Shown here: positions 1-64,000 of the stretch, in pieces
How positions within the stretch are numbered: position 1 is the stretch's first letter
How the letters are laid out: the number at the start of each line of letters is the position of its first letter
Assembly (NCBI GenBank): GCA_030524715.1
Contig: JAUNGB010000013.1
Coordinates: 1-64,000, forward strand
From: Eubacteriales bacterium
GTDB lineage: Bacteria; Bacillota; Clostridia; Lachnospirales; Lachnospiraceae
DNA length: 64,000 nucleotides
Direction of reading: 5' to 3'
Translations under genes and position numbers: made by a program
Notes under the pieces: model-generated
Told to the model about the DNA's origin: nothing
The model's database searches: none
Seen by the model: the letters and a program-made list of their open reading frames with translations, nothing else

Positions 1-657
1 ATACAGGTATTCATTTGTTTTCAGAGCATTGCTGAATAAATTGCGCAGCAGACCTACCATTTCGTCATAGTATCCTGCCTGAAATGCTTTGTCCAGCGGC
101 ACATCGTATTCGTCAATCAGGAGGATTACCTTTTTCCCGTAGTGTTTAGAGAGAAGCTGAGACAGCGTTTGCAGGCTCGATAAAAGAGTTGATTCTTTCA
201 TCGTAAAATCGCCATCGGCGCCAACATTCACTAAGGCTTGATATCTGTTCTTCTCAATTTCTGACAGTCTATCGCTTTTACCCAATAATTGAAATCGCAG
301 ACATTCGTTTCCTATTACAACTTTCAATGCAGCAACCGCAGACTGAAAATCTCTCCCGTCAACGCTTTTCAGCGTTATCGAAATCACAGGGAACTGCCCC
401 ATGTATTCTTCACACAGTTCTGTCTCCTGTGAAATTTTCAGGCCATCAAATAGCTTCCCATCTGTTCCAATTTCGAAGAAGCATTTCAGCATATCCATGG
501 TCAGGGTCTTCCCGAACCGGCGGGGACGGGTAAAAAGATTTACCTTTCCCCAGTTATGCAAAAGTTCTGATATGAACATTGTTTTATCCGCATAATAGAA
601 ATTCTCCTTTGAGAACTCTTCAAAATTTTCAATACCCACCGGTAGTTTTTTTCTCAT
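1..657 (-). CDS. AAA-ATPase-like protein, N-terminal part (runs off the window)
   Basis: The frame is open from an ATG at 657 to the window edge, giving 219 codons of the N-terminal part. The start is preceded by AAGGAG at good spacing. Around residue 44 there is RPRRFGKT, the degenerate P-loop typical of the 'AAA-ATPase_like' family (PF09820), and around residue 180 a Walker B-like VILLIDEYDVPLDKA. Known members continue into a PD-(D/E)XK nuclease-like domain (DUF1703), which would lie outside this window. These proteins are common, often multicopy and of unknown role in Clostridia and Bacteroidetes. It lies downstream of a second, different AAA/nuclease gene (1046-2626) and could be cotranscribed with it. 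Family call is firm, function unknown. Confidence 0.75.
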   Translation of the reverse strand, partial: MRKKLPVGIENFEEFSKENFYYADKTMFISELLHNWGKVNLFTRPRRFGKTLTMDMLKCFFEIGTDGKLFDGLKISQETELCEEYMGQFPVISITLKSVDGRDFQSAVAALKVVIGNECLRFQLLGKSDRLSEIEKNRYQALVNVGADGDFTMKESTLLSSLQTLSQLLSKHYGKKVILLIDEYDVPLDKAFQAGYYDEMVGLLRNLFSNALKTNEYLY

Positions 658-732
658 CAAATCTCTTCTCCTTCCCGGCATAAAGATTACACAAATCCGG
701 TAACAGAATTGATGGACGATTATAATCTTTTC

Positions 733-1005
733 CTATATAATTACAACATTTTGATTATCATCCTCCATCATTGCATTCGTATCTGCATTATAAATAGGAT
801 AAAATTCATGATATATCTGCTCCGAAAAATGGAATTTTCCTGTTGTACGAATCCCATATATCTCTTTTATATAAGTGGATTTATCCATATCTAACAGCAT
901 TTGCTGAACCAATTTGTCCTGAAACCACTTCAAATCATAGCTGTATTCAAACCAGAGCAGCCCATAACATACGTCTTCCATCTCTCCATAAAAAATCTTC
1001 AGCAT
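733..1005 (-). CDS. Small DUF4869-like protein
   Basis: A 90-codon frame whose N-terminus (MLKIFYGEMEDVCYG) and the VDKS-like 'LLDMDKSTYI' resemble DUF4869 proteins as I recall them; the C-terminal third does not look conserved. AAGGA lies 9 bases before the ATG. It starts 40 bases after the AAA/nuclease gene at 1046-2626 and ends 75 bases before the next ATPase gene, so the three may be one transcript. No catalytic motif, signal peptide or membrane segment is visible. It could be a diverged or decaying copy. Existence likely, family tentative. Confidence 0.5.
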   Translation of the reverse strand: MLKIFYGEMEDVCYGLLWFEYSYDLKWFQDKLVQQMLLDMDKSTYIKEIYGIRTTGKFHFSEQIYHEFYPIYNADTNAMMEDDNQNVVII

Positions 1006-1045
1006 ATATTTACCGTCCTTATCGTTATCTCGCTTTTATATAAAA

Positions 1046-2626
1046 TCAAACGACCGCCTCGATCAAAAGCTTATCACCATACCAAACCTCTTTTACGCCA
1101 ATTTCCTTCTTCTTGTTAAAACAAAACGTAAGCATATATCCTTTTTTTAAATGGTAAAAATCCAGATATTCTGAAATCTGCTTTTCTCCATCTGCATGAT
1201 ACTTCTTACCTCTCCATAGCTTTAATTCAACCACGAATTGTTCCCCGCGATAGTCCACGACAATATCCGTGCGATTCATTTTTCTTGTACGTGCTTCCAC
1301 ATAACAATTCCCGGTTCCATTAATAATCGGCTTCAAAAAAAGCATAAAATAACGTCTTCCCACATCTTCAATGAATTTCTCATTCTGATCTCCATATAAA
1401 TAATCGAATGCCTCCACAAATTTTTCAAGTACCAGCTTCATGTCAAGCTTTCCATCTTTAATAAACTGGTTTTTATTTTGCAGTGCAGAATCATAAATCC
1501 GGTTTCCTACAACTTCTTCTGATAAAAAAAGATTATAAAGAACCGTTTCAAATATCCTGTTTGAAATAACCGCCTTATTATTTTCATTTTTAATGAAACC
1601 AAACATCTCTGCAATCTCAATAGGCTTATTCAGGGAATTATACGGGATTTCTTTCCCATAAAACAACAGTGCATATATCATTTCCCGCAATTCCGGATAA
1701 TCCGACAGCTTATTTGCCAGCGAATCAAAGAGGGTATTTTTTTCGCCAAGTACAATTCTGACTGCCTCAAGAAAACCTTCCCTCTTCCATGCATCTGCCT
1801 TATCAGGAAACTGTCCGCTTCCCGCCACTTTTTCATCAATGACTTTACAGAGCCGCGAAACAAGAAACGGATAGCCAGACGTATAATCATAGATTAATCC
1901 GGAAATTTCTTTTATATCCATGCCTGTATGATGATCATTTTCATATTCCTGAAGCATCCCGGCAATTTCTTCCGCCGAAAAACTCATGACCACCTCAAAA
2001 TCCGCGGCAATATTCCAGGGACTGTTCGCCTTATGTTCTTCTCCCGGCCTGAGCTTTCTTTTCATATTTTTTATGTCATAGACACCTGCAAGAATCACGG
2101 ACTGAAATGTAGGTTTTACATCTCTATTGATATAATATCCGCGTAATTGTGCAAGAAAATCAAGAAACACCTGATTATTAGCCGCACTGTCCACTTCATC
2201 AATTATCAATACAACAGGCAGCTTTGACAGCCCACACCACTTACTCAATACTCTGAACAACGTAAACAATGTGATATTGCCAGCAGTTCCGTCTGCGAAT
2301 GCAATAAGCTTCTCATTGATTTCTTCCGGTATCGCTTTTACATTATCTAATAATTCACTGGAAAAAGCACTTACAAATGTCTGTTCATTTTCAAAGTTCG
2401 CATAAGACATTACTTGAAAATCCAGACTGATTACTACATAGCTTTCTTCCAGAGTCCTTCCCAATGCCCGTAAAATTGTAGTTTTTCCATACTGACGTGC
2501 TCTGTTGATTGTAAAGTATTCCCCTCTGTCCACAAGTTCTTTAATTTCGCTGATTTTCTCACTTATATCAACCATGTAATGAAGCTTTGGCTTGCAATCA
2601 GCACTGGTATTAAATATTTTGCTCAT
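1046..2626 (-). CDS. AAA-like ATPase with C-terminal PD-(D/E)XK nuclease-like domain
   Basis: 526 residues. The N-terminal part carries an atypical P-loop (NRARQYGKTTIL, about residues 41-52) and a hydrophobic Walker B, VVLIIDEVDSA (about 138-148). The C-terminal hundred residues hold RTDIVV followed by FVVELKLWRGKKY, which fits the D...(E)xK core of a PD-(D/E)XK fold. Start ATG is preceded by AAGGAGG. This architecture belongs to a widespread family annotated as AAA-like domain proteins; no defined substrate is established. It is distinct in sequence from the ATPase at 1-657, although both share the ATPase-plus-nuclease plan. Possible roles are nucleic-acid processing or defence; this is inference only. 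Confidence 0.75.
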   Translation of the reverse strand: MSKIFNTSADCKPKLHYMVDISEKISEIKELVDRGEYFTINRARQYGKTTILRALGRTLEESYVVISLDFQVMSYANFENEQTFVSAFSSELLDNVKAIPEEINEKLIAFADGTAGNITLFTLFRVLSKWCGLSKLPVVLIIDEVDSAANNQVFLDFLAQLRGYYINRDVKPTFQSVILAGVYDIKNMKRKLRPGEEHKANSPWNIAADFEVVMSFSAEEIAGMLQEYENDHHTGMDIKEISGLIYDYTSGYPFLVSRLCKVIDEKVAGSGQFPDKADAWKREGFLEAVRIVLGEKNTLFDSLANKLSDYPELREMIYALLFYGKEIPYNSLNKPIEIAEMFGFIKNENNKAVISNRIFETVLYNLFLSEEVVGNRIYDSALQNKNQFIKDGKLDMKLVLEKFVEAFDYLYGDQNEKFIEDVGRRYFMLFLKPIINGTGNCYVEARTRKMNRTDIVVDYRGEQFVVELKLWRGKKYHADGEKQISEYLDFYHLKKGYMLTFCFNKKKEIGVKEVWYGDKLLIEAVV

Positions 2627-2697
2627 TTTTGCGGCCTCCTTCCGAACTTTCTAAAGACGCTGCATATATTTACAGCCAACTCCGTTTATATGCTATC

Positions 2698-2726
2698 ATC
2701 TTATCATGCGAGCAGCAAATTAGCAA
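2698..2726 (-). promoter_or_regulatory. Candidate promoter of the AAA/nuclease gene
   Basis: On the minus strand TTGCTA, 17 bases, then TAAGAT with a TGA extension before it (extended -10). It lies about 72 bases before the start codon at 2626. Only a moderate match to the SigA consensus. Confidence 0.35.
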
Positions 2727-2766
2727 GTTTGTCCCATATAAATACCACAACATGAAATTTCCCAGC

Positions 2767-2795
2767 TACTGTTTATACCGCAGGAGCGGACAGTA
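2767..2795. repeat. Imperfect hairpin with TACTGT/ACAGTA arms
   Basis: TACTGT and ACAGTA flank an inner CCGC-agga-GCGG stem. A similar arrangement with TACTGTTCACA occurs at 9391-9417, so this may be a dispersed intergenic repeat. It lies between the divergent AAA gene and sigK. Confidence 0.4.
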
Positions 2796-2872
2796 ACACG
2801 AAATTATCTGGAAAAGCACGCAGGGCACGTCCCTGACATAAACTATAAAGAAATCCCCTTTGAGGTGAAGAT

Positions 2873-3499
2873 TTGAAGACCTTTTTAAAACCTTTGACAG
2901 CAGCCGAGGAAAAATTCTATCTTCAACGTTACCAGGGGGGCGATTTAGAAGCAAAGAATATCCTGATCGAACGAAACCTCCGTCTTGTTGCCCATGTAGT
3001 AAAAAAATATCAGGGCAAGGACGAGGATCTGGATGATTTGATTTCCATCGGGACTATCGGACTTATCAAGGCGATTTCCACGTTTGACGCAGAGAAAGCC
3101 ACCAGATTGTCCACATATGCCGCCCGGTGTATTGATAATGAGCTTCTGATGATGCTTCGTTCAAAGAAGAAACATTCTAAGGAGGTCTCTCTCTATGAGC
3201 CGATCGGTACGGATAAGGAAGGCAATGAGATTAATCTTCTGGATATCATCGAAAGCCCGCCTGTGGATATTGTAGAGGATTATTCCACCAGAGAGGATGT
3301 CAGCCACCTGCTGAAATCCATGAAAGCAACACTCTCTCCGAAGGAATATCAGGTGATCTGTTTCCGTTACGGGCTGTTCGGGGAAGAGGAACAGACTCAG
3401 CGGGAGATTGCCGGAAAGCTTCGCATCAGCCGCTCATATGTCTCAAGAATAGAAAAAAATGCTCTCACCAAGCTTCGTACCCTGTTTCATGACGAATAA
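2873..3499 (+). CDS. sigK: RNA polymerase sporulation sigma factor SigK, uninterrupted
   Basis: 208 residues of sigma-70 family. Region 2 is seen in LIERNLRLVAHVVKKY and DLISIGTIGLIKAI, followed by YAARCIDNELLMMLRSKKK; region 4 ends in TQREIAGKLRISRSYVSRIEK, the classic SigK helix-turn-helix. SigK drives late gene expression in the mother cell. The start is TTG at 2873, six bases after GAGGTG, and matches the usual N-terminus 'MKTFxKPLTxxEE'. The gene is complete, so there is no skin-type prophage interruption here. A short perfect palindrome CAGGG-cacgt-CCCTG (2821-2835) lies in its leader and could pair in the mRNA. It is one of few plus-strand genes in this part of the window. Confidence 0.93.
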   Translation: MKTFLKPLTAAEEKFYLQRYQGGDLEAKNILIERNLRLVAHVVKKYQGKDEDLDDLISIGTIGLIKAISTFDAEKATRLSTYAARCIDNELLMMLRSKKKHSKEVSLYEPIGTDKEGNEINLLDIIESPPVDIVEDYSTREDVSHLLKSMKATLSPKEYQVICFRYGLFGEEEQTQREIAGKLRISRSYVSRIEKNALTKLRTLFHDE

Positions 3500-3575
3500 T
3501 AAACAATAAAAACAGGTCATTGCAAGAAAGGCTCCTGCTTTGCAGCGCTGAGCAATCCTCATTTCAGATTTAAAA

Positions 3576-3606
3576 AAACGGCACAGCCCTGAAGGCTGCG
3601 CCGTTT
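3576..3606 (-). terminator. Intrinsic terminator between convergent genes
   Basis: Stem AAACGGC-a-CAGCC / GGCTG-c-GCCGTTT with a 5-base loop. Read on the minus strand it is followed by a run of seven T, so it mainly serves the secreted-protein gene at 3721-4590; on the plus strand it can also stop sigK transcripts, although the T run is short. Confidence 0.75.
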
Positions 3607-3720
3607 CTGAAACCATCCCTGAATCTTATGATCGCGGTCCTGATAATGGCCGCTATGCAAAATATATCGAATTTTCCGGTATCTGTTGATTATTCATTAC
3701 CATTTACATCATAGGTGTGA

Positions 3721-4590
3721 TTATTCTGCTTCTGTCACAGCCGTAATGTGAGGATTTACGCCTTCATACCAGTACAGGAAGCCTTCCATATCGATCTTGT
3801 CCCCGATTTCCAGTTCCTTAACTGCGTTGTAAACGTCTGTGGTATTGTCGCACAGATAGGATTCCACAGTGAAGGTATAGGTCTCTCCGTCAAGAGATAC
3901 ATTAAAGTACAGGTCGTCTCCGTCCTGTCCGGAACCATCCCAGTTATATAAGAACGCCACGTCGTTTCCGTCCTCATCCTGTCCTGCTGCCTCCACAGTC
4001 ATTCCTTTAAAGGATACATACTGGTTCTGATGGTCGATGAGCTCGTCCTTGCCCAACAGCTCTGTAACATCCGTAACCGGAGCAATATACTCGCCGTCTT
4101 CGATCTCAAAGGTTGCGTCAATGATCTCGATCTCGCCGGACCATTCGGACTTGTATCCGGTAACCTTGATCTTTGTTCCCACATTCAGTTTTTCGTAATC
4201 TTCCTCGGAGCAGGTCATATTGTAGATGAAATAAGCTCCGTCGTGATCCTGGGTATAAACGGTAGCTTTATCCTCCCACCAGGACTGTTTTGCCTGAACA
4301 TAGGTCTCTACCACAACCTCAGAATCAAGGTCTGCTGCCATATACTCTTCATAGGTCATAACGCCTTCTGATTTCTCTTCGGACTCGCCTTCAGCAGTCT
4401 CATCTTCGGCAGCCTCACCCTCTGCCTCTTCGCCTTCAGCAGTTTCATCCTCTGCAGTCTCTTCTTCTGCTCCGTCGCCCTCAGCAGCCTCGCTTTCTGC
4501 TGTGCTGTCGCTTTCTGCCATAACAAAAGCAGCAGGAACCACAGAAAGTGAAAGTGTCAATACAAGTGCCATTATTTTTTTTAACTTCAT
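3721..4590 (-). CDS. Secreted protein with acidic repeat and tandem OB-fold-like regions
   Basis: 289 residues. A Sec signal peptide (MKLKKIMALVLTLSLSVVPA, cleavage after VMA) leads into about 50 residues made almost only of Glu, Ala, Thr, Gly and Asp, with repeated blocks like AEDETAEGE. Two similar beta-rich regions follow: about 75-170 (YEEYMAADLDSEVVVETYVQ ... GTKIKVTGYKSEWSGEIEI) and 175-285 (LIDHQNQYVSFKGMTVE ... IGDKIDMEGFLYWYEG). The 'G(T/D)KI.V.G' strand patterns suggest OB-fold domains, as in small secreted nucleic-acid or ligand binders, but I do not recognise the family. No membrane anchor is seen. AAGGAG precedes the ATG. It has its own promoter and a leader carrying a 64-base palindromic repeat. 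Confidence 0.75.
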   Translation of the reverse strand: MKLKKIMALVLTLSLSVVPAAFVMAESDSTAESEAAEGDGAEEETAEDETAEGEEAEGEAAEDETAEGESEEKSEGVMTYEEYMAADLDSEVVVETYVQAKQSWWEDKATVYTQDHDGAYFIYNMTCSEEDYEKLNVGTKIKVTGYKSEWSGEIEIIDATFEIEDGEYIAPVTDVTELLGKDELIDHQNQYVSFKGMTVEAAGQDEDGNDVAFLYNWDGSGQDGDDLYFNVSLDGETYTFTVESYLCDNTTDVYNAVKELEIGDKIDMEGFLYWYEGVNPHITAVTEAE

Positions 4591-4612
4591 TTTTTACTCT
4601 CCTTTTCGGCGT

Positions 4613-4676
4613 CAGAGTATGTTGAAAAATTGGTTTCCGCCGGGAATGGCGGAAATAAATTTTCAACTGTGCTCTG
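4613..4676. repeat. Palindromic repeat element, copy 1 (64 bp)
   Basis: Ends CAGAGTATGTTGAAAAATT and AATTTTCAACTGTGCTCTG are imperfect inverted repeats; the centre has a second stem, TTTCCGCC-gggaat-GGCGGAAA. The same end motif (about GAGYGTGTTTGAAAATT) recurs at 32238-32329 and as a single arm at 26474-26490. This copy lies between promoter and ribosome site of the gene at 3721-4590, so it would fold in that mRNA leader. Confidence 0.65.
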
Positions 4677-4704
4677 GTATCATAATTGCTTAAGTCACAA
4701 AATA

Positions 4705-4732
4705 ATTATACATCAGAATCCGCAGAAATCAA
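4705..4732 (-). promoter_or_regulatory. Promoter of the secreted-protein gene
   Basis: TTGATT, 16 bases, TATAAT on the minus strand, about 115 bases before the start codon at 4590. It follows the end of the sugar ABC operon almost directly. Confidence 0.5.
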
Positions 4733-4739
4733 TGTTTAT

Positions 4740-6344
4740 TTAGTGTTTTCTTTTTTTGGCGGCCTCATAAAGCAGGTACAGAAGAATCAGGATCCATGCC
4801 CCGGCAAGGGCTGACAGAAGGATTACCGAGGTACGCGGAAGAGGGCCCAGTTCTGCCTTTCCGTCCATAGTCCCCGTATCGTTTCCCTGATCCAGACGGT
4901 ACAAAGAGGTGATGTCGCTGTATAGCGTCTGGATATATTCTTCATTTACCTCCTGTTTTCTTCTGACGGATTTTGTCACGTTCTCGATCATCTGGCCCGC
5001 CGCATCCCGGAGGGACGCAGAGCCGTTGAATACCGGCGTCACAAAGGTATTCTCCGTATTATCAAGAAGCAGCTTCGACGCCTTGATTTTGACGTCATAG
5101 TATGTGCTGTTATCCTCCCCGCCTCTTGACAGATAATCCTGATATTCCGCGCTTTCCTGTGCTTTTGACGTAACGGGCACGTAGCCCTCTGTTTCTGAAT
5201 ACGCGGTCTGAACCTCGTTGGTCAGCAGATACTGGGTAAAAAGCCAGGAAGCCAGAACCTCCTGAGAGTCTTCTTTATTAAAGATACATATGGAAGGTCC
5301 CTGGGATATCATCTGAGGATTTTCCGGATCAAACTGGGGAATTGCCATAACCTCTGTCTCAAAATCCACAAATTTATCCTTACTGATATCGGAAAGAGGC
5401 GCGTCCTTTCCCATCCAGGTAGCTCCGGCTGTGGAATCCACAGCAAAAATGCACTGTCCCGCATTCAGGAAATTCGCAGGATAGCCTGAGATTTTAAAGG
5501 TGGAAAACGCCCCGCTTTTCGCATGGTCCGCGATGGTATACAGTAATTCCTCTGTGGTATCGTTAAATATCAGGATGTCCCCGTCATCGTTGGAATACCC
5601 CGCTCCCTTCTGCCTGAGCATCTGGATCATCATATTGTCCGTAGATTTATAAATAAACGGAATAAGAACCTTCTGCCCATTAATCAGGAAATTACCATCG
5701 GCGTCCTTTTCCATTGCCGCCTCCGAGACCTCCCAGATGAAATCCCAGGTAAGAGTCTCCGGCAGGGTGTAGCCCAAAGCCTCCACATATGTTTTATTAA
5801 TATAGCACGCTTCTGTGGAACGCATAAACGGAACTGCATAATAATGGCTTCCAAAGGAGCATTCCTCCAGAAACTGCGGAATGATTTCTTCCTGTCCCGG
5901 CGAATCGAATTTGACTTCGCTCCCCCCAAGGCCGTATTTTTCATCTGAAAAAAGCTCGTCCAGAGGAACCACGCAGTTATTTCCCGTCAGGTAAGTGGCG
6001 ATATGGTCGGGATACGTAATGCACACATTGGGCGTTGTATTGGTTGAGATATTCGTGATAACGTCATTATAAATCTTGCCGTAATCCGTATACAGCCGAA
6101 GGTTCACAGTGATATTCGGATATAAGGCTTCAAAATCGGCAATGGCATTTTCGTAAATCTGCGTCTGGGTTTTATTTGTGTCATTCTTTGCCCAGAATGT
6201 GATTTCGTACTCTTTGGAATCGTCAAATTTCTCCGGAACCGCAAAGGCGCTCTGTCCCCTGGAACCATGGCATCCCCCAAGGGCCAGCGAACAGGCGGCC
6301 GCAAATGCCAGACAAGCCGACAGGAGCTTCCATCTTTTTTTCAT
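4740..6344 (-). CDS. Sugar ABC transporter substrate-binding lipoprotein with C-terminal membrane helix
   Basis: 534 residues. The N-terminus is a lipoprotein signal (…LALGG|C at about residue 24), followed by a family 1 extracellular solute-binding domain: EITFWAKNDTNKTQTQIYE near the start, then 'ADFEALYPNITVNLRLY', 'NVCITYPDHIATYLTG' and 'YAVPFMRSTEACYIN'. It would capture an oligosaccharide outside the membrane and pass it to the two permeases. Unusually, a second anchor is predicted at the C-terminus (SVILLSALAGAWILILLYLL, then basic KKRKH). It is the last gene of the operon and overlaps the upstream permease by four bases. The substrate cannot be read from sequence. Confidence 0.88.
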   Translation of the reverse strand: MKKRWKLLSACLAFAAACSLALGGCHGSRGQSAFAVPEKFDDSKEYEITFWAKNDTNKTQTQIYENAIADFEALYPNITVNLRLYTDYGKIYNDVITNISTNTTPNVCITYPDHIATYLTGNNCVVPLDELFSDEKYGLGGSEVKFDSPGQEEIIPQFLEECSFGSHYYAVPFMRSTEACYINKTYVEALGYTLPETLTWDFIWEVSEAAMEKDADGNFLINGQKVLIPFIYKSTDNMMIQMLRQKGAGYSNDDGDILIFNDTTEELLYTIADHAKSGAFSTFKISGYPANFLNAGQCIFAVDSTAGATWMGKDAPLSDISKDKFVDFETEVMAIPQFDPENPQMISQGPSICIFNKEDSQEVLASWLFTQYLLTNEVQTAYSETEGYVPVTSKAQESAEYQDYLSRGGEDNSTYYDVKIKASKLLLDNTENTFVTPVFNGSASLRDAAGQMIENVTKSVRRKQEVNEEYIQTLYSDITSLYRLDQGNDTGTMDGKAELGPLPRTSVILLSALAGAWILILLYLLYEAAKKRKH

Positions 6345-7231
6345 CCTTTTGTCCCTCCTCTCGCCACGCCTTCCATGATCTTTCTGCGGAATACCAGAAA
6401 CAGGATGATCAGGGGAACGGAGATCACTACTACCGCCGCCATCATTGCAGGGATATTTTCACGTCCGAACCCGTTCTCACGGATTTCCTGGATCCCGTTT
6501 GAAACCAGAAAATATGACTCGTCGTCTGTGATCAGCCTTGGCCATACATAAGAATTCCAGCACTCGATAACCTTCAGAATCGTGATGGTTACAAGCGTAG
6601 GCTTGCAGATGGGAACCATTACCTTCAAAAGATATTTCAGGTCGGAGGTTCCATCCACCTTTGCGGCATAATACAACTGATCCGGTACCTGCTCAAAGTT
6701 TTCTTTCAGCAAATAAATATAAAAGACGGACGTTACGGACGGCAGGATCAGCCCCGCAAAGGAATTGCGAAGATCCATATTTGTGATGGTCACAAAGTTT
6801 GTGATGATCACCAGCTCATTAGGTATCATCATCAGAGAAAGGAACAACGTAAACGCAAGGTTTTTTCCTCTGAATTCCAGCCTTGCAAACGCAAATGCCG
6901 CAAGAGTCGTCACAACAAGCATAAGCGCCGTAGTCACCACTGTAAAAATGACCGTATTGATAAAATATCTTGCCAGAGGTACGGCAGTGAACGCCTCCAC
7001 ATAATTTTCAAGGGTCGGCGACAGGGTAAAAAGCCTGGGAATATATTCCGAATTGTAGGCGCTGTAGCTCTTTACAGATGTCAGAAGCATCCAGTAAAAG
7101 GGAAACAGCACTACAACAGCCCAGAAAGTCAGCAGCACGTAGGTGATGAACCTTCCCGCAGTCTTACGTTTCCTGTCAGACCTCTCTATCTTTATAAAAT
7201 CAACCTGTTTCTCCATTTTATCAGCCCTCAT
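6341..7231 (-). CDS. Sugar ABC transporter permease, MalG type
   Basis: 296 residues with about six membrane segments (first at YVLLTFWAVVVLFPFYWML). The cytoplasmic EAA-type loop is YYAAKVDGTSDLKYLLKVMV followed by PICKP, which contacts the ATPase. It belongs to the carbohydrate-uptake CUT1 permeases and pairs with the MalF-type permease at 7228-8121, overlapping that gene by four bases and the binding-protein gene by four bases. Such overlaps indicate one tightly coupled operon. Confidence 0.9.
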   Translation of the reverse strand: MRADKMEKQVDFIKIERSDRKRKTAGRFITYVLLTFWAVVVLFPFYWMLLTSVKSYSAYNSEYIPRLFTLSPTLENYVEAFTAVPLARYFINTVIFTVVTTALMLVVTTLAAFAFARLEFRGKNLAFTLFLSLMMIPNELVIITNFVTITNMDLRNSFAGLILPSVTSVFYIYLLKENFEQVPDQLYYAAKVDGTSDLKYLLKVMVPICKPTLVTITILKVIECWNSYVWPRLITDDESYFLVSNGIQEIRENGFGRENIPAMMAAVVVISVPLIILFLVFRRKIMEGVARGGTKG

Positions 7232-8121
7232 GAATAATACACCTTTTTTCTGCTTACAAGCAGATTAATACATGTAATCGTCAGTACGATGGCAAACAGC
7301 AGGATTGCCGCCGCCGATGCATAGGAAGGATATCCGCCGCTGTTCCCGTACAGCATGTCGTAGACATAACCTACGATCGTATTCATTCCCGCCGCGTTCA
7401 GGTCCGTGCCGAACAGGGCCACCGCATCGCTGTACGCCTTAAAAGCGCCGATAAAGCCCGTAATGACCAGATAAAAGATCATCGGCGATATCAACGGAAG
7501 CGTGATCTTTCTGAATATGCGGAAGGACGATGTGCCGTCGACCTTTGCAGCTTTATAATAATCCTGATTCACGGATGCAAGCGCGCTTGTCAGAATCAGA
7601 ATCTTAAACGGCATGACCACCCAGATGGTATAGAAACACAAAACAAACATCTTTGCCCAGTACGGCCCGTCGATAAAATCTATAGATGGGCCTCCGAACC
7701 AGTGAATGACCAGATTGACCAGACCGTCCGTGTACGGAGTCTTTTTAAACAGGATCATAAACACCAGGCCCACTGCCAGCGTGTTGGTTACGTATGGCAA
7801 AAAATAGATTGTCTGATATAATTCTCTCAGCGGCTTTATGGAGCTCAGGCCCACGGAAATCAGCAGCGCGATCCCTGTAGAAAGAGGCACGGTGATAATT
7901 ACCAGAAGGAATGTATTTTTTACCGCCTGCAGAAAGTACGGGTCGCGCAAAACATACGAATAATTATAAACGCCGACGCCGAAATACGTCTGGGACGCGG
8001 AGTTATATCCTTCCTCAAAAGAGTAGATAAAAACGTCTATAAGCGGATATACCATAAAAAAGCCCAGAAAAAGAATCGCCGGAAGCAGATACAGCCAGCC
8101 CTTCCAACCTTTTTTATCCAT
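7228..8121 (-). CDS. Sugar ABC transporter permease, MalF type
   Basis: 297 residues, six predicted membrane helices starting at WLYLLPAILFLGFFMVYPLI. The EAA loop is YKAAKVDGTSSFRIFRKITL followed by PLISP. It is a CUT1-family inner-membrane subunit forming the channel with the MalG-type partner. The gene starts 17 bases after the ATPase gene and overlaps the next by four bases (ATGA). Confidence 0.9.
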   Translation of the reverse strand: MDKKGWKGWLYLLPAILFLGFFMVYPLIDVFIYSFEEGYNSASQTYFGVGVYNYSYVLRDPYFLQAVKNTFLLVIITVPLSTGIALLISVGLSSIKPLRELYQTIYFLPYVTNTLAVGLVFMILFKKTPYTDGLVNLVIHWFGGPSIDFIDGPYWAKMFVLCFYTIWVVMPFKILILTSALASVNQDYYKAAKVDGTSSFRIFRKITLPLISPMIFYLVITGFIGAFKAYSDAVALFGTDLNAAGMNTIVGYVYDMLYGNSGGYPSYASAAAILLFAIVLTITCINLLVSRKKVYYS

Positions 8122-8138
8122 TGTTCTTACTCCCTTCG

Positions 8139-9242
8139 TTAATCCGCCCGGAAAACGATTCTTTCTTCCGTCTTCCGGCTGAAAATAAATACCTTGTTGG
8201 GCTTGAGTTTAAATCTTACCTCTGTTTTTTCCAGATCTACTCTGTTTTCTGAGCTGATGATGGCACGGATCGTCTGCCCCACTGAAGCCTCGTGGGTGGC
8301 AACCACGCTGATATCGCGTCCCATAACCTCCACGCCGCTCATCTTACAGCAAAGAGGGCCGTCGCCGCACAGAACGAAGCCTTCCGGACGGATCCCCACA
8401 TAAACCTCCTGTTCAGGCACATCTCCCACAGAAAAAAGAGCGTCCTTGCCTATGTACAGCTTATGGTCATGGATCCTCCCGTCAAAAACGTTGATGGGCG
8501 GAGTGCCGAGGAATTTGGCCACAAACAGATTGAACGGATCGTCATAGACTTCCTGGGGCCTGCCGATCTGCTGGACAACTCCCTGATTCATCACAACGAT
8601 CCTGTCAGAGATACTCATAGCCTCTTCCTGATCATGGGTTACAAAGACCGTAGTGATCTTCGTCTCTCTTTGGATCCTGCGGATTTCTTCTCTCGTCTGA
8701 AGTCTCAGGCGGGCGTCCAGATTGGAAAGAGGCTCGTCCAGAAGAAGCACGCGCGGCCTTTTCACCAATGCGCGGGCAATGGCCACACGCTGCTGCTGGC
8801 CGCCGGACAGCTCGCTGGGTCTGCGCTCCATCAGCTCGTCGATCTGCACAAGCCTTGCCGCCTCGTACGCCTTTTCCAGCATCTGAGACTTGGACAGTTT
8901 CTCTGTTCCTTTCAGGTTTTCCAGGGGAAACAGGATGTTCTCTTTCACAGTCAAATGGGGATAAAGGGCATAATTCTGGAATACTACGCCCACTCCACGT
9001 TTTTCCGCAGGCAGGTCCGTAACGTCGTCGTCACCAAAGAAAATCCTTCCGCCGGTAGGCTTTTCCAAACCGCTTAGCAGATTCAGCGTCGTACTTTTCC
9101 CGCACCCGGACGGGCCCAGCAGGCCGATCAGCATCCCATCCGGTATCTCAAAATTAAAATTATTTACCGCAACAACCTCGCCGTTGGAGCGTTTGCCGCG
9201 ATTTGGAAACTTTTTTGTCAGATTTTGTAATACTACTTTCAT
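8139..9242 (-). CDS. Sugar ABC transporter ATPase, MsmK/UgpC type
   Basis: 367 residues: Walker [10 protein letters not shown] (about 44-52), Q-loop [11 protein letters not shown], signature [16 protein letters not shown], Walker [17 protein letters not shown]-loop FVTHDQEEA, and a C-terminal TOBE-type regulatory domain (about 240-367). CUT1 ATPases of this kind may be shared by several transporters, but most clostridial sugar operons lack one, so having it as first gene of a complete ATPase-permease-permease-binding-protein operon is notable. It is transcribed from a promoter at 9323-9351. Confidence 0.92.
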
Positions 9243-9322
9243 ATTTTTCCTTTCTCAGATATCAATAAGCATATTATAGCTCTCGTAAATGGCAGTAGCA
9301 TGTCCCACACTATTGTACAGCA

Positions 9323-9351
9323 ATTATACCACTCTCACAGTAATTTTTGAA
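9323..9351 (-). promoter_or_regulatory. Promoter of the sugar ABC operon
   Basis: TTCAAA, 17 bases, TATAAT with TGG just before it (extended -10) on the minus strand, about 80 bases ahead of the ATPase gene. The remaining part of the 354-base gap 9243-9596 holds the hairpin at 9397-9417 and the terminator at 9529-9572; I saw no operator. Confidence 0.6.
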
Positions 9352-9396
9352 GAATTTAATTTATCAAATATATAGTGCCAATTCATCGTTACTACT

Positions 9397-9417
9397 GTTC
9401 ACACTTGTGCTGTGAAC
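9397..9417. repeat. Inverted repeat GTTCACA-N7-TGTGAAC
   Basis: Perfect 7-base arms, within a larger set of TACTGTTC/GAACAGTA segments between 9388 and 9458. Related in sequence to the hairpin at 2767-2795. It lies upstream of the sugar ABC promoter and could be either a dispersed repeat or a binding site. Confidence 0.4.
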
Positions 9418-9528
9418 CAATAGTGGACAGGTTACACTTCAATCTGCGAACAGTAACCATCCGCCTTGCCTCTACGTTCGGTGCGTCAGGAAGCCTGATG
9501 GATTTGACATTTTCTGCAAAAATACAAA

Positions 9529-9572
9529 AACCGCCCCCAAAAAACTGCCTATTTCAGGCAATTGGGAGCGGT
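9529..9572 (-). terminator. Intrinsic terminator after the glycosidase gene
   Basis: Two stacked stems (AACCGC / GCGGTT with CCCAA / TTGGG, and CTGCCT / AGGCA inside) followed on the minus strand by TTTTTGTATTTTT. It closes the Opp-glycosidase transcript. Confidence 0.8.
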
Positions 9573-9596
9573 TCTTGTAAAGCGGATATTCAAATT

Positions 9597-11126
9597 TTAA
9601 AATTCTGCAACAGCCATCAATGCAATTCCTTCTTTCCCCGGCAGTACTGGTGCAAATTTTCCTTTTACCCCTCTGTATACGACTTTTCTTGTCATTTCCC
9701 AGATGTCGATCATCTCTATCCGGTAGGTATGATCTTCAGGCAGAATCCATCTTACCATGCCGCAGCATCGGCGGCCAAAATATTCCAGAAATACCTGATC
9801 GCCCACATGACCGCAGCATATGCCGTCTTTTTCCCTCATACTTTCCTGCTGTTCCTTTGGCATTCCATCATACAGCTTTTTAAAGAAATCTTCCGGCGCC
9901 TTTGACATCAATCCCTGATCCGGCAGTTCCCACTGCTTTTGCTTCCAGGGTTCTAAGGTACCAGGCAGTTCTTCAAGAATTCCCTTTAAAAACGTAATCC
10001 TCTCCGGACTGCTTCCTTTTAGCATGCCTCCTTTTGACCACCACAAAACCTCATTCTCGTCCAGAAATACTTCTCCATGCGACGCATAAGCGCCAGGCAC
10101 GCACGCCTGCCAGAATTTATTTGCCATTTCAAAGCCAGAAAGATTCCCCCAGGACATAGGCAGATTTCCTTCATAACAACACTCATCATAAATCAAAGGC
10201 TTCTGATATTTCTCCAGCCACATGGCTGCACTCTCAAGCTGTGTTGTCTGTACACAGCAATGTGTAATGTTCGGTCTGGTAAAATCATAGAAAGAAAAAC
10301 AATTGTGATTGCTAAGCAGGTGATGATACGGATCATTTGCTGCAATAAATTCTTCAATCTCATACCATTCGTCCATTGTCCTGGCATACATGAGATCAAA
10401 TTCATTCGCCATACTCCACCATATTTCCGGAATCGCCGCCAGCCTGCGAAGCAGGTAATCCAGATAGATACGGCACTGCTCCATACTAAGTATAGAAAAT
10501 CCCCATTTATCATATGGATGGAAAAGAATCAGATCTGACTGTATCCCCTGCGCTGCCAATCTGAAAATAACATTCTCCAAATGCTTCCAGAATTCAAAAC
10601 AGGGGCGGTTTACATCCCAGTTTCCATCAGTATCTTTTTCAAAAGCATACAGCCTCGGATCATTATGGTTATATTCATAATATTTGGGAAATACACAATG
10701 ACGCACCTTATTAAACGGAGCTGTCTTCAATGTCTCCATTGTCTGCGCAATCTGCTTTTCCTCCTGGTGCGCCAATGCATAAATGGTTGTTCCTACCGGC
10801 AAAAATGCAGTTCCGTCACTGTATTCAAACCGGATTCCATTTGCCCGGATAATCCCTTTGTCATATTCTTTTGCCGGTTCACAGTTTTCACAGCCCTCTT
10901 CTCTGAAACATCCTGTTACCTGCCACTGATATTCTCCTGCTTCCTCCGGCAGAAAACGCACCTTATATACATGATTTCCGTCATAAAAACCTTTTACTTT
11001 TTTGGATTTCTGTTCCCCTGTCCGGGCGGATTTCCATGTAAATACAGCTTCCATGTCGATTACGGCCCGGGAGCCTTCCGGCTCCGCTCCGTGAAACTCC
11101 AGTTCAAACAATTGATATTGTTTCAT
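9597..11126 (-). CDS. Glycoside hydrolase-like protein (DUF5060 / DUF4038-type barrel / DUF5605)
   Basis: 509 residues from the ATG at 11126, which has AGAGAGG six bases upstream; a longer frame opens at a TTG at 11165 but lacks a site. The N-terminal beta domain (about 1-75, 'YKVRFLPEEAGEYQWQVTG') looks like DUF5060. The central barrel has FLPVGTTIYALAHQ, 'MANEFDLMYART' (candidate acid/base Glu after Asn) and 'KPLIYDECCYEG' (candidate nucleophile). The C-terminal beta part resembles DUF5605. Relatives include GH140-type apiosidases and other plant-polysaccharide hydrolases. No signal peptide, so it acts on imported oligosaccharide. It follows oppF-like 11268-12224 with a 141-base gap and probably ends that operon. 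Confidence 0.75.
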   Translation of the reverse strand: MKQYQLFELEFHGAEPEGSRAVIDMEAVFTWKSARTGEQKSKKVKGFYDGNHVYKVRFLPEEAGEYQWQVTGCFREEGCENCEPAKEYDKGIIRANGIRFEYSDGTAFLPVGTTIYALAHQEEKQIAQTMETLKTAPFNKVRHCVFPKYYEYNHNDPRLYAFEKDTDGNWDVNRPCFEFWKHLENVIFRLAAQGIQSDLILFHPYDKWGFSILSMEQCRIYLDYLLRRLAAIPEIWWSMANEFDLMYARTMDEWYEIEEFIAANDPYHHLLSNHNCFSFYDFTRPNITHCCVQTTQLESAAMWLEKYQKPLIYDECCYEGNLPMSWGNLSGFEMANKFWQACVPGAYASHGEVFLDENEVLWWSKGGMLKGSSPERITFLKGILEELPGTLEPWKQKQWELPDQGLMSKAPEDFFKKLYDGMPKEQQESMREKDGICCGHVGDQVFLEYFGRRCCGMVRWILPEDHTYRIEMIDIWEMTRKVVYRGVKGKFAPVLPGKEGIALMAVAEF

Positions 11127-11267
11127 CAGTTTCCTCTCTTCTCTTTGTAAATTTTTAATCTTCAATTATGTATGCAGTCAGTGTTACATCTTCTTTTTCT
11201 TCATATAATCTAATTTTTTCTACAAACCTCACTCTGCCTCCACACGTTTTCCTTTTTGGAAAAATTC

Positions 11268-12224
11268 CTACAGATCATTTAATTCCTTTACCCGGCAGCA
11301 GGATACGAAATGATTCGGTTCCACTTCTTCCAGTTTCTGCGGCTTTTTGCATGCTTCTGTTGCATATTTACATCTTGCGGCAAAACGGCAGCCAGGAGCA
11401 GGATTGATCGGAGAAGTAAGCTCACCCATAAGAATTTCCCTTTTATTCGGATTGTGAATATCCACAGAGGGAATCGCAGAAAGCAGCGCTCTTGTATAGG
11501 GATGCATTGGTTTTTTGAAGAGTTCTTTCGAGGGACTCTTTTCGACCATCTGCCCCAGATACATTACCAGGATATCATCTGAAATATGTCTTACAACCGA
11601 CATATCATGTGTAATAAACATATATGTCAGCCCTTTCTCTTTCTGGAGCTTCCGAAGCAGATTAAGTACCTGCGCCTGAATGGAAACATCCAGTGCGGAA
11701 ACCGGTTCATCGCAGACAATAAACTTCGGATCAAGCGCCAGCGCACGGGCGAATCCCACTCTCTGCCGGCGTCCGCCGTCCAGTTCGTGAGGATAAGCCT
11801 TGCTCAGTCTCTGGTCAATTCCCACAAGTTCCATCAGCTCCTGGGCTTTCTGATACATCTCGCCTTTCTTAAACCTTTTGGAAACCTTTAACGGTTCGAC
11901 AATTGTCTGTTCAATAGTTTTACGGGGATCCAAAGAGGAATAAGGATCCTGGAACATAATCTGCATCTGCTCCCGAGCTTTTGCCAGTTCCTTTCCTTTT
12001 ACATGAGTAATATCTCTTCCTTCCAGAAAAATCTGACCTTTTGTACTTTCCAATAAATGTACGATCGTGCGTCCCAGAGTAGATTTTCCGCAGCCGGATT
12101 CTCCTACCACGCCAAGGGTTTTTCCTTCTTCAATGGTGAAAGATACGTCATCCACTGCATGCAGCATTCCTCCCGGCGTAGGGAAATATTTAAACAGATT
12201 TTTTACTTCGATCACTGTGCCCAT
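11268..12224 (-). CDS. Opp/Dpp-type ABC transporter ATPase, F subunit
   Basis: 318 residues: Walker A GVVGESGCGKST, signature region with an unusual ELDGGRRQRVGFARAL instead of LSGGQ, Walker B FIVCDEPVSALDVS, and the family-specific C-terminal segment with CRFAARCKYATEAC. Partner of the D-subunit ATPase, with which it overlaps by one base. The family moves oligopeptides, but family members also import oligosaccharides; the surrounding sugar genes favour the latter here. Confidence 0.88.
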   Translation of the reverse strand: MGTVIEVKNLFKYFPTPGGMLHAVDDVSFTIEEGKTLGVVGESGCGKSTLGRTIVHLLESTKGQIFLEGRDITHVKGKELAKAREQMQIMFQDPYSSLDPRKTIEQTIVEPLKVSKRFKKGEMYQKAQELMELVGIDQRLSKAYPHELDGGRRQRVGFARALALDPKFIVCDEPVSALDVSIQAQVLNLLRKLQKEKGLTYMFITHDMSVVRHISDDILVMYLGQMVEKSPSKELFKKPMHPYTRALLSAIPSVDIHNPNKREILMGELTSPINPAPGCRFAARCKYATEACKKPQKLEEVEPNHFVSCCRVKELNDL

Positions 12225-13222
12225 TAATGAATACCTCCCTCTTTAACTTTATCCAGATTAACGCAGCGGCATTTATGTCCATCCGGGGTTTTCACTTCCG
12301 GAATTTCTCCCTGGCGGCATGCTTCCGTCGCATAAGGACATCTCGGATGAAATGCACAGCCTTTTGGAAGATTGGAAGGATCAGGCGGAAGCCCGTCAAT
12401 TGGATGAAGATATTCTTCGTCCACATTCATGCTTGGAATCGCGTTAAACAATCCGATCGTGTACGGATGGCTTGGATGGTCAAATATCTGATCTTTTGTT
12501 CCCTGCTCTACGATTCTGCCCGCGTATACTACTGCAACATCATCACAGACTGACGCTACAACGCCAAGATCATGGGTGATCAGAACCATGGAGGTATTGT
12601 TCTTTTTTTTCAGATCATTGATCATATCCAGAACCTGCGCCTGAATCGTTACGTCCAAAGCTGTCGTCGGCTCATCTGCCAGCAGGATATCCGGAGTACA
12701 TGCCAACGCAATCGCAATTACAACACGCTGTTTCATTCCTCCTGAAAACTGGTGCGGATACTCTTTATATCGCGAGGCTGGTATTCCAACCATTTCCAGC
12801 ATTTCTCCGGCACGCTTTTCTCCTTCTTCCTGGGAAATATCATTGTGGTGCATAATCACTTCCTTAATCTGTTCGCCCACACGCATCGTCGGATTCAGGG
12901 CTGTCATCGGATCCTGAAAAACCATAGAAATCAGGTTTCCGCGGTTCTTTCTCATTTCTTCTTCCGAAAGCGTTAAAAGATCTGTTCCTTCTACCAGAAC
13001 CTGGCCGCTGCGTACATGTGCCGCACGATCCGGAAGTATCCGAAGAATCGTCTTGGCGATCGTCGTCTTCCCTGCTCCTGTTTCTCCTACAAGGCCAATA
13101 GTTCTTCCTTTTTCCAAATCAAATGAAACACCGTTTACAGCCTGAATTTTCTGGCCGTCTGATGTATATTCCACTACCAGATCTTTCACAGACAGGAAGA
13201 TTTTTCTATTCTTTTCAATCAT
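12224..13222 (-). CDS. Opp/Dpp-type ABC transporter ATPase, D subunit
   Basis: 332 residues with Walker A GLVGETGAGKTT, signature FSGGMKQRVVIAIAL, Walker B ILLADEPTTALDVT, H-loop LITHDLGV, and the terminal Opp-type segment CAFHPRCPYATEAC. It forms the ATPase pair with 11268-12224. It lies 15 bases after the C permease gene in the order A-B-C-D-F typical of dpp/opp operons. Confidence 0.9.
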   Translation of the reverse strand: MIEKNRKIFLSVKDLVVEYTSDGQKIQAVNGVSFDLEKGRTIGLVGETGAGKTTIAKTILRILPDRAAHVRSGQVLVEGTDLLTLSEEEMRKNRGNLISMVFQDPMTALNPTMRVGEQIKEVIMHHNDISQEEGEKRAGEMLEMVGIPASRYKEYPHQFSGGMKQRVVIAIALACTPDILLADEPTTALDVTIQAQVLDMINDLKKKNNTSMVLITHDLGVVASVCDDVAVVYAGRIVEQGTKDQIFDHPSHPYTIGLFNAIPSMNVDEEYLHPIDGLPPDPSNLPKGCAFHPRCPYATEACRQGEIPEVKTPDGHKCRCVNLDKVKEGGIH

Positions 13223-13237
13223 TTTTGTTTTTCCTCC

Positions 13238-14098
13238 TTAGTCCTTAAGCTTTGGATCCATGGCATCACGCAGGCCGTCGCCAAGCAGGTTTAATGCCAG
13301 TACTGTAATTGCGATTGCAAGTCCCGGGAACAATACCATATAAGGACAGTCCCGAATGTAGTTTCTGGAAGCAGAAAGCATTGCGCCCCACTCCGGCGTC
13401 GGAGCCTGAACACCAAGGCCGATAAAGCTTAAGCTTGCTGCTGTCAGGATCAGGTTTGCAACGTTCATGGTACATGCCACAATTGATGGAGAAATGGCGT
13501 TTGGAAGCACATGTACAAAGATCGTGCGTATTTTGCTGCAGTTAATGGAATCAGCAGATTCCAGATATTCCATTTTACGGATGGACATTACCGAGCCCCG
13601 CACCAGACGGGCTGCTCCCGGAATTCCGCCCACAGCCAAAGCAACCAGTGTATTCATAAACCCCGAACCCAGTGCTGTTGCAATGACAATGTTAAACAAA
13701 ATAGGCGGCATTGCCTGAATAATATCCAGGATACGCATAACAATATTATCCAGCGTACCGCCATAATATCCCACGATAGCCCCAATAATCGTTCCTATAA
13801 CAGTTGTGAGCAATGTGGCAAAAATACCAATGGAAAGAGAATATCTTGCCCCGTAAATGATACGGCTGAAAATATCTCGTCCCAGCTCATCTGTGCCAAA
13901 TAAATGTGACAAAGAAGGAGCTGCTTTTGCATTTAAAACATCAATTGCATTCCAGTCATACGGAACGATCCATTTTGCAAGAATTGCCAGAACAATTTCG
14001 ATCGCCACTATGATCAGGCCAAACATTGCCGTTTTATTCTTTGCCAGCCGATACATGATGTCCATTATCTGGCTGTTCTTTTTTGTTTTTCCTGCCAT
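13238..14098 (-). CDS. Opp/Dpp-type ABC transporter permease, C subunit
   Basis: 286 residues. The N-terminal cytoplasmic stretch leads to a first helix (FGLIIVAIEIVLAILAKWIV), then the family hallmark GTDELGRDIFSRIIYGARYS, and five further helices. It overlaps the B permease gene by one base (its ATG shares the A of the upstream TGA/TAA junction), indicating coupled translation. Confidence 0.9.
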   Translation of the reverse strand: MAGKTKKNSQIMDIMYRLAKNKTAMFGLIIVAIEIVLAILAKWIVPYDWNAIDVLNAKAAPSLSHLFGTDELGRDIFSRIIYGARYSLSIGIFATLLTTVIGTIIGAIVGYYGGTLDNIVMRILDIIQAMPPILFNIVIATALGSGFMNTLVALAVGGIPGAARLVRGSVMSIRKMEYLESADSINCSKIRTIFVHVLPNAISPSIVACTMNVANLILTAASLSFIGLGVQAPTPEWGAMLSASRNYIRDCPYMVLFPGLAIAITVLALNLLGDGLRDAMDPKLKD

Positions 14099-15066
14099 TA
14101 TGCCATTTCCTCCTTCCTCTTTTTCTTTTTAGATTCACCTTCATACTGGGCCTTAATTCTGGGATCTACGAACGCATATGCGATATCCACAAGAAGCATA
14201 CACAAACTGAAGACAATCCCCAACAGAACTACACATCCCTGTACTACCGGATAATCGCGGCTGGTGATTCCTGACATCATATAAAGTCCAATACCGTTGA
14301 TACTAAACACTGTCTCAATGATTATGGAACCGCCGAATACTCCTGCAAAAGAACCGCCTGCCACCGTAATGATAGGAATCAATGCATTGGTAAGAATATG
14401 TTTCCAGATAACTTCTTTTTCTTTCAGGCCTTTAGAACGTGCCGTAGTAATATAATCGGAACGGATGGTTTCCAGGACACTGGATCTTGTCTGTCTTGCA
14501 ATGCCGGCAATACCTCCAATGGATGTTGCCACCGCCGGAAGTATATAATATTCAATACCTCCCATACCGGATGCAGGCAGCCAGTTAAGCTGAACGGAAA
14601 ACAGAAGCACCAGCATCAATGCCAGCCAGAACGCAGGCATGGAAACTCCAATCAGCGCGACGATCATACACAGCCGATCCTGCCACTGGTTCTGATGAGT
14701 GCCTGCCATAATGCCAAGCAAAATCCCTACTACAAAAGAAATCACCATACTGACGGCGCCCAGGCCAAACGTTCTTGGTAAACGGGAAAAAATTTCCGTA
14801 GCGATCGGAACACCCGTTACATAAGAGGTTCCCATATCCAGATGAAAGAACAATCCGCTTATATAATCTCCAAGCTGCGCAATAAAGGGTTTATCCAATC
14901 CCAGGTTATGCTGCAGCGCCGCAATCTGCTCAGGTGTGGCTGTCACACCCAGGATCATCTTAGCGGGATCACCGGGAACCAAATGTAAAATAGAAAAAAT
15001 CAATACAACGATTCCAAGTATAATCGGAATCATCCATAAAAGACGTTTTAATATGTATCTGCCCAA
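14098..15066 (-). CDS. Opp/Dpp-type ABC transporter permease, B subunit
   Basis: 322 residues. N-terminus MGRYILKRLLWMIPIILGIV with 'LHLVPGDPAKMILG' is typical of DppB/OppB. The ATPase-contact loop is ARSKGLKEKEVIWKHILTNA. Six membrane segments are predicted. A lysine- and glutamate-rich tail (ESKKKKRKEE) ends the protein. It is separated from the binding-protein gene by 119 bases that include a strong hairpin. Confidence 0.9.
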   Translation of the reverse strand: MGRYILKRLLWMIPIILGIVVLIFSILHLVPGDPAKMILGVTATPEQIAALQHNLGLDKPFIAQLGDYISGLFFHLDMGTSYVTGVPIATEIFSRLPRTFGLGAVSMVISFVVGILLGIMAGTHQNQWQDRLCMIVALIGVSMPAFWLALMLVLLFSVQLNWLPASGMGGIEYYILPAVATSIGGIAGIARQTRSSVLETIRSDYITTARSKGLKEKEVIWKHILTNALIPIITVAGGSFAGVFGGSIIIETVFSINGIGLYMMSGITSRDYPVVQGCVVLLGIVFSLCMLLVDIAYAFVDPRIKAQYEGESKKKKRKEEMA

Positions 15067-15091
15067 CTTTTCCTCTCCTTATTTTATCCTT

Positions 15092-15131
15092 TATGAGATT
15101 CATGCCGCCCAAACGGCGGCATAAACTCATA
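15092..15131 (-). promoter_or_regulatory. Intra-operon hairpin between binding protein and permease genes
   Basis: TATGAG…ATGCCGCC-caaa-CGGCGGCAT…CTCATA with no T run in the direction of transcription. Such stems after binding-protein genes are known to stabilise the upstream mRNA or attenuate the downstream genes, giving excess binding protein; here this is inferred. Confidence 0.6.
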
Positions 15132-15185
15132 TTTTTGCTTTTTTTCTGTTTCTTATATTTTCTGTTTATCGGATTTTTCTGTTAG

Positions 15186-16763
15186 TTATTCAAATTTTGT
15201 GCAGGCAATAAAGAAATCCTGCTGCGTCATCGACAGATACGGAACATCTACTGCGCCAAGGTCTTTGCGGAATACATAATACTGTGATGTTGCAATCAGG
15301 TTCTGTCCATAACACATTTCATTGATATAATCACTTGCAATCGTTGCATTTTCTGTTGTATGACCCTCTATTGTATTTACTGTGCTCAGTACTTCTTTTA
15401 ATTTTTCATCCTTTACTGCCATACCAAGCGCGCCATTATCTCCGCCTGCAAGATCCCATGACAGGAAGGACCATACAAAGGCAACATCGCTCATACCCAT
15501 CTGGCATACTGCGATATCCCATGCGGAACCGTCGCCAAAACTGGACTGGAACATTGCATTATCATAGGAAGTAATTGCTACATCCAGACCGATTGCCATT
15601 AACTGTCCCTGTACGATTGCTGCAATACGATTATGGTTATCCTCATTTGGAACCAGAAGTCTTAACTGTTCTCCATTGTAGCTGGATTTTGCAAGATACT
15701 CTGCTGCCAGTTCCGGATCATACTTGAAGTAATCCTCACTTGCGCTGGAAGGCGTCAGATCAGACATTCCATCCGGCGCCCCCATATAAGTCGGTACTAC
15801 GGCAAGTCCGTCAAATGCCCCCTGAACGATCACGTCCTTATCAATTGCGTGAGCAATTGCATAACGTAGATTCAAATCTTCACTGCAAATGCCCTGATTT
15901 GCATAATAGAAGCAATAGCACGTTGGAGAAGCGTAGCCTAAAGCGGTAAAGTTGTCTGCATCACGTCCGCCTTCCAGGAAATTGCCGATCTCTGTATTGG
16001 CAATATTGGCATATACGTCGATTGCCCCTGTCTCCAATGCGATGGTCTGCTGTGCCGCTTCACTGATTTTTGTATAATACAGTTTGTCTACGGTAGCCTC
16101 TTTGTACAACGGATTCTGCAGGCTCTCGTCTGTCTGCCAGTAATTCGGATTCTTTTCAAAAGTAATGGATACATTCGGCACAAAGTCCGTTACCATATAT
16201 GGAGCAGTGCTTACACTGGTGGTAGTCATAGAATCTTCACTTGCTTCATAAGCAGCCTTGCTTACGATAGGTGCACGGTTCATTGCTGTAGGGAAAGTAC
16301 TTACCGCATCATCTACCAATGTCACCTTTACCGTATAGTCACCTGTAACCTCCGCACTTTCAATCCAGGTATTGGCAGCCTCATCTCTCGCATGCTCTAA
16401 TGAAAATACAACATCCTCGGGTGTAATGTGATTGCCTTCTGTATCTGTAATATAGTCATAAATCTCAATATCATAAGTAATGTTGTCTTCTGTAGACCAA
16501 TCCTTGGCAAGAATGCCATAGAAATTTCCTTCTGCATCTTTCTCGATCAATGTTTCATATAAATAGATACATACAGGCTGTCTGTTTGTAAAGCTTGTAA
16601 ACGGAGAAATATTCTGCGGCGCTGTAGTCGCTCCCACCTTAAGCTCCCTTCCCCCTTCTTCTTCGGCGCTTACCGGAATACTTCCTGCTGTTAAGGAAAC
16701 AGCCATTCCGAAAGCAAGCATCCCTGATAACATTCTTTTTTTCATTCTTGTGTTTCTTTCCAT
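15186..16763 (-). CDS. Family 5 extracellular solute-binding protein of the Opp/Dpp-type transporter
   Basis: 525 residues. Family 5 binding-protein pattern: LKVGATTAPQNISPFTSF, 'VCIYLYETLIEKDAEGNFYG', 'AKDWSTEDNITYDIEI', 'ITPEDVVFSLEHARDE', then 'NLRYAIAHAIDKDVIVQGAF'. The signal peptide ends SIPVSA|EEE and lacks a lipobox Cys, which is unusual for a Gram-positive binding protein and implies release by ordinary signal peptidase. The start region is duplicated: GAAACACAAGAATG occurs twice 18 bases apart, giving starts at 16763 and 16745; the first is nearer to AAAGGAG. First gene of the transporter operon, divergent from an AraC-type regulator. Confidence 0.88.
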   Translation of the reverse strand: MERNTRMKKRMLSGMLAFGMAVSLTAGSIPVSAEEEGGRELKVGATTAPQNISPFTSFTNRQPVCIYLYETLIEKDAEGNFYGILAKDWSTEDNITYDIEIYDYITDTEGNHITPEDVVFSLEHARDEAANTWIESAEVTGDYTVKVTLVDDAVSTFPTAMNRAPIVSKAAYEASEDSMTTTSVSTAPYMVTDFVPNVSITFEKNPNYWQTDESLQNPLYKEATVDKLYYTKISEAAQQTIALETGAIDVYANIANTEIGNFLEGGRDADNFTALGYASPTCYCFYYANQGICSEDLNLRYAIAHAIDKDVIVQGAFDGLAVVPTYMGAPDGMSDLTPSSASEDYFKYDPELAAEYLAKSSYNGEQLRLLVPNEDNHNRIAAIVQGQLMAIGLDVAITSYDNAMFQSSFGDGSAWDIAVCQMGMSDVAFVWSFLSWDLAGGDNGALGMAVKDEKLKEVLSTVNTIEGHTTENATIASDYINEMCYGQNLIATSQYYVFRKDLGAVDVPYLSMTQQDFFIACTKFE

Positions 16764-16920
16764 TCTTGTGTTTCTCCTTTCTTTTTACATTGTTTTTTTA
16801 CTTTTGGCGGCACTTCTAAAACAAATACCGCACTTCATGTCCTCCCTTTGCTGTCCTGTCTACACAATACTCTCATCCCTGCTGATTCGCAATTTTTCAT
16901 TTCTCAGCTTTGGTTTTCTT

Positions 16921-16951
16921 TTTTCAGAAATCTGAATCCTTGTCCATTATA
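16921..16951 (-). promoter_or_regulatory. Promoter -10 with downstream palindrome, site 1 (Opp-type operon)
   Basis: Minus strand: TATAAT (16951-16946), eight bases, then the palindromic ATTCAGATTTCTGAAAA (16937-16921). An equally spaced copy (TATTGT, eight bases, the same 17-base palindrome) precedes the lactonase operon at 24598-24628. No good -35 is present at either site, as expected for activator-dependent promoters. The gene start lies about 175 bases downstream. The rest of gap 16764-17067 holds the regulator's promoter and nothing else I can name. Confidence 0.6.
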
Positions 16952-16984
16952 TTTAAAATATGTCATAGAAAATCAGATTTATTG

Positions 16985-16993
16985 TGTTATAAT
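16985..16993 (+). promoter_or_regulatory. Extended -10 promoter of the AraC-type regulator gene
   Basis: TGTTATAAT on the plus strand, a full TGn-TATAAT, about 75 bases before the ATG at 17068. No clear -35. Confidence 0.5.
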
Positions 16994-17067
16994 CGAATCA
17001 AATAAATGGCAATGACCATTTTTTCATTTTATTTCCAACTTTAAACAGAAAGGAGATTTATAGAAAA

Positions 17068-19506
17068 ATGATACGAAAGAAAGTGAAGAGTGCATCCCAT
17101 CTTCCCATAAAAAAGGCTAAAAATACTTCTTCAGTGAAAAAACATACCCTACAGTATTACGCTGGCATTCTCCTGCTCTTTTTGCTTTTATTCTCCATCT
17201 GCCTTGTTTCTATTACAAATATCATCTCTAAAATCTTTAGAGATGATGAACCGGATATTAACAAAACAATACAGCAATACCTGAGTACTTCTTTCTCTTC
17301 CAATATTGACAGTCTCTATACCTATAATATAGACAAACCCATGGAAAACTTTTTTAATTCAAGCGCGGTGACAAGCTTTCTTTTTTGTACGCCCCAGTAT
17401 CCGCCGGCTGATGAGTTGAAAGAATATCTGCAGGAGGGGCTTTCCGCTCTTGCTTCCAACTCTGACTACATTACTGCTGCCGCTATTTATGCTTCCGCAT
17501 CCAATACCTGTGTTTCCAGCCAGTGTTCTGACGATACAGGCCAGGAAGCATTCGATCTTTTTTTCACTGACATGGTCTATGACTATAATAGCAATGCACT
17601 TGATAAAAATAAGATCGCCAGCAGTAATTTTAATACCTTCCTGTTTGGATATCAGGATTACATCATATTCTCTAAGGATCTGACCACCTTGTCAGGATCC
17701 CCCCATGCGACTTTGTTTCTGCTCATGGATATGGACGCCTTTTCTTCTTTTTTATATAAAGCAAATGGAAGGATCCCATACAGAGTCAGCGTTTATGATG
17801 CTCATAATAAGCTGCTGTTTTCCAATACTGAAAATGGAACAAAAATGGCTTACACCCAGTTACTGGATCTTGCTTCCAGTAATTTCAGCACAAAGCAGAT
17901 TAATAATACCAGTTATATTTACTGCGGTTCTGACACGATTGGCATACAATACATACTGGAAATGGATTTGCTTCCCATTCCCGGAAGCTCATCCGATTCA
18001 TGGCTTATGTACCTTATCATCCTTTTTACTGTCATTGTGGCTGTTCTCCTTGTTTCGGTACTTATTTTTTTCCGTTTCCGAGATTCTGCCGAACAGTTTG
18101 CTGCCACAATGGAACTACTGGGAATAAAGGGAGGCTCACCTGCCCAATTATCAGCATCCCTGAATAAACGTGTAGATACGCTCATCAACGAAAATGCTGC
18201 TTTCCAAAAAATCGTCAGGGCAACATCTTCAGAAGCGGTTTCTCATCTGTTTGCCAAGCTGATTACCGGAGAACCAGTGGAAAAAGATGAGACACGGATC
18301 ACCTTGTCCAATACCGGATATGGTTTTCGCATAGATGACATTTATATTGCCGGAATTCTCCACCAAACTGTATCCGGCTTTATTAAGGCTTCAAACCGAA
18401 ATAAGATTTTGAATTTACTTAATTCCATTTTTGAGAAATTCAAAGAAAAAACCGACTGTAATGTTTGCGCATTCCTCTTTGATGAAAAGTCCTTCGTAAT
18501 TATTGCTTCTTTCCCGGCAGGCACTTCTATTGCAAAAGGAAAGGCAAAAATTAATGACCTTACACAAAAAATAATGGAGGGAATTGCATTCTTACAATTG
18601 CCAATGATCGTTTCCTTCGGGCATATGTATAATTCCATTCTGGATTTGCCTTTTTCTTATAATGAAGCCTTCAAAACAATGCATTATAAGCTTGAAGCTG
18701 CAGCAAATGCGGATACGAATACAGACGCCATACCCTTTCCTCCTTCAGCGCCGGAAGAATTATCCTCTTCCCCGCCTGATTCCATTCCGGAAACAGAAGA
18801 TATCCCTGCTTCACAGGACGTCTCCGAGCAAATCGACCGCAGGGCTTCCCAAATTGCCCAGCTTATCTGGGATGGGAGGGAGGATCATGTTTCCAGCCTG
18901 GTGGAACGTACACTTTCCGGCATATTTAAAACCGTCTCCCCTGCTGAGCAAAGTGAAAACTGTAAACGGCTGATCAGCGCGCTAACGAGCCATATGCTTT
19001 CCTACCCATTTGTAAATGACAGCCATCTTACCAATGTATATGATACTGTTTTGCCCCTTATTAATACGGATTCCTCTTCTGAAACCCTCCATCAGGGTAT
19101 TTCAGATGCCCTTTCCGTTCTTTGCCATGACTTCTCAGAGGCAATTAAAAAGCAACACAGCCCGTACATTATTGCCACACAAAGATATATAGAGCTTCAC
19201 TACAGCAATCCTGATTTATCTCTTGAAGAAATTGCAGAGAATTTAAAAATAGCGCCCAATTATCTGAGCACTATTTTCAGCAAGAACCTGGGGATCAAAC
19301 TTTTTGAATATATTAATAAATACCGGATTGAAAAATCCATTAAGCTGCTCTTGGACACAGACATGACCGTTAATGATATCAGTACGGAATGCGGCTTTAA
19401 TTCATCCCGGAATTACATAAGAATCTTTAAAAAGTATAAAGAAAATACTCCCGGAGCGTACCGGAAGCAGCATCTGCCTGCTGCACAGGCACATAAGCAA
19501 AAATAA
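17068..19506 (+). CDS. Membrane-anchored AraC-family transcriptional regulator
   Basis: 812 residues. After a basic N-terminus comes a first membrane helix (about 29-53), an extracellular sensor of about 255 residues, a second helix (about 310-333, SWLMYLIILFTVIVAVLLVS), a cytoplasmic linker, and a C-terminal AraC DNA-binding domain (about 705-800): LSLEEIAENLKIAPNYLSTI and TVNDISTECGFNSSRNYIRI, then FKKYKENTPGAYRK. This plan is common for regulators of carbohydrate loci in Lachnospiraceae and related Firmicutes, where the outer part senses a sugar. It is divergent from the Opp-type operon and is the best candidate to act on the paired palindromic sites at 16921 and 24598. GGAG lies before the ATG. 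Confidence 0.9.
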   Translation: MIRKKVKSASHLPIKKAKNTSSVKKHTLQYYAGILLLFLLLFSICLVSITNIISKIFRDDEPDINKTIQQYLSTSFSSNIDSLYTYNIDKPMENFFNSSAVTSFLFCTPQYPPADELKEYLQEGLSALASNSDYITAAAIYASASNTCVSSQCSDDTGQEAFDLFFTDMVYDYNSNALDKNKIASSNFNTFLFGYQDYIIFSKDLTTLSGSPHATLFLLMDMDAFSSFLYKANGRIPYRVSVYDAHNKLLFSNTENGTKMAYTQLLDLASSNFSTKQINNTSYIYCGSDTIGIQYILEMDLLPIPGSSSDSWLMYLIILFTVIVAVLLVSVLIFFRFRDSAEQFAATMELLGIKGGSPAQLSASLNKRVDTLINENAAFQKIVRATSSEAVSHLFAKLITGEPVEKDETRITLSNTGYGFRIDDIYIAGILHQTVSGFIKASNRNKILNLLNSIFEKFKEKTDCNVCAFLFDEKSFVIIASFPAGTSIAKGKAKINDLTQKIMEGIAFLQLPMIVSFGHMYNSILDLPFSYNEAFKTMHYKLEAAANADTNTDAIPFPPSAPEELSSSPPDSIPETEDIPASQDVSEQIDRRASQIAQLIWDGREDHVSSLVERTLSGIFKTVSPAEQSENCKRLISALTSHMLSYPFVNDSHLTNVYDTVLPLINTDSSSETLHQGISDALSVLCHDFSEAIKKQHSPYIIATQRYIELHYSNPDLSLEEIAENLKIAPNYLSTIFSKNLGIKLFEYINKYRIEKSIKLLLDTDMTVNDISTECGFNSSRNYIRIFKKYKENTPGAYRKQHLPAAQAHKQK

Positions 19507-19535
19507 CCCATAAAAAATTCTCAAGGAGGATACAC

Positions 19536-20027
19536 ATGAAAATAATTATAAATAAAACCAACGCCATCCTTTCCGGATTCACTGCTCTCTTTATGAGCAT
19601 GTTCTGCATTTATTATTTAAAAAGCGGCATGTATCCGGAAGCGCCTGTATTTTTGATCATTGCTTTGATATTTAGCTGTCTTTTTATCAGGAACGCCTCT
19701 TCCCTTACTGTCACCCAGAACTCTGTTTCCCGTTCCTTTTTCGGATTTCGAAAAAAAGAGCTGCTATGGGCTGACGTAAAAGAAGTAGGGCTTATTGGTG
19801 AAAATGTTTTTAGCCATAATAAGAACAGAACCGGACATAAATATATTTACATTTCTCCCAGGTCAATGACACAAAAAGAACGCTTTGATATGATTGTAAA
19901 ATGGCCGCCCAAGAATATTCTTTATATGGAATATAGTAAAAAAAATCTGGAATACACCATGGCCATCTGGGGAAAAGAATTAAAAACCTATAATGTAGAG
20001 GATCTGTTTCCTAATACGGAAGATTAA
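19536..20027 (+). CDS. Small membrane protein with PH-like domain
   Basis: 163 residues. Two hydrophobic helices (about 8-28 and 35-52) are followed by a soluble part reading SLTVTQNSVSRSFFGFRKKE, then LLWADVKEVGLIG, which is the strand pattern of bacterial PH-like domains. Conserved function is unknown. AAGGAGG precedes the start, and the gene follows the AraC-type regulator by 29 bases, so the two are probably cotranscribed; a role in sensing at the membrane is conceivable but not shown. Confidence 0.7.
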   Translation: MKIIINKTNAILSGFTALFMSMFCIYYLKSGMYPEAPVFLIIALIFSCLFIRNASSLTVTQNSVSRSFFGFRKKELLWADVKEVGLIGENVFSHNKNRTGHKYIYISPRSMTQKERFDMIVKWPPKNILYMEYSKKNLEYTMAIWGKELKTYNVEDLFPNTED

Positions 20028-20043
20028 AAAAGCTTCCGACCGA

Positions 20044-21204
20044 TCAGTTTAAGCCCTTGTACACCTTCTGCAGTTCAAGGGCTTTTGCCCGATATGCATA
20101 ATTGTGATGAGCCTCTCTTACAATTCCGAATTTTGCCTCTGACTCATTTGTAAAGATTCCATTACTCACTGCATTGGAATCTTCCTCTTCAAATAAGCGG
20201 AAAAAATGACAGGTTTTTACATAAGGCATTTGCTTCAGAAGTTCATAGCATTTTGGAATCAATGCCGCCTGTTCTTTTTCCCGCTGCTCATTCCAGCAGT
20301 CAGAGAAACCAAATTCCGTAAGCAAAACCTTCTTTTTTCCATCACCGTGCTTTGCCATAATATGATACGCCATATCGTTATAGCTTTTCCAAAGTGCATC
20401 CGGCATATCTTCTGTCAGGTACATTTTCTCTGCCGGATAGGATGTATTACAGGGAGCATAACCCATTTGTGTTGACAAATACGGATGCCAGGCTACCATA
20501 TCAAAATAATCATCCGTATTTTTTGAAAAAGATCTGCCCTCTTCAATACACCGATACATAATATCCAGGCACACCGCAATTCCATAACAGCCCGGGACGC
20601 CCTCCGGAAGATAATGCCCCATACTATCCGGAGTGGGTGAAAAGCTGACAACCGTACAGCCCGGATCTGCCCTGCGGATTCCTCTGGCGGAAACATACAT
20701 CAGATCACAGGCCATCAGCATCATCTCTTCGATCGTATAAGCTTTCTCTCCTGCCCTCCATCCGACCGGATGCATGAACAATGGGAAATTCCACTCATTT
20801 CCTACCTCCCACTGCCGGATCTGCGGAAATCTCCGTACAATTCTCTCCCAGTTCCTCTCTGTTGCCTCAAGCACCCGGCAATATGGACTTCCCGGTGTAA
20901 GATCTCGTTCCGGTATCGCCAGATTATCTCCATGGCTGATGTCGAAGGGTACTGTCGGTTCAGAAACTCCTGTAACCTCAATATCATTTTGCACACATAA
21001 ATCCAGTGTCTTGTCATATACAGCGCATATTTTATCATAGTCTTCTTCTGCAGGCGACATTGCTTCTGACATCCATTCACGGAAAGCAGTTACCCCAAGG
21101 TCTTTCATAATTCCCACCGCAATTTCCGGTGTTGTCTTTCCTTTCAGGACATCCATCGTAACCGGCTCGCCAATTCCGTACAATCTATTTTTTCTGTAAT
21201 TCAT
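20044..21204 (-). CDS. Glycoside hydrolase-like TIM barrel protein (clan GH-A, GH39-like)
   Basis: 386 residues without signal peptide. The clan GH-A pattern is visible: 'IRQWEVGNEWNFPLFMHP' with the Asn-Glu acid/base pair (about 140) and 'KKVLLTEFGFSDCWNE' with the nucleophile Glu (about 300). YFDMVAWHPYLS between them fits the barrel strand with a conserved His. The nearest recognised type is GH39-like, but the exact family and substrate are uncertain. AGAGGTG precedes the ATG. It is the last gene of the lactonase-SDR-dehydratase operon, 62 bases after the dehydratase gene, and would act on intracellular oligosaccharides. Confidence 0.72.
   Translation of the reverse strand: MNYRKNRLYGIGEPVTMDVLKGKTTPEIAVGIMKDLGVTAFREWMSEAMSPAEEDYDKICAVYDKTLDLCVQNDIEVTGVSEPTVPFDISHGDNLAIPERDLTPGSPYCRVLEATERNWERIVRRFPQIRQWEVGNEWNFPLFMHPVGWRAGEKAYTIEEMMLMACDLMYVSARGIRRADPGCTVVSFSPTPDSMGHYLPEGVPGCYGIAVCLDIMYRCIEEGRSFSKNTDDYFDMVAWHPYLSTQMGYAPCNTSYPAEKMYLTEDMPDALWKSYNDMAYHIMAKHGDGKKKVLLTEFGFSDCWNEQREKEQAALIPKCYELLKQMPYVKTCHFFRLFEEEDSNAVSNGIFTNESEAKFGIVREAHHNYAYRAKALELQKVYKGLN
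20051..20084 (+). terminator. Intrinsic terminator of the regulator/PH-like transcript
   Basis: AAGCCCTTG and CAAGGGCTT form a 9-base stem, followed by TTTT on the plus strand. It is placed over the last codons of the convergent gene 20044-21204. Confidence 0.5.
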
Positions 21205-21266
21205 ACCTGTACACCTCTTTCACCTGTTTTTCATTATGGTTTTTATGGTTTTCATTATAGTTCTTC

Positions 21267-22481
21267 TTACGGCCTGACCGGGGTACCGTCCGGCAGTCTT
21301 GTCAAAAACCAGTTGTGAGAATGCTCACGGAACTGTGCCGGATATTCCTTCGCCATCTCTTCATCCACATCAATACCAAGTCCAGGCTTTTTGTTTGGAT
21401 ACAAATAGCCGTTTCTTACTTCAGGGCATCCCGGGAACATCTCTTTTTCTATCTCAGAAAATCCAAAGAACTCCTGGATTCCGAAATTTGGTACATTTAC
21501 GTCAATGTGAAGCTGGGCTGCAACACCAACAGGAGAAATATCATGGGGACCGTGCCATGCCGTTTTTACTCCATAATATTCTGCAAAAGCCGCAAGCTTC
21601 CAGGCGGGGGTGATGCCTCCGATCATACTGATGTGGCAGCGTATGTAATCAATCATTCTTTCTGAAATCAGCTTCTTATATTCCGCCGGATTTGTAAACA
21701 GCTCACCCATTCCAAGAGGGATATGGCTCTGGCTTCGTATCAGAGAATACCAGTCGCTGTTTTCCGGGGATAACGCATCCTCCAGGAACAAAAGATTGTA
21801 TGGCTCCAGTTTCTTTGCAACCTGCAGTGCCTCAATGGGCGCCAATCGCTCGTGTATATCATAGCAAAAATGAATATCTGTTCCTGCAAAATCCTCCTTC
21901 AGCCTGCGAAACATTTCTCCGGCCTGCTCTGCAATATCATAATTGTTAAAATATGCCCCATCTTTGGCATTTTCGGTTTTCACAATAGGATAGACAGACG
22001 TACCTTCCATGTGCTCACATCCCACTCTCACATAACGGAAGCCTTCTGCAATATATTTCTGAACCGCCTGTTTTAATTCCTGATAGTTGTTTCCATGGGC
22101 ATGGCGGTAAACTGCGGCTCCCTGCCTGCATCTTCCTCCTAAAAGCTGATAAACAGGCATTCCTGCCATTTTTCCCTTAATATCCCAAAGAGCCTCATCA
22201 ACACCTGAAATAGCATTATTCAATACAGGACCCCTGCGCCAGTATGAGCTTCCAATCGCCGACTCCCACAAATCTACTATATCGTCAACATTTCTTCCAA
22301 TAAGAAGCGGCTTTAAATTCACCTCAAGAGCTGTCTTCACTGCCTGCCAGCGTTGTGTAAATGTGGCGCATCCCAGACCATAAAGTCCAGGCTCTGTGGT
22401 TTCTACTTTCACTACAAGCAAGTCAACTCCATTGGGAGCTGTCGCTATCGTTCTGATATCTTTTATTTTTATATCTGACAT
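21267..22481 (-). CDS. Enolase-superfamily sugar-acid dehydratase, ManD/RspA-like
   Basis: 404 residues. Motifs of the mannonate dehydratase-like (ManD/RspA) group: FCYDIHERLAPIEALQVAK (metal Asp and following segment), LFLEDALSPEN (metal Glu), GMGELFTNP (third metal ligand), and the late 'KTAWHGPHDISPVGVAAQLH'. Family members dehydrate aldonates such as D-mannonate or D-gluconate to 2-keto-3-deoxy acids; many members are slow or of unknown substrate. Here it sits downstream of an SDR (two bases apart) and a lactonase, which suggests it dehydrates the aldonate they produce. Confidence 0.82.
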   Translation of the reverse strand: MSDIKIKDIRTIATAPNGVDLLVVKVETTEPGLYGLGCATFTQRWQAVKTALEVNLKPLLIGRNVDDIVDLWESAIGSSYWRRGPVLNNAISGVDEALWDIKGKMAGMPVYQLLGGRCRQGAAVYRHAHGNNYQELKQAVQKYIAEGFRYVRVGCEHMEGTSVYPIVKTENAKDGAYFNNYDIAEQAGEMFRRLKEDFAGTDIHFCYDIHERLAPIEALQVAKKLEPYNLLFLEDALSPENSDWYSLIRSQSHIPLGMGELFTNPAEYKKLISERMIDYIRCHISMIGGITPAWKLAAFAEYYGVKTAWHGPHDISPVGVAAQLHIDVNVPNFGIQEFFGFSEIEKEMFPGCPEVRNGYLYPNKKPGLGIDVDEEMAKEYPAQFREHSHNWFLTRLPDGTPVRP

Positions 22482-22483
22482 CT

Positions 22484-23272
22484 TTATTTCTCTCCTTTCA
22501 CTCTTTCCGGCATTCCGGGAAGAATTAGCCCGCCGTCGACTCTAAGTGTAATTCCCGTTATGTAAGATGCATTTTCAGAAGCCAGAAAGGCCGCCGCCTT
22601 TCCAATATCCTCCGGTCGTCCCATACGTCCGAGAGGAATTTTCTTTCCAAGCTGCTGATATATTTCCTTCATCGATTGGTATTCTTCCTCACCCTCTGTC
22701 CGTACCTCAACAGATCCCGGCGCCACGTTATTAATACGAATTCCATAAGGAGCCAGTTCTAAAGCAAAGGATTGAACGGCACGATTAAGTCCCGCCTTAC
22801 ACGCCCCGTAAATCCCATCGCCAGGATAAGCACGTTCTCCTCTCGTAGATGTAATATTGATGATACATCCGCAAATTTTATGCTCTTTCATATAACTGGC
22901 ACAAATCTGCATCATCCATATATAGTTCTTAAAATCCAGATTAAGCAGTAAGTCCATTTTTTCTTCTGTAATATCTAAAAGATTTTCAAACCATGTCACT
23001 CCTGCATTGTTTACCAGTACGTCAGCCCCTCCCAAATATTCCGCAGCGTTTCCAAAAAATATTTCCGCCTGCTTTTTATTCTGAAAATCCGCCTGAAAAC
23101 AGCCGCAGTTTATCTCAAACTTCTCCTGTAATTCCTTTGCAAAAGCCAATGCTGCCGCTTCTCGTTTGTTATAGGAAAAAGCAACATCGTACCCCTTTGA
23201 AGCCAGTTCCAGCACAATCCCTTTTCCAATACCATGGCTGCCTCCTGTTACAATCGCTTTCTTTCTTATCAT
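22484..23272 (-). CDS. SDR-family oxidoreductase, probably a sugar dehydrogenase
   Basis: 262 residues from the ATG at 23272 (GAAGGGA upstream); the frame can be extended to 23326 but only into the lactonase gene. Rossmann motif TGGSHGIGKG near the start, NNAGVT (about 90), catalytic Tyr-Lys in YGACKAG, and 'PGSVEVRTEG' and 'SENASYITGITLRVDGG' typical of glucose-1-dehydrogenase-like SDRs. In this operon it would oxidise an aldose to its lactone for the neighbouring lactonase. Substrate and cofactor preference cannot be read. Confidence 0.82.
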   Translation of the reverse strand: MIRKKAIVTGGSHGIGKGIVLELASKGYDVAFSYNKREAAALAFAKELQEKFEINCGCFQADFQNKKQAEIFFGNAAEYLGGADVLVNNAGVTWFENLLDITEEKMDLLLNLDFKNYIWMMQICASYMKEHKICGCIINITSTRGERAYPGDGIYGACKAGLNRAVQSFALELAPYGIRINNVAPGSVEVRTEGEEEYQSMKEIYQQLGKKIPLGRMGRPEDIGKAAAFLASENASYITGITLRVDGGLILPGMPERVKGEK

Positions 23273-23294
23273 CTGAAAATCCCTTCTCTTTTTC

Positions 23295-24365
23295 TTATAT
23301 TTCCGCCGCTTTAACTGCTTTAACAAAAACTGCCTCGGGAATTCTTACATCCGATAATGGCTCTCCTATTTCTCCTGTCTGCGGATTTCTTTCACAGAGC
23401 ACTACGTTTCCGCTTTTCTGATTTGCGATCAATACAAACCTGTCATCCGGCGTAATGCAAAAATTACGGGGAAAACTTCCTCCACAGCTATAATGGCCGA
23501 TTATTTCCACTGTTCCATTTTCTCTGGAAACCCGGAATGCAGCAATACTATCAGCCCCTCTGTTCGATGTATACAGGAATCTTTCATCCATGGAGAAATG
23601 AATATCCGCACCGAGATTAAAGTCCCCAAAGCTTTCCGGCAGCGTACTTACAATTTGTATTTCCCGAAAGCTTTCTCCATCCTTTTCTGATTCATAAACA
23701 AGCAATTTACTTCCCATTTCTGTCAGAACATACAAAAATCTTTCGTCTTTACTGAACACAAAATGCCGTGGTCCTGTGCCCTTGGGCGTATGAATCTGCA
23801 TATCTTGTTTTCCGGGAAGAAGCTTTCCCCCATCAAGGATCTCATAGCAAAAAATCTGGTCAAGTCCCAAATCCGAAGCATATAGCCGTTTTCCATCCCC
23901 GGAAACACATGTTGCATGTATATGAGGTCCCTCCTGACGCACCTGATTTTCAAACCCTACTCCTTCATGCTGCTTAAAATCGCAAATTTCCTGTACACCA
24001 GTCTTTTCATCCACCCGGCATACAACGAGGCTGCCGCTCATATAATTTGCAGCCGAAATATATTTTCCATCCGGCCAGAGATACAGATGGCACATAGCAG
24101 TCCCTTCTGTTTTTATTTTATTGACATGCTCCAATTCACCCGTAACACAATTTCTCAAAAAGGAATGAATATACCCGCAGTCCTCAAGCTCACTGACTGA
24201 AAACAACCAATTCTGTGTGACACACAAAAATGAAGGATTTAAACTTACCTCCGGATAGGAATTCCGTATGACCAGCTTCTTTTTCTCTGTGTTTAATTCC
24301 AACAGATAAATTCCATCTCCACCCTTTTCTCCCATATAAGAGCCTGCATAAACATGGTAAATCAT
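23295..24365 (-). CDS. Lactonase family beta-propeller (6-phosphogluconolactonase-like)
   Basis: 356 residues in the seven-bladed propeller lactonase family (PF10282). Repeated blades are seen in 'GEKGGDGIYLLELNTEKKKL', 'PDGKYISAANYMSGSLVVC', 'GDGKRLYASDLGLDQIFCYE' and 'MDERFLYTSNRGADSIAAFR', with 'GTGPRHFVFSKDERFLYVLTE' carrying the conserved Arg-His. It would open the sugar lactone made by the SDR. GGAG precedes the ATG. A 34-codon reading frame lies directly upstream. Confidence 0.85.
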   Translation of the reverse strand: MIYHVYAGSYMGEKGGDGIYLLELNTEKKKLVIRNSYPEVSLNPSFLCVTQNWLFSVSELEDCGYIHSFLRNCVTGELEHVNKIKTEGTAMCHLYLWPDGKYISAANYMSGSLVVCRVDEKTGVQEICDFKQHEGVGFENQVRQEGPHIHATCVSGDGKRLYASDLGLDQIFCYEILDGGKLLPGKQDMQIHTPKGTGPRHFVFSKDERFLYVLTEMGSKLLVYESEKDGESFREIQIVSTLPESFGDFNLGADIHFSMDERFLYTSNRGADSIAAFRVSRENGTVEIIGHYSCGGSFPRNFCITPDDRFVLIANQKSGNVVLCERNPQTGEIGEPLSDVRIPEAVFVKAVKAAEI

Positions 24366-24399
24366 CTTCTGTCGTTCTCCTTTTTCTTCATTGTTTTAA

Positions 24400-24504
24400 T
24401 TAGTAAATATCTCCATTATCCTGTATATCATGTTCTTTTCCTGCAGCATCTATTGACGCTTTTCTAAACAGATCATTAAAATATTCCGCAAGTTCACTTG
24501 GCAT
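24400..24504 (-). CDS. Small ORF, 34 codons, first in the lactonase operon
   Basis: Minus-strand ATG at 24504 with a perfect AGGAGG 6 bases upstream; the peptide begins MPSELAEYFNDLFRKASI and ends in a Tyr before TAA at 24400. It is acidic, without membrane helix or signal. The stop lies 35 bases before the lactonase start. Further upstream (24535-24560) another AGGAGG is followed by a start-stop pair ATG GTG TGA. The peptide could be a real microprotein or a leader that couples translation. I do not recognise it. Confidence 0.6.
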   Translation of the reverse strand: MPSELAEYFNDLFRKASIDAAGKEHDIQDNGDIY

Positions 24505-24597
24505 ATTCTTTCCTCCTGATTCTCCTGTCATCTTTTTCACACCATACTATTTTCCTCCTGGATTATCAATTTTTAATTTTTCATCTTCAGTTATTGC

Positions 24598-24628
24598 TTT
24601 TCAGAAATCTGAATAGTTGTCTACAATA
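24598..24628 (-). promoter_or_regulatory. Promoter -10 with downstream palindrome, site 2 (lactonase operon)
   Basis: TATTGT (24628-24623), eight bases, then ATTCAGATTTCTGAAAA (24614-24598), exactly the arrangement of site 1 at 16921-16951. It lies 35 bases after the hipA-like stop codon and about 95 bases before the small ORF. Confidence 0.6.
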
Positions 24629-24648
24629 TGAAAAAACACAAATAATAA

Positions 24649-25908
24649 TTATTTAAATTCCATATCAAATGCGGATTCCATATATTCACAAGCACTTCGT
24701 GTCAAACCACATTTTTCAGCAAGTAATTTCCAATTCTTGCATACGACCTCCGTAATTTTCTCGATCATCTCACCAGCCTCAAGCTTATTTATCCCAAAAT
24801 ATTTTGCTACACTCATTGCAAGTTCCAGCGAAATGGAATTATCATCCATACTGACATTTAAGGACAGGTTATTTCCATACGGGACTGGATTTACATCATA
24901 GAGCGGGGACAATCTCCATCCATTTTTGGTCAAAATAAATCCATGGTTTCTTAAATGGTCATCTGTATTTGATACTGCCATGTTAAACACAATCCTTTTC
25001 CATAATTCTTTCAAATCCCGTTTCGGCTCTGCTCCGTTCGACTTAATAAAAGAGACCAGTTCCAAATAACTGGATCCATCTTCTCCCGATGCGCCATCCA
25101 TCTTTCCGAGCAGGGTCATTGCTGAGGCAAAATGAATTCTTCTATCGCAATCCCTGTCAAACCGCTTTACAAGAAAAGTAGAACCATTTCGGGAAAATGT
25201 TTCCAATTTTGCTTCCGGTACATCAAGCCCACACATTTTTGCCAAATCATGAACTACCATTTCCCACGCGCCGAAATTATATTCATCATGCTTAGATGGG
25301 AATTTTGCAATCCACAGGTTTCCTTTCTCATCCTTTACCGTAGCTTTTGGGCGAGCCCCTCCAAGAGATGATCCTGGTGCTAAAAGTTGCCGCAGCCATT
25401 TTGTTTCCAATCCACTTTCATCATTTTCAAAGCCCCAACTGGCAGCTTCCAATGTACGCAATGTAGTCCATGGAGGGGTGGCCAGTTCCTGATCATCCGA
25501 CAAAAATATACCGTTTCTTTCAGTTTTGAAACGTAATGCACCCATACGTGCTTTGTCATATACCCCCAACAGATAATCACTTTCTCCTAATTTCTTTGGT
25601 TTTCGCTCTTCTCTTCTGGCCAGTTCTGCTTCTCTTCTCCGCATCAGAAGTCTTCCCCATCTGTCCGGACATGAATCTGCAAATACTCCGAACAATATTT
25701 TATCCATTGGTACATAATGTCTTCCGTTATATAATAACAAATCAGGATCCAAAAGATAATTTGCTGTTGGAGATGTCAACCATTCTGTTTCATATTCAAA
25801 AGAAAATTGTTCTTTTCCTCTGATAAAAGAAACATAAAGTTTTCCAATTAATTGGGGGACTGATTCAGTCCAATTTTCATAGACAAATATTGATTTTTCT
25901 TCCATCAT
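24649..25908 (-). CDS. HipA-family kinase toxin
   Basis: 419 residues. HipA features in order: N-terminal subdomain, the glycine loop LAPGSSLGGARPKATV (about 177-192), catalytic lysine in LWIAKFPS, 'FLVKRFDRD', the catalytic loop AVSNTDDHLRNHGF (about 315-328) and the metal-binding LSPLYDVNP. E. coli HipA phosphorylates glutamyl-tRNA synthetase GltX; targets vary in other members. It overlaps the antitoxin-like gene by four bases (ATGA). The kinase motifs look intact, so it is probably active. A gltX gene lies 23 kb away in this window but physical linkage is not informative. Confidence 0.88.
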   Translation of the reverse strand: MMEEKSIFVYENWTESVPQLIGKLYVSFIRGKEQFSFEYETEWLTSPTANYLLDPDLLLYNGRHYVPMDKILFGVFADSCPDRWGRLLMRRREAELARREERKPKKLGESDYLLGVYDKARMGALRFKTERNGIFLSDDQELATPPWTTLRTLEAASWGFENDESGLETKWLRQLLAPGSSLGGARPKATVKDEKGNLWIAKFPSKHDEYNFGAWEMVVHDLAKMCGLDVPEAKLETFSRNGSTFLVKRFDRDCDRRIHFASAMTLLGKMDGASGEDGSSYLELVSFIKSNGAEPKRDLKELWKRIVFNMAVSNTDDHLRNHGFILTKNGWRLSPLYDVNPVPYGNNLSLNVSMDDNSISLELAMSVAKYFGINKLEAGEMIEKITEVVCKNWKLLAEKCGLTRSACEYMESAFDMEFK

Positions 25909-26231
25909 GTTTCACTTCTTTCTTTTGGCGCACGTTTTCTGGTCACAAGTTCCAAATCCTGCAGCTTACGTCCAAACTCATCATCCTTTGCGATCAGTAA
26001 TAAATCTTTATCTAAATTGTTTAACGCATGTAATACTGCCGCATACATTCCAATCGCTACCGTAGGCGCTCCTTTCTCTATAGACCATAAGGTCGCACGA
26101 CTAATTCCTGCACGTTCCGCGACCAATTCTGCTGATAATTTTCTGCGAAGCCTGGCTAATTTGATTTGTTCTCCCATTTGCTCCAGAATCATTTCTGTCT
26201 GCGGCATAATAACAACTGTTTTTTTACTCAT
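25905..26231 (-). CDS. HipB-like XRE-family antitoxin/repressor
   Basis: 108 residues from the ATG at 26231 (AGGAG ten bases upstream). The XRE helix-turn-helix is MGEQIKLARLRRKLSAELVA followed by ERAGISRATLWSIEKGAPTV, and the C-terminal tail is charged. It precedes the HipA-like gene with a four-base overlap, the usual order for autoregulated hipBA pairs. A frame extension to 26291 exists but overlaps the promoter. Confidence 0.85.
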   Translation of the reverse strand: MSKKTVVIMPQTEMILEQMGEQIKLARLRRKLSAELVAERAGISRATLWSIEKGAPTVAIGMYAAVLHALNNLDKDLLLIAKDDEFGRKLQDLELVTRKRAPKERSET

Positions 26232-26256
26232 GCGTTCTGCATCTCCTGTTATATTT

Positions 26257-26291
26257 TTTATAATTATAAACAAATATCTGATTTTTGTCAA
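26257..26291 (-). promoter_or_regulatory. hipBA promoter with operator-like palindrome
   Basis: Consensus TTGACA (26291-26286), 17 bases, TATAAT (26268-26263) on the minus strand. A perfect 14-base palindrome TTTATAATTATAAA (26257-26270) covers the -10, a likely binding site for the HipB-like repressor. Confidence 0.7.
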
Positions 26292-26348
26292 TTTTATTAA
26301 ACATTATACATCAAAACTTTTCCTGTGTCCCAATTTAAGACCCGCCCG

Positions 26349-26384
26349 CGAGTCTTGGTGTGGGATTCGGGTCAGCTACGCTGA
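26349..26384 (+). repeat. 36-bp inverted repeat, left copy
   Basis: Begins CGAGTCTTGGTGTGGGATTC and ends GTCAGCTACGCTGA. The reverse complement occurs at 28295-28330 with one mismatch. The inner end carries a mini palindrome TCAGC-tac-GCTGA. The two copies bracket one gene (26520-27962) and its terminator. Confidence 0.85.
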
Positions 26385-26397
26385 TATAATCACAAGG

Positions 26398-26437
26398 AAA
26401 AGACTCCTACATAAGCAATCTTATTTAGAGTCTTTTT
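26398..26437 (-). terminator. Terminator after the Schlafen-like gene
   Basis: AAAAGACTC and GAGTCTTTT flank a 21-base loop; T runs occur on both strands. It is inside the inverted repeats, downstream of the gene at 26520-27962. Confidence 0.6.
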
Positions 26438-26473
26438 CTTGTAAATTCTTATTTATAAATATATTTACTGTCC

Positions 26474-26490
26474 CAGAGCGTGTTTGAAAA
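26474..26490 (+). repeat. Single arm of the palindromic repeat family (copy 3)
   Basis: CAGAGCGTGTTTGAAAA matches the left arm of the elements at 4613-4676 and 32238-32329. No second arm is found nearby, so this is a remnant or a chance half-site. Confidence 0.4.
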
Positions 26491-26519
26491 TATAGCATAA
26501 AAAGTTTAAATCGCTGTTT

Positions 26520-27962
26520 TTAATTAACCATCACCATGTCCGGATTGGTCTTAAAATATACTGCTCTTGAAATTTTGCTTTTCTCTAAATATTGATTCTC
26601 TTCAAGGTTCCCAAGCACCTGTTTTCTCAGATATGTTGAGTCACTTATTCCCAGATACTCTGCAATCTCTGAAACCTTATGTGCCTGATAATAGCAAAAC
26701 GAAAGTATCTTATCATCATAATCCGTTCCATTTGGTACAGGAGCAAACGTAAGTACAGGAATATTACTATCCTCTACACCTTCCAGATATGTCAGATCTG
26801 GCAACACGAGCGTAAAATGATCCGATGAAGAATAAATATAGGGGCGATGCGCTTCATCCTTTCCTGCATATTCTTCTATAATTTTGTCAAATCCGGTGCC
26901 AGCAGCCTCCATTACATTACAACTCACCAAAACTGATGCAATTAGCTCATTTCTTCTTTTTGAAATGATTCTGGACAAATCATAGGTTTTCCCTAATTTT
27001 TCTCCTCTATAAAAGCTACCTGGCGATGATATTTCCAGCCTGTCTTTATACATATCCACCTGAATTTGTGTGCCATCAAGGAAATAATCGCGATGTGCAA
27101 CGGCGTTTATCACACCTTCAAACAAAGCCCTCTGCGGATACGCATCAATATTCTTTCTTGTATTTTCCAGCTTTACTATTGAATGGTTCATCCGCTGTGT
27201 CACAAACTCCATAATATAATTTATCACAGCGATAATATTTCCACGAAAACGATTGATTGTCACAATCCTCTCACTTCCCTTATTGAACCCTGCGAATACC
27301 GAGCACTGAACCTCCGTCTTTTTCTCCTGATAATTATCTTCGAACAGCACGGCCCCGTTTGCAAGCAGTCCTTCCTCATTATAAAATCCCATCGACTGTA
27401 AAGCCTTCTCGGTCAGAACCCTGCCATTGTTATGAGAGGCATAAAATTCACGAAGAGTTTTAAAATTTGATGCTTCGTATTTCTTATCTGAGATTAGAAT
27501 GTCATACTGCGTGTTTTTACTTTTTACACTCATCTCTATAATTTCCTCATAAGTCGCACCATTTGTAAATCCATCTCTTCTCATGAAAATAGAAGGGATG
27601 TTTTTATATTTCAAAATCACCGGTTTAATAACAGATTCCGGAACTTGAACGCGAATGATGAATCGCTCATTTCCCTTTCTTTCATAGCGAATGAATGATA
27701 TTTTCATCTGCGGTCTTGGTACTAAATGTTCATTTACCTGATTATTAAAATAATTCCGTTCATTATCTGCCTCAATCCGATCAAAACCAATCAGCTTATT
27801 AGTTTTGTCTTCAACACCAATATAAAAATCTCCACCCGATGCATTGGCGAAACCTGCTATGCTTTTAAGCCAGCCAACCACATCTTCTCGATTTAATTTA
27901 CCTTTACACTCCAATTTACCGTTTTCCAGTTGCAGATCATTTACGATTTCTTCCAAATACAT
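26520..27962 (-). CDS. ATP-binding protein with Schlafen/AlbA_2 domain and C-terminal winged helix
   Basis: 480 residues. The N-terminal AlbA_2 (Schlafen AAA_4) domain shows LECKGKLNREDVVGWLKSIA then FANASGGDFYIGVED (about 17-52). The middle has the GHKL-like pattern of the 'ATP-dependent DNA helicase-related' group: LFEGVINAVAHRDYF, RLEISSPGSFYRG and EAAGTGFDKI. The last 70 residues form a winged helix (VSEIAEYLGISDSTYLRKQV). Such proteins are often called transcriptional regulators and are frequent in mobile or defence regions; no specific function is proven. It has a perfect SigA promoter, and its gene with terminator is bracketed by 36-bp inverted repeats, which suggests it moved as a unit. 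Confidence 0.85.
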   Translation of the reverse strand: MYLEEIVNDLQLENGKLECKGKLNREDVVGWLKSIAGFANASGGDFYIGVEDKTNKLIGFDRIEADNERNYFNNQVNEHLVPRPQMKISFIRYERKGNERFIIRVQVPESVIKPVILKYKNIPSIFMRRDGFTNGATYEEIIEMSVKSKNTQYDILISDKKYEASNFKTLREFYASHNNGRVLTEKALQSMGFYNEEGLLANGAVLFEDNYQEKKTEVQCSVFAGFNKGSERIVTINRFRGNIIAVINYIMEFVTQRMNHSIVKLENTRKNIDAYPQRALFEGVINAVAHRDYFLDGTQIQVDMYKDRLEISSPGSFYRGEKLGKTYDLSRIISKRRNELIASVLVSCNVMEAAGTGFDKIIEEYAGKDEAHRPYIYSSSDHFTLVLPDLTYLEGVEDSNIPVLTFAPVPNGTDYDDKILSFCYYQAHKVSEIAEYLGISDSTYLRKQVLGNLEENQYLEKSKISRAVYFKTNPDMVMVN

Positions 27963-27989
27963 AGGCTCACCTCAGACAACATTTTTGAT

Positions 27990-28052
27990 TTTTCAATTAT
28001 ACTTCAACTATACTTTAATGTCAATTTCAAAATTATTTCAGATAAATTTCAA
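27990..28052 (-). promoter_or_regulatory. Consensus promoter with helically phased TTTCA repeats
   Basis: TTGACA (28024-28019), 17 bases, TATAAT (28001-27996) on the minus strand. On the plus strand TTCA cores occur at 27992, 28003, 28026, 28037 and 28048, i.e. 11, 23, 11 and 11 bases apart, so all on one face of the helix. A palindrome ATTTCAA-N6-TTGAAAT (28046-28065) includes the last. This looks like an operator array, possibly for the gene's own winged helix. Confidence 0.65.
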
Positions 28053-28187
28053 TTTACTTTGAAATACTATTTTATTGTGCTCAAGGTCCCCTTGTTTTAT
28101 AATCTAGAAATGAGCAAATAGCGAATTTTGCACAAAAGTAAAGACATCTCCTAATTAATAAAGTATAATTGTAATAACCACAAAACA

Positions 28188-28250
28188 ATGTACTTAATCA
28201 ACGTGGAGAACACCACTATGACGGTAGCCAATATTACCGAAGCCATCTGA
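28188..28250 (+). pseudogene. Short ORF or gene remnant inside the inverted-repeat unit
   Basis: ATG at 28188 opens 20 codons (MYLINVENTTMTVANITEAI) then TGA; the frame then continues readable (YMLREDVQGFGLELCQRS) into the repeat at 28295. A possible promoter AAGACA-N17-TATAAT lies at 28141-28169. The sequence looks like the start of a broken gene, but I cannot name a parent. The rest of gap 27963-28412 is the promoter array and the right repeat. Confidence 0.3.
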
Positions 28251-28294
28251 TATATGCTCCGCGAGGATGTGCAGGGATTCGGTTTGGAATTATG

Positions 28295-28330
28295 TCAGCG
28301 TAGCTGACCCGAATCCCGCACCAAGACTCG
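28295..28330 (-). repeat. 36-bp inverted repeat, right copy
   Basis: Reverse complement of 26349-26384 with one mismatch (C for T at the 13th base). Here an additional upstream GGATTCGG (28275-28282) can pair with CCGAATCC inside the repeat, making a larger hairpin around TCAGC-gta-GCTGA. It ends 82 bases after the spoIVB stop codon. Confidence 0.85.
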
Positions 28331-28412
28331 ACATTTCTAATCCTTTCCTGGCATGGCCAACGTACGGAACATTCAGACAATGACGTGGGATCTTCTCTGA
28401 TTTTTGTCCGAA

Positions 28413-29615
28413 TTACTGCTCTAACATCGTCTCCGCAAAGATCCCGTACCCGCTGGTGGAATCCTGTACAAAGACATGGGTGACGGCTCCCACAAATTTT
28501 CCGTTCTGGCAGACAGGCGACCCCGACATACCCTGTACGATTCCTCCTGTTTCCTCTAAAAGCCTTTCATCGGTCACATGAATGACAAAGCTTTTATTGG
28601 TATCCTCATGGTTCATATCGATTTTTGTAATTTCTGCTTCATATTCCTGCACCTCGTCTCCGATGCAGCACAGGATTGAAGCCGGCCCTGTTTCAATCTC
28701 CTGCTTATATGCCACGGGCATCTGTTTCAGTGAGATTGCATCTTTATTATCGTCTCCGATACTCCCGAATATGCCATTCCCGCTGTTTACTGTGATGCTT
28801 CCCAGGATATTTCCCGGGTCGTAGCGGATCAGTCCGGATAATTCTCCCGGGCTTCCTTTGCTGCCCTTCTGGATTCCCAGTATCTCAGCATTGTATAAGG
28901 CTCCGTCATGGATTTCCAGCAGTTCCCCGGTATCCACGTCGCTGATCCCATGTCCCAGCGCCCCATAATTTCCCTCCGCATCCACAAAGGTCAGCGTCCC
29001 GATTCCCTGGGTGTCGTCCCGAACCCAGATTCCAAGCTTATATTTCCCTTCAGCGTCTTTTACCGGAGTAAGGGAAACAGGTATCACTTCCCCATTACGC
29101 TTAATTTCCAGCGTCACATTGTCTCCGTCCAGCAGGGACAGATCCTCCATCAGATCCTGCTTGGTGCTTACCGCCTGCTCATTAAACGCCACAATATAAT
29201 CGCCGGGCTTTACAATGTTTTTTGCCGGCTCCTGAGAGATGCCGCTTTCTGACAGGATCTCTCCGGTATCAATGATCAAAACACCTTCTGTTTCCATGTA
29301 AATTCCCACCGTGCTTCCGCTTACCAGCACATTCCTGCTGTCCACAGGAGTTACCTTGACTTCTTTAAAAGGAACAACTCCCAGCAGCCTGCACGGAAGC
29401 AGATAACTGCCCTCCTGAGATACGGCCACCGCATCCTCAAAGGATACGAAGGGCTGCTCCAAAAGCGCCTGGACGTCTTCTCCCTCACCCTTTTCCACAT
29501 GGATTTCATCCGGTATTTTCCGGTCTATATACCTGAATCCAAGCCATCCCATAGCCAGCAAATCCAAACCCAGGCACCATAATACAAAGCATCGGTACTT
29601 CCTCTTTCTTTCCAT
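28413..29615 (-). CDS. spoIVB: SpoIVB peptidase (sporulation serine protease, S55)
   Basis: 400 residues. One N-terminal membrane helix (about 9-27), a PDZ domain (about 105-200, 'NIVKPGDYIVAFNEQAVSTK') and the S55 peptidase domain with GALGHGISDVDTG (catalytic His) and GGIVQGMSGSPVCQNGKFVG (catalytic Ser). SpoIVB is secreted from the forespore and cleaves SpoIVFA to trigger pro-SigK processing in the mother cell, matching the sigK gene in this window. It is the last gene of the conserved string; spo0A, its usual downstream neighbour, is absent and the accessory unit follows instead. Confidence 0.93.
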   Translation of the reverse strand: MERKRKYRCFVLWCLGLDLLAMGWLGFRYIDRKIPDEIHVEKGEGEDVQALLEQPFVSFEDAVAVSQEGSYLLPCRLLGVVPFKEVKVTPVDSRNVLVSGSTVGIYMETEGVLIIDTGEILSESGISQEPAKNIVKPGDYIVAFNEQAVSTKQDLMEDLSLLDGDNVTLEIKRNGEVIPVSLTPVKDAEGKYKLGIWVRDDTQGIGTLTFVDAEGNYGALGHGISDVDTGELLEIHDGALYNAEILGIQKGSKGSPGELSGLIRYDPGNILGSITVNSGNGIFGSIGDDNKDAISLKQMPVAYKQEIETGPASILCCIGDEVQEYEAEITKIDMNHEDTNKSFVIHVTDERLLEETGGIVQGMSGSPVCQNGKFVGAVTHVFVQDSTSGYGIFAETMLEQ

Positions 29616-29765
29616 TCCGCCTCATCCTTTCGTGTATTTTATCCATTGTTTTATCTCTTTCTTTATCTTCCTTAATAAAGCAGAGAAGTCCTCCTGCACT
29701 TTCTGAAGCTCTCACTTTTTATAAATCCTCCTGCCAATTGCTTCATGAAATAAGTGTCTTTCTCT

Positions 29766-29825
29766 TTCTTATAAGCATTCTTCTTATAAGTATTCTTCTT
29801 ATAAACACTCTTCTTATAAGTCGTT
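29766..29825. repeat. Four tandem 15-bp repeats with TTATAA cores
   Basis: Units TTCTTATAAGCATTC, TTCTTATAAGTATTC, TTCTTATAAACACTC and TTCTTATAAGTCGTT follow each other directly. Each has the palindrome CTTATAAG (or a variant). They lie between the recN terminator and spoIVB, about 150 bases ahead of the spoIVB start. Confidence 0.8.
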
Positions 29826-29838
29826 TTGTTACAAGAAA

Positions 29839-29872
29839 AAGAGAGGATATCCTCATGGATGAATCCTCTCTT
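29839..29872 (-). terminator. Intrinsic terminator after recN
   Basis: AAGAGAGGAT / ATCCTCTCTT stem, followed on the minus strand by TTTTTCTTGT. It separates recN from spoIVB, so spoIVB must have its own (probably forespore-specific) promoter in 29616-29838. Confidence 0.75.
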
Positions 29873-29890
29873 AGTATGCGGTGAAAAGAT

Positions 29891-31582
29891 TTATTTCACT
29901 CTTGTATTTTTATGTACCTGTGCCAATTGTTTCATCTCCCGGGCGTTCTCAAGAACGGCCGCCGTAATCTCCGCGCCGCCCAGAAGTCTTGCAAGCTCAC
30001 GGATCTCATCCTCGCCGTCAAGCGGATGAATCTCCGTAATGGTTTCTGTTCCCTTCAGGTGCTTTTCGATTTCAAAATGCCTGTCCGCCATGGCGGCGAT
30101 CTGGGGCAGATGGGTAATGCAGATAACCTGATGATGGCTTCCTATCACAGCCATTTTTTCTGATACCTTCTGCGCTGTCCTGCCGCTGATCCCGGTATCG
30201 ATCTCATCAAAAATCAGCGTTTCTATCTGATCCCTGTCCGCAAGGATCGCTTTCAGCGCCAGCATGATCCTGGACAGCTCGCCGCCGGAAACGATCTTTC
30301 CCAGTGGCTTTAACGGCTCGCCGGGATTTGTGGAGATCTGGTATTCGATATCGTCAAAACCGTCCGCGCTGTAGGACGCCTTCCGTTCAAAACGGATATC
30401 AAAATCCACGTCCAGGAAATTCAGATCCTGAAGTCCTTCGATTACCTTTTTAATTAATTGTTTACTATATTCTTTCCTGATCTTTGACAAATCATACGAA
30501 GCTTTTTCCAAAGTTTTTTCTGCTTTTGCGGCGTTTTCTTTTGCTTCCTGGAAAATCTCGTCAAATCTGAGAATATTTTCCAGCTTTTCCTGCTGCTTCC
30601 TCTGGTAGTCCAGAATCTCTTCTATGCTCTGTCCGTACTTGGCCTTCAGGCCGTTGATAAGATCCAGCCTCTGCTCTGTTTCAAAAAAGGTCTCGCCGTC
30701 AAAGGTCAGGTCATCCAGATACGACGAAATCTCACGGTTAAAGTCGTTTACCAGGGCATCGATCTCCTGCAGGGACGATTCCATCCCTTCCAGTTCTTTG
30801 TCAAATTCCGTTACTCTGGAAAGCTCTCTGAGGGCATTCCCGATCAGTTCTCCCGCCCCTTGCTGCCCCTCGTATCCGGTCAGCCCGTGGACAGTCTGAA
30901 GGGTTTCCACGATACGCTTGCCGTTGCTCAGCTTCCGGTACAGCTTCTCAAGCTCTTCATCCTCTCCGGGCGTCAGATGCGCGCTCTCTATCTCCTGAAT
31001 CTCAAATTCCAGAAAAGCCTTTTCCCGGTTTCTCTGCTCTTCGTTCATATCCAGGTTTTTTAAGTCTGTCAGGCACTTCCGGTAAACCGAAAAAGCTTGT
31101 TTTACTTCTTCCTTTTTGGGAAGGATCTTTTCTTTGCCGTAGGCGTCCAGAATCTCCAACTGTTTATCCTGATAAAGGAGAGACTGGTGCTCATGCTGCC
31201 CGTGAATGTCAAGAAGGCAGGCCGCGGCCGCTTTCATCTGGCCCACGGTACTTGTCTCGCCGTTGATCTTATTGATGCTCCTGCCGTCTAAAATCTTTCT
31301 GGACAACAATACCTGTCCGTCCTCCGGCACAATATCCAAAGCTCTTAAAGCTTCTTCCGCTTTTGTATTCTCAATCTGGAACAACAGCTCCACCAGCGCA
31401 TACTGGGCGTTTTCCCGTATCATTCCCCTGGAAATCTTACTTCCGAGAATGAGCTGCATAGACCCCAGCAAAACAGACTTACCTGCGCCGGTTTCACCGG
31501 TGAGGATATTCAGCCCTGGTCCGAATTCCACCTCGATTTCCTCAATCAGTGCAAGATTTTTTACATGCAGATGAACTAACAT
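29891..31582 (-). CDS. recN: DNA repair protein RecN
   Basis: 563 residues from the ATG at 31582 (GAGGT upstream); an upstream in-frame start at 31609 lacks a site. SMC-like ATPase: Walker A LTGETGAGKSVLLG (about 31-44), long coiled-coil arms in the middle (residues about 150-370), signature VSGGELSRIMLALKAIL, Walker B TLIFDEIDTGISG. RecN acts in early double-strand-break repair. It follows argR with a 143-base gap and precedes spoIVB, as in other Firmicutes. Confidence 0.95.
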   Translation of the reverse strand: MLVHLHVKNLALIEEIEVEFGPGLNILTGETGAGKSVLLGSMQLILGSKISRGMIRENAQYALVELLFQIENTKAEEALRALDIVPEDGQVLLSRKILDGRSINKINGETSTVGQMKAAAACLLDIHGQHEHQSLLYQDKQLEILDAYGKEKILPKKEEVKQAFSVYRKCLTDLKNLDMNEEQRNREKAFLEFEIQEIESAHLTPGEDEELEKLYRKLSNGKRIVETLQTVHGLTGYEGQQGAGELIGNALRELSRVTEFDKELEGMESSLQEIDALVNDFNREISSYLDDLTFDGETFFETEQRLDLINGLKAKYGQSIEEILDYQRKQQEKLENILRFDEIFQEAKENAAKAEKTLEKASYDLSKIRKEYSKQLIKKVIEGLQDLNFLDVDFDIRFERKASYSADGFDDIEYQISTNPGEPLKPLGKIVSGGELSRIMLALKAILADRDQIETLIFDEIDTGISGRTAQKVSEKMAVIGSHHQVICITHLPQIAAMADRHFEIEKHLKGTETITEIHPLDGEDEIRELARLLGGAEITAAVLENAREMKQLAQVHKNTRVK

Positions 31583-31725
31583 ATCTACCTCAACTTTCCT
31601 CCTACACATACAAACTTTTCCGCCTGTGCGGTTGAAATATCAGGAATATTCCAACCTGTCCCTTATCTTTGCAAAACTCGCGCTTAAGCGCTTTTGCGTC
31701 TGCTGTCGCAGCCGCGCTTTACTCA

Positions 31726-32178
31726 TTACTTCTTCAGGCTTCCGCGCAGCCTCTCGGCCGCGCTTGCAGCCTGCTCCGAATCCCTTGCCACGCACATCAC
31801 CGTATCGTCTCCGGCAATGCTTCCGAGGATTTCCTTCCATTTCATCGCATCCAGAGCAGCCGCAACTCCCATAGCCATTCCCGGCACTGTCCGTATCACA
31901 AGCATATTCTGGCCTACGTCAATGGAGGTCACCGCATCATGCAGCACCCGGATATATTTATCTCCGAGAGCATCTGTCTCTTCCTTAAGGATCGCATATC
32001 TGGACTTTCCGTCCTTCCCGGCGACCTTTGTCATCTTCAAAGCCCGGATATCCCTGGAAACCGTCGCCTGCGTCACCTTAAACCCGGCTTCATTCAGCCG
32101 GGCCGCCAGCTCCTCCTGGGTATCAATATCGTACTTCTGGATCAGTTCCACAATCTTCTCATGTCTGGCAACCTTCAC
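31726..32178 (-). CDS. argR: Arginine repressor ArgR
   Basis: 150 residues starting at GTG 32178, seven bases after AGGAGG; upstream ATG at 32208 lies before that site. N-terminal winged helix (RHEKIVELIQKYDIDTQEEL, then KVTQATVSRDIRALKM) and C-terminal arginine-binding, hexamer-forming domain (ILGSIAGDDTVMCVARD). It controls arginine metabolism genes. Standard position between nadK and recN. A palindromic repeat element lies between nadK and argR. Confidence 0.93.
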   Translation of the reverse strand: MKVARHEKIVELIQKYDIDTQEELAARLNEAGFKVTQATVSRDIRALKMTKVAGKDGKSRYAILKEETDALGDKYIRVLHDAVTSIDVGQNMLVIRTVPGMAMGVAAALDAMKWKEILGSIAGDDTVMCVARDSEQAASAAERLRGSLKK

Positions 32179-32237
32179 GTCACAACCTCCTAGCACTGCA
32201 TGCAGCATACTCCCGCCGCCTCTCCAAAACCTAAAGG

Positions 32238-32329
32238 CCAGGGCGTGTTTGAAAATTCATTCCAGCAATCTGCATCCCCCATTTTGTAGAATACATCTTG
32301 CAGAAAGCAATTTTCAAGCACACTCCAGG
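32238..32329. repeat. Palindromic repeat element, copy 2 (92 bp)
   Basis: Ends CCAGGGCGTGTTTGAAAATT and CAATTTTCAAGCACACTCC are inverted repeats resembling those of 4613-4676; the internal part differs and is longer, with a small TCTGCA…TTGCAGA stem. It fills the nadK-argR gap. Confidence 0.65.
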
Positions 32330-32340
32330 GCTTTTGCCTC

Positions 32341-33201
32341 TCAGCTATTGCGCATCTTCTGTCTCAATATCTCTACAAAGCTCAAATGGCTGAGCTTCAA
32401 AATCTTCGTACTTACCGCCGACCTGCGGATCACGATCCTGTCTCCCGTAACCATGGGGATCATGGTGTCCCCGTCAAAGGAGGCCAGTCCCTTCTCCTGA
32501 TTCTGCCTGCGGCCTTCCCCCAGTTCCACTGTGATCACATCCTCCGCCGGAAAAATAATACTTCTCGTATTCAACGTATGGGGAGCGATGGGCGTCATCA
32601 GGGTCATTGCCGCATTGGGCGATACGATGGGGCCTCCGCAGGACAGGCTGTACCCGGTGGAGCCTGTAGGGGTGGAAATAATAATTCCGTCAGCGTTATA
32701 AGAATTCAGATATTCTTCATTCACATAATTCTTAAACCGGACTACCCGAAGAGGCCCCTCCCTGCAGATCACAATATCATTCAGTGCAAGATCCTCTCCC
32801 ACGATCTTCCCGTCCCTGTATACGGTTCCGGTGAGCATCATCCGATCCTCAATCTCATAATCGTCCGCCATAAGCTGATCCAGCGCCGGATACAAAGACT
32901 GTCTGTCCACCTCCGCCAGATACCCCAGATTTCCCATGTTGATCCCCAGAAGAGGAATCTCCCTATGTACCACATCCCGGGCCGCCTGCAGAAGCGTTCC
33001 GTCGCCTCCCAGCACAATGATACACTGGGTTCCGTCCGGTATCAGTTCAGGATCCGTATAATGATAAGGCCCGTCCAGCTTCTGCCCTGCCTGCTGCACC
33101 TGGCACTGACGGCCGTTTTCTTTCAGATAAGAGACGATCCGGTCGGTAAGCCTGAATCCCTCGTCCTTCATGCTGTTTGTTATGATATAAAACTTATCCA
33201 T
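32341..33201 (-). CDS. nadK: NAD kinase
   Basis: 286 residues with the NAD-kinase motifs CIIVLGGDGTLLQAARDV (about 58-75) and ADGIIISTPTGSTGYSLSCG (about 163-182). It phosphorylates NAD to NADP. The start codon and ribosome site are duplicated in a 21-base tandem repeat immediately upstream (33200-33241). It lies between tlyA and argR, a common order in Clostridia. Confidence 0.95.
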   Translation of the reverse strand: MDKFYIITNSMKDEGFRLTDRIVSYLKENGRQCQVQQAGQKLDGPYHYTDPELIPDGTQCIIVLGGDGTLLQAARDVVHREIPLLGINMGNLGYLAEVDRQSLYPALDQLMADDYEIEDRMMLTGTVYRDGKIVGEDLALNDIVICREGPLRVVRFKNYVNEEYLNSYNADGIIISTPTGSTGYSLSCGGPIVSPNAAMTLMTPIAPHTLNTRSIIFPAEDVITVELGEGRRQNQEKGLASFDGDTMIPMVTGDRIVIRRSAVSTKILKLSHLSFVEILRQKMRNS

Positions 33202-33241
33202 GCTTCCCGTTCCTCAATCCATGCTTTCTGTTCCTCAATCC
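33200..33241 (-). repeat. Tandem 21-bp duplication of the nadK ribosome site and start
   Basis: Two units of the form GGATTGAGGAAC-(4)-AAGCAT differ in two bases. The downstream unit supplies the nadK start (ATG GAT AAG); the upstream one gives an equally good site ahead of ATG GAT TGA, a two-codon start-stop ORF. The first unit also holds the tlyA stop codon. Confidence 0.75.
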
Positions 33242-34044
33242 AGCTTCCTGTGAGCAGCCTCTACCACTGCCGCAATGTCCGTATCCGGTTCCGGGAAAAT
33301 TTCCGTCCCCTCCGGATATTTTTTCAGATGGAGAAGATACTCGATATTCCCTTCCGGCCCTTTGATGGGAGAGAAATCAAGATGGCAGGGCTTCAGCGCA
33401 ATTCCCATGGCAAACTCTGTCACCTTTTCAATGACCTCTCTGTGGACCGCCGGATCCCGGACGACCCCTTTCTTTCCCACCTTTTCCCGGCCTGCCTCAA
33501 ACTGGGGCTTGATCAGGCACACGATCTCCCCTTCCTCCGTCAGAAGATTCCGTACGGGAAGGAGCACCTTCGTCAGGGAAATAAAGGAAACGTCTATTGA
33601 CGAGAATGCCGCCGGCTCTTCTATATGCTCCGGCAGCACATACCGGATATTCGTCTTTTCCATACATACCACCCGCGGGTCGTTGCGCAGCTTCCAGTCC
33701 AGCTGGCCGTATCCTACATCAATAGAATACACCTTCACCGCGCCGTTCTGCAGCATACAGTCCGTAAAGCCTCCGGTAGAGGCGCCTACGTCCATACACA
33801 CCTTATCCTTTAAGACAACGCCGAAGTTCTGCATGGCCTTCTCAAGCTTCAGGCCGCCGCGGCTCACGTAAGGTAAGGTGTTTCCTCTTACCTCGATCTT
33901 CACGGTTTCCTGAAACATGGTTCCTGCCTTATCTTCCTTCTGCCCGTCCACATACACGTCCCCGGACATAATATATGCCTTTGCTTTCTCCCTGGATGGA
34001 GCAAGCGCACGCTCCACCATCAAAAGATCCAATCGTTTCTTCAT
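33235..34044 (-). CDS. tlyA: TlyA family rRNA 2'-O-methyltransferase/hemolysin-like
   Basis: 269 residues from ATG 34044 (GAGGACTGAC upstream). S4 RNA-binding domain (KKRLDLLMVERALAPSREKA) and an FtsJ-type methyltransferase with the SAM motif MDVGASTGGFTDCMLQ (about 80-95), 'SIDVGYGQLDWKLRNDPRV' and 'SIDVSFISLTKVL'. TlyA methylates 16S/23S rRNA in actinobacteria; in Firmicutes the role is inferred. Starts one base after the dxs stop codon. Confidence 0.92.
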   Translation of the reverse strand: MKKRLDLLMVERALAPSREKAKAYIMSGDVYVDGQKEDKAGTMFQETVKIEVRGNTLPYVSRGGLKLEKAMQNFGVVLKDKVCMDVGASTGGFTDCMLQNGAVKVYSIDVGYGQLDWKLRNDPRVVCMEKTNIRYVLPEHIEEPAAFSSIDVSFISLTKVLLPVRNLLTEEGEIVCLIKPQFEAGREKVGKKGVVRDPAVHREVIEKVTEFAMGIALKPCHLDFSPIKGPEGNIEYLLHLKKYPEGTEIFPEPDTDIAAVVEAAHRKLD

Positions 34045-34045
34045 G

Positions 34046-35905
34046 TCAGTCCTCATATTCTTCTATTGCACGCAGAATCCCCGCAGGCGACAGCCCGATC
34101 TTTGCCCGCAGGCTGTCCACGTTTCCGTGCTCCACAAAGCGGTCCCAGATCGCAAGGGAAAGCACCCGCGTATCCGGATGACAGGCCTCCATATAGGCTG
34201 CCACATGCTCTCCGAAGCCGCCGTTTTTTACATTTTCTTCCACTGTCACAAACAAATGATGCGACCTGGATAATTCATCCAGCAAAGCCGTATCCAACGG
34301 CTTTACAAATCTTACGTTCACAAAGGTCGGATCCTCTCCCCGATCCTTCAGCGCCTCATAAACGGACGCACACTCCCGGACCATACTTCCTGCCGCCAGG
34401 ATCGCCGTCCCGGAGCCATGGTGGAGAACCTCGCTCTTTCCATGCACAACAGGCGCATTGTACTCCTTTAATCCCTGATAGACGCTTCCCCTTGGATAAC
34501 GGATAGCGCAGGGACCCGGATGCTGTACGGCAAATTTCAGCATCTCGGCAAGCTCCCATTGATTCTTGGGCGCCATCACCGTCATATTTGGCATCATGCT
34601 TAAATAAGACAGATCAAAGCAGCCCTGATGGGTCTCCCCGTCCGCTCCCACAAGCCCGGCGCGGTCCACCGCGAAGATCACATGAAGGTTCTGCATACAC
34701 ACATCATGAAGGATCTGATCCACAGCCCTCTGCATGAAAGAGGAGTAGATCGCCACCACAGGAATCATCCCGCCAAGGGCAAGGCCCGCCGCAAATGTCA
34801 CTGCGTGCTCTTCTGCGATCCCCACGTCAAAAAATCGATCCGGACAGGCCTTTGCAAACTTCACCAGCCCTGTTCCCTCCGGCATGGCCGCGGTGATTCC
34901 CACCAGCCGCTCATTGGCCTTTCCCAGCTCCCGCATGGTTTCCCCAAAAATATCCGTATAGGTCGGCGCCGTTTTCTTTTCCAGGGGCTTTCCTGTTTTA
35001 ATATCGAAGGGTCCTGTCCCATGGAAGATGTCAGGATGGACGCTCGCCGGAACATAGCCCATACCCTTCTTTGTCAGGACATGCACTACCACCGGCCCTT
35101 CCACGCGCTTTGCTTCATTAAAGAGCTTCATCATCTGACGCATGTTGTGGCCGTCAACAGGCCCTAAATACGTCAGTCCCATATTTTCAAAAAGCATTCC
35201 GGGAATAAAGAGCTGTTTGATGCTGCTCTTGGTTTTACGCACGGTATCCACCAGGGCAGTCCCCACCTTCGGAATCTTCTTCAGGCTCTTTGTCACACTA
35301 AGCTTCATTCCCGTATACGCCTCCGCCGTCCGCAGGGCGCTCAGATAAGTAGACATTCCTCCCACATTGGGAGAAATCGACATATTGTTGTCATTGATGA
35401 TAATGATAAAGTTTGTTTTCAGCTCCGCCGCATTGTTCAATGCCTCATACGCCATGCCTCCGGTCAAAGCCCCGTCGCCGATCACCGAGACTACCCGATA
35501 CTTCTGTCCCAGTAAATCCCTGGCTCTTACATAGCCAAGCCCCGCAGAGATAGAATTGGAGCTGTGCCCCGCGTCAAAGGCGTCGCAGTCGCTCTCCTTT
35601 CTTTTGGGAAAACCGCTCATCCCTCCTTCTTTGCGAAGTCCGGCAAATTCCTCTTTTCTTCCTGTGAGGATTTTGTGGGTGTATGCCTGATGCCCTACAT
35701 CCCAGATCAGCTTATCCTGGGGGAAATCCAGGACATTGTGAAGGGCTATGGTCAGCTCCACCACCCCAAGGTTGGAAGCAAGATGGCCTCCTGTGCGGCT
35801 CACGGATTCTATTAAAAACCGTCTGATCTCTTCTGCAAGCTGTGGAAAATCCGCCAGCGGAATTTTATGAATATCATTTGGCTTCCTGATCTTTTCCAGA
35901 ATCAT
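34046..35905 (-). CDS. dxs: 1-deoxy-D-xylulose-5-phosphate synthase
   Basis: 619 residues: thiamine diphosphate motif VIGDGALTGGMAYEALNNAA and IIINDNNMSIS, transketolase pyrimidine domain GITAAMPEGTGLVKFAK with 'VGIAEEHAVTFAAGLA', and C-terminal domain. It makes DXP from pyruvate and glyceraldehyde 3-phosphate, the first step of the MEP isoprenoid route, and is next to ispA. Start ATG is 13 bases after ispA. Confidence 0.96.
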   Translation of the reverse strand: MILEKIRKPNDIHKIPLADFPQLAEEIRRFLIESVSRTGGHLASNLGVVELTIALHNVLDFPQDKLIWDVGHQAYTHKILTGRKEEFAGLRKEGGMSGFPKRKESDCDAFDAGHSSNSISAGLGYVRARDLLGQKYRVVSVIGDGALTGGMAYEALNNAAELKTNFIIIINDNNMSISPNVGGMSTYLSALRTAEAYTGMKLSVTKSLKKIPKVGTALVDTVRKTKSSIKQLFIPGMLFENMGLTYLGPVDGHNMRQMMKLFNEAKRVEGPVVVHVLTKKGMGYVPASVHPDIFHGTGPFDIKTGKPLEKKTAPTYTDIFGETMRELGKANERLVGITAAMPEGTGLVKFAKACPDRFFDVGIAEEHAVTFAAGLALGGMIPVVAIYSSFMQRAVDQILHDVCMQNLHVIFAVDRAGLVGADGETHQGCFDLSYLSMMPNMTVMAPKNQWELAEMLKFAVQHPGPCAIRYPRGSVYQGLKEYNAPVVHGKSEVLHHGSGTAILAAGSMVRECASVYEALKDRGEDPTFVNVRFVKPLDTALLDELSRSHHLFVTVEENVKNGGFGEHVAAYMEACHPDTRVLSLAIWDRFVEHGNVDSLRAKIGLSPAGILRAIEEYED

Positions 35906-35918
35906 TCGTATCCCTCTT

Positions 35919-36806
35919 TCACTTTCTGCGGCTGATCAGTTCCTCTGTCAACGCACACAGAAATTCGTTTTTTTGGTTCAGGCTGCCGAGGATCCCAAGG
36001 GCCTCCCTGGAAAGCTCTTCCACCTGCTGCGCCGCCTTATGGATCCCAAAAAGCGTCACATATGTAACTTTATGATTCTTCTCGTCACTGTGAACCGGTT
36101 TGCCAAGCTCTTCGCTTGTACTGGTCACATCTAAAATGTCGTCCTGTATCTGAAACGCCAGCCCGATATTCCGGGCGGCTTTTTCGATGGCTGCAATCTC
36201 TTCCTCCGACGCTCCCGCAAGAATCGCCCCCGTCATCATAGAGGCCTCAATGAGCGCGGAGGTTTTATGCTCGTAAATATAATCCAGCATCTCCCGGCTT
36301 AAGGGCTTGCCGTCATTTTCCACATCCACGCTCTGTCCGCCCAGCATCCCGTAGATCCCCGTCTTTTCTGACATGACCCGAAGGGCGCGGATCACCCGCG
36401 AGTCTCCCGGCGCCATGTCAAACGCGCGGAACATGGTTTCGTAGGCATAGTTCAGAAGAGCCACGCCGCTTAATACTCCCATAGCCTCCCCATAGACCTT
36501 ATGGGTGGTGAGCCTTCCCCTCCGGTAATCGTCATTGTCAATGGCAGGAAGGTCGTCATGGATCAGGGAGTGGGTGTGGATCATTTCCATAGCGGCCATA
36601 AATGGACGCACAAGCTCCTCATCGCCATGAAACAGGCGGCAGGTTTCCAGCATCAGTATCGGGCGAAGGCGCTTTCCGCCCGCGCACATACTGTAATTCA
36701 TGGCTTCCGCCATTGTTTTTGCAAAGCCTTCCTCCGGGGGAAGGTACTGACGGATCGCTGCCTCAGCCTCGTCCGTTCTTTTTTTCAGTTCATCTTGAAA
36801 ATTCAC
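35919..36806 (-). CDS. ispA: Farnesyl diphosphate synthase (polyprenyl synthetase)
   Basis: 295 residues starting at GTG 36806 (MNFQDELKKR, matching relatives); ATG codons at 36824 and 36818 are alternatives. First aspartate-rich motif LIHDDLPAIDNDDYRRG, second FQIQDDILDVTS, plus GGKRLRPIL near the N-terminus. It elongates IPP/DMAPP to farnesyl diphosphate. The gene overlaps the end of xseB, as usual for this operon. Confidence 0.93.
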   Translation of the reverse strand: MNFQDELKKRTDEAEAAIRQYLPPEEGFAKTMAEAMNYSMCAGGKRLRPILMLETCRLFHGDEELVRPFMAAMEMIHTHSLIHDDLPAIDNDDYRRGRLTTHKVYGEAMGVLSGVALLNYAYETMFRAFDMAPGDSRVIRALRVMSEKTGIYGMLGGQSVDVENDGKPLSREMLDYIYEHKTSALIEASMMTGAILAGASEEEIAAIEKAARNIGLAFQIQDDILDVTSTSEELGKPVHSDEKNHKVTYVTLFGIHKAAQQVEELSREALGILGSLNQKNEFLCALTEELISRRK

Positions 36807-37029
36807 GTAATGTCCCATCCTCATCCATCTGCAGCATTTTCTTTTCTACGGTATCAAGCTTGCCGCTGCAATATTTCAAAAGCTCCATACCCTGTTTATA
36901 TAAAAGAAAGGAATCCTCCAGGGAGGTCTCTCTGTCCTCAAGCCTGCCAGCCAGGACGTCCAGTTCCTGAAAAGCCTCTTCAAGAGTCTTCTGCTCCCCC
37001 TGCTCCGTATTCTTTTCTGTCTGCTCCAT
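36790..37029 (-). CDS. xseB: Exodeoxyribonuclease VII small subunit
   Basis: 79 residues with the conserved pattern LEEAFQELDVLAGRLEDRET then SLEDSFLLYKQGMELLKYC. It forms exonuclease VII with XseA. Its 3' end overlaps ispA by 17 bases. The N-terminus is Glu/Gln-rich. Confidence 0.92.
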   Translation of the reverse strand: MEQTEKNTEQGEQKTLEEAFQELDVLAGRLEDRETSLEDSFLLYKQGMELLKYCSGKLDTVEKKMLQMDEDGTLREFSR

Positions 37030-37119
37030 TTCTTTCTCCTTTTCTCATTGTCAGCCCGGATGTAAAGCGGGCAGTCTCATCATGCGCCAAGGCTCGCGGA
37101 CGGACCTTGAACAGATGTA

Positions 37120-38331
37120 TCATAGTCCTCTCTCTTCCTCCCGGGTATCTGTCACAGACGCCTCGATCATACCGTCAGTGACCGCAACGGTCAGTCTGTC
37201 CCCGGCTTTCACCTGGGAAATGCTCGTAACAGCCCTTCCCCCGGCATCCGATACATAGGAATATCCCTGATTCAGCTTCCGAAGAGGCGACAGGCCCTGA
37301 AACCGTTCCAGATAAATTCCAAGCCGATGCCGACAGTCCTGCAGCCTGCCCTTCATGGCAGCCTCCATCTGCAGTTCCAGATCCGCAAGCCTCTGGCGGT
37401 TCTCCCGCAGACGGCTTTCCGGACTCAGATACTGGAGACGGACCTGATACTGTTCAAGCCTGCTTCTGTAAAGTTCTGTTTTTCCCCACATGGCACGGTG
37501 CATCCGCTCCCCGTAAGCGGCAAGGGTTTCCAGCACGCTCCGATAATCGTCAACCGCAAGCTCTGCAGCAGCCGACGGCGTAGGCGCCCGGAGATCCGCC
37601 GCAAAATCGGCAATGGTAAAATCCGTCTCATGCCCCACAGCAGAGATGATGGGCGTACGGCATTCAAAAATAGCCCTGGCCACCATTTCCTCATTAAAGG
37701 CCCACAGATCCTCAATGGAGCCTCCGCCTCTGCCGACAATGATCACATCCACCCCGGCCTGATCCAGCATCCGGATGCCCCGGGCGATACTCTCCGCAGC
37801 TCCTTCCCCCTGCACAAGGGCAGGATAAAGGATCACCTGCAGATAAGGATTTCTGCGGTAGGAAATATTCCGGATATCCTGTACGGCGGCTCCGGTGGGC
37901 GCCGTCACAACGCCCAGCCTCTTAATAAACCTGGGAATGGGCTGCTTGTACTCTGCGGCAAACATCCCCATATCCTCCAACTCCTGCTTCAGCTTCAGGA
38001 AACGTTCATACAGCGCTCCGGCGCCTTCCAGCGTGATTTCCTTTACATAGAGCTGATACCGGCCGTCCCTCTCATAGACATCCACCGCTCCGCCCGCCAC
38101 GATCTTATCCCCGTCCTTCATACGGAAGGCCAGTCCTCTCCTGTGGCCGGCAAACATCACGCAGCTTAACACACCGGTTTCGTCCTTTAAGGAAAAATAA
38201 ATATGTCCGCTGGTATGATACTTACAGTTGGACACCTCGCCCTTTACATAGATCTTCTGGAGGAAAAAATCCTGGGTAAACATATTTTTCACATAGCGGT
38301 TCACCTGTCCCACAGAATATATGTTTTTCAT
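37120..38331 (-). CDS. xseA: Exodeoxyribonuclease VII large subunit
   Basis: 403 residues: N-terminal OB fold (SVGQVNRYVKNMFTQDFFLQ, 'VKGEVSNCKYHTSGHIYFSL'), catalytic core with APTGAAVQDI, 'IIVGRGGGSIEDLWAFNEE' and 'ISAVGHETDFTIADFAADLR' , and a coiled-coil C-terminal part. Degrades single-stranded DNA from both ends. Overlaps nusB by four bases; folD, which often lies between them, is absent. Confidence 0.95.
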   Translation of the reverse strand: MKNIYSVGQVNRYVKNMFTQDFFLQKIYVKGEVSNCKYHTSGHIYFSLKDETGVLSCVMFAGHRRGLAFRMKDGDKIVAGGAVDVYERDGRYQLYVKEITLEGAGALYERFLKLKQELEDMGMFAAEYKQPIPRFIKRLGVVTAPTGAAVQDIRNISYRRNPYLQVILYPALVQGEGAAESIARGIRMLDQAGVDVIIVGRGGGSIEDLWAFNEEMVARAIFECRTPIISAVGHETDFTIADFAADLRAPTPSAAAELAVDDYRSVLETLAAYGERMHRAMWGKTELYRSRLEQYQVRLQYLSPESRLRENRQRLADLELQMEAAMKGRLQDCRHRLGIYLERFQGLSPLRKLNQGYSYVSDAGGRAVTSISQVKAGDRLTVAVTDGMIEASVTDTREEERGL

Positions 38332-38846
38332 TTTGTCTCCGCTTCCGCTCCCGCCTCCGGTCTGCCGCCGGATTTGGATTTAATAATGATCTTTGCCTTA
38401 TGGGCCGGTCTTCTTCCCGGCTTACGGCCCTCATCAGAATCCTTCTTACCGCTGGCGATCTTCCCTAATACGCCGTTTACAAAAGAGCCGGAGGTTTCCC
38501 CTCCGAAGCATTTGGCGATCTCAACCGCTTCATTGATGGCGACGCTCACAGGGACGTCTGATTCGTATTTCATCTCATAAACCGCAAGACGAAGGGCCGT
38601 CAGGTCCACACGGTTCATACGGCTTGTCTTCCATCCGCGGCTGTACTCGTTGAGCACGCCGTCGATCTCATCCAGATGCTCCAGCACGCAGTTATACTTC
38701 TCTTTCATGTATTCCTGGTCCTTCTCTTCCAGCTCTTCGATGCCTTCCAGATAAAGGGATACCTGCCCGGGCATTTCTTCTCCCGAATTAAACTGCGTCA
38801 TAAACAGCAGCTTAAAAATATGTTCTCTTTGCTCTCGTCTTCGCAT
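38328..38846 (-). CDS. nusB: Transcription antitermination factor NusB with basic C-terminal tail
   Basis: 172 residues. NusB core from MRRREQREHIFKLLFMTQFN to 'SVAINEAVEIAKCFGGETSG' and FVNGVLGKI (about residue 131). The last 40 residues are a Lys/Arg/Gly/Glu-rich extension (KPGRRPAHKAKIIIKSKSGG) beyond the usual length of about 130-150. NusB binds boxA of rRNA leaders with NusE. Preceded by AGGAGG and a terminator-like stem. Confidence 0.93.
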   Translation of the reverse strand: MRRREQREHIFKLLFMTQFNSGEEMPGQVSLYLEGIEELEEKDQEYMKEKYNCVLEHLDEIDGVLNEYSRGWKTSRMNRVDLTALRLAVYEMKYESDVPVSVAINEAVEIAKCFGGETSGSFVNGVLGKIASGKKDSDEGRKPGRRPAHKAKIIIKSKSGGRPEAGAEAETK

Positions 38847-38865
38847 AGTCCCTCCTGCATATAGA

Positions 38866-38892
38866 AAAAAGGAAAGGTTTACTTTCCTTTTT
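38866..38892 (-). terminator. Terminator overlapping the asp23-type stop codon
   Basis: AAAAAGGAAAG / CTTTCCTTTTT stem with a T run on the minus strand; it partly terminates between asp23-type gene and nusB and probably tunes expression. Confidence 0.65.
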
Positions 38893-39265
38893 CGTTCTCC
38901 ATATCTACACTTGCGATGCGGATGTTTACGTCCGCAACCTCCAGTCCGGTCATATTTTCTATGGAAGATTTTACCTTTTCCTGTACCTTCCGGCTGGTCT
39001 CCAGGATATTCTTGCCGAACTCGATGTTCAGGGTAAGGTCAACCGTGACCACTCCTTCCAGAACGGTTACCTTCACACCCTTGGAAAGATTCTTCATTCC
39101 AAGCTTGCTTACCAGCTCGTTGGTAATATTTCCTCCCATGGAAGCAACTCCGTCCACTTCCGTTGCCGCAAGACCTGCAATAATGGTCACAACCTCATCT
39201 GCAATCTGCACGTCTCCGATCCCGCTTACTTCCTGTATTTTATATGTTGTTCTCTTTTCTGCCAT
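38879..39265 (-). CDS. Asp23/Gls24 family envelope stress protein
   Basis: 128 residues from ATG 39265, seven bases after AGGAGG. Asp23 motifs: 'IADEVVTIIAGLAATEVDGV', 'GVKVTVLEGVVTVDLTLNIE' and 'VQEKVKSSIENMTGLEVADV'. The B. subtilis equivalent (yqhY) lies in the same place before nusB and affects acetyl-CoA carboxylase regulation. Transcribed from an extended -10 promoter and followed by a terminator-like stem. Confidence 0.9.
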   Translation of the reverse strand: MAEKRTTYKIQEVSGIGDVQIADEVVTIIAGLAATEVDGVASMGGNITNELVSKLGMKNLSKGVKVTVLEGVVTVDLTLNIEFGKNILETSRKVQEKVKSSIENMTGLEVADVNIRIASVDMENEKGK

Positions 39266-39315
39266 TTCAAACCCTCCTAAGGACATACCGAATCTGCGTT
39301 CGTAATACTACACCT

Positions 39316-39324
39316 ATTATATCA
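39316..39324 (-). promoter_or_regulatory. Extended -10 promoter of the asp23-nusB operon
   Basis: TGATATAAT on the minus strand, about 50 bases ahead of the start codon. The -35 region is T-rich without a clear hexamer. Confidence 0.5.
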
Positions 39325-39347
39325 AATCATCAAATAAAATAAAAGGG

Positions 39348-40937
39348 TTATTTACTGAATTCTGTTAATATTAAATCCGGATTTCTGTCCTGGGTCATCC
39401 CGACGCTCCAGGAATTGACGAACAGAAGCAGCGGATTTCCCTTCAAATCGGTAACCTTCTTCATATCGGAGGTTCCGGAAATCTTCGCCACATCCACCTC
39501 ATCCTTGTTGGCGATCCAGCGGATATGCTCATAAGGCAGGTTTTCCAGGCGGATATCCACATTGTATTCGTTTTCCAGACGGAATTTCAACACGTCAAAC
39601 TGCAGGACCCCAACCACGCCTACAATGATCTCTTCCATACCGGTATTAAATTCCTGGAAGATCTGAATAGCGCCCTCCTGGGCGATCTGATTGATTCCCT
39701 TTACAAACTGCTTCCTCTTCATGGTATCCAACTGACGCACCCTCGCAAAATGCTCCGGCGCAAAGGTAGGAATTCCTTCAAAAGCAAACTTCTTACCGGG
39801 CGCGCAGATGGTATCTCCAATGGAAAAGATACCCGGGTCAAAAACGCCTATGATATCTCCCGCAAAGGCCTCGTCCACCACATGACGGGATTCCGCCATC
39901 ATCTGCTGGGGCTGAAGAAGACGCATCTTCTTATCCCCCTGAACATGGTATACCTCCTGAGAAGCATCAAACCTGCCGGAGCAGATGCGCATAAAGGCGA
40001 TCCTGTCCCTGTGGGCCTTGTTCATATTTGCCTGAATCTTAAAGACAAAGGCAGAGAAATCCTCTGACATGGGATCGATCATTCCGGCGTCCGACATTCT
40101 CGGAAGCGGCGAGGTGGTCATGGCAAGGAAATGCTCAAGAAAGGTCTCCACGCCGAAGTTTGTCAGCGCAGAGCCGAAAAATACGGGGGTAAGCTCTCCT
40201 TTGCTGACCAGTTCCTGGTCAAAATCCGCGCTTGCGCCGTCCAGAAGCTCGATTTCTTCCAGAAGCTGCTCCTTCTGTTCCGGATCCACCGCCTGGTCAA
40301 GACGTTCGTCATTAATGTCGATTTCTTCGATATGCCCCTCCCGGGTACCCTTCTGGGTATCGGAGAAGGTCAGCACCTTATGTGTATTCCTGTCGTAAAC
40401 GCCCCGGAATTTCTTGCCGGAACCGATAGGCCAGTTAATGGGGCAGGTTGCGATCCCCAGCTCCTTCTCTATTTCATCCAGAAGGTCAAAGGTATCGTTG
40501 GCATCCCTGTCCATCTTGTTGATAAAGGTAAAGATCGGGATATGGCGCATTACGCAAACCTTAAAAAGCTTCCGTGTCTGTGCCTCCACGCCCTTGGAGC
40601 CGTCGATGACCATGACTGCGGAATCCGCCGCCATCAGGGTACGGTAGGTATCCTCCGAAAAGTCCTGATGTCCCGGAGTATCCAGAATATTAATGCAATA
40701 GCCGTCGTAGTGGAACTGCAGAACAGACGAGGTGACGGAAATCCCTCTCTCCTTCTCTATTTCCATCCAGTCTGATACTGCATGGCGGGCCGTAGCCTTA
40801 CCTTTCACGCTTCCGGCCAGATTAATGGCTCCGCCATACAGCAGAAATTTCTCTGTCAGGGTCGTTTTACCTGCATCCGGGTGGGAGATGATGGCAAAGG
40901 TTCTTCTTTTTTCTATTTCTTTCGTATACTTCGACAC
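39348..40937 (-). CDS. prfC: Peptide chain release factor 3
   Basis: 529 residues, translation GTPase: G1 SHPDAGKTTL, G2 region ERGISVTSSV, G3 DTPGHQDF, G4 INKMDRD, and the RF3-specific 'GVVGVLQFDVLKFRLENEYN' in the C-terminal half. It recycles RF1/RF2 from the ribosome. Monocistronic; SigA promoter at 41014-41043. Confidence 0.96.
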   Translation of the reverse strand: MSKYTKEIEKRRTFAIISHPDAGKTTLTEKFLLYGGAINLAGSVKGKATARHAVSDWMEIEKERGISVTSSVLQFHYDGYCINILDTPGHQDFSEDTYRTLMAADSAVMVIDGSKGVEAQTRKLFKVCVMRHIPIFTFINKMDRDANDTFDLLDEIEKELGIATCPINWPIGSGKKFRGVYDRNTHKVLTFSDTQKGTREGHIEEIDINDERLDQAVDPEQKEQLLEEIELLDGASADFDQELVSKGELTPVFFGSALTNFGVETFLEHFLAMTTSPLPRMSDAGMIDPMSEDFSAFVFKIQANMNKAHRDRIAFMRICSGRFDASQEVYHVQGDKKMRLLQPQQMMAESRHVVDEAFAGDIIGVFDPGIFSIGDTICAPGKKFAFEGIPTFAPEHFARVRQLDTMKRKQFVKGINQIAQEGAIQIFQEFNTGMEEIIVGVVGVLQFDVLKFRLENEYNVDIRLENLPYEHIRWIANKDEVDVAKISGTSDMKKVTDLKGNPLLLFVNSWSVGMTQDRNPDLILTEFSK

Positions 40938-41013
40938 GGTTGGCCTCCTATACTTTTATTTCATTTATTGCCGCCGTCTTTTTAACCGGCAGCCATTTAT
41001 TTACAGCATTCCT

Positions 41014-41043
41014 ATTCTAGTATATGAAAGGTGTGACTGTCAA
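41014..41043 (-). promoter_or_regulatory. prfC promoter
   Basis: TTGACA, 18 bases, TAGAAT on the minus strand, about 70 bases before the start. The remainder of 41044-41153 shows no feature I can name. Confidence 0.65.
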
Positions 41044-41153
41044 GGGATTTTGCATTCCTGGTAGTTATACACTATTAGCCCATAGCCTCGCAGCCAGTGC
41101 AAGGCCTGGATGTGAACAGGAACATTCTGCGCCTTTACTCACCCATGTACCGG

Positions 41154-41930
41154 TTAATCGTAAATCCCGTCTGTTTCAATGGGATAATCGTCATAGGTTT
41201 CCACCCATGTTTCCGTATCCTCAGAAGTATCCGTACTGCCGTCAGACTCTTCTTCATAGGTTTCGTCAGACGATGAGTCCTCCGCAGCCGGAGAAGCCGC
41301 CGCCCCGGCGTCCTCATCGCTCTGGTTCAGAGGGGTGATAATGATATTTTCCGCGGCGATTCCTGTCTTCCGCTTTACAATATCCTCGATCTGGGCGCGC
41401 TTGGCGTCCTCCAGATCTGCGGAGGGCACTACCACGTCGGCGGTTTCCCCTGTCAGGTTTACGATCACATCCTCAAAGCCTTTGGCCTCCAGAAGAAGCT
41501 CCGCAGCCGCCTCCTTCTCTGTAAGCTCTGTCATGGCGACCATGGTATTGACAGCCTCCTGCTTCTGATCGTCCCCAAGCTCCTGGTTATTAATGATCTC
41601 CTGAAGATCCGCCTTATTCTGGGAACGGATCTGTTCTCTGCTTAATTTCGCCTGGGCGGCAAAGCCGGAGGAACCGGTAAGTACGGCTTCGCCGGGGGTA
41701 CTGGTATCCAGAGAGCCTGTATCCGCATCCGAGCCATCTGCCCCGTTCTCATCCAGAAGGGCTGTTTCATCAGTAAGGTCAAAATCGATCTCTTCCAGAA
41801 TGCTGTCTGTACTTGCCTCCTTGTCTTTGAATCCCAGATCCACATCCGCAAAGTTGAGATATCCGGCCACCGCAATCAAAATTGCAAGCGAGGTGATAAT
41901 CACCTGATTCTTTTTCATGATTTTTTTCAC
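41154..41930 (-). CDS. spoIIIAH: Stage III sporulation protein AH
   Basis: 258 residues from GTG 41930 (MKKIMKKNQVIITSLAILIA), preceded by GGAGAGG and matching the N-terminus of relatives; an ATG at 41945 overlaps spoIIIAG. One membrane helix, an acidic linker, a YscJ/FliF-like ring-building region (about 110-200: 'LTEKEAAAELLLEAKGFEDV'), and a long Ser/Asp/Glu tail. SpoIIIAH contacts SpoIIQ across the intermembrane space to form the feeding channel between mother cell and forespore. Confidence 0.92.
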   Translation of the reverse strand: MKKIMKKNQVIITSLAILIAVAGYLNFADVDLGFKDKEASTDSILEEIDFDLTDETALLDENGADGSDADTGSLDTSTPGEAVLTGSSGFAAQAKLSREQIRSQNKADLQEIINNQELGDDQKQEAVNTMVAMTELTEKEAAAELLLEAKGFEDVIVNLTGETADVVVPSADLEDAKRAQIEDIVKRKTGIAAENIIITPLNQSDEDAGAAASPAAEDSSSDETYEEESDGSTDTSEDTETWVETYDDYPIETDGIYD

Positions 41931-41941
41931 TTTTCCTCTCC

Positions 41942-42391
41942 TCATTTCATTTTCATTACTTTAATTTTATGGGCTTCTACCTGAAATAATGCCATAACTG
42001 CCTGCTGAATATTCTGTACGGTCACCGGATCGTCCGCGCCCTCCGCTGAGATGAGCACTCCGGTCACCTTTGTATCCCCGGAAGCATAGAATCCTTTCGT
42101 CTCCGTATCCTGACCTGTCATCAACAGCACCTGTACCTTCCCCACACCCTCCGCGCTGCCAAGAAGAGCCTCCAGCTTTGCTTCCAGTTCTGTCTTTTCT
42201 GCCAGGGCGTCTTCCCCGCTGCTTTCAAAAAGCTCTGCTGTTTTCTCGTCCTTTTTACGGGAGGTCGGCATTGCGATCACTGTCAGAAGCAGTCCCAGAA
42301 GCAGAAGCACGATCCACTGCCGGCGGTCCATCGACAGCAGTCTGTATCTGATAGTCTCCTTTTTGGATTCCGCATGCTTCCCTGAGTCCAT
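41942..42391 (-). CDS. spoIIIAG: Stage III sporulation protein AG
   Basis: 149 residues from ATG 42391 (GGGGG upstream); a TTG two codons earlier is possible. One membrane helix (RQWIVLLLLGLLLTVIAMPT) then the ring-forming domain ('LEALLGSAEGVGKVQVLLMT', 'VTGVLISAEGADDPVTVQNI', 'VMALFQVEAHKIKV'). SpoIIIAG makes the large ring of the channel. The first 137 bases overlap the end of spoIIIAF in another frame, an unusually long overlap. Confidence 0.9.
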   Translation of the reverse strand: MDSGKHAESKKETIRYRLLSMDRRQWIVLLLLGLLLTVIAMPTSRKKDEKTAELFESSGEDALAEKTELEAKLEALLGSAEGVGKVQVLLMTGQDTETKGFYASGDTKVTGVLISAEGADDPVTVQNIQQAVMALFQVEAHKIKVMKMK

Positions 42392-42821
42392 TTTCAAGCC
42401 CCCTTTCCTGTTCTTCGGTCAGCGCACCCTCAACCGTAAGCAAAGCAGTCACACGCTCCCCTTCTATATGTACGGCCGCATCTGTAAGCTTTATGCCTTG
42501 ATTTTCAAAAACCTCCCGGATTTTCTCAGTGATCTCCCGTTCAATTCCCTTTTTAAGATAAAGGATCTGGATATTTTCAAGCTCTTCCTGCTGCCGCAGC
42601 AGGGTTTCCTCTTCATAATTTCCCCGGAAGCTTTCCATAAGCTCTCCGCCTTTCCCCAACAGGGAAAATACGGGGGTACAGAGCATGACGATCAGCAGAA
42701 GACCCATAAAAAAGCGTATATATTTTTCATATTTACTGTCCGGCGCCAGATGCAGCGCCGCCGTAAACAGAATATAGAATACTGCCAGATTTTTCATCCA
42801 CTGATAAATTTCTTCCCTCAT
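42255..42821 (-). CDS. spoIIIAF: Stage III sporulation protein AF
   Basis: 188 residues starting at ATG 42821, which shares its A with the spoIIIAE stop TGA and follows GGAGGCGGCTG. Two N-terminal helices (MKNLAVFYILFTAALHLAP and YIRFFMGLLLIVMLCTPVFS) and a soluble domain (about 60-165, 'DAAVHIEGERVTALLTVEG'). The C-terminal 40 residues (PPAVDRASASGTASDSDRNA) are low-complexity and are encoded within the overlap with spoIIIAG. Confidence 0.88.
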   Translation of the reverse strand: MREEIYQWMKNLAVFYILFTAALHLAPDSKYEKYIRFFMGLLLIVMLCTPVFSLLGKGGELMESFRGNYEEETLLRQQEELENIQILYLKKGIEREITEKIREVFENQGIKLTDAAVHIEGERVTALLTVEGALTEEQERGLENGLREACGIQKGDYQIQTAVDGPPAVDRASASGTASDSDRNADLP

Positions 42822-44101
42822 CAGCCGCCTCCAAAGCTTACCATCAGGATCACAAAGGTGAGCATACAAAGTACCTCGGCTGTAAAAAGAAGCCGAAGAA
42901 GCATCCCGCAGCCTTCCCCCATGGTACTTAAACATTCCACCATACGCTTATCTGATATCGGCTGGGAAACCGCCGCAAAAAAGCGGTAGGAAAGAGACAT
43001 GACTGCATAGTGGACGACCGGCCCTGCCCCTGCCAGAAAAAGCACAAGAAGAAAGGCCACGCCCATACTGTTGCGCACCAGGACCGCGCCGGTCACCACC
43101 AGTTCCGTTACCATATTGACGGCGTTTCCCACCCCGGGAAGGGCACTGGCAGTCTTTCCCACGGCGCTTCGTTTCAAAGAATCGATCACCGGGGACACCA
43201 GGCTTCGGACTACCTGAAGCCCCACAACCGCGCCCAGAAGCGTTTTCATCCCCCATCCGATGACCGTACTTAAAAGCTCGGACAGCTTTCCCAGCATTTC
43301 CTCCCGGGACAGATGATTTACCAGGCACAGCAGAACATACAGATTCACTCCCGGAAGCAGAAGATTCAGAAGAATCCACTGGATGATCCACACCAGAAGC
43401 AGCACTCCCTGATAAAAAACCGCCGCCGTAGAAGCGCCTGTAGAAGCCGCCACCGCCATAAAATACGCCGGGGCCAGCCCCTTCATAAACTCCGTTATCC
43501 AGCTTAAGCTTTTTTCCAGGCTGCCGCTCAGGGAGGAAAAGGATTCCATCAGCAATACAAACAGAAGAAGATAGGCAACATAAAAGCTGACCTCCCCGAT
43601 CTGCCCGCTGTCAAACACCTGGGCAAAGTTTGAAAAAATCGCCGCCATGAGAACCAACAGCAGCACTCTGGCAAAAAGCCCCTTTTCTTCCTCAAGCCGG
43701 GAAAAGAAAAGGCCGCGCAGTAATTCCTGCACCGCCTCTTTCGACAAAATTTCCTCGCCCGCCATCAGGGTTTTCAGCGCCTCCGTAAAGGAAAAGCTGC
43801 TGCCTCCGAGCATTTCGTCCATCATGTTCTGTATTTCTGTAAAATCCATTTCCGAGAGCAATTCCTCCTGAAGCTCTTCCTGCTCCTGGACAGGCTCTTT
43901 TTGATCCGGCTTTTCCCGGACAGACTCTTCCTGCACGGACTCTTCCTGCATAGCCTCTTCCTGTACAGGCTCTTCCTGTACAGACTGTTTTTCTGTATTG
44001 TCAGAGCTTTTCTTCTGTGCGGCCCCGTAAGCCGTCCTGCCTATAAGGCAGATAAAACAGGCGCACCACAGCAGCAGTCTTTTTTTTCCTTTCGCCCCCA
44101 T
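42821..44101 (-). CDS. spoIIIAE: Stage III sporulation protein AE
   Basis: 426 residues. Signal-like N-terminus, then a Gln/Glu/Val-rich tract with QEEPVQEEAMQEESVQEES repeats (about residues 38-75), a soluble segment and a polytopic membrane domain of about seven helices ('GLAPAYFMAVAASTGASTAA', 'GVNLYVLLCLVNHLSREEML', 'VNMVTELVVTGAVLVRNSMG'). Membrane component of the SpoIIIA-SpoIIQ channel. The repeat tract is longer than usual. GAGGG six bases before the ATG. Confidence 0.92.
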   Translation of the reverse strand: MGAKGKKRLLLWCACFICLIGRTAYGAAQKKSSDNTEKQSVQEEPVQEEAMQEESVQEESVREKPDQKEPVQEQEELQEELLSEMDFTEIQNMMDEMLGGSSFSFTEALKTLMAGEEILSKEAVQELLRGLFFSRLEEEKGLFARVLLLVLMAAIFSNFAQVFDSGQIGEVSFYVAYLLLFVLLMESFSSLSGSLEKSLSWITEFMKGLAPAYFMAVAASTGASTAAVFYQGVLLLVWIIQWILLNLLLPGVNLYVLLCLVNHLSREEMLGKLSELLSTVIGWGMKTLLGAVVGLQVVRSLVSPVIDSLKRSAVGKTASALPGVGNAVNMVTELVVTGAVLVRNSMGVAFLLVLFLAGAGPVVHYAVMSLSYRFFAAVSQPISDKRMVECLSTMGEGCGMLLRLLFTAEVLCMLTFVILMVSFGGG

Positions 44102-44110
44102 ATCAGACCC

Positions 44111-44497
44111 TCATACCAGAAATTCCTCGATGGTTTCTAAAAGCGCTATCAGGACCGGCATACTGAGCACCATGACCGAAAGCTTACAGAACAGCTCGAT
44201 CTGCGCCCCTGTGGCCTGATATCCCGCGTCCCTGCAGATTCCGGAGGAAAATTGCCCGATATAGGTGATGCCGATCATTTTTACAAGCGTGGAAAGATAA
44301 CTGCTGTCCACAGGAAGGCTGTTTCTCAAACGGTCGATGGCCCCGAAGAGATACTGAAGCTTTCCCGCCGCAAGTCCCAGAATGATCACCCCGATTCCCA
44401 TTGTGATCAACTGGGCAAATTCCGGTTTCGTATTTTTCAAAAAGAATCCAAGCATCACGCCGCCCACGCCCAAAAGAGAAATCCTGATGATATCCAT
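44111..44497 (-). CDS. spoIIIAD: Stage III sporulation protein AD
   Basis: 128 residues, hydrophobic: IIRISLLGVGGVMLGFFLKN and 'YLSTLVKMIGITYIGQFSSG', 'GICRDAGYQATGAQIELFCK'. A membrane subunit of the sporulation channel. GGAGGGG precedes the start. The gap to spoIIIAC (116 bases) is unusually wide and contains tandem repeats. Confidence 0.92.
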   Translation of the reverse strand: MDIIRISLLGVGGVMLGFFLKNTKPEFAQLITMGIGVIILGLAAGKLQYLFGAIDRLRNSLPVDSSYLSTLVKMIGITYIGQFSSGICRDAGYQATGAQIELFCKLSVMVLSMPVLIALLETIEEFLV

Positions 44498-44531
44498 AGC
44501 CCCTCCGTCACAGACCCTCAGTGAAAATTGT

Positions 44532-44567
44532 TTTGATATTTGCTTTGATATTTACTTTGATATTTGT
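44532..44567. repeat. Three tandem 12-bp repeats in the spoIIIAC-spoIIIAD gap
   Basis: TTTGATATTTGC, TTTGATATTTAC and TTTGATATTTGT are consecutive; a fourth degenerate unit (TTCGATTC) follows. Inside the spoIIIA operon, where neighbouring genes normally touch. Confidence 0.8.
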
Positions 44568-44613
44568 TTCGATTCATGCTTCATTGACCCCCCATTGAAA
44601 ACCGCACGTCGCT

Positions 44614-44808
44614 CTACAAAGTGAACAATGTCTGAATACTTTCAAACAGATCATAAATATACGGTACGATCCAGAACAACGCGATCAAAAGCCCCGCCAG
44701 GCTTACAAGAAATGCCTGTTCATCCCTGCCGCTGTGTTTTAATACCTGGGAAAGGATGGAGACAAGGATTCCAACCGCCGCAATTTTAAATATGATACTG
44801 ACCTCCAA
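44614..44808 (-). CDS. spoIIIAC: Stage III sporulation protein AC
   Basis: 64 residues from TTG 44808 (MEVSIIFKIAAVGILVSILS), five bases after GGAGG; an upstream ATG at 44838 overlaps spoIIIAB. Two membrane helices flank the conserved QVLKHSGRDEQAFLVSLAGL. Small membrane subunit of the channel. Confidence 0.9.
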   Translation of the reverse strand: MEVSIIFKIAAVGILVSILSQVLKHSGRDEQAFLVSLAGLLIALFWIVPYIYDLFESIQTLFTL

Positions 44809-44831
44809 GGCCTCCTCCTTTCCGGGCAAGC

Positions 44832-45350
44832 TTACCAAACCAGAACAGCAAGCAGAATGCCGCCAAATATTCCCAGACTTTGGTACACCTTCTTTTTTGC
44901 AGGCATTTCCGCCCGAAGCGCTTCCAGGGAATTTTGAAGCTCCTGCTCATAAAGCTCCAACTGCTTCATCTGCATTTCCAGATCCAGATAGCCAAGATAC
45001 CCTCCAAGAGCATACAGCTTCTCCTGTTCTTCTTTGGAAAGCCTTAAATGCGCAAGCTTTTCCTCCGCACATTCCCGGAAGATTTCCCCGAAACGTCTTC
45101 CTGATGGATTTTGCATCCTTTCCGCAGCCTCCCCAAGAAATTCGCCATACTCTCCCGGCAGCTTTGCAGCCGCCTCGCAAAAAGCATCATGAAGGGACGC
45201 ATTCCCGCACCGGATCTCGGCTTTTAAAAGAATGGTCATCCGTATGAGCATCTCCATCGCCTTTGCCCTTCGCGTAATGGCATAGCTCTGGCAAAATCCA
45301 AGCCCTGTCCCTCCGATGAGGATCAGACAGATTCCCGCAGTTTTAAGCAT
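44832..45350 (-). CDS. spoIIIAB: Stage III sporulation protein AB
   Basis: 172 residues with N- and C-terminal membrane helices (ICLILIGGTGLGFCQS; GIFGGILLAVLVW) around a helical region resembling type II secretion F proteins ('AMEMLIRMTILLKAEIRCGN'). It probably anchors the SpoIIIAA ATPase. Overlaps spoIIIAA by 28 bases. Confidence 0.9.
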   Translation of the reverse strand: MLKTAGICLILIGGTGLGFCQSYAITRRAKAMEMLIRMTILLKAEIRCGNASLHDAFCEAAAKLPGEYGEFLGEAAERMQNPSGRRFGEIFRECAEEKLAHLRLSKEEQEKLYALGGYLGYLDLEMQMKQLELYEQELQNSLEALRAEMPAKKKVYQSLGIFGGILLAVLVW

Positions 45351-46264
45351 GGCTGTCCCTCTCCGTCAAAAATCCCTTCCACGATTCCTGCATGCTCCCC
45401 TTTTCCCAGAAGAATATAGCGTTCAAATACCCTTGCTGCAAGAAGCCGGCTGTAAAAAGGCTGACGCAGAATATCCTCCAGAGAATTTCCGTGGGCGGTG
45501 GCGATCAGCTTGCAGCCGCAGTGGATCACGGATTCTACGGATTTATAATCCTCTTCCTTTCCAAGCTCGTCCACAGCCACCACAGAAGGGGACATGGAAC
45601 GGATCAGCATCTGCATTCCTTCCGCCTTGGGACAGCCGTCCAGAATATCCGTGCGCATCCCAAGGTCATTCTGAGGAATCCCCTGATAGCACCCTGCAAG
45701 CTCACTGCGCTCATCCACCACCCCTACGGTAAGTCCGGCGATCCCGTCATAGCCGTTGCTGATGCTTCGGATGATATCCCGCAGCAGAGTTGTTTTTCCG
45801 CACCGGGGCGGGGAAATGATCAGCGTGTGGGCAACCCAGTCCTTTGTCTGTATATAAGGCAGCACCTGTCCGGAGCAGCCCAGGATCTGGTGAGCCAGAC
45901 GTACGTTGATACAGGAAATATATTTCATTCCCCGGATACGTTCCCCATCCAGGATCACCTTTCCGGTCACCCCTACCCGGTGTCCTCCCTGAACGCTTAT
46001 AAAACCCTGCCTGATCTCGTCCTCGTAAGCATACAGGGAATATCCGCAGACATATTCCAGCGTTTCCTTCAAGTCCTCCTTTGTAACCAGATATTGCTTT
46101 TCACCTTTTTGTTTCAGAAAACACTCTCCGCCGTCATAGGTCAGAAACAGCGGCCTTCCTACCCGGAGGCGTATTTCGTACACCTCCTCGTAGTTCAGGT
46201 CCGCCTCCATTAAAAGCCGGCGGATATTTCCCGCAAACAGGTTCCAGATCTGCTCTGCTTCCAC
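45323..46264 (-). CDS. spoIIIAA: Stage III sporulation protein AA (ATPase)
   Basis: 313 residues, start taken as GTG 46264, five bases after GAGGTGA; an upstream GTG at 46273 has no site. Secretion-type ATPase: Walker A LIISPPRCGKTTLLRDIIRS (about 155), VGVVDERSELAG, 'MRTDILDGCPKAEGMQMLIR', Walker B-like PSVVAVDELGKEED. It energises the channel into the forespore. First gene of the eight-gene operon, which is normally SigE-dependent. Confidence 0.93.
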   Translation of the reverse strand: MEAEQIWNLFAGNIRRLLMEADLNYEEVYEIRLRVGRPLFLTYDGGECFLKQKGEKQYLVTKEDLKETLEYVCGYSLYAYEDEIRQGFISVQGGHRVGVTGKVILDGERIRGMKYISCINVRLAHQILGCSGQVLPYIQTKDWVAHTLIISPPRCGKTTLLRDIIRSISNGYDGIAGLTVGVVDERSELAGCYQGIPQNDLGMRTDILDGCPKAEGMQMLIRSMSPSVVAVDELGKEEDYKSVESVIHCGCKLIATAHGNSLEDILRQPFYSRLLAARVFERYILLGKGEHAGIVEGIFDGEGQPCLKLRESV

Positions 46265-46285
46265 ATGCCTCACCTCTTTACAGTT

Positions 46286-46293
46286 AATATATG
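46286..46293 (-). promoter_or_regulatory. Possible SigE -10 of the spoIIIA operon
   Basis: CATATATT on the minus strand fits the SigE -10 form CATAYAHT; the -35 region is a poor match. Placed about 20 bases before the start codon. Confidence 0.3.
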
Positions 46294-46425
46294 TAGGTGA
46301 TTCAAAATTAGTACAGGCTTTTTATGTCATAGAAACCTTTGCAAAAAGAACAATATGAAATATCTTTCTATAGGATAAAATGATGAAGGTGTCAGAAAAT
46401 ATTCTAACGTGTATTTGACAGAAAA

Positions 46426-46450
46426 AGCTTCCCTGAATTTCAGGGAAGCT
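46426..46450 (-). terminator. Intrinsic terminator at the phosphopantetheinyl transferase stop
   Basis: AGCTTCCCTGA / TCAGGGAAGCT stem followed by TTTTTCTG on the minus strand; the first arm contains the stop codon. It ends the gltX-helicase-transferase transcript before spoIIIA. Confidence 0.85.
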
Positions 46451-46988
46451 CCGCTTCTACATATTCCCAACGTATTTCCAGAGGATCCGCGGACCATACG
46501 GCTCCGCTGTATCCCGGCTCCAGATCCAGGAGCGTATAACTGCCGCTGTCCATGGGAATCGTCCTTAAGTCCCTTGACAGTCCCTCGCCGGTCCATTTAA
46601 TATACGCTTCTCTTAATACCCACTGGGCAAAAAACGCCTGCTCCGGATCATCCGCATCCAGGATCTCGCGGATCATATCCGCCGGGACCATCCGCTCCAA
46701 CATCTTCTCATAATTGACTTTGCGGTGTTCCTGGACGTCGATTCCCACCTCCTGTCCGGCAAAAATGCATACCACATATTTCCCCGAATGGCTGATATTA
46801 TAGTGGACGCCGGGCTCCTGGGTAAAAAACGGCTTTCCATGCTCTCCCTTATCTCTCGGCTCATAGGCAAGCTTCATGCCGTACTCCTTTTGGAGTCCCT
46901 TTTCCAGAAGCTTTTCTCCTATCATATGCTCCATATTTTTCTTATCGTATTGTTCCGGAACTTCTGTGTAATAAATCACCGCATTCAT
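46440..46988 (-). CDS. 4'-phosphopantetheinyl transferase, Sfp family
   Basis: 182 residues. Sfp motifs: 'GKPFFTQEPGVHYNISHSGK', VGIDVQEHRKVNYEK (metal Asp) and FAQWVLREAYIKWTGEGL (the (F/W)xxKE-like core with Glu and Lys). It loads the 4'-phosphopantetheine arm on carrier proteins of fatty-acid, polyketide or peptide synthesis. No carrier or synthase gene is in the window. Overlaps the helicase gene by four bases. Confidence 0.88.
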   Translation of the reverse strand: MNAVIYYTEVPEQYDKKNMEHMIGEKLLEKGLQKEYGMKLAYEPRDKGEHGKPFFTQEPGVHYNISHSGKYVVCIFAGQEVGIDVQEHRKVNYEKMLERMVPADMIREILDADDPEQAFFAQWVLREAYIKWTGEGLSRDLRTIPMDSGSYTLLDLEPGYSGAVWSADPLEIRWEYVEAELP

Positions 46989-48811
46989 ATTCCTGCCTCC
47001 TCTAAAAAGCGGGACGGCTCCCGTTCTTTTTCATATTGCTGTTTAACGTAACACAGGGTAAGTTCTTTCTTTGCCCGTGTCATACCTACATAGAAAAGCC
47101 TCCGTTCTTCCTCAAGAGTTTCCGTAAGGACAGCTTTTTTATAGGGAATGCTGCCTTCGTTTACATTCAAAATATAAACAAAATCATATTCCAGCCCCTT
47201 GACGCCGTGAAGGGTGGATACGACAACGCCCTCCTTCTTGGTTTCCTGCTTTTTTGCCTGTTCGGTAAGCTTCGCAGTATAATCCCTGATGTATTCCTCC
47301 CATTCCTTCAGGGACTTCATACCTTTGGCACTCTCCATGATACGGTCCAGGATCTCTTTCAGCTCTTCTGGCTTTATTTTACGATATTGTGCGTATTCCT
47401 GCAAGTATTCTTCGTAATGTATTCCCTGACGGATGAAATTTATTGCGGCATAGGGAGGAAGGGTTTTCAGGATCCGAAGATGTGTTTCCAGCGTTGTAAG
47501 CCTGTCGCACATCCAGTCCTTATCCTGATAATATTCCTTTAGCTTTGAAACAGACACCACAGACGTCGTAAGGGCGTCCCTTGATATGTAACGGTTGGGG
47601 CGGTTCATCACCTGCAGAAAATTCTTTCTGGAAAAATCCCCCTCCGCAAGATGAAGATACGCAAGCATATCCCGGCATATCCAGTGGCTGAACAGATTAG
47701 GGAGCTGTTCCTTCATTGTAAAAGGGACCTGATATTCCATCAGGGTTCTTACAAGCCCTTCCGCTTCCTGATTCGTCCGCAGAAGAAGGGCGGTATCCTC
47801 CAGGTTTTCCCCTGTCTCCAGACGTTTTTTCAGATGCTGAACGATCTCCTGATATTCCTCCCTCGGGTTTTGAAATTCCCGGTGCCTGACAGGGACTCCT
47901 GCGGGATTTGGGGTGGTCAGCTTTTTTACAAAACGGTTGTCATTGTGGTCGATCACTTCCATGGCTGTTTTCAGGATATTGGCGCTGCAGCGGTAGTTGG
48001 TGTCCAGAATAACTGTCTGTGCTTTCGGATAATCCCGGGTAAAGCCCAGCATAATCTCCGGCCTTGCCCCGCGGAAATGATAAATGGACTGGTCGTCATC
48101 CCCTACGATAAAAAGATTGTCTTCCGGCTTTGCCAGAAGCCGGACAATATCGTACTGAAGCTGATTGATATCCTGAAATTCATCCACCAGGATATAGCGG
48201 AACTTTTCCTGCCATACCTTCAGAATATCCCTTCTTTTATCAAAAAGCTCATAGCAGCACAGCAGCATATCGTCAAAATCAAGCTTGCGCCGTTCCCGGC
48301 ATGCCTTACGGTATCCCATAAAAATCCGGCGGAACACCTCGTCGGGACAGCTTGCGGAGTAATAATGCTTCAGAGAGATACGATTCCCCTTTACCAGGCT
48401 GATCTCCCTGGACAATTCTTCCGGAAAATCTCCTTCCTCCGCCAGCTCGCCGCCATAATTAAGGATCATCTCCCGAAGTATTTCAAACTTTTCTTCCTCT
48501 GAAAGGATATTGGCTGCAGTAAGATTGTATGCCTGCTTCAGAATCCCATAAAAAATGCCGTGGAAGGTACCGAAGGTGACAGAAGTCCGCTCCTGGCCTG
48601 TAAATTTCAGGAACCGTTCCCTCATCTCCCTTGCAGCCGCACGGGAAAAGGTAACGACCAAAACAGAAGAAGCAGGTATCTTCCCCTCGTTTATCATATG
48701 TGCAGTTCTTTCTACTATGACGGATGTTTTTCCCGAGCCGGGACCTGCCAGGACCATCATAGGTCCTGACAGATGGGCGATTGCCTTTTTTTGAGATGGA
48801 TTTCTAATCAT
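46985..48811 (-). CDS. UvrD/PcrA-type superfamily I DNA helicase
   Basis: 608 residues from ATG 48811; a TTG at 48838 is possible, neither has a clear ribosome site. Motifs: Q motif NPSQKKAI, I VLAGPGSGKTSV, Ia VVTFSRAAAREM, II ILVDEFQDIN, III VGDDDQSIYHFRGA, IV LDTNYRCSANIL, V VSTLHGVKGLEYD, VI RRLFYVGMTRAKKEL. Shorter than PcrA (about 720-750), mainly at the C-terminus. Family firm, specific role unknown. It follows gltX with 35 bases between. Confidence 0.9.
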   Translation of the reverse strand: MIRNPSQKKAIAHLSGPMMVLAGPGSGKTSVIVERTAHMINEGKIPASSVLVVTFSRAAAREMRERFLKFTGQERTSVTFGTFHGIFYGILKQAYNLTAANILSEEEKFEILREMILNYGGELAEEGDFPEELSREISLVKGNRISLKHYYSASCPDEVFRRIFMGYRKACRERRKLDFDDMLLCCYELFDKRRDILKVWQEKFRYILVDEFQDINQLQYDIVRLLAKPEDNLFIVGDDDQSIYHFRGARPEIMLGFTRDYPKAQTVILDTNYRCSANILKTAMEVIDHNDNRFVKKLTTPNPAGVPVRHREFQNPREEYQEIVQHLKKRLETGENLEDTALLLRTNQEAEGLVRTLMEYQVPFTMKEQLPNLFSHWICRDMLAYLHLAEGDFSRKNFLQVMNRPNRYISRDALTTSVVSVSKLKEYYQDKDWMCDRLTTLETHLRILKTLPPYAAINFIRQGIHYEEYLQEYAQYRKIKPEELKEILDRIMESAKGMKSLKEWEEYIRDYTAKLTEQAKKQETKKEGVVVSTLHGVKGLEYDFVYILNVNEGSIPYKKAVLTETLEEERRLFYVGMTRAKKELTLCYVKQQYEKEREPSRFLEEAGI

Positions 48812-48846
48812 TTTAGTTTTATTTTCCACATTTTTCAATAGCAGTA

Positions 48847-50295
48847 TCAGCTTAATTTTTCGATAGCGGCCTTTACGCGGCGGATGGTTTCTTCTTTTCC
48901 GATGATCTCCATGATCTCAGTTGCTCCTGCCGGAGTCATCTGCTTACCGGAAACTGCCGTACGCAGCGGCCACATCACATAACCGTTCTTGTAGCCTTTT
49001 TCCTTAACAAAGGCGCTAAGGGCGGCATATAACGGATCGTTGGAGTAATCCTCCTGTGCCTCCAATACCGGAAGAACCTCTTTTAAAACTGCAAGGGAGG
49101 TTTCCTCTGTGGTTTTCATTTTTTTATGACGGTACATGGAAACGTCATATTCCGGAACCTCTTCAAAGAAGTCGATCAGCTCCGGGATATCCGGAAACAC
49201 TTCAATACGGGTCTGGACCATAGCCGCGATCTTTTTGAAATCATAGTCCTTTTTCAGTACCTGTTTCATATACGGAAGCGCCTTTTCATAGAAGGCCTCC
49301 GGATCCATTTTTTTGATATATTCGCCGTTCATCCAGCGCAGCTTTGTAATGTCAAAGACTGCCGGGGATTTGCTCATATGATGGTAATCAAACGCCTCGA
49401 TCAGCTCCTGCAAGGAGAAAATCTCACGGTTATCCTGGGGGCTCCATCCAAGAAGAGCCACGAAGTTTACAATCGCTTCTGTAAGGAAGCCCTGATCCAC
49501 CAGATCCTCATAGGAGGAATGTCCGGAACGCTTGGAAAGCTTCTGGTGATCCTCGTTGGTGATCAGAGGACAGTGTACATAGATGGGGATATCCCATCCG
49601 AACGCCTCATAAATACGGTTGTATTTCGGCGCGGAGGAAAGATATTCGTTTCCTCTTACCACATGGGTGATTCCCATTAAATGGTCGTCAATAACATTGG
49701 CAAAGTTGTAAGTGGGATAGCCGTCTGACTTAATCAGGATCAGATCCTCCAGTTCTTCATTGTTTACAGTGATGTCGCCGTAAATCACATCATGGAAGGT
49801 CGTAGTGCCTTCTGTGGGCATGTTGAATCGGATCACATGCGGCTCTCCTGCCGCAAGGCGGCGTTCCACCTCTTCCTTGGGAAGATGCAGGCAGCGCTTG
49901 TCATAGATAGAAATTTCCTTGCCGGCTACGGTACGCTTCATGGTTTCCAGTTCTTCCTGCCGGCAGAAGCAGTAATAAGCGTCTCCCTGCTCGATGAGCT
50001 TTTTCGCATATTTCAGGTAAAGGCCGGACGCCTGGCGTTCGCTCTGGACATACGGCCCTACTCCGCCGTCCTTATCCGGGCCTTCGTCATGGATAAGCCC
50101 GGTCTTCGCCAATGTACGGTAAATAATATCCACCGCGCCTTCCACGTAACGCTCCTGATCCGTGTCTTCAATACGGAGGATAAAATCTCCTCCCTCATGC
50201 TTGGTAATCAAATATGCATATAATGCGGTTCTTAAATTTCCTACGTGCATCCGTCCTGTAGGACTGGGTGCAAATCTTGTTCTCAGCTTCGTCAT
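48847..50295 (-). CDS. gltX: Glutamyl-tRNA synthetase
   Basis: 482 residues, class I synthetase: [20 protein letters not shown] at the N-terminus (HIGH as HVGN), KLSKRSG (KMSKS), zinc-type [12 protein letters not shown], and anticodon-binding C-terminal part. Charges tRNA-Glu. Its leader is about 130 bases with hairpins and a 28-bp tandem repeat; promoter at 50427-50456. Confidence 0.96.
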
Positions 50296-50362
50296 TTTAT
50301 CGTCTCCTGTTGATTGGTTTTTCCGTCTTTTTCAGCCGCGCCTGTAAGGGCGCTTATCTCAT

Positions 50363-50418
50363 TACGGGACGCATTTGGCTGTCCCGCGAAAGCAGGACGC
50401 ATTTAACTTTCCCGCGAA
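50363..50418. repeat. Two tandem 28-bp repeats in the gltX leader
   Basis: Units at 50363-50390 and 50391-50418 match in 22 of 28 bases (shared GGACGCATTT and CCCGCGAA). The first folds as CGGGAC-gcatttggct-GTCCCG, and a further GCGCC/GGGCGC stem lies at 50338-50353. The leader has no T-box that I can recognise. Confidence 0.7.
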
Positions 50419-50426
50419 TAGTAGCC

Positions 50427-50456
50427 ATTATAACACCAGTTCCGACATAATGTCCA
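50427..50456 (-). promoter_or_regulatory. gltX promoter
   Basis: TGGACA, 18 bases, TGt-TATAAT on the minus strand. The -10 includes the stop codon of the sirtuin-like gene. Confidence 0.7.
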
Positions 50457-51168
50457 TAGGTTTCGCGTGAATTACGAAATCTGCCTTACTGTCGGCATAA
50501 TGCTCCTGATCGTTGACAAGAATCAGTTTGTTCCCCTGAAAATACCGGAGGAAGGTATCCGCCAGGGAGGATTTCAGGTTACATCCCAGTGCAAGGAGCG
50601 TATCTGCCTTCTGTACTTCATCTGCCGCCCTGGATATCACACTGTTGTCCACCATTTCTCCTACCATTGATACTCCGGGACGGATCATGGCGCCGCAGGC
50701 TTCGCATTTGGGGACTCCCTTTGATTCCCGTATGTATTCCAGCGGATAATATTTGCCGCAATGCTGGCAGTAATTATTAAACACGCTTCCGTGAAGCTCA
50801 TATACGTTCCGGCAGCCTGCCCTTTTTGCCAGAGAAAAAATGTCTCTGGTGATGATACATTTCAGTTTGCCATTTTCTTCCAGCCGCTGAAGATTCTTCA
50901 TTCCGTCTCCAATCTCTCCCAGCTCGTTGATCATATCATTTCTGTAAAATTCATAGAACTGCCCCGGCCTTACGCTAAAAAAAGTAGTATTAAACAGTTC
51001 GTCCGGAGAATAGCCGTACTTAGCCTCGATATCATAGGAATCTTCCTCATCCCGATAATTGGTGCATCCGCACTGGGAGCTGACCCGCACTCCCATAAGG
51101 CAGACCAGATACCTGCTTTGGCCGATCATCTCTTTCAGACGGTTGATCTTATCTGTATTTCCTTCCAT
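50428..51168 (-). CDS. Divergent Sir2-like (sirtuin) NAD-dependent protein
   Basis: 246 residues from ATG 51168, with GGGAGGG upstream; the longer frame to 51282 crosses the promoter. Sirtuin hallmarks kept: catalytic His in YELHGSVFNNYCQHCGKYYP, zinc Cys pairs (CxxC and CEAC), 'RPGVSMVGEMVDNS', 'ADTLLALGCNLKSSLADTFL'. Changed: the NAD-binding GAGxSxxSGIPxFR reads MGVRVSSQCGCTNYRDEED, and TQNID reads ITRDI. Deacetylase activity is therefore uncertain. Standing alone, own promoter, upstream of gltX. Confidence 0.75.
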   Translation of the reverse strand: MEGNTDKINRLKEMIGQSRYLVCLMGVRVSSQCGCTNYRDEEDSYDIEAKYGYSPDELFNTTFFSVRPGQFYEFYRNDMINELGEIGDGMKNLQRLEENGKLKCIITRDIFSLAKRAGCRNVYELHGSVFNNYCQHCGKYYPLEYIRESKGVPKCEACGAMIRPGVSMVGEMVDNSVISRAADEVQKADTLLALGCNLKSSLADTFLRYFQGNKLILVNDQEHYADSKADFVIHAKPMDIMSELVL

Positions 51169-51228
51169 AAAACTCCCTCCCATTCCTGCCTGCTTATGCT
51201 GTGATCGCGCATCTTTTGTCTTGAATTT

Positions 51229-51257
51229 ATTATACGTCAGGGAGGCTCTGTTTTCAA
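51229..51257 (-). promoter_or_regulatory. Promoter of the sirtuin-like gene
   Basis: TTGAAA, 17 bases, TATAAT on the minus strand, about 60 bases before the start codon. Confidence 0.7.
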
Positions 51258-51335
51258 GGGAAAAGGATAGATATAAGAACACTTTAGCACTTTATCTGTC
51301 CGGCAGGAACAGGGAATTACCGAAAATCATGACAC

Positions 51336-52463
51336 TTACAACAGCCGAAAAACCTGTTCCGCACACAGAGCCATATTTTTCTTTGCAGTCTCCGTGTCCA
51401 TTGCTTTTTCAAGAGTGGTTACGCCACGTACAATAGGGAAAAATGCATCAATTCCTTCCTCATTGCATTTTCCCGCATCCTCTGTTACACCTCCTGCAAA
51501 AGCGATCACTTTACATCCATATTTTTTTGCAAGATGTGCCACGCCTACCGGTACCTTGCCCATTGCCGTCTGAAAATCAAGCCTTCCTTCCCCGGTGACT
51601 ACTATATCTGCATCTTTCAATTCTTTTTCCAGTTCTATTGCTTTCAGGACTATGGTGATTCCAGACTTCAGTTCTACATTGGAAAAGTAACTAAGAAACG
51701 CAAAGCCCAATCCGCCTGCTGCTCCCACGCCAGATATCTGACTATAATCCTTCCCTGCAAATTCTGCCGTCTTTTTTGCATAATGCATCATAGATTCGTC
51801 CATTGCTTTTTTCTCATCAGGCTTTACACCTTTCTGAGGTCCGAAAACATAAACCGCTCCATTCTCTCCGCATAATGGGTTTGTTACATCACAGGCAATC
51901 TGAAAATGACATTCTTTTAACTCTTCCGGTACATTCTCTCCGCTGATTTTTTCAATTCTGCCAAGACTTTCAAACACAGGGGGCAGCACATTTCCTTCAG
52001 AATCATAAAATACATAGCCCAAAGCCTGCAGCATACCGATTCCGCCTTCTGTGGTAGCACTGCCGCCAATACCGATGATAAATTCCCGGCACCCTCTTTT
52101 TATTGCGTCCCTGATCATTTCCCCAACACCTGTTGTGGATGCCTTCCACGGATCCAGATCTTCTCTTTTTACCAGAATGATACCGGAAGCCTCCGCCATC
52201 TCCATGACAGCAGTCACACCATCCTCCATAATTCCATATTTTGCCTTTGTTGAAATTCCCATAGGCCCTGTCACTTCAATTTCCGCATATGTTCCTCCAA
52301 GGCCTTCCACAAGGGCCGCAGTAGTCCCTTCCCCGCCATCTGCAAGAGGTTTTACGATCACATCTGCATGACGCGCCTTTAATATCCCTTCCTTTGCCGC
52401 ATTTCCGGCTTCTATAGAACTGAGACTGCCCTTAAACGAATCTATTGCAACTACAACCTTCAT
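51336..52463 (-). CDS. garK: Glycerate kinase
   Basis: 375 residues from ATG 52463 (GAGG upstream). Glycerate kinase family (GarK/GlxK): MKVVVAIDSFKGSLSSIEAG, 'VKPLADGGEGTTAALVEGLG', 'FIIGIGGSATTEGGIGMLQA', 'GEGRLDFQTAMGKVPVGVAH'. It phosphorylates D-glycerate to 2- or 3-phosphoglycerate, the last step of glucarate/galactarate breakdown. Last gene of the operon, after a 151-base gap that includes a hairpin. Confidence 0.9.
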   Translation of the reverse strand: MKVVVAIDSFKGSLSSIEAGNAAKEGILKARHADVIVKPLADGGEGTTAALVEGLGGTYAEIEVTGPMGISTKAKYGIMEDGVTAVMEMAEASGIILVKREDLDPWKASTTGVGEMIRDAIKRGCREFIIGIGGSATTEGGIGMLQALGYVFYDSEGNVLPPVFESLGRIEKISGENVPEELKECHFQIACDVTNPLCGENGAVYVFGPQKGVKPDEKKAMDESMMHYAKKTAEFAGKDYSQISGVGAAGGLGFAFLSYFSNVELKSGITIVLKAIELEKELKDADIVVTGEGRLDFQTAMGKVPVGVAHLAKKYGCKVIAFAGGVTEDAGKCNEEGIDAFFPIVRGVTTLEKAMDTETAKKNMALCAEQVFRLL

Positions 52464-52527
52464 AGTTCCTCGCTTTCTACTATGCATCGCTTAACAGTAC
52501 ATAGGTTTTCAAAAATACTTTGTAACA

Positions 52528-52563
52528 GAAATGGCTGCCGCAATCATTTTCGACAGCCATTTC
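52528..52563 (-). promoter_or_regulatory. Intra-operon hairpin ahead of glycerate kinase
   Basis: GAAATGGCTG / CAGCCATTTC, a perfect 10-base stem with 16-base loop, without T run. Probably mRNA processing or attenuation rather than full termination. Confidence 0.5.
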
Positions 52564-52614
52564 CCATTTATCATGGCAATAAAATTGATAAATGCGATAG
52601 TTTGTAATTCCCGG

Positions 52615-53829
52615 TTATTTTTCCATGTATGCTATCATGGCGTTTGCCGCTTTTTTTGCTTCTTCCACGGCATGTACCACTGTTTTGGCCCCATGTACCA
52701 CATCCCCCGCAGCAAAAACGCCGGGTCTTGTAGTCATGCAGTTTTCATCAGTGATCAACAGCCCTCTTTCGGAGCATTCCAGGTTATGTGTGGTCATAAC
52801 CAGCTTATTTTTCGGCCCCTGGCTCACAGCTATGATGATCGAATCCGCCAAAACCAGTTCCCGTTTTTCCTCATATCCGATGATCTTATCATTCTCATCA
52901 AAAACGGATATCTTGAACACAGGTCCTTCCGGAGTTATTTTCTCAATAGCCTTGCCAAAAATAAATTCAGCGCCGTCAAGTCTCGCATAAGCCATTTCAT
53001 GTGAGCTGGCAGTGGCACGCTTTCCTCTGGCAAACAAAAGTACTCTCTGCGCACCATTGCGAAATGCAGTTCTGGCTACGTCCATGGCCACATTCCCCAT
53101 TCCGATCACGGCAACCGTCTCTCCCAGATCATAAGCCGAAGGATTTGCCAGATAAGAAATTCCAAAATGCACGTTTGCAAGACATTCGCCCTCAATTCCC
53201 AATGTTTTTGGCCGCCATACGCCGGTTCCTACAAATACAGTATTATACCCGTCCCGAAACAGATTTTCAATATTAAGAGCTCCGCCCATCACTGTATTCG
53301 GACGAATCTGGACTCCCATTTCAAGCAGTTTCGTTTTATAGCGGGTAAGGATTGTTTTAGGTAATCGGAATTCCGGTATGCCATACTGGAGCATTCCGCC
53401 GATTTTATCCTTTTCTTCAAAAATGGTGACCCCGTACCCATGCTTTGCCAGAATGATCGCTGCTGTCATTCCTGCCGGCCCGCTTCCGATAACCGCTGCC
53501 GTTTTATTTTTTTTGGGAATTTCAGGGATTTCCATCCTGTCCAGATACGAATCAGAAATAAATTTCTCGATATCATAAAATTGTACAGGGCTTCCTTTTT
53601 TCCCTAATACACAATGCCCGGCACACTGCATCTCATGATTACAGACCGTGGCGCATACAACAGACAAGGGGTTATTTTCAAATAATTCCGCCCCTGCAGC
53701 CTGCAGCCTGTTCTCTTTAAAAAGCCGGATAATGTGAGGGATCGGCGTTTGAACCGGACAATACTGCTGGCACATCGGCTTTTTACAATTTAAACATCGA
53801 TCTGCCTCATTTTCAATATGTAAACCCAT
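52615..53829 (-). CDS. GltD-like Fe-S/FAD-dependent NAD(P) oxidoreductase
   Basis: 404 residues. N-terminal iron-sulfur domain (CLNCKKPMCQQYCPVQTPIP, then CATVCNHEMQCAGHCVLGKK), FAD Rossmann motif AAVIGSGPAGMTAAIILAKH (about 111-130), second Rossmann VAVIGMGNVAMDVARTA, and C-terminal FAD motif GVFAAGDVVHGAKTVVHAVE. Like the glutamate synthase small subunit or PreT, such proteins pass electrons from NAD(P)H to a partner. No large subunit is nearby; its role in sugar-acid catabolism is unknown. It is 15 bases after the DapA-family gene, so in the operon. Confidence 0.85.
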   Translation of the reverse strand: MGLHIENEADRCLNCKKPMCQQYCPVQTPIPHIIRLFKENRLQAAGAELFENNPLSVVCATVCNHEMQCAGHCVLGKKGSPVQFYDIEKFISDSYLDRMEIPEIPKKNKTAAVIGSGPAGMTAAIILAKHGYGVTIFEEKDKIGGMLQYGIPEFRLPKTILTRYKTKLLEMGVQIRPNTVMGGALNIENLFRDGYNTVFVGTGVWRPKTLGIEGECLANVHFGISYLANPSAYDLGETVAVIGMGNVAMDVARTAFRNGAQRVLLFARGKRATASSHEMAYARLDGAEFIFGKAIEKITPEGPVFKISVFDENDKIIGYEEKRELVLADSIIIAVSQGPKNKLVMTTHNLECSERGLLITDENCMTTRPGVFAAGDVVHGAKTVVHAVEEAKKAANAMIAYMEK

Positions 53830-53844
53830 GAAATCTCCTTTTTT

Positions 53845-54747
53845 TCAGTCGATCAAACCGGCTTTTTTCATTTCCGTTTTCATTCTGTCAAAAGCAGCGC
53901 CTTCTGGAGTCGCCAGACTCGGGGTATATGGCAATCCCACATTTCGTCCGCGCAAATTCGCCATATCTTTTGTCGCTACCGGAAAACTGGTCCCATCCAT
54001 AGACAGCCGAACCGGATTCAGTTTAAATTGCGCTTCCAGAGAGCCCTGAAGATCTCCTGCAACATATTTATTATAAATATCTGTGATCAACTCCGGCATA
54101 AAGTTTGCCGACGTGCAGACTCCGCCTACAGCGCCGTGGCACATAGATGCATACAGAAGCGTATCTTTTCCGCCGAATACTTTAAAATTCACATCTCTGG
54201 TCCTGCGGATAAATTCTGCTGTCTGCGTGATATCGCCGCTGGTATCCTTCATACCCACGATATTATCCACCTCATGGGCAACCCGCTCTACAAGATTGCC
54301 GGAAAGCGTATATCCCACACGTCCCGGATTGTTATAAAGCAGCACAGGAGTTTCAGGTACAGCATCCGCAATAGCTTTGAAATGTTGAAAAAGCTCCTGT
54401 TCCGTAGGTTTCAGAAACATCGGCTGAAGAACAGAAATACCTGACGCGCCGTTCTCCGCAGCCATTTTTGCAAGACGTATGCACTTTCTGGTGCCGATCG
54501 CTCCGATGCCGAAATATACCGGTACCCTTCCTGCTGCCTGATCGACCATGATCTTCAGGCCACGCTCCATCTCATCTTCTTCTATCACATAGAACTCGCC
54601 GTTGCTTCCAAATGCGAGAATGCCAAGCACTCCGCCATCGATCACATAATCTACCTGTTCCCTCAATTTTTTCTCATCGATCAGCTCATTTTCATCGATC
54701 GGTGTTAAAATAGGAACAACCACACCTTTGATAAAATCTGTATTCAT
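53845..54747 (-). CDS. DapA/NanA-family lyase, candidate 5-keto-4-deoxyglucarate aldolase or dehydratase
   Basis: 300 residues from ATG 54747 (GAGGTGATTGTT upstream). Class I aldolase barrel: GVVVPILTPIDENELIDEKK, 'GVLGILAFGSNGEFYVIEED', catalytic Tyr in PVLLYNNPGRVGYTLS and Schiff-base Lys in IVGMKDTSGDITQTAEF. Relatives include dihydrodipicolinate synthase, N-acetylneuraminate lyase, KDG aldolase and 5-dehydro-4-deoxyglucarate dehydratase (KdgD). Its place between the permease and the reductase genes and the presence of GarR and glycerate kinase favour aldolase action (pyruvate plus tartronate semialdehyde) over KdgD, which would need an aldehyde dehydrogenase that is absent. Confidence 0.82.
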   Translation of the reverse strand: MNTDFIKGVVVPILTPIDENELIDEKKLREQVDYVIDGGVLGILAFGSNGEFYVIEEDEMERGLKIMVDQAAGRVPVYFGIGAIGTRKCIRLAKMAAENGASGISVLQPMFLKPTEQELFQHFKAIADAVPETPVLLYNNPGRVGYTLSGNLVERVAHEVDNIVGMKDTSGDITQTAEFIRRTRDVNFKVFGGKDTLLYASMCHGAVGGVCTSANFMPELITDIYNKYVAGDLQGSLEAQFKLNPVRLSMDGTSFPVATKDMANLRGRNVGLPYTPSLATPEGAAFDRMKTEMKKAGLID

Positions 54748-54766
54748 AACAATCACCTCATCTACA

Positions 54767-56167
54767 TTAATGCATAAACATTGATAATACCAGTAACTCA
54801 ACAATACCGACTACTGACATGATCATCGAAATTGCCGTTTTGCACCGGAGCTGATCTTTTATATCATCAACACCGAACATACCGTTCCATACCCAGAATC
54901 CGCTGTCATTAAAATAAGAAAAGGAAATCGCGCCTACACAGCAGGCAACAGCCATCAGAAGCGGGCTCACTGCAATTGTACCCAGCAATGGAGCAGACAG
55001 GGATGCTGCTGTTGTGATCGCCACTGTTGCAGAGCCAAGCGCAATACGCATCAGAGCCGCGATCAGGAACGGGATCAAAATTGCCGGAAGCGGAAGCTTC
55101 AGAACAAGTTCTCCAAGCGCCGTACCTACACCGCTGACCTTGATAACATTTCCAAGGGAACCACCGGCTCCGGTAATCAGCATGATAATGCCCGTGCTCT
55201 TGATCGAATCATCCATAATACCCAGAACAAGCTTTGTATCCTCCTTTGCCATCAGGCCATAAATAGCCAGCAAAGTACCGATTCCAAGAGCGATCATCGG
55301 TGATCCGAGGAACGCAAGAACACTATTATCGATACCGGCCATTCCAAGAATCGTATTTAAAAGAATCAATATAAGCGGAACAACAATCGGAGCAACAGAA
55401 ACGCCAAGTCCCGGAAGTTTTTTCGCATTCATAAGATGCTCCAGTTCGTCCATGGATTTAATGTACTCTTTTTTGAACTCTTTTCTCTCAAATCCTCCGT
55501 TTTCTGTGGGTACCTGATAAATCTTTTTCCCGATCCACTGGCAGTAAAATACTGCTACGATCAGCATAGGAATTGAGATCAGAGCTCCGCACATGATCAT
55601 CTGTCCCACGTCAACCCCCAACATACTTGCCGCGGTTGTCGGTCCCGGAGTCGGAGGTACCAGACAATGTGTAAGCTGGAGGCCTGCCGCCATTGCAAGG
55701 GCAAGACCTACCAGAGATTTACCTGTAACCTTAGAAATTGCTTTACACAGTGGAGCAAAAATTACGATCGCGGAATCGGCAAATACCGGAATGGAAATAA
55801 ACCAGCCTGTAATCGCAAGCGCCCACTCTTCTTTCTTTTTTCCGACGGCACGGATAAAAGAATATGCCATCTTTTCGGCAGCGCCGGACTTTTCCAGAAT
55901 GCCGCCCATCATTACGCCAAGCCCGATAATGATACCGGTACTCTTCAGGGTACTGCCGAAACCTTCCTGTATGGCAGTAACAATACCTACAACAGTATCT
56001 CCGGCTTCATTCGCAGTATCTACTAACGGCATACCGCCAATAATTCCTGTAAGGATAGCTGCAACCATCAAAGCGATAAATGTATGCACCTTCGTTTTTG
56101 AAACGAGAACAACCATTACAACAATGCCTATGATCAACCCCAATAACATTCTTGTAGACTCATCCAT
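54767..56167 (-). CDS. GntP-family sugar-acid permease
   Basis: 466 residues, about 12 membrane helices: MLLGLIIGIVVMVVLVSKTK, 'FIALMVAAILTGIIGGMPLV', 'GWFISIPVFADSAIVIFAPL', 'HCLVPPTPGPTTAASMLGVD'. GntP proteins are proton symporters for gluconate and similar acids. Within this operon the likely cargo is glucarate/galactarate. It lies 25 bases after gudD. Confidence 0.9.
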   Translation of the reverse strand: MDESTRMLLGLIIGIVVMVVLVSKTKVHTFIALMVAAILTGIIGGMPLVDTANEAGDTVVGIVTAIQEGFGSTLKSTGIIIGLGVMMGGILEKSGAAEKMAYSFIRAVGKKKEEWALAITGWFISIPVFADSAIVIFAPLCKAISKVTGKSLVGLALAMAAGLQLTHCLVPPTPGPTTAASMLGVDVGQMIMCGALISIPMLIVAVFYCQWIGKKIYQVPTENGGFERKEFKKEYIKSMDELEHLMNAKKLPGLGVSVAPIVVPLILILLNTILGMAGIDNSVLAFLGSPMIALGIGTLLAIYGLMAKEDTKLVLGIMDDSIKSTGIIMLITGAGGSLGNVIKVSGVGTALGELVLKLPLPAILIPFLIAALMRIALGSATVAITTAASLSAPLLGTIAVSPLLMAVACCVGAISFSYFNDSGFWVWNGMFGVDDIKDQLRCKTAISMIMSVVGIVELLVLSMFMH

Positions 56168-56192
56168 TGTAAAAACCCTCCATCATTTTTCT

Positions 56193-57521
56193 TCAGCGAA
56201 CCAGACATGGCCTCTTATTGTCAAATTTCCAGCCTGGAATCAGATATTGCATACCAATCGCGTCATCTCTTGCCCCAAGGCAGTTATCCAGATAAAGTTT
56301 ATTTGCCTTCATTACCTGTTCACGGTCTACTTCGATACCAAGTCCGCCTTTCTTCGGAAGATCGATGCATCCGTCTACGATCTGCATTGGTTCTTTTGTC
56401 AGGCGCTCTCTTCCCTCCTGCCAGATCCAGTGAGTATCGATCCCATTCATCTTTCCCGGGATAGCGGCCGCACACTGTACGACCATTGCCAGAGAAATAT
56501 CAAAATGATTATTAGAATGGCATCCCCACATCATACCGAAATCATTACACATCTGGCCAACACGCACAGAACCATTCATCGTCCAGAAATGCGGATCCGC
56601 CAATGGAATATCGACACTCTTGAGGGACAGACAGTGGCACATCTGTCTCCAGTCGGTATTGATCATATTCGTAGCAGTCGGCATACCGGTTTCCCGTCTG
56701 AATTCCGCCATAATCTCTCTTCCTGAAAATCCGTTTTCCGCGCCGCAGGGATCCTCGCAATATGCAAGGCACTCTTTTAATGCCGGCGCCACCTCCAATG
56801 CCTCCTTAAGGCTCCAGCAGCCATTCGGATCAAGATCAACGCGTGCATTTGGGAATGCTGCCTTAATTGCCTGAACTGCTTTTACCTCTTCCTGAGGTGC
56901 CAGTACACCACCTTTTAATTTGAAATCCTCAAAGCCGTATTTCTCATGAGTTGCTTTCGCCAGAGCTACAATTGCCTCCGGAGTAAGAGCTTCTTCATGA
57001 CGCAGACGGTACCAGTCACAGTCGCTGTCCGGCTCTTCTTCATAAGGCAGATCTGTTTTCTTACGGTCTCCGACATAAAACAGGTAACTCAGGAAGCGGA
57101 CCCTTTCCCGCTGAATGCCGTCTCCCATCAGCGCTGCCGCCGGTACATTCAGGAATTTGCCAAGAAGATCCAACAGAGGAGCCTCAATAGCCGTCACAAC
57201 ATGTACTCCTGTACGCAGGTCAAAGGTCTGTAAACCGCGAACATCATCTTTGATATTTGCATCCAGCCAGGCACGGACTTTATTCAGGGTCTGTTTATAA
57301 TCAGCAATGCTCGTTCCCAGGACCAGTTCCTTCACTGCTTCCAGCGCGGCAGTGATCTTCTGTCCTCCCGGAACCTCTCCAACGCCTTCCACTCCATCAG
57401 AATCTGTAAGGATGACAATATTTCTTGTAAAATATGGAGCATGTGCACCAGATAAATTTAATTCCATACAGTCATGTCCCGCAACAGGGAAAACTTCCAT
57501 TTTGGCAATTGTAGGGATCAT
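56193..57521 (-). CDS. gudD: Glucarate dehydratase
   Basis: 442 residues, enolase superfamily. Catalytic elements of Gluc[11 protein letters not shown] (Lys), [11 protein letters not shown] (Asp), [10 protein letters not shown] (Glu), [10 protein letters not shown] (Asn) and [15 protein letters not shown] (His). N-terminal [20 protein letters not shown] and '[20 protein letters not shown]' match the family. Dehydrates D-glucarate (and L-idarate) to 5-keto-4-deoxyglucarate. Lies 28 bases after garR. Confidence 0.95.
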
Positions 57522-57549
57522 CTTTTTATTCCTCCTTAGTCTCTTTTAC

Positions 57550-58437
57550 TTATTTTTTTTCTACAGATACATCAGAAATTTTCTCATAGTAGCGTACCAG
57601 TGCACTGTGGTCTTCTACACCGCATCCATCATTTTTCAGAGCCTGCATAATTTCCATTACCTGAGAAGTCAGCGGCAGTGCTGTGCTGGTTGCATGTCCT
57701 GCATTCAATGCATTATTAAGATCTTTAATATGAAGTTCAATTCTGAATCCCGGCTTAAAGTTATGCGCCATCATCATAGGAGCCTTCGCATCCAGAACGG
57801 TAGATCCTGCAAGACCGCCGCGAATCGCCTGATATACCAGTTCCGGATCCGCTCCGTTCTTTACAGCAAGCGTCAGTGCTTCTGATACCGCTGCAATATT
57901 AATCGCTACAATAACCTGGTTTGCAAGCTTTGCAACATTACCTGAACCAAGGGGGCCTACATATACTACGGAGCCTGCCATTGCCATCAGAAGGTCATAG
58001 AATTTATCAAAGTTTTCTTTTGTACCGCCTACCATAACAGAAATCGTTCCGTCAATGGCCTTCGGCTCTCCGCCGCTAACCGGTGCATCCATCATTTCTA
58101 CGCCCTTTTTATTTAATTCCGCCCCGATCGCCTTTGATTCTACAGGATCGATAGAACTCATATCGATTACAACGGTTCCTTCAGATGCTCCTTCAATGAT
58201 CCCATTCTCTCCAAGGCAGACATCTCTTACATGCGGAGAATTTGGAAGCATGGTAATGATAACGGAACACTGTTTTGCCACCTCAGCCGGATTTGCTGCT
58301 TCCGCAGCGCCCAAAGCCACCAATTCTTCCACACTTGCCTTACTTCTATTGTAAACTACCAGTTCATACCCTGCTTTTACAAGATTCTTACTCATCGGTT
58401 TTCCCATAATGCCAAGTCCAATAAATCCAATTTTCAT
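57550..58437 (-). CDS. garR: Tartronate semialdehyde reductase (2-hydroxy-3-oxopropionate reductase)
   Basis: 295 residues, 3-hydroxyisobutyrate dehydrogenase family: MKIGFIGLGIMGKPMSKNLV, 'ITMLPNSPHVRDVCLGENGI', 'DAPVSGGEPKAIDGTISVMV', catalytic Lys in 'GSGNVAKLANQVIVAINIAA'. Reduces tartronate semialdehyde to D-glycerate. First gene of the six-gene operon, AGGAGG upstream. Its start is 426 bases from the end of garD. Confidence 0.93.
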   Translation of the reverse strand: MKIGFIGLGIMGKPMSKNLVKAGYELVVYNRSKASVEELVALGAAEAANPAEVAKQCSVIITMLPNSPHVRDVCLGENGIIEGASEGTVVIDMSSIDPVESKAIGAELNKKGVEMMDAPVSGGEPKAIDGTISVMVGGTKENFDKFYDLLMAMAGSVVYVGPLGSGNVAKLANQVIVAINIAAVSEALTLAVKNGADPELVYQAIRGGLAGSTVLDAKAPMMMAHNFKPGFRIELHIKDLNNALNAGHATSTALPLTSQVMEIMQALKNDGCGVEDHSALVRYYEKISDVSVEKK

Positions 58438-58825
58438 TTTTAAATCCTCCTTGATCTCTCATTAATTTCATTGCGGGCCTCGCTTTTGACATGTCTATTG
58501 TATAAAAATACCCTGTCAAAAACTATTGACTAAATGATCAATTCACTGCAAAGATTTTTTCAAAAAGCGCACAATCTTTCAGTATTTGCAATAAATATTG
58601 CAAAATAGCGGACATTCTATTTCTTTTCTAAATTCTCAATTTTAAATGGATTTGTGTTTTGCATATATCGAAATGATTTTTGCAATTTTTATTTCATAAT
58701 ATGAAATTATGTAATATTTTCACGAAACTCCAACTCAAATTATGTCTCTTTTACCACTTTACAGCTTGTTATGGTCTACTGCATTAATATGCTTATGAAC
58801 GACTTGTGGAATAAATAAAAAAAAT
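58438..58825. promoter_or_regulatory. Regulatory gap ahead of garR with three palindromes
   Basis: Contains TTTTGACA (58484-58491) and TGTCAAAA (58514-58521), an inverted pair 22 bases apart; TTGCAATA-aa-TATTGCAA (58586-58603); and ATTTCATA-a-TATGAAAT (58691-58707), both perfect. A possible -10, TACAAT, lies between the first pair on the minus strand without a good -35. No SigL-type (GG-N10-GC) promoter is seen. No gene found here. Likely binding sites for the LysR-type or PrpR-like regulators nearby. Confidence 0.5.
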
Positions 58826-58852
58826 AAGAGGCTTTGTAAAACAAAACCTCTT
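58826..58852 (-). terminator. Intrinsic terminator of garD
   Basis: AAGAGG-c-TTTG / CAAA-a-CCTCTT, followed on the minus strand by ATTTTTTTT. It separates garD from the garR operon. Confidence 0.85.
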
Positions 58853-58863
58853 GCTTTTTTTAT

Positions 58864-60387
58864 TCAGGTAATCGGCGCCGGATTAAAAACACACAAATCA
58901 TTTTCCAGACCATACATCTCTGTATACGGCTTCTTTCTGCCACTTGCCACATCCAGAATATAACAAAACAATTCCTCCCCCTGCTCCGCAATAGTACGGT
59001 CGCCAACTGCTGCAGGGCCTGCATTAAAATCAATAATATCAAACCATTGCTCCTTCATCTCATTTCGTGAGCATAGTTTGATGACCGGCGCCGCGGCGAG
59101 ACCATAAGGTGTGCCGCGTCCTGTCATAAATACCTCAAGTCCCATGCCGGATGCCAACTGAGACGGACCGCATACAAGATCGGACGCTGGTGTTGCCGCA
59201 AAGATTTCGCCGTGTTTCGTTGGCTTTTCGCCCGGGGAAAGCACTTCTACGATTGGCGAACTGCCGGATTTTGCAATGGAACCCATGGACTTCTCAATAA
59301 TGTTTGAAAGGCCGCCTTTTTTATTACCCGGAGTTGTATTGGCGCCACGGTCCACACCACCCATTTTCAAATAATTATCGTACCACTTCATCTCTTCTAC
59401 CAGGCGTCTGCCAACCTCCTCGTTGATGCAGCGCTGCGCAATGAACTGCACACCGTCACGCACTTCCGTAACCTCAGAGAACATGACAGTGCCGCCGCCG
59501 CTGACAATAAGGTCTGCTGCATAGCCTGCCGTAGGGTTGGCCGTAATTCCTGAAAAAGCATCCGAGCCTCCGCACTGCATACCCACAAGCAAATCGGAAA
59601 GCGGCAGTGTCTCCCTTTTTCTTTCATTAAGTATCTGAAGTTTTTTCTCAGCCATTTCCAGTATTGCATTCATCATAGCTTCGTAGCCTCTGTAATTCTG
59701 AAGTACGATCACATTTTCTTCGTTGTTTAATTCAGGCCACCATTCACAAAAACGGTCAACTGTAAACTTTTCACAGCCAAGACCAACCAGCATAAATACA
59801 CCGCCAAAGTTCGGATGAGCAGCAATATTTCTTATAATTCTCTGCGGAACTTTTGCTTCCGGAGCATCAATTGCCACGCCGCAGCCATATGGATGATTGA
59901 CAGCGATCACATTATCAACATTGGGATACTTTGGAAGAATCTCATTTTTGATTCTCCTGACCGCTGCATTCACAACTCCTGCCACACACTGTACCGTTGT
60001 ATTAATCGCCAGAATATTTCTCGTACCCGCCGGACCCCCATTGGGATTTCGATAACCTTCCCATGTCTTTACCGGCGCTTCCGGCAAATCAGTACGGATA
60101 TTTGTTGCAAACTCCATCTGATCAAGATCCGGGGCAGGAGCCATGATAAGGTTGTTCTCATTGATCCATCCTCCTTTAGGGACGTCCACACTTGTCGTAC
60201 CAAGAACAACTCCATAACGGATGACTTCTGTCCCTTTTGGACATTCACTGAGTGCAATTTTGTGTGCCTGTGGGATATCCTGGACTGTCACAATTCCCGG
60301 CATGACTTCCGTGCCTTTGACAATGTCATGGATCGCGACTGCTACATTATCTTTTTCAGTCATCTTAATACATAACCTTTTTGCCAT
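58864..60387 (-). CDS. garD: Galactarate dehydratase
   Basis: 507 residues of the UxaA/GarD family. N-terminal SAF domain (DNVAVAIHDIVKGTEVMPGI) and long catalytic part: 'VNHPYGCGVAIDAPEAKVPQ', LVGLGCEKF, 'VGMQCGGSDAFSGITANPTA', 'VMFSEVTEVRDGVQFIAQRC', 'GNKKGGLSNIIEKSMGSIAK', C-terminal 'GLENDLCVFNPAPIT', closely as in E. coli GarD. It dehydrates galactarate to 5-keto-4-deoxyglucarate using iron. Monocistronic, terminator at 58826, divergent from a LysR-type gene. Confidence 0.93.
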   Translation of the reverse strand: MAKRLCIKMTEKDNVAVAIHDIVKGTEVMPGIVTVQDIPQAHKIALSECPKGTEVIRYGVVLGTTSVDVPKGGWINENNLIMAPAPDLDQMEFATNIRTDLPEAPVKTWEGYRNPNGGPAGTRNILAINTTVQCVAGVVNAAVRRIKNEILPKYPNVDNVIAVNHPYGCGVAIDAPEAKVPQRIIRNIAAHPNFGGVFMLVGLGCEKFTVDRFCEWWPELNNEENVIVLQNYRGYEAMMNAILEMAEKKLQILNERKRETLPLSDLLVGMQCGGSDAFSGITANPTAGYAADLIVSGGGTVMFSEVTEVRDGVQFIAQRCINEEVGRRLVEEMKWYDNYLKMGGVDRGANTTPGNKKGGLSNIIEKSMGSIAKSGSSPIVEVLSPGEKPTKHGEIFAATPASDLVCGPSQLASGMGLEVFMTGRGTPYGLAAAPVIKLCSRNEMKEQWFDIIDFNAGPAAVGDRTIAEQGEELFCYILDVASGRKKPYTEMYGLENDLCVFNPAPIT

Positions 60388-60417
60388 TGTTACCTCCTCG
60401 TTAAATTCTTATTTTTC

Positions 60418-60457
60418 TTGCTAAGGCTATTATAAAATGCTATAATGAATAAGTAAA
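60418..60457. promoter_or_regulatory. Overlapping divergent promoters of garD and the LysR-type gene
   Basis: Plus strand: TTGCTA (60418), 17 bases, TGc-TATAAT (60441-60446). Minus strand: TTTACT (60457-60452), 17 bases, TATAAT (60434-60429). The two polymerase sites overlap completely, so the promoters exclude each other. An A+T-rich imperfect dyad at 60457-60475 could be the LysR-type box. Confidence 0.6.
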
Positions 60458-60507
60458 ATTAATAATTTTAAATTGACAATTAGTTTTTCTAACATTGAGG
60501 TGGCGTT

Positions 60508-61425
60508 ATGGATACAAAACAAATCGAATATATTGTCAAGATTGCTGATGAAAAAAGTATTACACGGGCAGCCGAAAAGCTTTTCATCACACAATCTGCC
60601 CTTTCACAGCAGCTTCAAAAACTGGAAGAAGAATTGAACACACGCCTTTTTATCCGCAACAAATCGGACTGGATGCCCACTCCGGAAGGGGAAGTTTATC
60701 TGGAAAATGCCAGAGAAATTTTGCGCATTAAGAAACGTGCTTATTCTGTTATCGCTGATATGGCCTACGCAAATAAAAATTATCTCTCCATTGGCATGAC
60801 TCCTGGTCGTGGTCCGGATATGTTTACCCATATCTATCCCCTTTTTCATCAAAAACATCCGTTGACCACCGTAGAACCAAGAGAGCTCAGTGTAAAAAAG
60901 CAGCAGGAAGAAATCAGAAAAGGTAATCTCGACCTGGGTTTTATGACTCTGTTAGATTCACAGCGAACAATTGATACCTACATAGATCTTGTCGAAGAAG
61001 AGCTTTTTATCGGCATTCCCAAAGACTATCCCTTACCGTCTGTGTCTGAAACACTTAACGAAGACTACCCTGAATTTTATCCGGAAATAAATCTGAATTT
61101 CTTTCACAGGGAATCCTTCGTACTTGTGTACAAAGAGTCCACCGTCCGTATGATTACAGACCGGATATTTGAAAATGCCTGTTTTACACCGAACATTCTC
61201 TTCGAAACCTCCAGCATTCACACGGTTTTATCCATGATACAGGCAAATCTCTGTGTAGGACTGATTCCTTATCATTATGTCAGGCAAAAACCTGAAGGAA
61301 TAAAATTCCTCCGTATGCCGGATCATCCCCGTTGGAAAGTCTGTACCTGTTATAGGAAAAATTCCTATTTAAGCCGGGCAGCAAAAACATTTATCGAACT
61401 TGTCAAAGAATACTGGACAACTTGA
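60508..61425 (+). CDS. LysR-family transcriptional regulator
   Basis: 305 residues. N-terminal winged helix-turn-helix (KQIEYIVKIADEKSITRAAE, then KLFITQSALSQQLQKLEEEL; residues about 4-60), followed by a substrate-binding domain. Divergent from garD, the classic arrangement for a regulator that answers to a pathway intermediate; it is therefore the likely activator of garD and possibly of the garR operon. Start ATG with GAGGTGG upstream. Confidence 0.9.
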   Translation: MDTKQIEYIVKIADEKSITRAAEKLFITQSALSQQLQKLEEELNTRLFIRNKSDWMPTPEGEVYLENAREILRIKKRAYSVIADMAYANKNYLSIGMTPGRGPDMFTHIYPLFHQKHPLTTVEPRELSVKKQQEEIRKGNLDLGFMTLLDSQRTIDTYIDLVEEELFIGIPKDYPLPSVSETLNEDYPEFYPEINLNFFHRESFVLVYKESTVRMITDRIFENACFTPNILFETSSIHTVLSMIQANLCVGLIPYHYVRQKPEGIKFLRMPDHPRWKVCTCYRKNSYLSRAAKTFIELVKEYWTT

Positions 61426-61449
61426 TGCAGCCATCTTAATTTAAGAGGC

Positions 61450-63363
61450 CTATTTATAATTTGCTTCAATTCCATATTTTTTCATTCGTCTCCACAACGT
61501 CGTGGTACTGATACCGAGCTCTTCTGCGGCCAAATTCCGATTTCCATGGTATTTTTCCAGAATTGCGCTCAGTTGTGCAGCTTCCGGGGATTTATACACA
61601 ACAATTTTATCTTCGCCTTTCGCCTCGCTGATATGCGGATATAACTCGCTATACAATTTCTGTATCCGTACTTCATCGATACTTCTTTTCTTAGAAGTAA
61701 TAACCAGCCGCTCACAAAAAGCCCGCAATTGCAGCAGATTCCCTTTCCACAGTAATTGCGTCACTTTTCCATAAGCGCCTTCTGTAACCGTAAAATACTT
61801 ATTATATTTTTGAGAATACTCTCTGATAAACTTATTAAAATAATAAATCAGATCTTCCGGCCTCTGATTTAAACCAGGAATGTCAAGCGTCAAGCCCTGA
61901 AGAAGATAAAATAGTTCCTCGCTAAATTTTCCTGTTTTTACCAGATAACGTAAATTCACCTTTGAAAAAGCCATAATTCGCACATCCAGATTATCCATGG
62001 GCTGTGCGTCTGTCCTGGTTATAGAGTGAGAAGTTAATAAACGGCAAATTTGATGCTGTGCACGCAATGTTAAATGTTCAATCCCTTTTATAAACACAGT
62101 TCCATGATTTGCTTTCACCAAAGCCCCATTTCTTCTGCTCTGCGCATCATCGATCCCAGTTTGTCCGCCAAATAAAACCTGCAGTTGTTGATCTTTATCC
62201 ATTCCTCTGGTACTTATGCTGATAAATGGTCCGGATTTTCGAATGCTGTTGTTATGTATAGCCTCTGAGATCAGATAATATTCTGTTCCTTCTTCTCCGT
62301 AAAGCAGCACCGGACTATTAGACAATGCATATTCTTTTGCCATTTCCAATACTTTTTCCATCTGTTGATTTTCTGTATAGATATGTCTGAAAGTTGTCTG
62401 TGCAACAAACCCATGCAAAAACATATCTTGTTGATAACTCTTATCTTTTCGGATTACTTCGCTTACTTTTTGCAGAGACAAAATAGCGCCCATAATGCTT
62501 TCATCATATTGAATCGGCGCCATCATCAGCATCCATGCATAGTTCCGAATATTCACTGATATCGTATAATTTTCTCTTTCTCCCTGTAAAATACTATTTA
62601 CAGCCGTCAGATCAAATTCCGGAAAAATATCTGCTATGGAAAGACCAATAACATCTTCTGCATTTTTTCCAATCAGATTTTCTATTAATTTATTGATAAC
62701 AATGATTTTTCCTTCCGCATTAATCTTAATAATCCCGTTGAATGCTGTATCTAATACGGTTTCAAACTGAGCAATATTTTGTTTCTCCGTTTCTGCGGCA
62801 TATGCCATTTTTTTCGCAGCTTGTAAGGCCTCTATTATTGATTCTTCTGTAGAATCATAAAACAAAGCGGGGTATCCCATGCGTTCCGCTTCCCTGCAAA
62901 CATTCTCTCCCCCAATAATAAGGTCTGGCTTGAATTTTGACATTTCATATAGTTTCGGAACCATATCTTCCATCTTATTCAGGTAAGATATAAAAAGCCG
63001 TACTCCAAACAATTCCTCCATATGTGACATGTCACACAGCATATTTTCAAATACAACAAGCCCTATTTTCGGAGATTCTTTTTTTATTATTGCTTTTGCC
63101 TTATTTATCAGTAATCCAATTTCCTGTGCATGAAAACGGATTTCTACCAGGGGGATATTCGTATACTCTTTAATCAGTTTTGCCTGATATCCTCGTGCAA
63201 CAATAATATGTACACCCTGTTCTACAGCCGAACGTGCTTCATTGACTGCATCTACCGTTTGAATTTCCTTCATATATTCTATATCTATATTCTGTTCCTC
63301 TGTAACATGCTGTGCTATTTCCAGCATCTTTTTATTTGGAACCAGCAATGCAATTTTTACCAT
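61450..63363 (-). CDS. PrpR-like regulator with PAS domain and degenerate AAA+ (sigma-54-type) domain
   Basis: 637 residues. PrpR N-terminal sensor (about 1-165; 'VEQGVHIIVARGYQAKLIKE', 'KPDLIIGGENVCREAERMGY'), PAS (about 195-310; 'TVLDTAFNGIIKINAEGKII'), an AAA+-like region (about 325-560) and a Fis-type helix-turn-helix (LEKYHGNRNLAAEELGISTT then TLWRRMKKYGIEA). The AAA+ part lost its active residues: Walker A reads LLYGEEGTEYYLI, the GAFTGA loop is missing (GQTGIDDAQSRRN) and Walker B reads TVFIKGIEHL without the DE pair. It therefore probably works without SigL. Convergent with the LysR-type gene, next to the glucarate genes. Confidence 0.85.
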   Translation of the reverse strand: MVKIALLVPNKKMLEIAQHVTEEQNIDIEYMKEIQTVDAVNEARSAVEQGVHIIVARGYQAKLIKEYTNIPLVEIRFHAQEIGLLINKAKAIIKKESPKIGLVVFENMLCDMSHMEELFGVRLFISYLNKMEDMVPKLYEMSKFKPDLIIGGENVCREAERMGYPALFYDSTEESIIEALQAAKKMAYAAETEKQNIAQFETVLDTAFNGIIKINAEGKIIVINKLIENLIGKNAEDVIGLSIADIFPEFDLTAVNSILQGERENYTISVNIRNYAWMLMMAPIQYDESIMGAILSLQKVSEVIRKDKSYQQDMFLHGFVAQTTFRHIYTENQQMEKVLEMAKEYALSNSPVLLYGEEGTEYYLISEAIHNNSIRKSGPFISISTRGMDKDQQLQVLFGGQTGIDDAQSRRNGALVKANHGTVFIKGIEHLTLRAQHQICRLLTSHSITRTDAQPMDNLDVRIMAFSKVNLRYLVKTGKFSEELFYLLQGLTLDIPGLNQRPEDLIYYFNKFIREYSQKYNKYFTVTEGAYGKVTQLLWKGNLLQLRAFCERLVITSKKRSIDEVRIQKLYSELYPHISEAKGEDKIVVYKSPEAAQLSAILEKYHGNRNLAAEELGISTTTLWRRMKKYGIEANYK

Positions 63364-63460
63364 ATTTACACCTCATAATACACTTTTCTCCGATTTTATA
63401 ATACATTTGCCATAGGTATCTAAAAACAGCCTGTCCTCATCACGCAGAGTGTGAGGGTCT

Positions 63461-64000
63461 TTATTGTTTTCTAAAATGCAGCCAATGAATCCCCTCTTCA
63501 TATCCAATTTTATAATAGAAGCCATCTCCGCCACCAGTCATAATCTCTGTGCCAAGCGGTTCCAGTTTACTATAGTGTTCTGAAAGAGCAGCCGCTGCAA
63601 GTCCCTTCTTACGATATTCAGGAATCGTACAAAGTGGTTCCATGTAAGCCAGTTTATTTTGCGGCACCCACCACATACCAGAAAAACACACATATTCCTC
63701 CTGCTCGTTAGCTATAATCACATTATATTCCTGTGTTGCATGCGGAGGTGGCGCTATGATAGAACTCAGTATGCCATTATATGCCCTTGCCGGGTTCCAC
63801 GCCATACCTTGCTCTTCATTTTTCCAATTTTCAAACGTCCCCTTATCTTCGTGGTTAAAACCTTTCCATGTGCAGATGGCAAGTTTCGTCGGATCACATT
63901 TCTGTGGATCTACAAAATGAAATCCCGCCGGAAGCTGATAGTTTAATTCTGTTTTTCTAAAATCACAAATCAAGTCAATATTTTCATGTATTATCGCATA
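63461..64000 (-). CDS. GNAT N-acetyltransferase, C-terminal part (5' end outside window)
   Basis: The frame is open to the window edge (YAIIHENIDLICDFRKTELN at the margin), so the TTG at 63973 need not be the start. At least 179 codons. GNAT fold: 'EEYVCFSGMWWVPQNKLAYM', then 'MEPLCTIPEYRKKGLAAAAL' with the acetyl-CoA-binding RKKGLA loop (Q/RxxGxG/A), and 'GGDGFYYKIGYEEGIHWLHF'. Substrate unknown. It is upstream of the PrpR-like gene on the same strand. Confidence 0.8.
   Translation of the reverse strand, partial: YAIIHENIDLICDFRKTELNYQLPAGFHFVDPQKCDPTKLAICTWKGFNHEDKGTFENWKNEEQGMAWNPARAYNGILSSIIAPPPHATQEYNVIIANEQEEYVCFSGMWWVPQNKLAYMEPLCTIPEYRKKGLAAAALSEHYSKLEPLGTEIMTGGGDGFYYKIGYEEGIHWLHFRKQ

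Follow-up and report, generated by a model that had tools for sequence, protein, structure and literature searches.

A Shared Upstream Module at Two Putative Sugar Operons and a Candidate Membrane-Bound AraC-Type Activator Encoded Between Them

The Two Operons and the Regulator Gene

The window, that is, the whole 64-kb stretch of DNA analysed, carries two minus-strand gene groups with a large plus-strand gene for an AraC-type protein between them (Table 1). The gene assignments made at first pass, an Opp-type transporter operon and a lactonase/SDR/dehydratase/GH operon, hold by Pfam. The apiosidase-like hydrolase is probably co-transcribed with the transporter, as its position suggests. The dehydratase falls below the cut-off of its two nearest models, scoring 376.6 bits for ManD (cut-off 550) and 369.5 bits for the D-galactonate dehydratase family (cut-off 430). 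A search of solved structures gave one match for the binding protein (SBP; E 1e-15) and none for the GH-like protein (E 0.001) or the SDR (E 1e-40). Both gene groups probably take up and degrade a plant-type sugar.

The regulator was described earlier as a membrane-bound AraC-type protein whose gene lies between both operons, and the description is upheld by Pfam for the HTH and by hydropathy for two hydrophobic segments. HTH_18 matches at 66.2 bits (cut-off 33.6) and HTH_AraC at 52.5 bits (cut-off 26.6), placing the protein in the AraC/XylS family. The hydrophobic segments, predicted by hydropathy alone, are at residues 26-58 and 308-341, around some 250 residues. Proteins with an AraC-type HTH are common. 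A first look at the bacterium's own genome gave 93 candidates; 10 of these were scored, and all 10 matched. Matches were found in 96 of 98 genomes, at most about 10 candidates being scored per genome, and some lie in open frames of 750-800 codons; outside the own genome, the matches listed cover the C-terminal part alone.

Table 1. Features of the two operons, the regulator gene and their control regions (window coordinates).
Feature	Position	Strand	Remarks
Apiosidase-like glycoside hydrolase	9597..11165	-	DUF5060/Apiosidase/DUF5605
Opp-type two permeases and two ATPases	11268..15066	-	14098-15066, 13238-14098, 12224-13222, 11268-12224
SBP_bac_5 binding protein	15186..16763	-	First gene of Opp-type operon
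Conserved module, site 1	16864..16957	-	About 95 bp, upstream of Opp operon; aligns without gaps to site 2 and L071
Proposed -10, site 1	16864..16869	-	TATTGT, spacer 17
Proposed -35, site 1	16887..16892	-	TTGCGA
Proposed proximal half-site, site 1	16892..16906	-	Starts TGAGAAA, 20 bp on, reaching -35; predicted
Proposed distal AraC-type half-site, site 1	16912..16926	-	Starts TGAAAAA; predicted
17-mer, site 1	16921..16937	-	ATTCAGATTTCTGAAAA; about -80 to -64 of proposed promoter
Possible outermost third repeat, site 1	16932..16946	-	TGGACAA; by eye from alignment, weak
Candidate promoter of AraC-type gene	16966..16993	+	TAGAAA-16-TATAAT, TG before -10; consensus scan, near-chance counts
AraC-type regulator	17068..19506	+	812 aa, C-terminal HTH_18
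GH-like protein	20044..21204	-	DUF5722 and Glyco_hydro_cc matches, both below cut-offs
MR/MLE sugar-acid dehydratase	21267..22481	-	
SDR oxidoreductase	22484..23326	-	
Lactonase	23295..24365	-	7-bladed beta-propeller
Conserved module, site 2	24541..24634	-	Upstream of lactonase/SDR/dehydratase/GH operon; ungapped alignment
Proposed -10, site 2	24541..24546	-	TATGGT, spacer 17
Proposed -35, site 2	24564..24569	-	TTGATA
Proposed proximal half-site, site 2	24569..24583	-	Starts TGAAAAA, reaching -35; predicted
Proposed distal half-site, site 2	24589..24603	-	Starts TGAAAAG; predicted
17-mer, site 2	24598..24614	-	ATTCAGATTTCTGAAAA

The Repeated 17-mer

The first-pass annotation reported one 17-base sequence upstream of both operons, each copy preceded by a -10-like hexamer without a -35. 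The two copies are exactly identical and lie on the minus strand, at site 1 before the Opp operon and at site 2 before the lactonase operon. The hexamers, TATAAT at site 1 and TATTGT at site 2, are each exactly 8 bases upstream of the 17-mer, as described. With spacers of 15-19 bp and our own weighting, the best -35 candidates are CTGATT before TATAAT (19 bp, score 2.27) and ATAATT before TATTGT (18 bp, score 1.49), the maximum being 4.08. These scores are low, and it is therefore right that the hexamers have no -35.

The 17-mer is the sole exact direct 17-base repeat within the window. A search of the whole genome (5.28 Mb, 210 contigs), which the first-pass annotation had proposed as a check, found these 2 exact copies and none with one mismatch. 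Among the matches listed, 12 places have two mismatches, two of which are readings of a single palindromic site on opposite strands, one base apart. At up to three mismatches there are 74 matches, both sites counted, versus 14 for the reversed control. A pattern for the layout, derived from the two sites themselves, gave 13 matches at up to two mismatches versus 4 for the control; both sites were within the top three, and a third place in the genome has one mismatch.

Orthologous Loci

The SBP was used to find orthologs of the locus. Among 141 relatives, 80 were kept, of which two were 62-67% identical and the next 27%. The two are L071, from a Lachnospiraceae MAG (SBP 67%), and L072, from a Clostridiales MAG (SBP 62%). 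Both have the arrangement seen in the window, a large homologous AraC-type gene divergent from a homologous Opp operon. Homology of the regulator extends along the whole protein: the sensor part is about 32% (L071) and 29% (L072) identical, the HTH 67% and 60%. By hydropathy, the L071 and L072 regulators have similar hydrophobic pairs, that of L072 with a weak third segment at 494-512.

No further close SBP ortholog was found in 397 genomes of the family (three candidates scored per genome; seven matches besides the own genome, at 32-36%), in 47 genomes of L071's genus (one extra match, 36%), in 64 genomes of the own genus or in 308 genomes of L072's family (four candidates scored per genome). 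The regulator used alone, in a contig scan of 92 stretches, gave no confirmed ortholog. The distant SBP relatives L153-L159 have no AraC-type match within the surrounding 4.4-4.5 kb. Relatives of the GH-like protein (L062-L065, 41-43% identity) have no 17-mer at up to four mismatches within 2.7-4.1 kb, and near three of them there are AraC-type matches limited to the HTH. The dehydratase has a homologue of 37% identity in the L071 genome and none in the L072 genome, so that site 2 is without an ortholog for comparison.

After the orthologous Opp operons lie carboxylesterase/BD-FAE-like genes (L071 15598-19599; L072 15823-19744), and the L072 operon also has an apiosidase-like hydrolase downstream, as in the window. 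Together, the carboxylesterase/BD-FAE-like and apiosidase-like genes hint at acylated plant glycosides as the substrate.

The Shared Module and Its Promoter

The sequence shared by the two sites is about 95 bp long and lies mainly downstream of the 17-mer, a similarity absent from the first-pass annotation. Site 1, site 2 and the region before the L071 Opp operon align without gaps from some 20 bp ahead of the 17-mer to some 75 bp past its start, the 17-mer itself having 4 mismatches in L071. On the best 95-bp diagonal, site 1 and site 2 match at 68 of 95 positions, site 1 and L071 at 59, and site 2 and L071 at 58; the maxima in 500 shuffles each were 52, 51 and 50. The ungapped similarity and the retention of the module in the L071 ortholog support the earlier proposal of one regulon.

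A sequence model built from these same three sites was run on both genomes, with 150 of 807 first-look candidates scored in the own genome and 150 of 634 in that of L071; since a part of the candidates was scored, weaker copies of the module could be missed. The two window sites have E values of 1.0e-22 and 2.3e-22, and the next scored candidate 0.019. In the L071 genome, the Opp site alone is strong (E 8.8e-22), the next scored candidate having 0.045. As far as searched, then, the two operons share a cis element that is private to them in their own genome. The L072 Opp operon gave no match to the model, despite the same regulator-transporter pair; there, TTGAAA-17-TATCTT upstream of the SBP gene is the second-best promoter by score.

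Promoters were scored in three 280-bp stretches, with spacers of 16-18 bp and our own weights. In site 1, site 2 and L071, each taken singly and all three jointly, the top-scoring sigma-70-type promoter has the form TTGnnn-17-TAnnnT and the same position, 28 bp past the 17-mer (offset +45). At the L071 module it reads TTGACC/TAGACT, with a spacer of 17, about 350 bp upstream of the SBP start. The best and next scores are 6.05 versus 5.80 at site 1, 6.70 versus 6.28 at site 2 and 6.94 versus 5.82 in L071, a lead that is small at the two window sites and larger in L071. None of 3000 shuffles reached the joint score of the three sequences, a count that is not a strict probability because the three are related. 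A separate consensus scan found the site 2 promoter (9/12) and put that of site 1 below threshold (8/12; each hexamer 4/6); its total of 27 promoter-like sites, versus 19.0 expected from shuffles (sd 4.1), is near chance.

The first-pass annotation placed the shared element downstream of a -10, where it would suit a repressor or a leader hairpin. This placement is not borne out, given the better promoter 28 bp downstream of the 17-mer in all three sequences. From the position of that promoter it follows that the 17-mer lies upstream and would be part of an activator site; with the transcription start put 7 bp past the proposed -10, it spans about -80 to -64. The upstream -10-like stretch is partly conserved, being TTTAAT in L071, and may on that account be a second promoter.

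Half-Site Repeats and Comparison with Known Regulators

We propose that the module contains two direct half-sites. At -69, the sequence starts with TGAAAAA (site 1), TGAAAAG (site 2) or GGAAAAA (L071); at -49, it starts with TGAGAAA, TGAAAAA or TGAAGAA, respectively, and a 15-bp half-site counted from there reaches -35. The proximal half-site overlaps the -35 of the 17-spacer promoter at the same offset in site 1, site 2 and L071; the overlap was not found in L072. The possible third repeat, TGGACAA, overlaps the earlier-noted -10 by one base. Period 20 is the top in the mean of the three sequences; in site 1 it ties with 27, in site 2 period 19 is higher and in L071 it ties with 8. For the invariant columns, period 7 outperforms period 20. 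Column permutations were as good in 14 of 5000 cases at period 20 and in 305 of 5000 when any period between 10 and 31 was allowed. On its own, the predicted 20-bp direct repeat is modestly supported.

YesS of Bacillus subtilis belongs to the membrane-bound AraC-type regulators that serve glycan operons in Bacillota. Its membrane helices flank an extracytoplasmic part, its AraC-type HTH is C-terminal, and transporter and hydrolase genes adjoin its gene. The regulator described here resembles YesS in its predicted membrane segments, its C-terminal AraC-type HTH and its transporter and hydrolase neighbours, but differs in standing beside an Opp-type (SBP_bac_5) importer.

A small literature search found no paper mapping the site of a membrane-bound AraC-type regulator, and PMC11237719 had no match to AraC terms. 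CphR, an AraC-type regulator of Rhodococcus, has one repeat from -69 to -55 and another from -49 to -35 (PMC6205950). The two systems are alike in that the regulator gene adjoins its target and the control region lies between them, and the half-sites proposed here would have the same geometry, two direct repeats 20 bp apart with the proximal one reaching the -35. They differ in the half-site itself, which is TGCA-N6-GGNTA for CphR and a predicted, A-rich TGAnnAA-like sequence here, and in that the present module also stands before a second operon.

Proposed Regulation and Alternatives

The AraC-type membrane protein encoded between the operons is the obvious candidate for the regulator. We consider it probable that an AraC/XylS-type activator promoter is present in two copies, one at each site, and that the adjacent membrane-bound regulator activates both operons. 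We infer regulator binding at the module, activation, the transcription start and the inducer. The proposed scheme is as follows. The protein would sense an extracellular plant-type glycan or glycoside by the loop between its two membrane helices. Through its C-terminal HTH domains it would bind the two TGAnnAA-like half-sites, 20 bp apart, of which the downstream one extends to the -35 (TTGnnn), and the bound regulator would recruit RNA polymerase to TTGnnn-17-TAnnnT. The Opp-type importer with the apiosidase-like hydrolase and the lactonase/SDR/dehydratase/GH operon would thus be switched on together. The 17-mer would be the upstream part of the activator site, not a downstream operator.

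The regulator of such an activator site might instead be encoded elsewhere in the genome. The other AraC-type HTH proteins of this genome, counted above, would offer candidates, but among the scored candidates the module is confined to the two operons beside this regulator, and in both L071 and L072 the regulator gene accompanies the transporter operon; we regard a distant regulator as rather improbable. A different reading puts the start just after the upstream TATAAT/TATTGT, so that a dyad-binding repressor of any family would have the dyad TTCAGA-TT-TCTGAA, at about +2 to +18, as its operator. Both sites carry the same perfect dyad, and the -10-like hexamer stands at an equal offset at both and is partly kept in L071. 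However, the upstream hexamer has no good -35 in site 1, site 2 or L071; the dyad is broken (TTCAAA..TCGGAA) in L071, the one ortholog with the module; and conservation continues for about 60 bp beyond the 17-mer, to the better promoter. Moreover, the only other HTH repressor-like protein among the 23 window proteins scanned is HipB-like (25905-26291); its gene is preceded by no match to the motif, with up to three mismatches allowed. Repression through this dyad is, in our judgement, quite improbable.

Peptide transporters are often targets of CodY, CodY is encoded in this genome, and TTTCTGAAAA is similar to the CodY box core. Against CodY repressor sites, site 1 and site 2 each have 4 mismatches to the 15-base box AATTTTCWGAAAATT, a level equalled or bettered at 118 places in the window and thus no better than chance, and the best L071 sequence has 5. 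CodY would also leave the 95-bp module unexplained, which makes it very improbable as the regulator. Least credible of all is an RNA hairpin in a 5' leader that the two transcripts would share. By itself the 17-mer forms a weak fold of -3.7 kcal/mol, with 5 of 200 shuffles doing as well, but in a 50-nt context it is no outlier (z 0.29 and -1.05) and the stem is absent in L071; given the downstream promoter, the hairpin would not be transcribed. On these grounds the CodY box, the leader hairpin and the dyad operator were all rejected.

The occurrence of the module at two promoters and in an ortholog provides a short, concrete and testable site, and the common module ties the apiosidase-like/Opp uptake operon to a sugar-acid type pathway as one function. 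A bolder form of the proposal, which we hold only tentatively and think doubtful, has the AraC-type sensor, anchored in the membrane, control a private regulon of two promoters from there. It would act through a rigid module in which three TGnnnAA-type repeats follow one another at 20-bp steps and the outermost coincides with a decoy -10. The two promoters, which are 7.7 kb apart on either side of the regulator gene, would then have to reach the membrane.

Other Features of the Region

Just upstream of the regulator gene, TGAAAAANNGGTCATTG is conserved between the window (17010-17026, minus) and L071 (9441-9457). The own genome has one exact copy, and 50 matches at up to two mismatches versus 19 for the control. 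It was considered as the binding site of the regulator, but around site 2 it has no match even with three mismatches allowed, and the sequence is therefore retained as a possible autoregulatory site, which would possibly act downstream of the regulator gene's promoter. The regulator gene is followed by one for a 163-aa protein (19536-20027, plus) with two hydrophobic segments and no Pfam/NCBIfam match.

Short leader frames with ribosome-site-like stretches were seen by eye before the first genes of both operons. The site 1 frame has 17 codons (16838, minus), and in L071 a similar stretch precedes a frame of 6 codons; the site 2 frame has 34 codons and begins MPSELAEYFNDLF (24504-24400, minus). 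A HipBA-like pair, a HipA-like protein with an HTH_3 protein before it (24649-26291), ends 34 bp from the site 2 17-mer. Beyond it, a perfect 23-bp inverted repeat (26362-26384 and 28295-28317; first copy GGGATTCGGGTCAGCTACGCTGA on the plus strand) flanks a gene for a 480-aa SLFN_AlbA_2/RecG-C-like protein (26520-27962), as if it were a cassette boundary.
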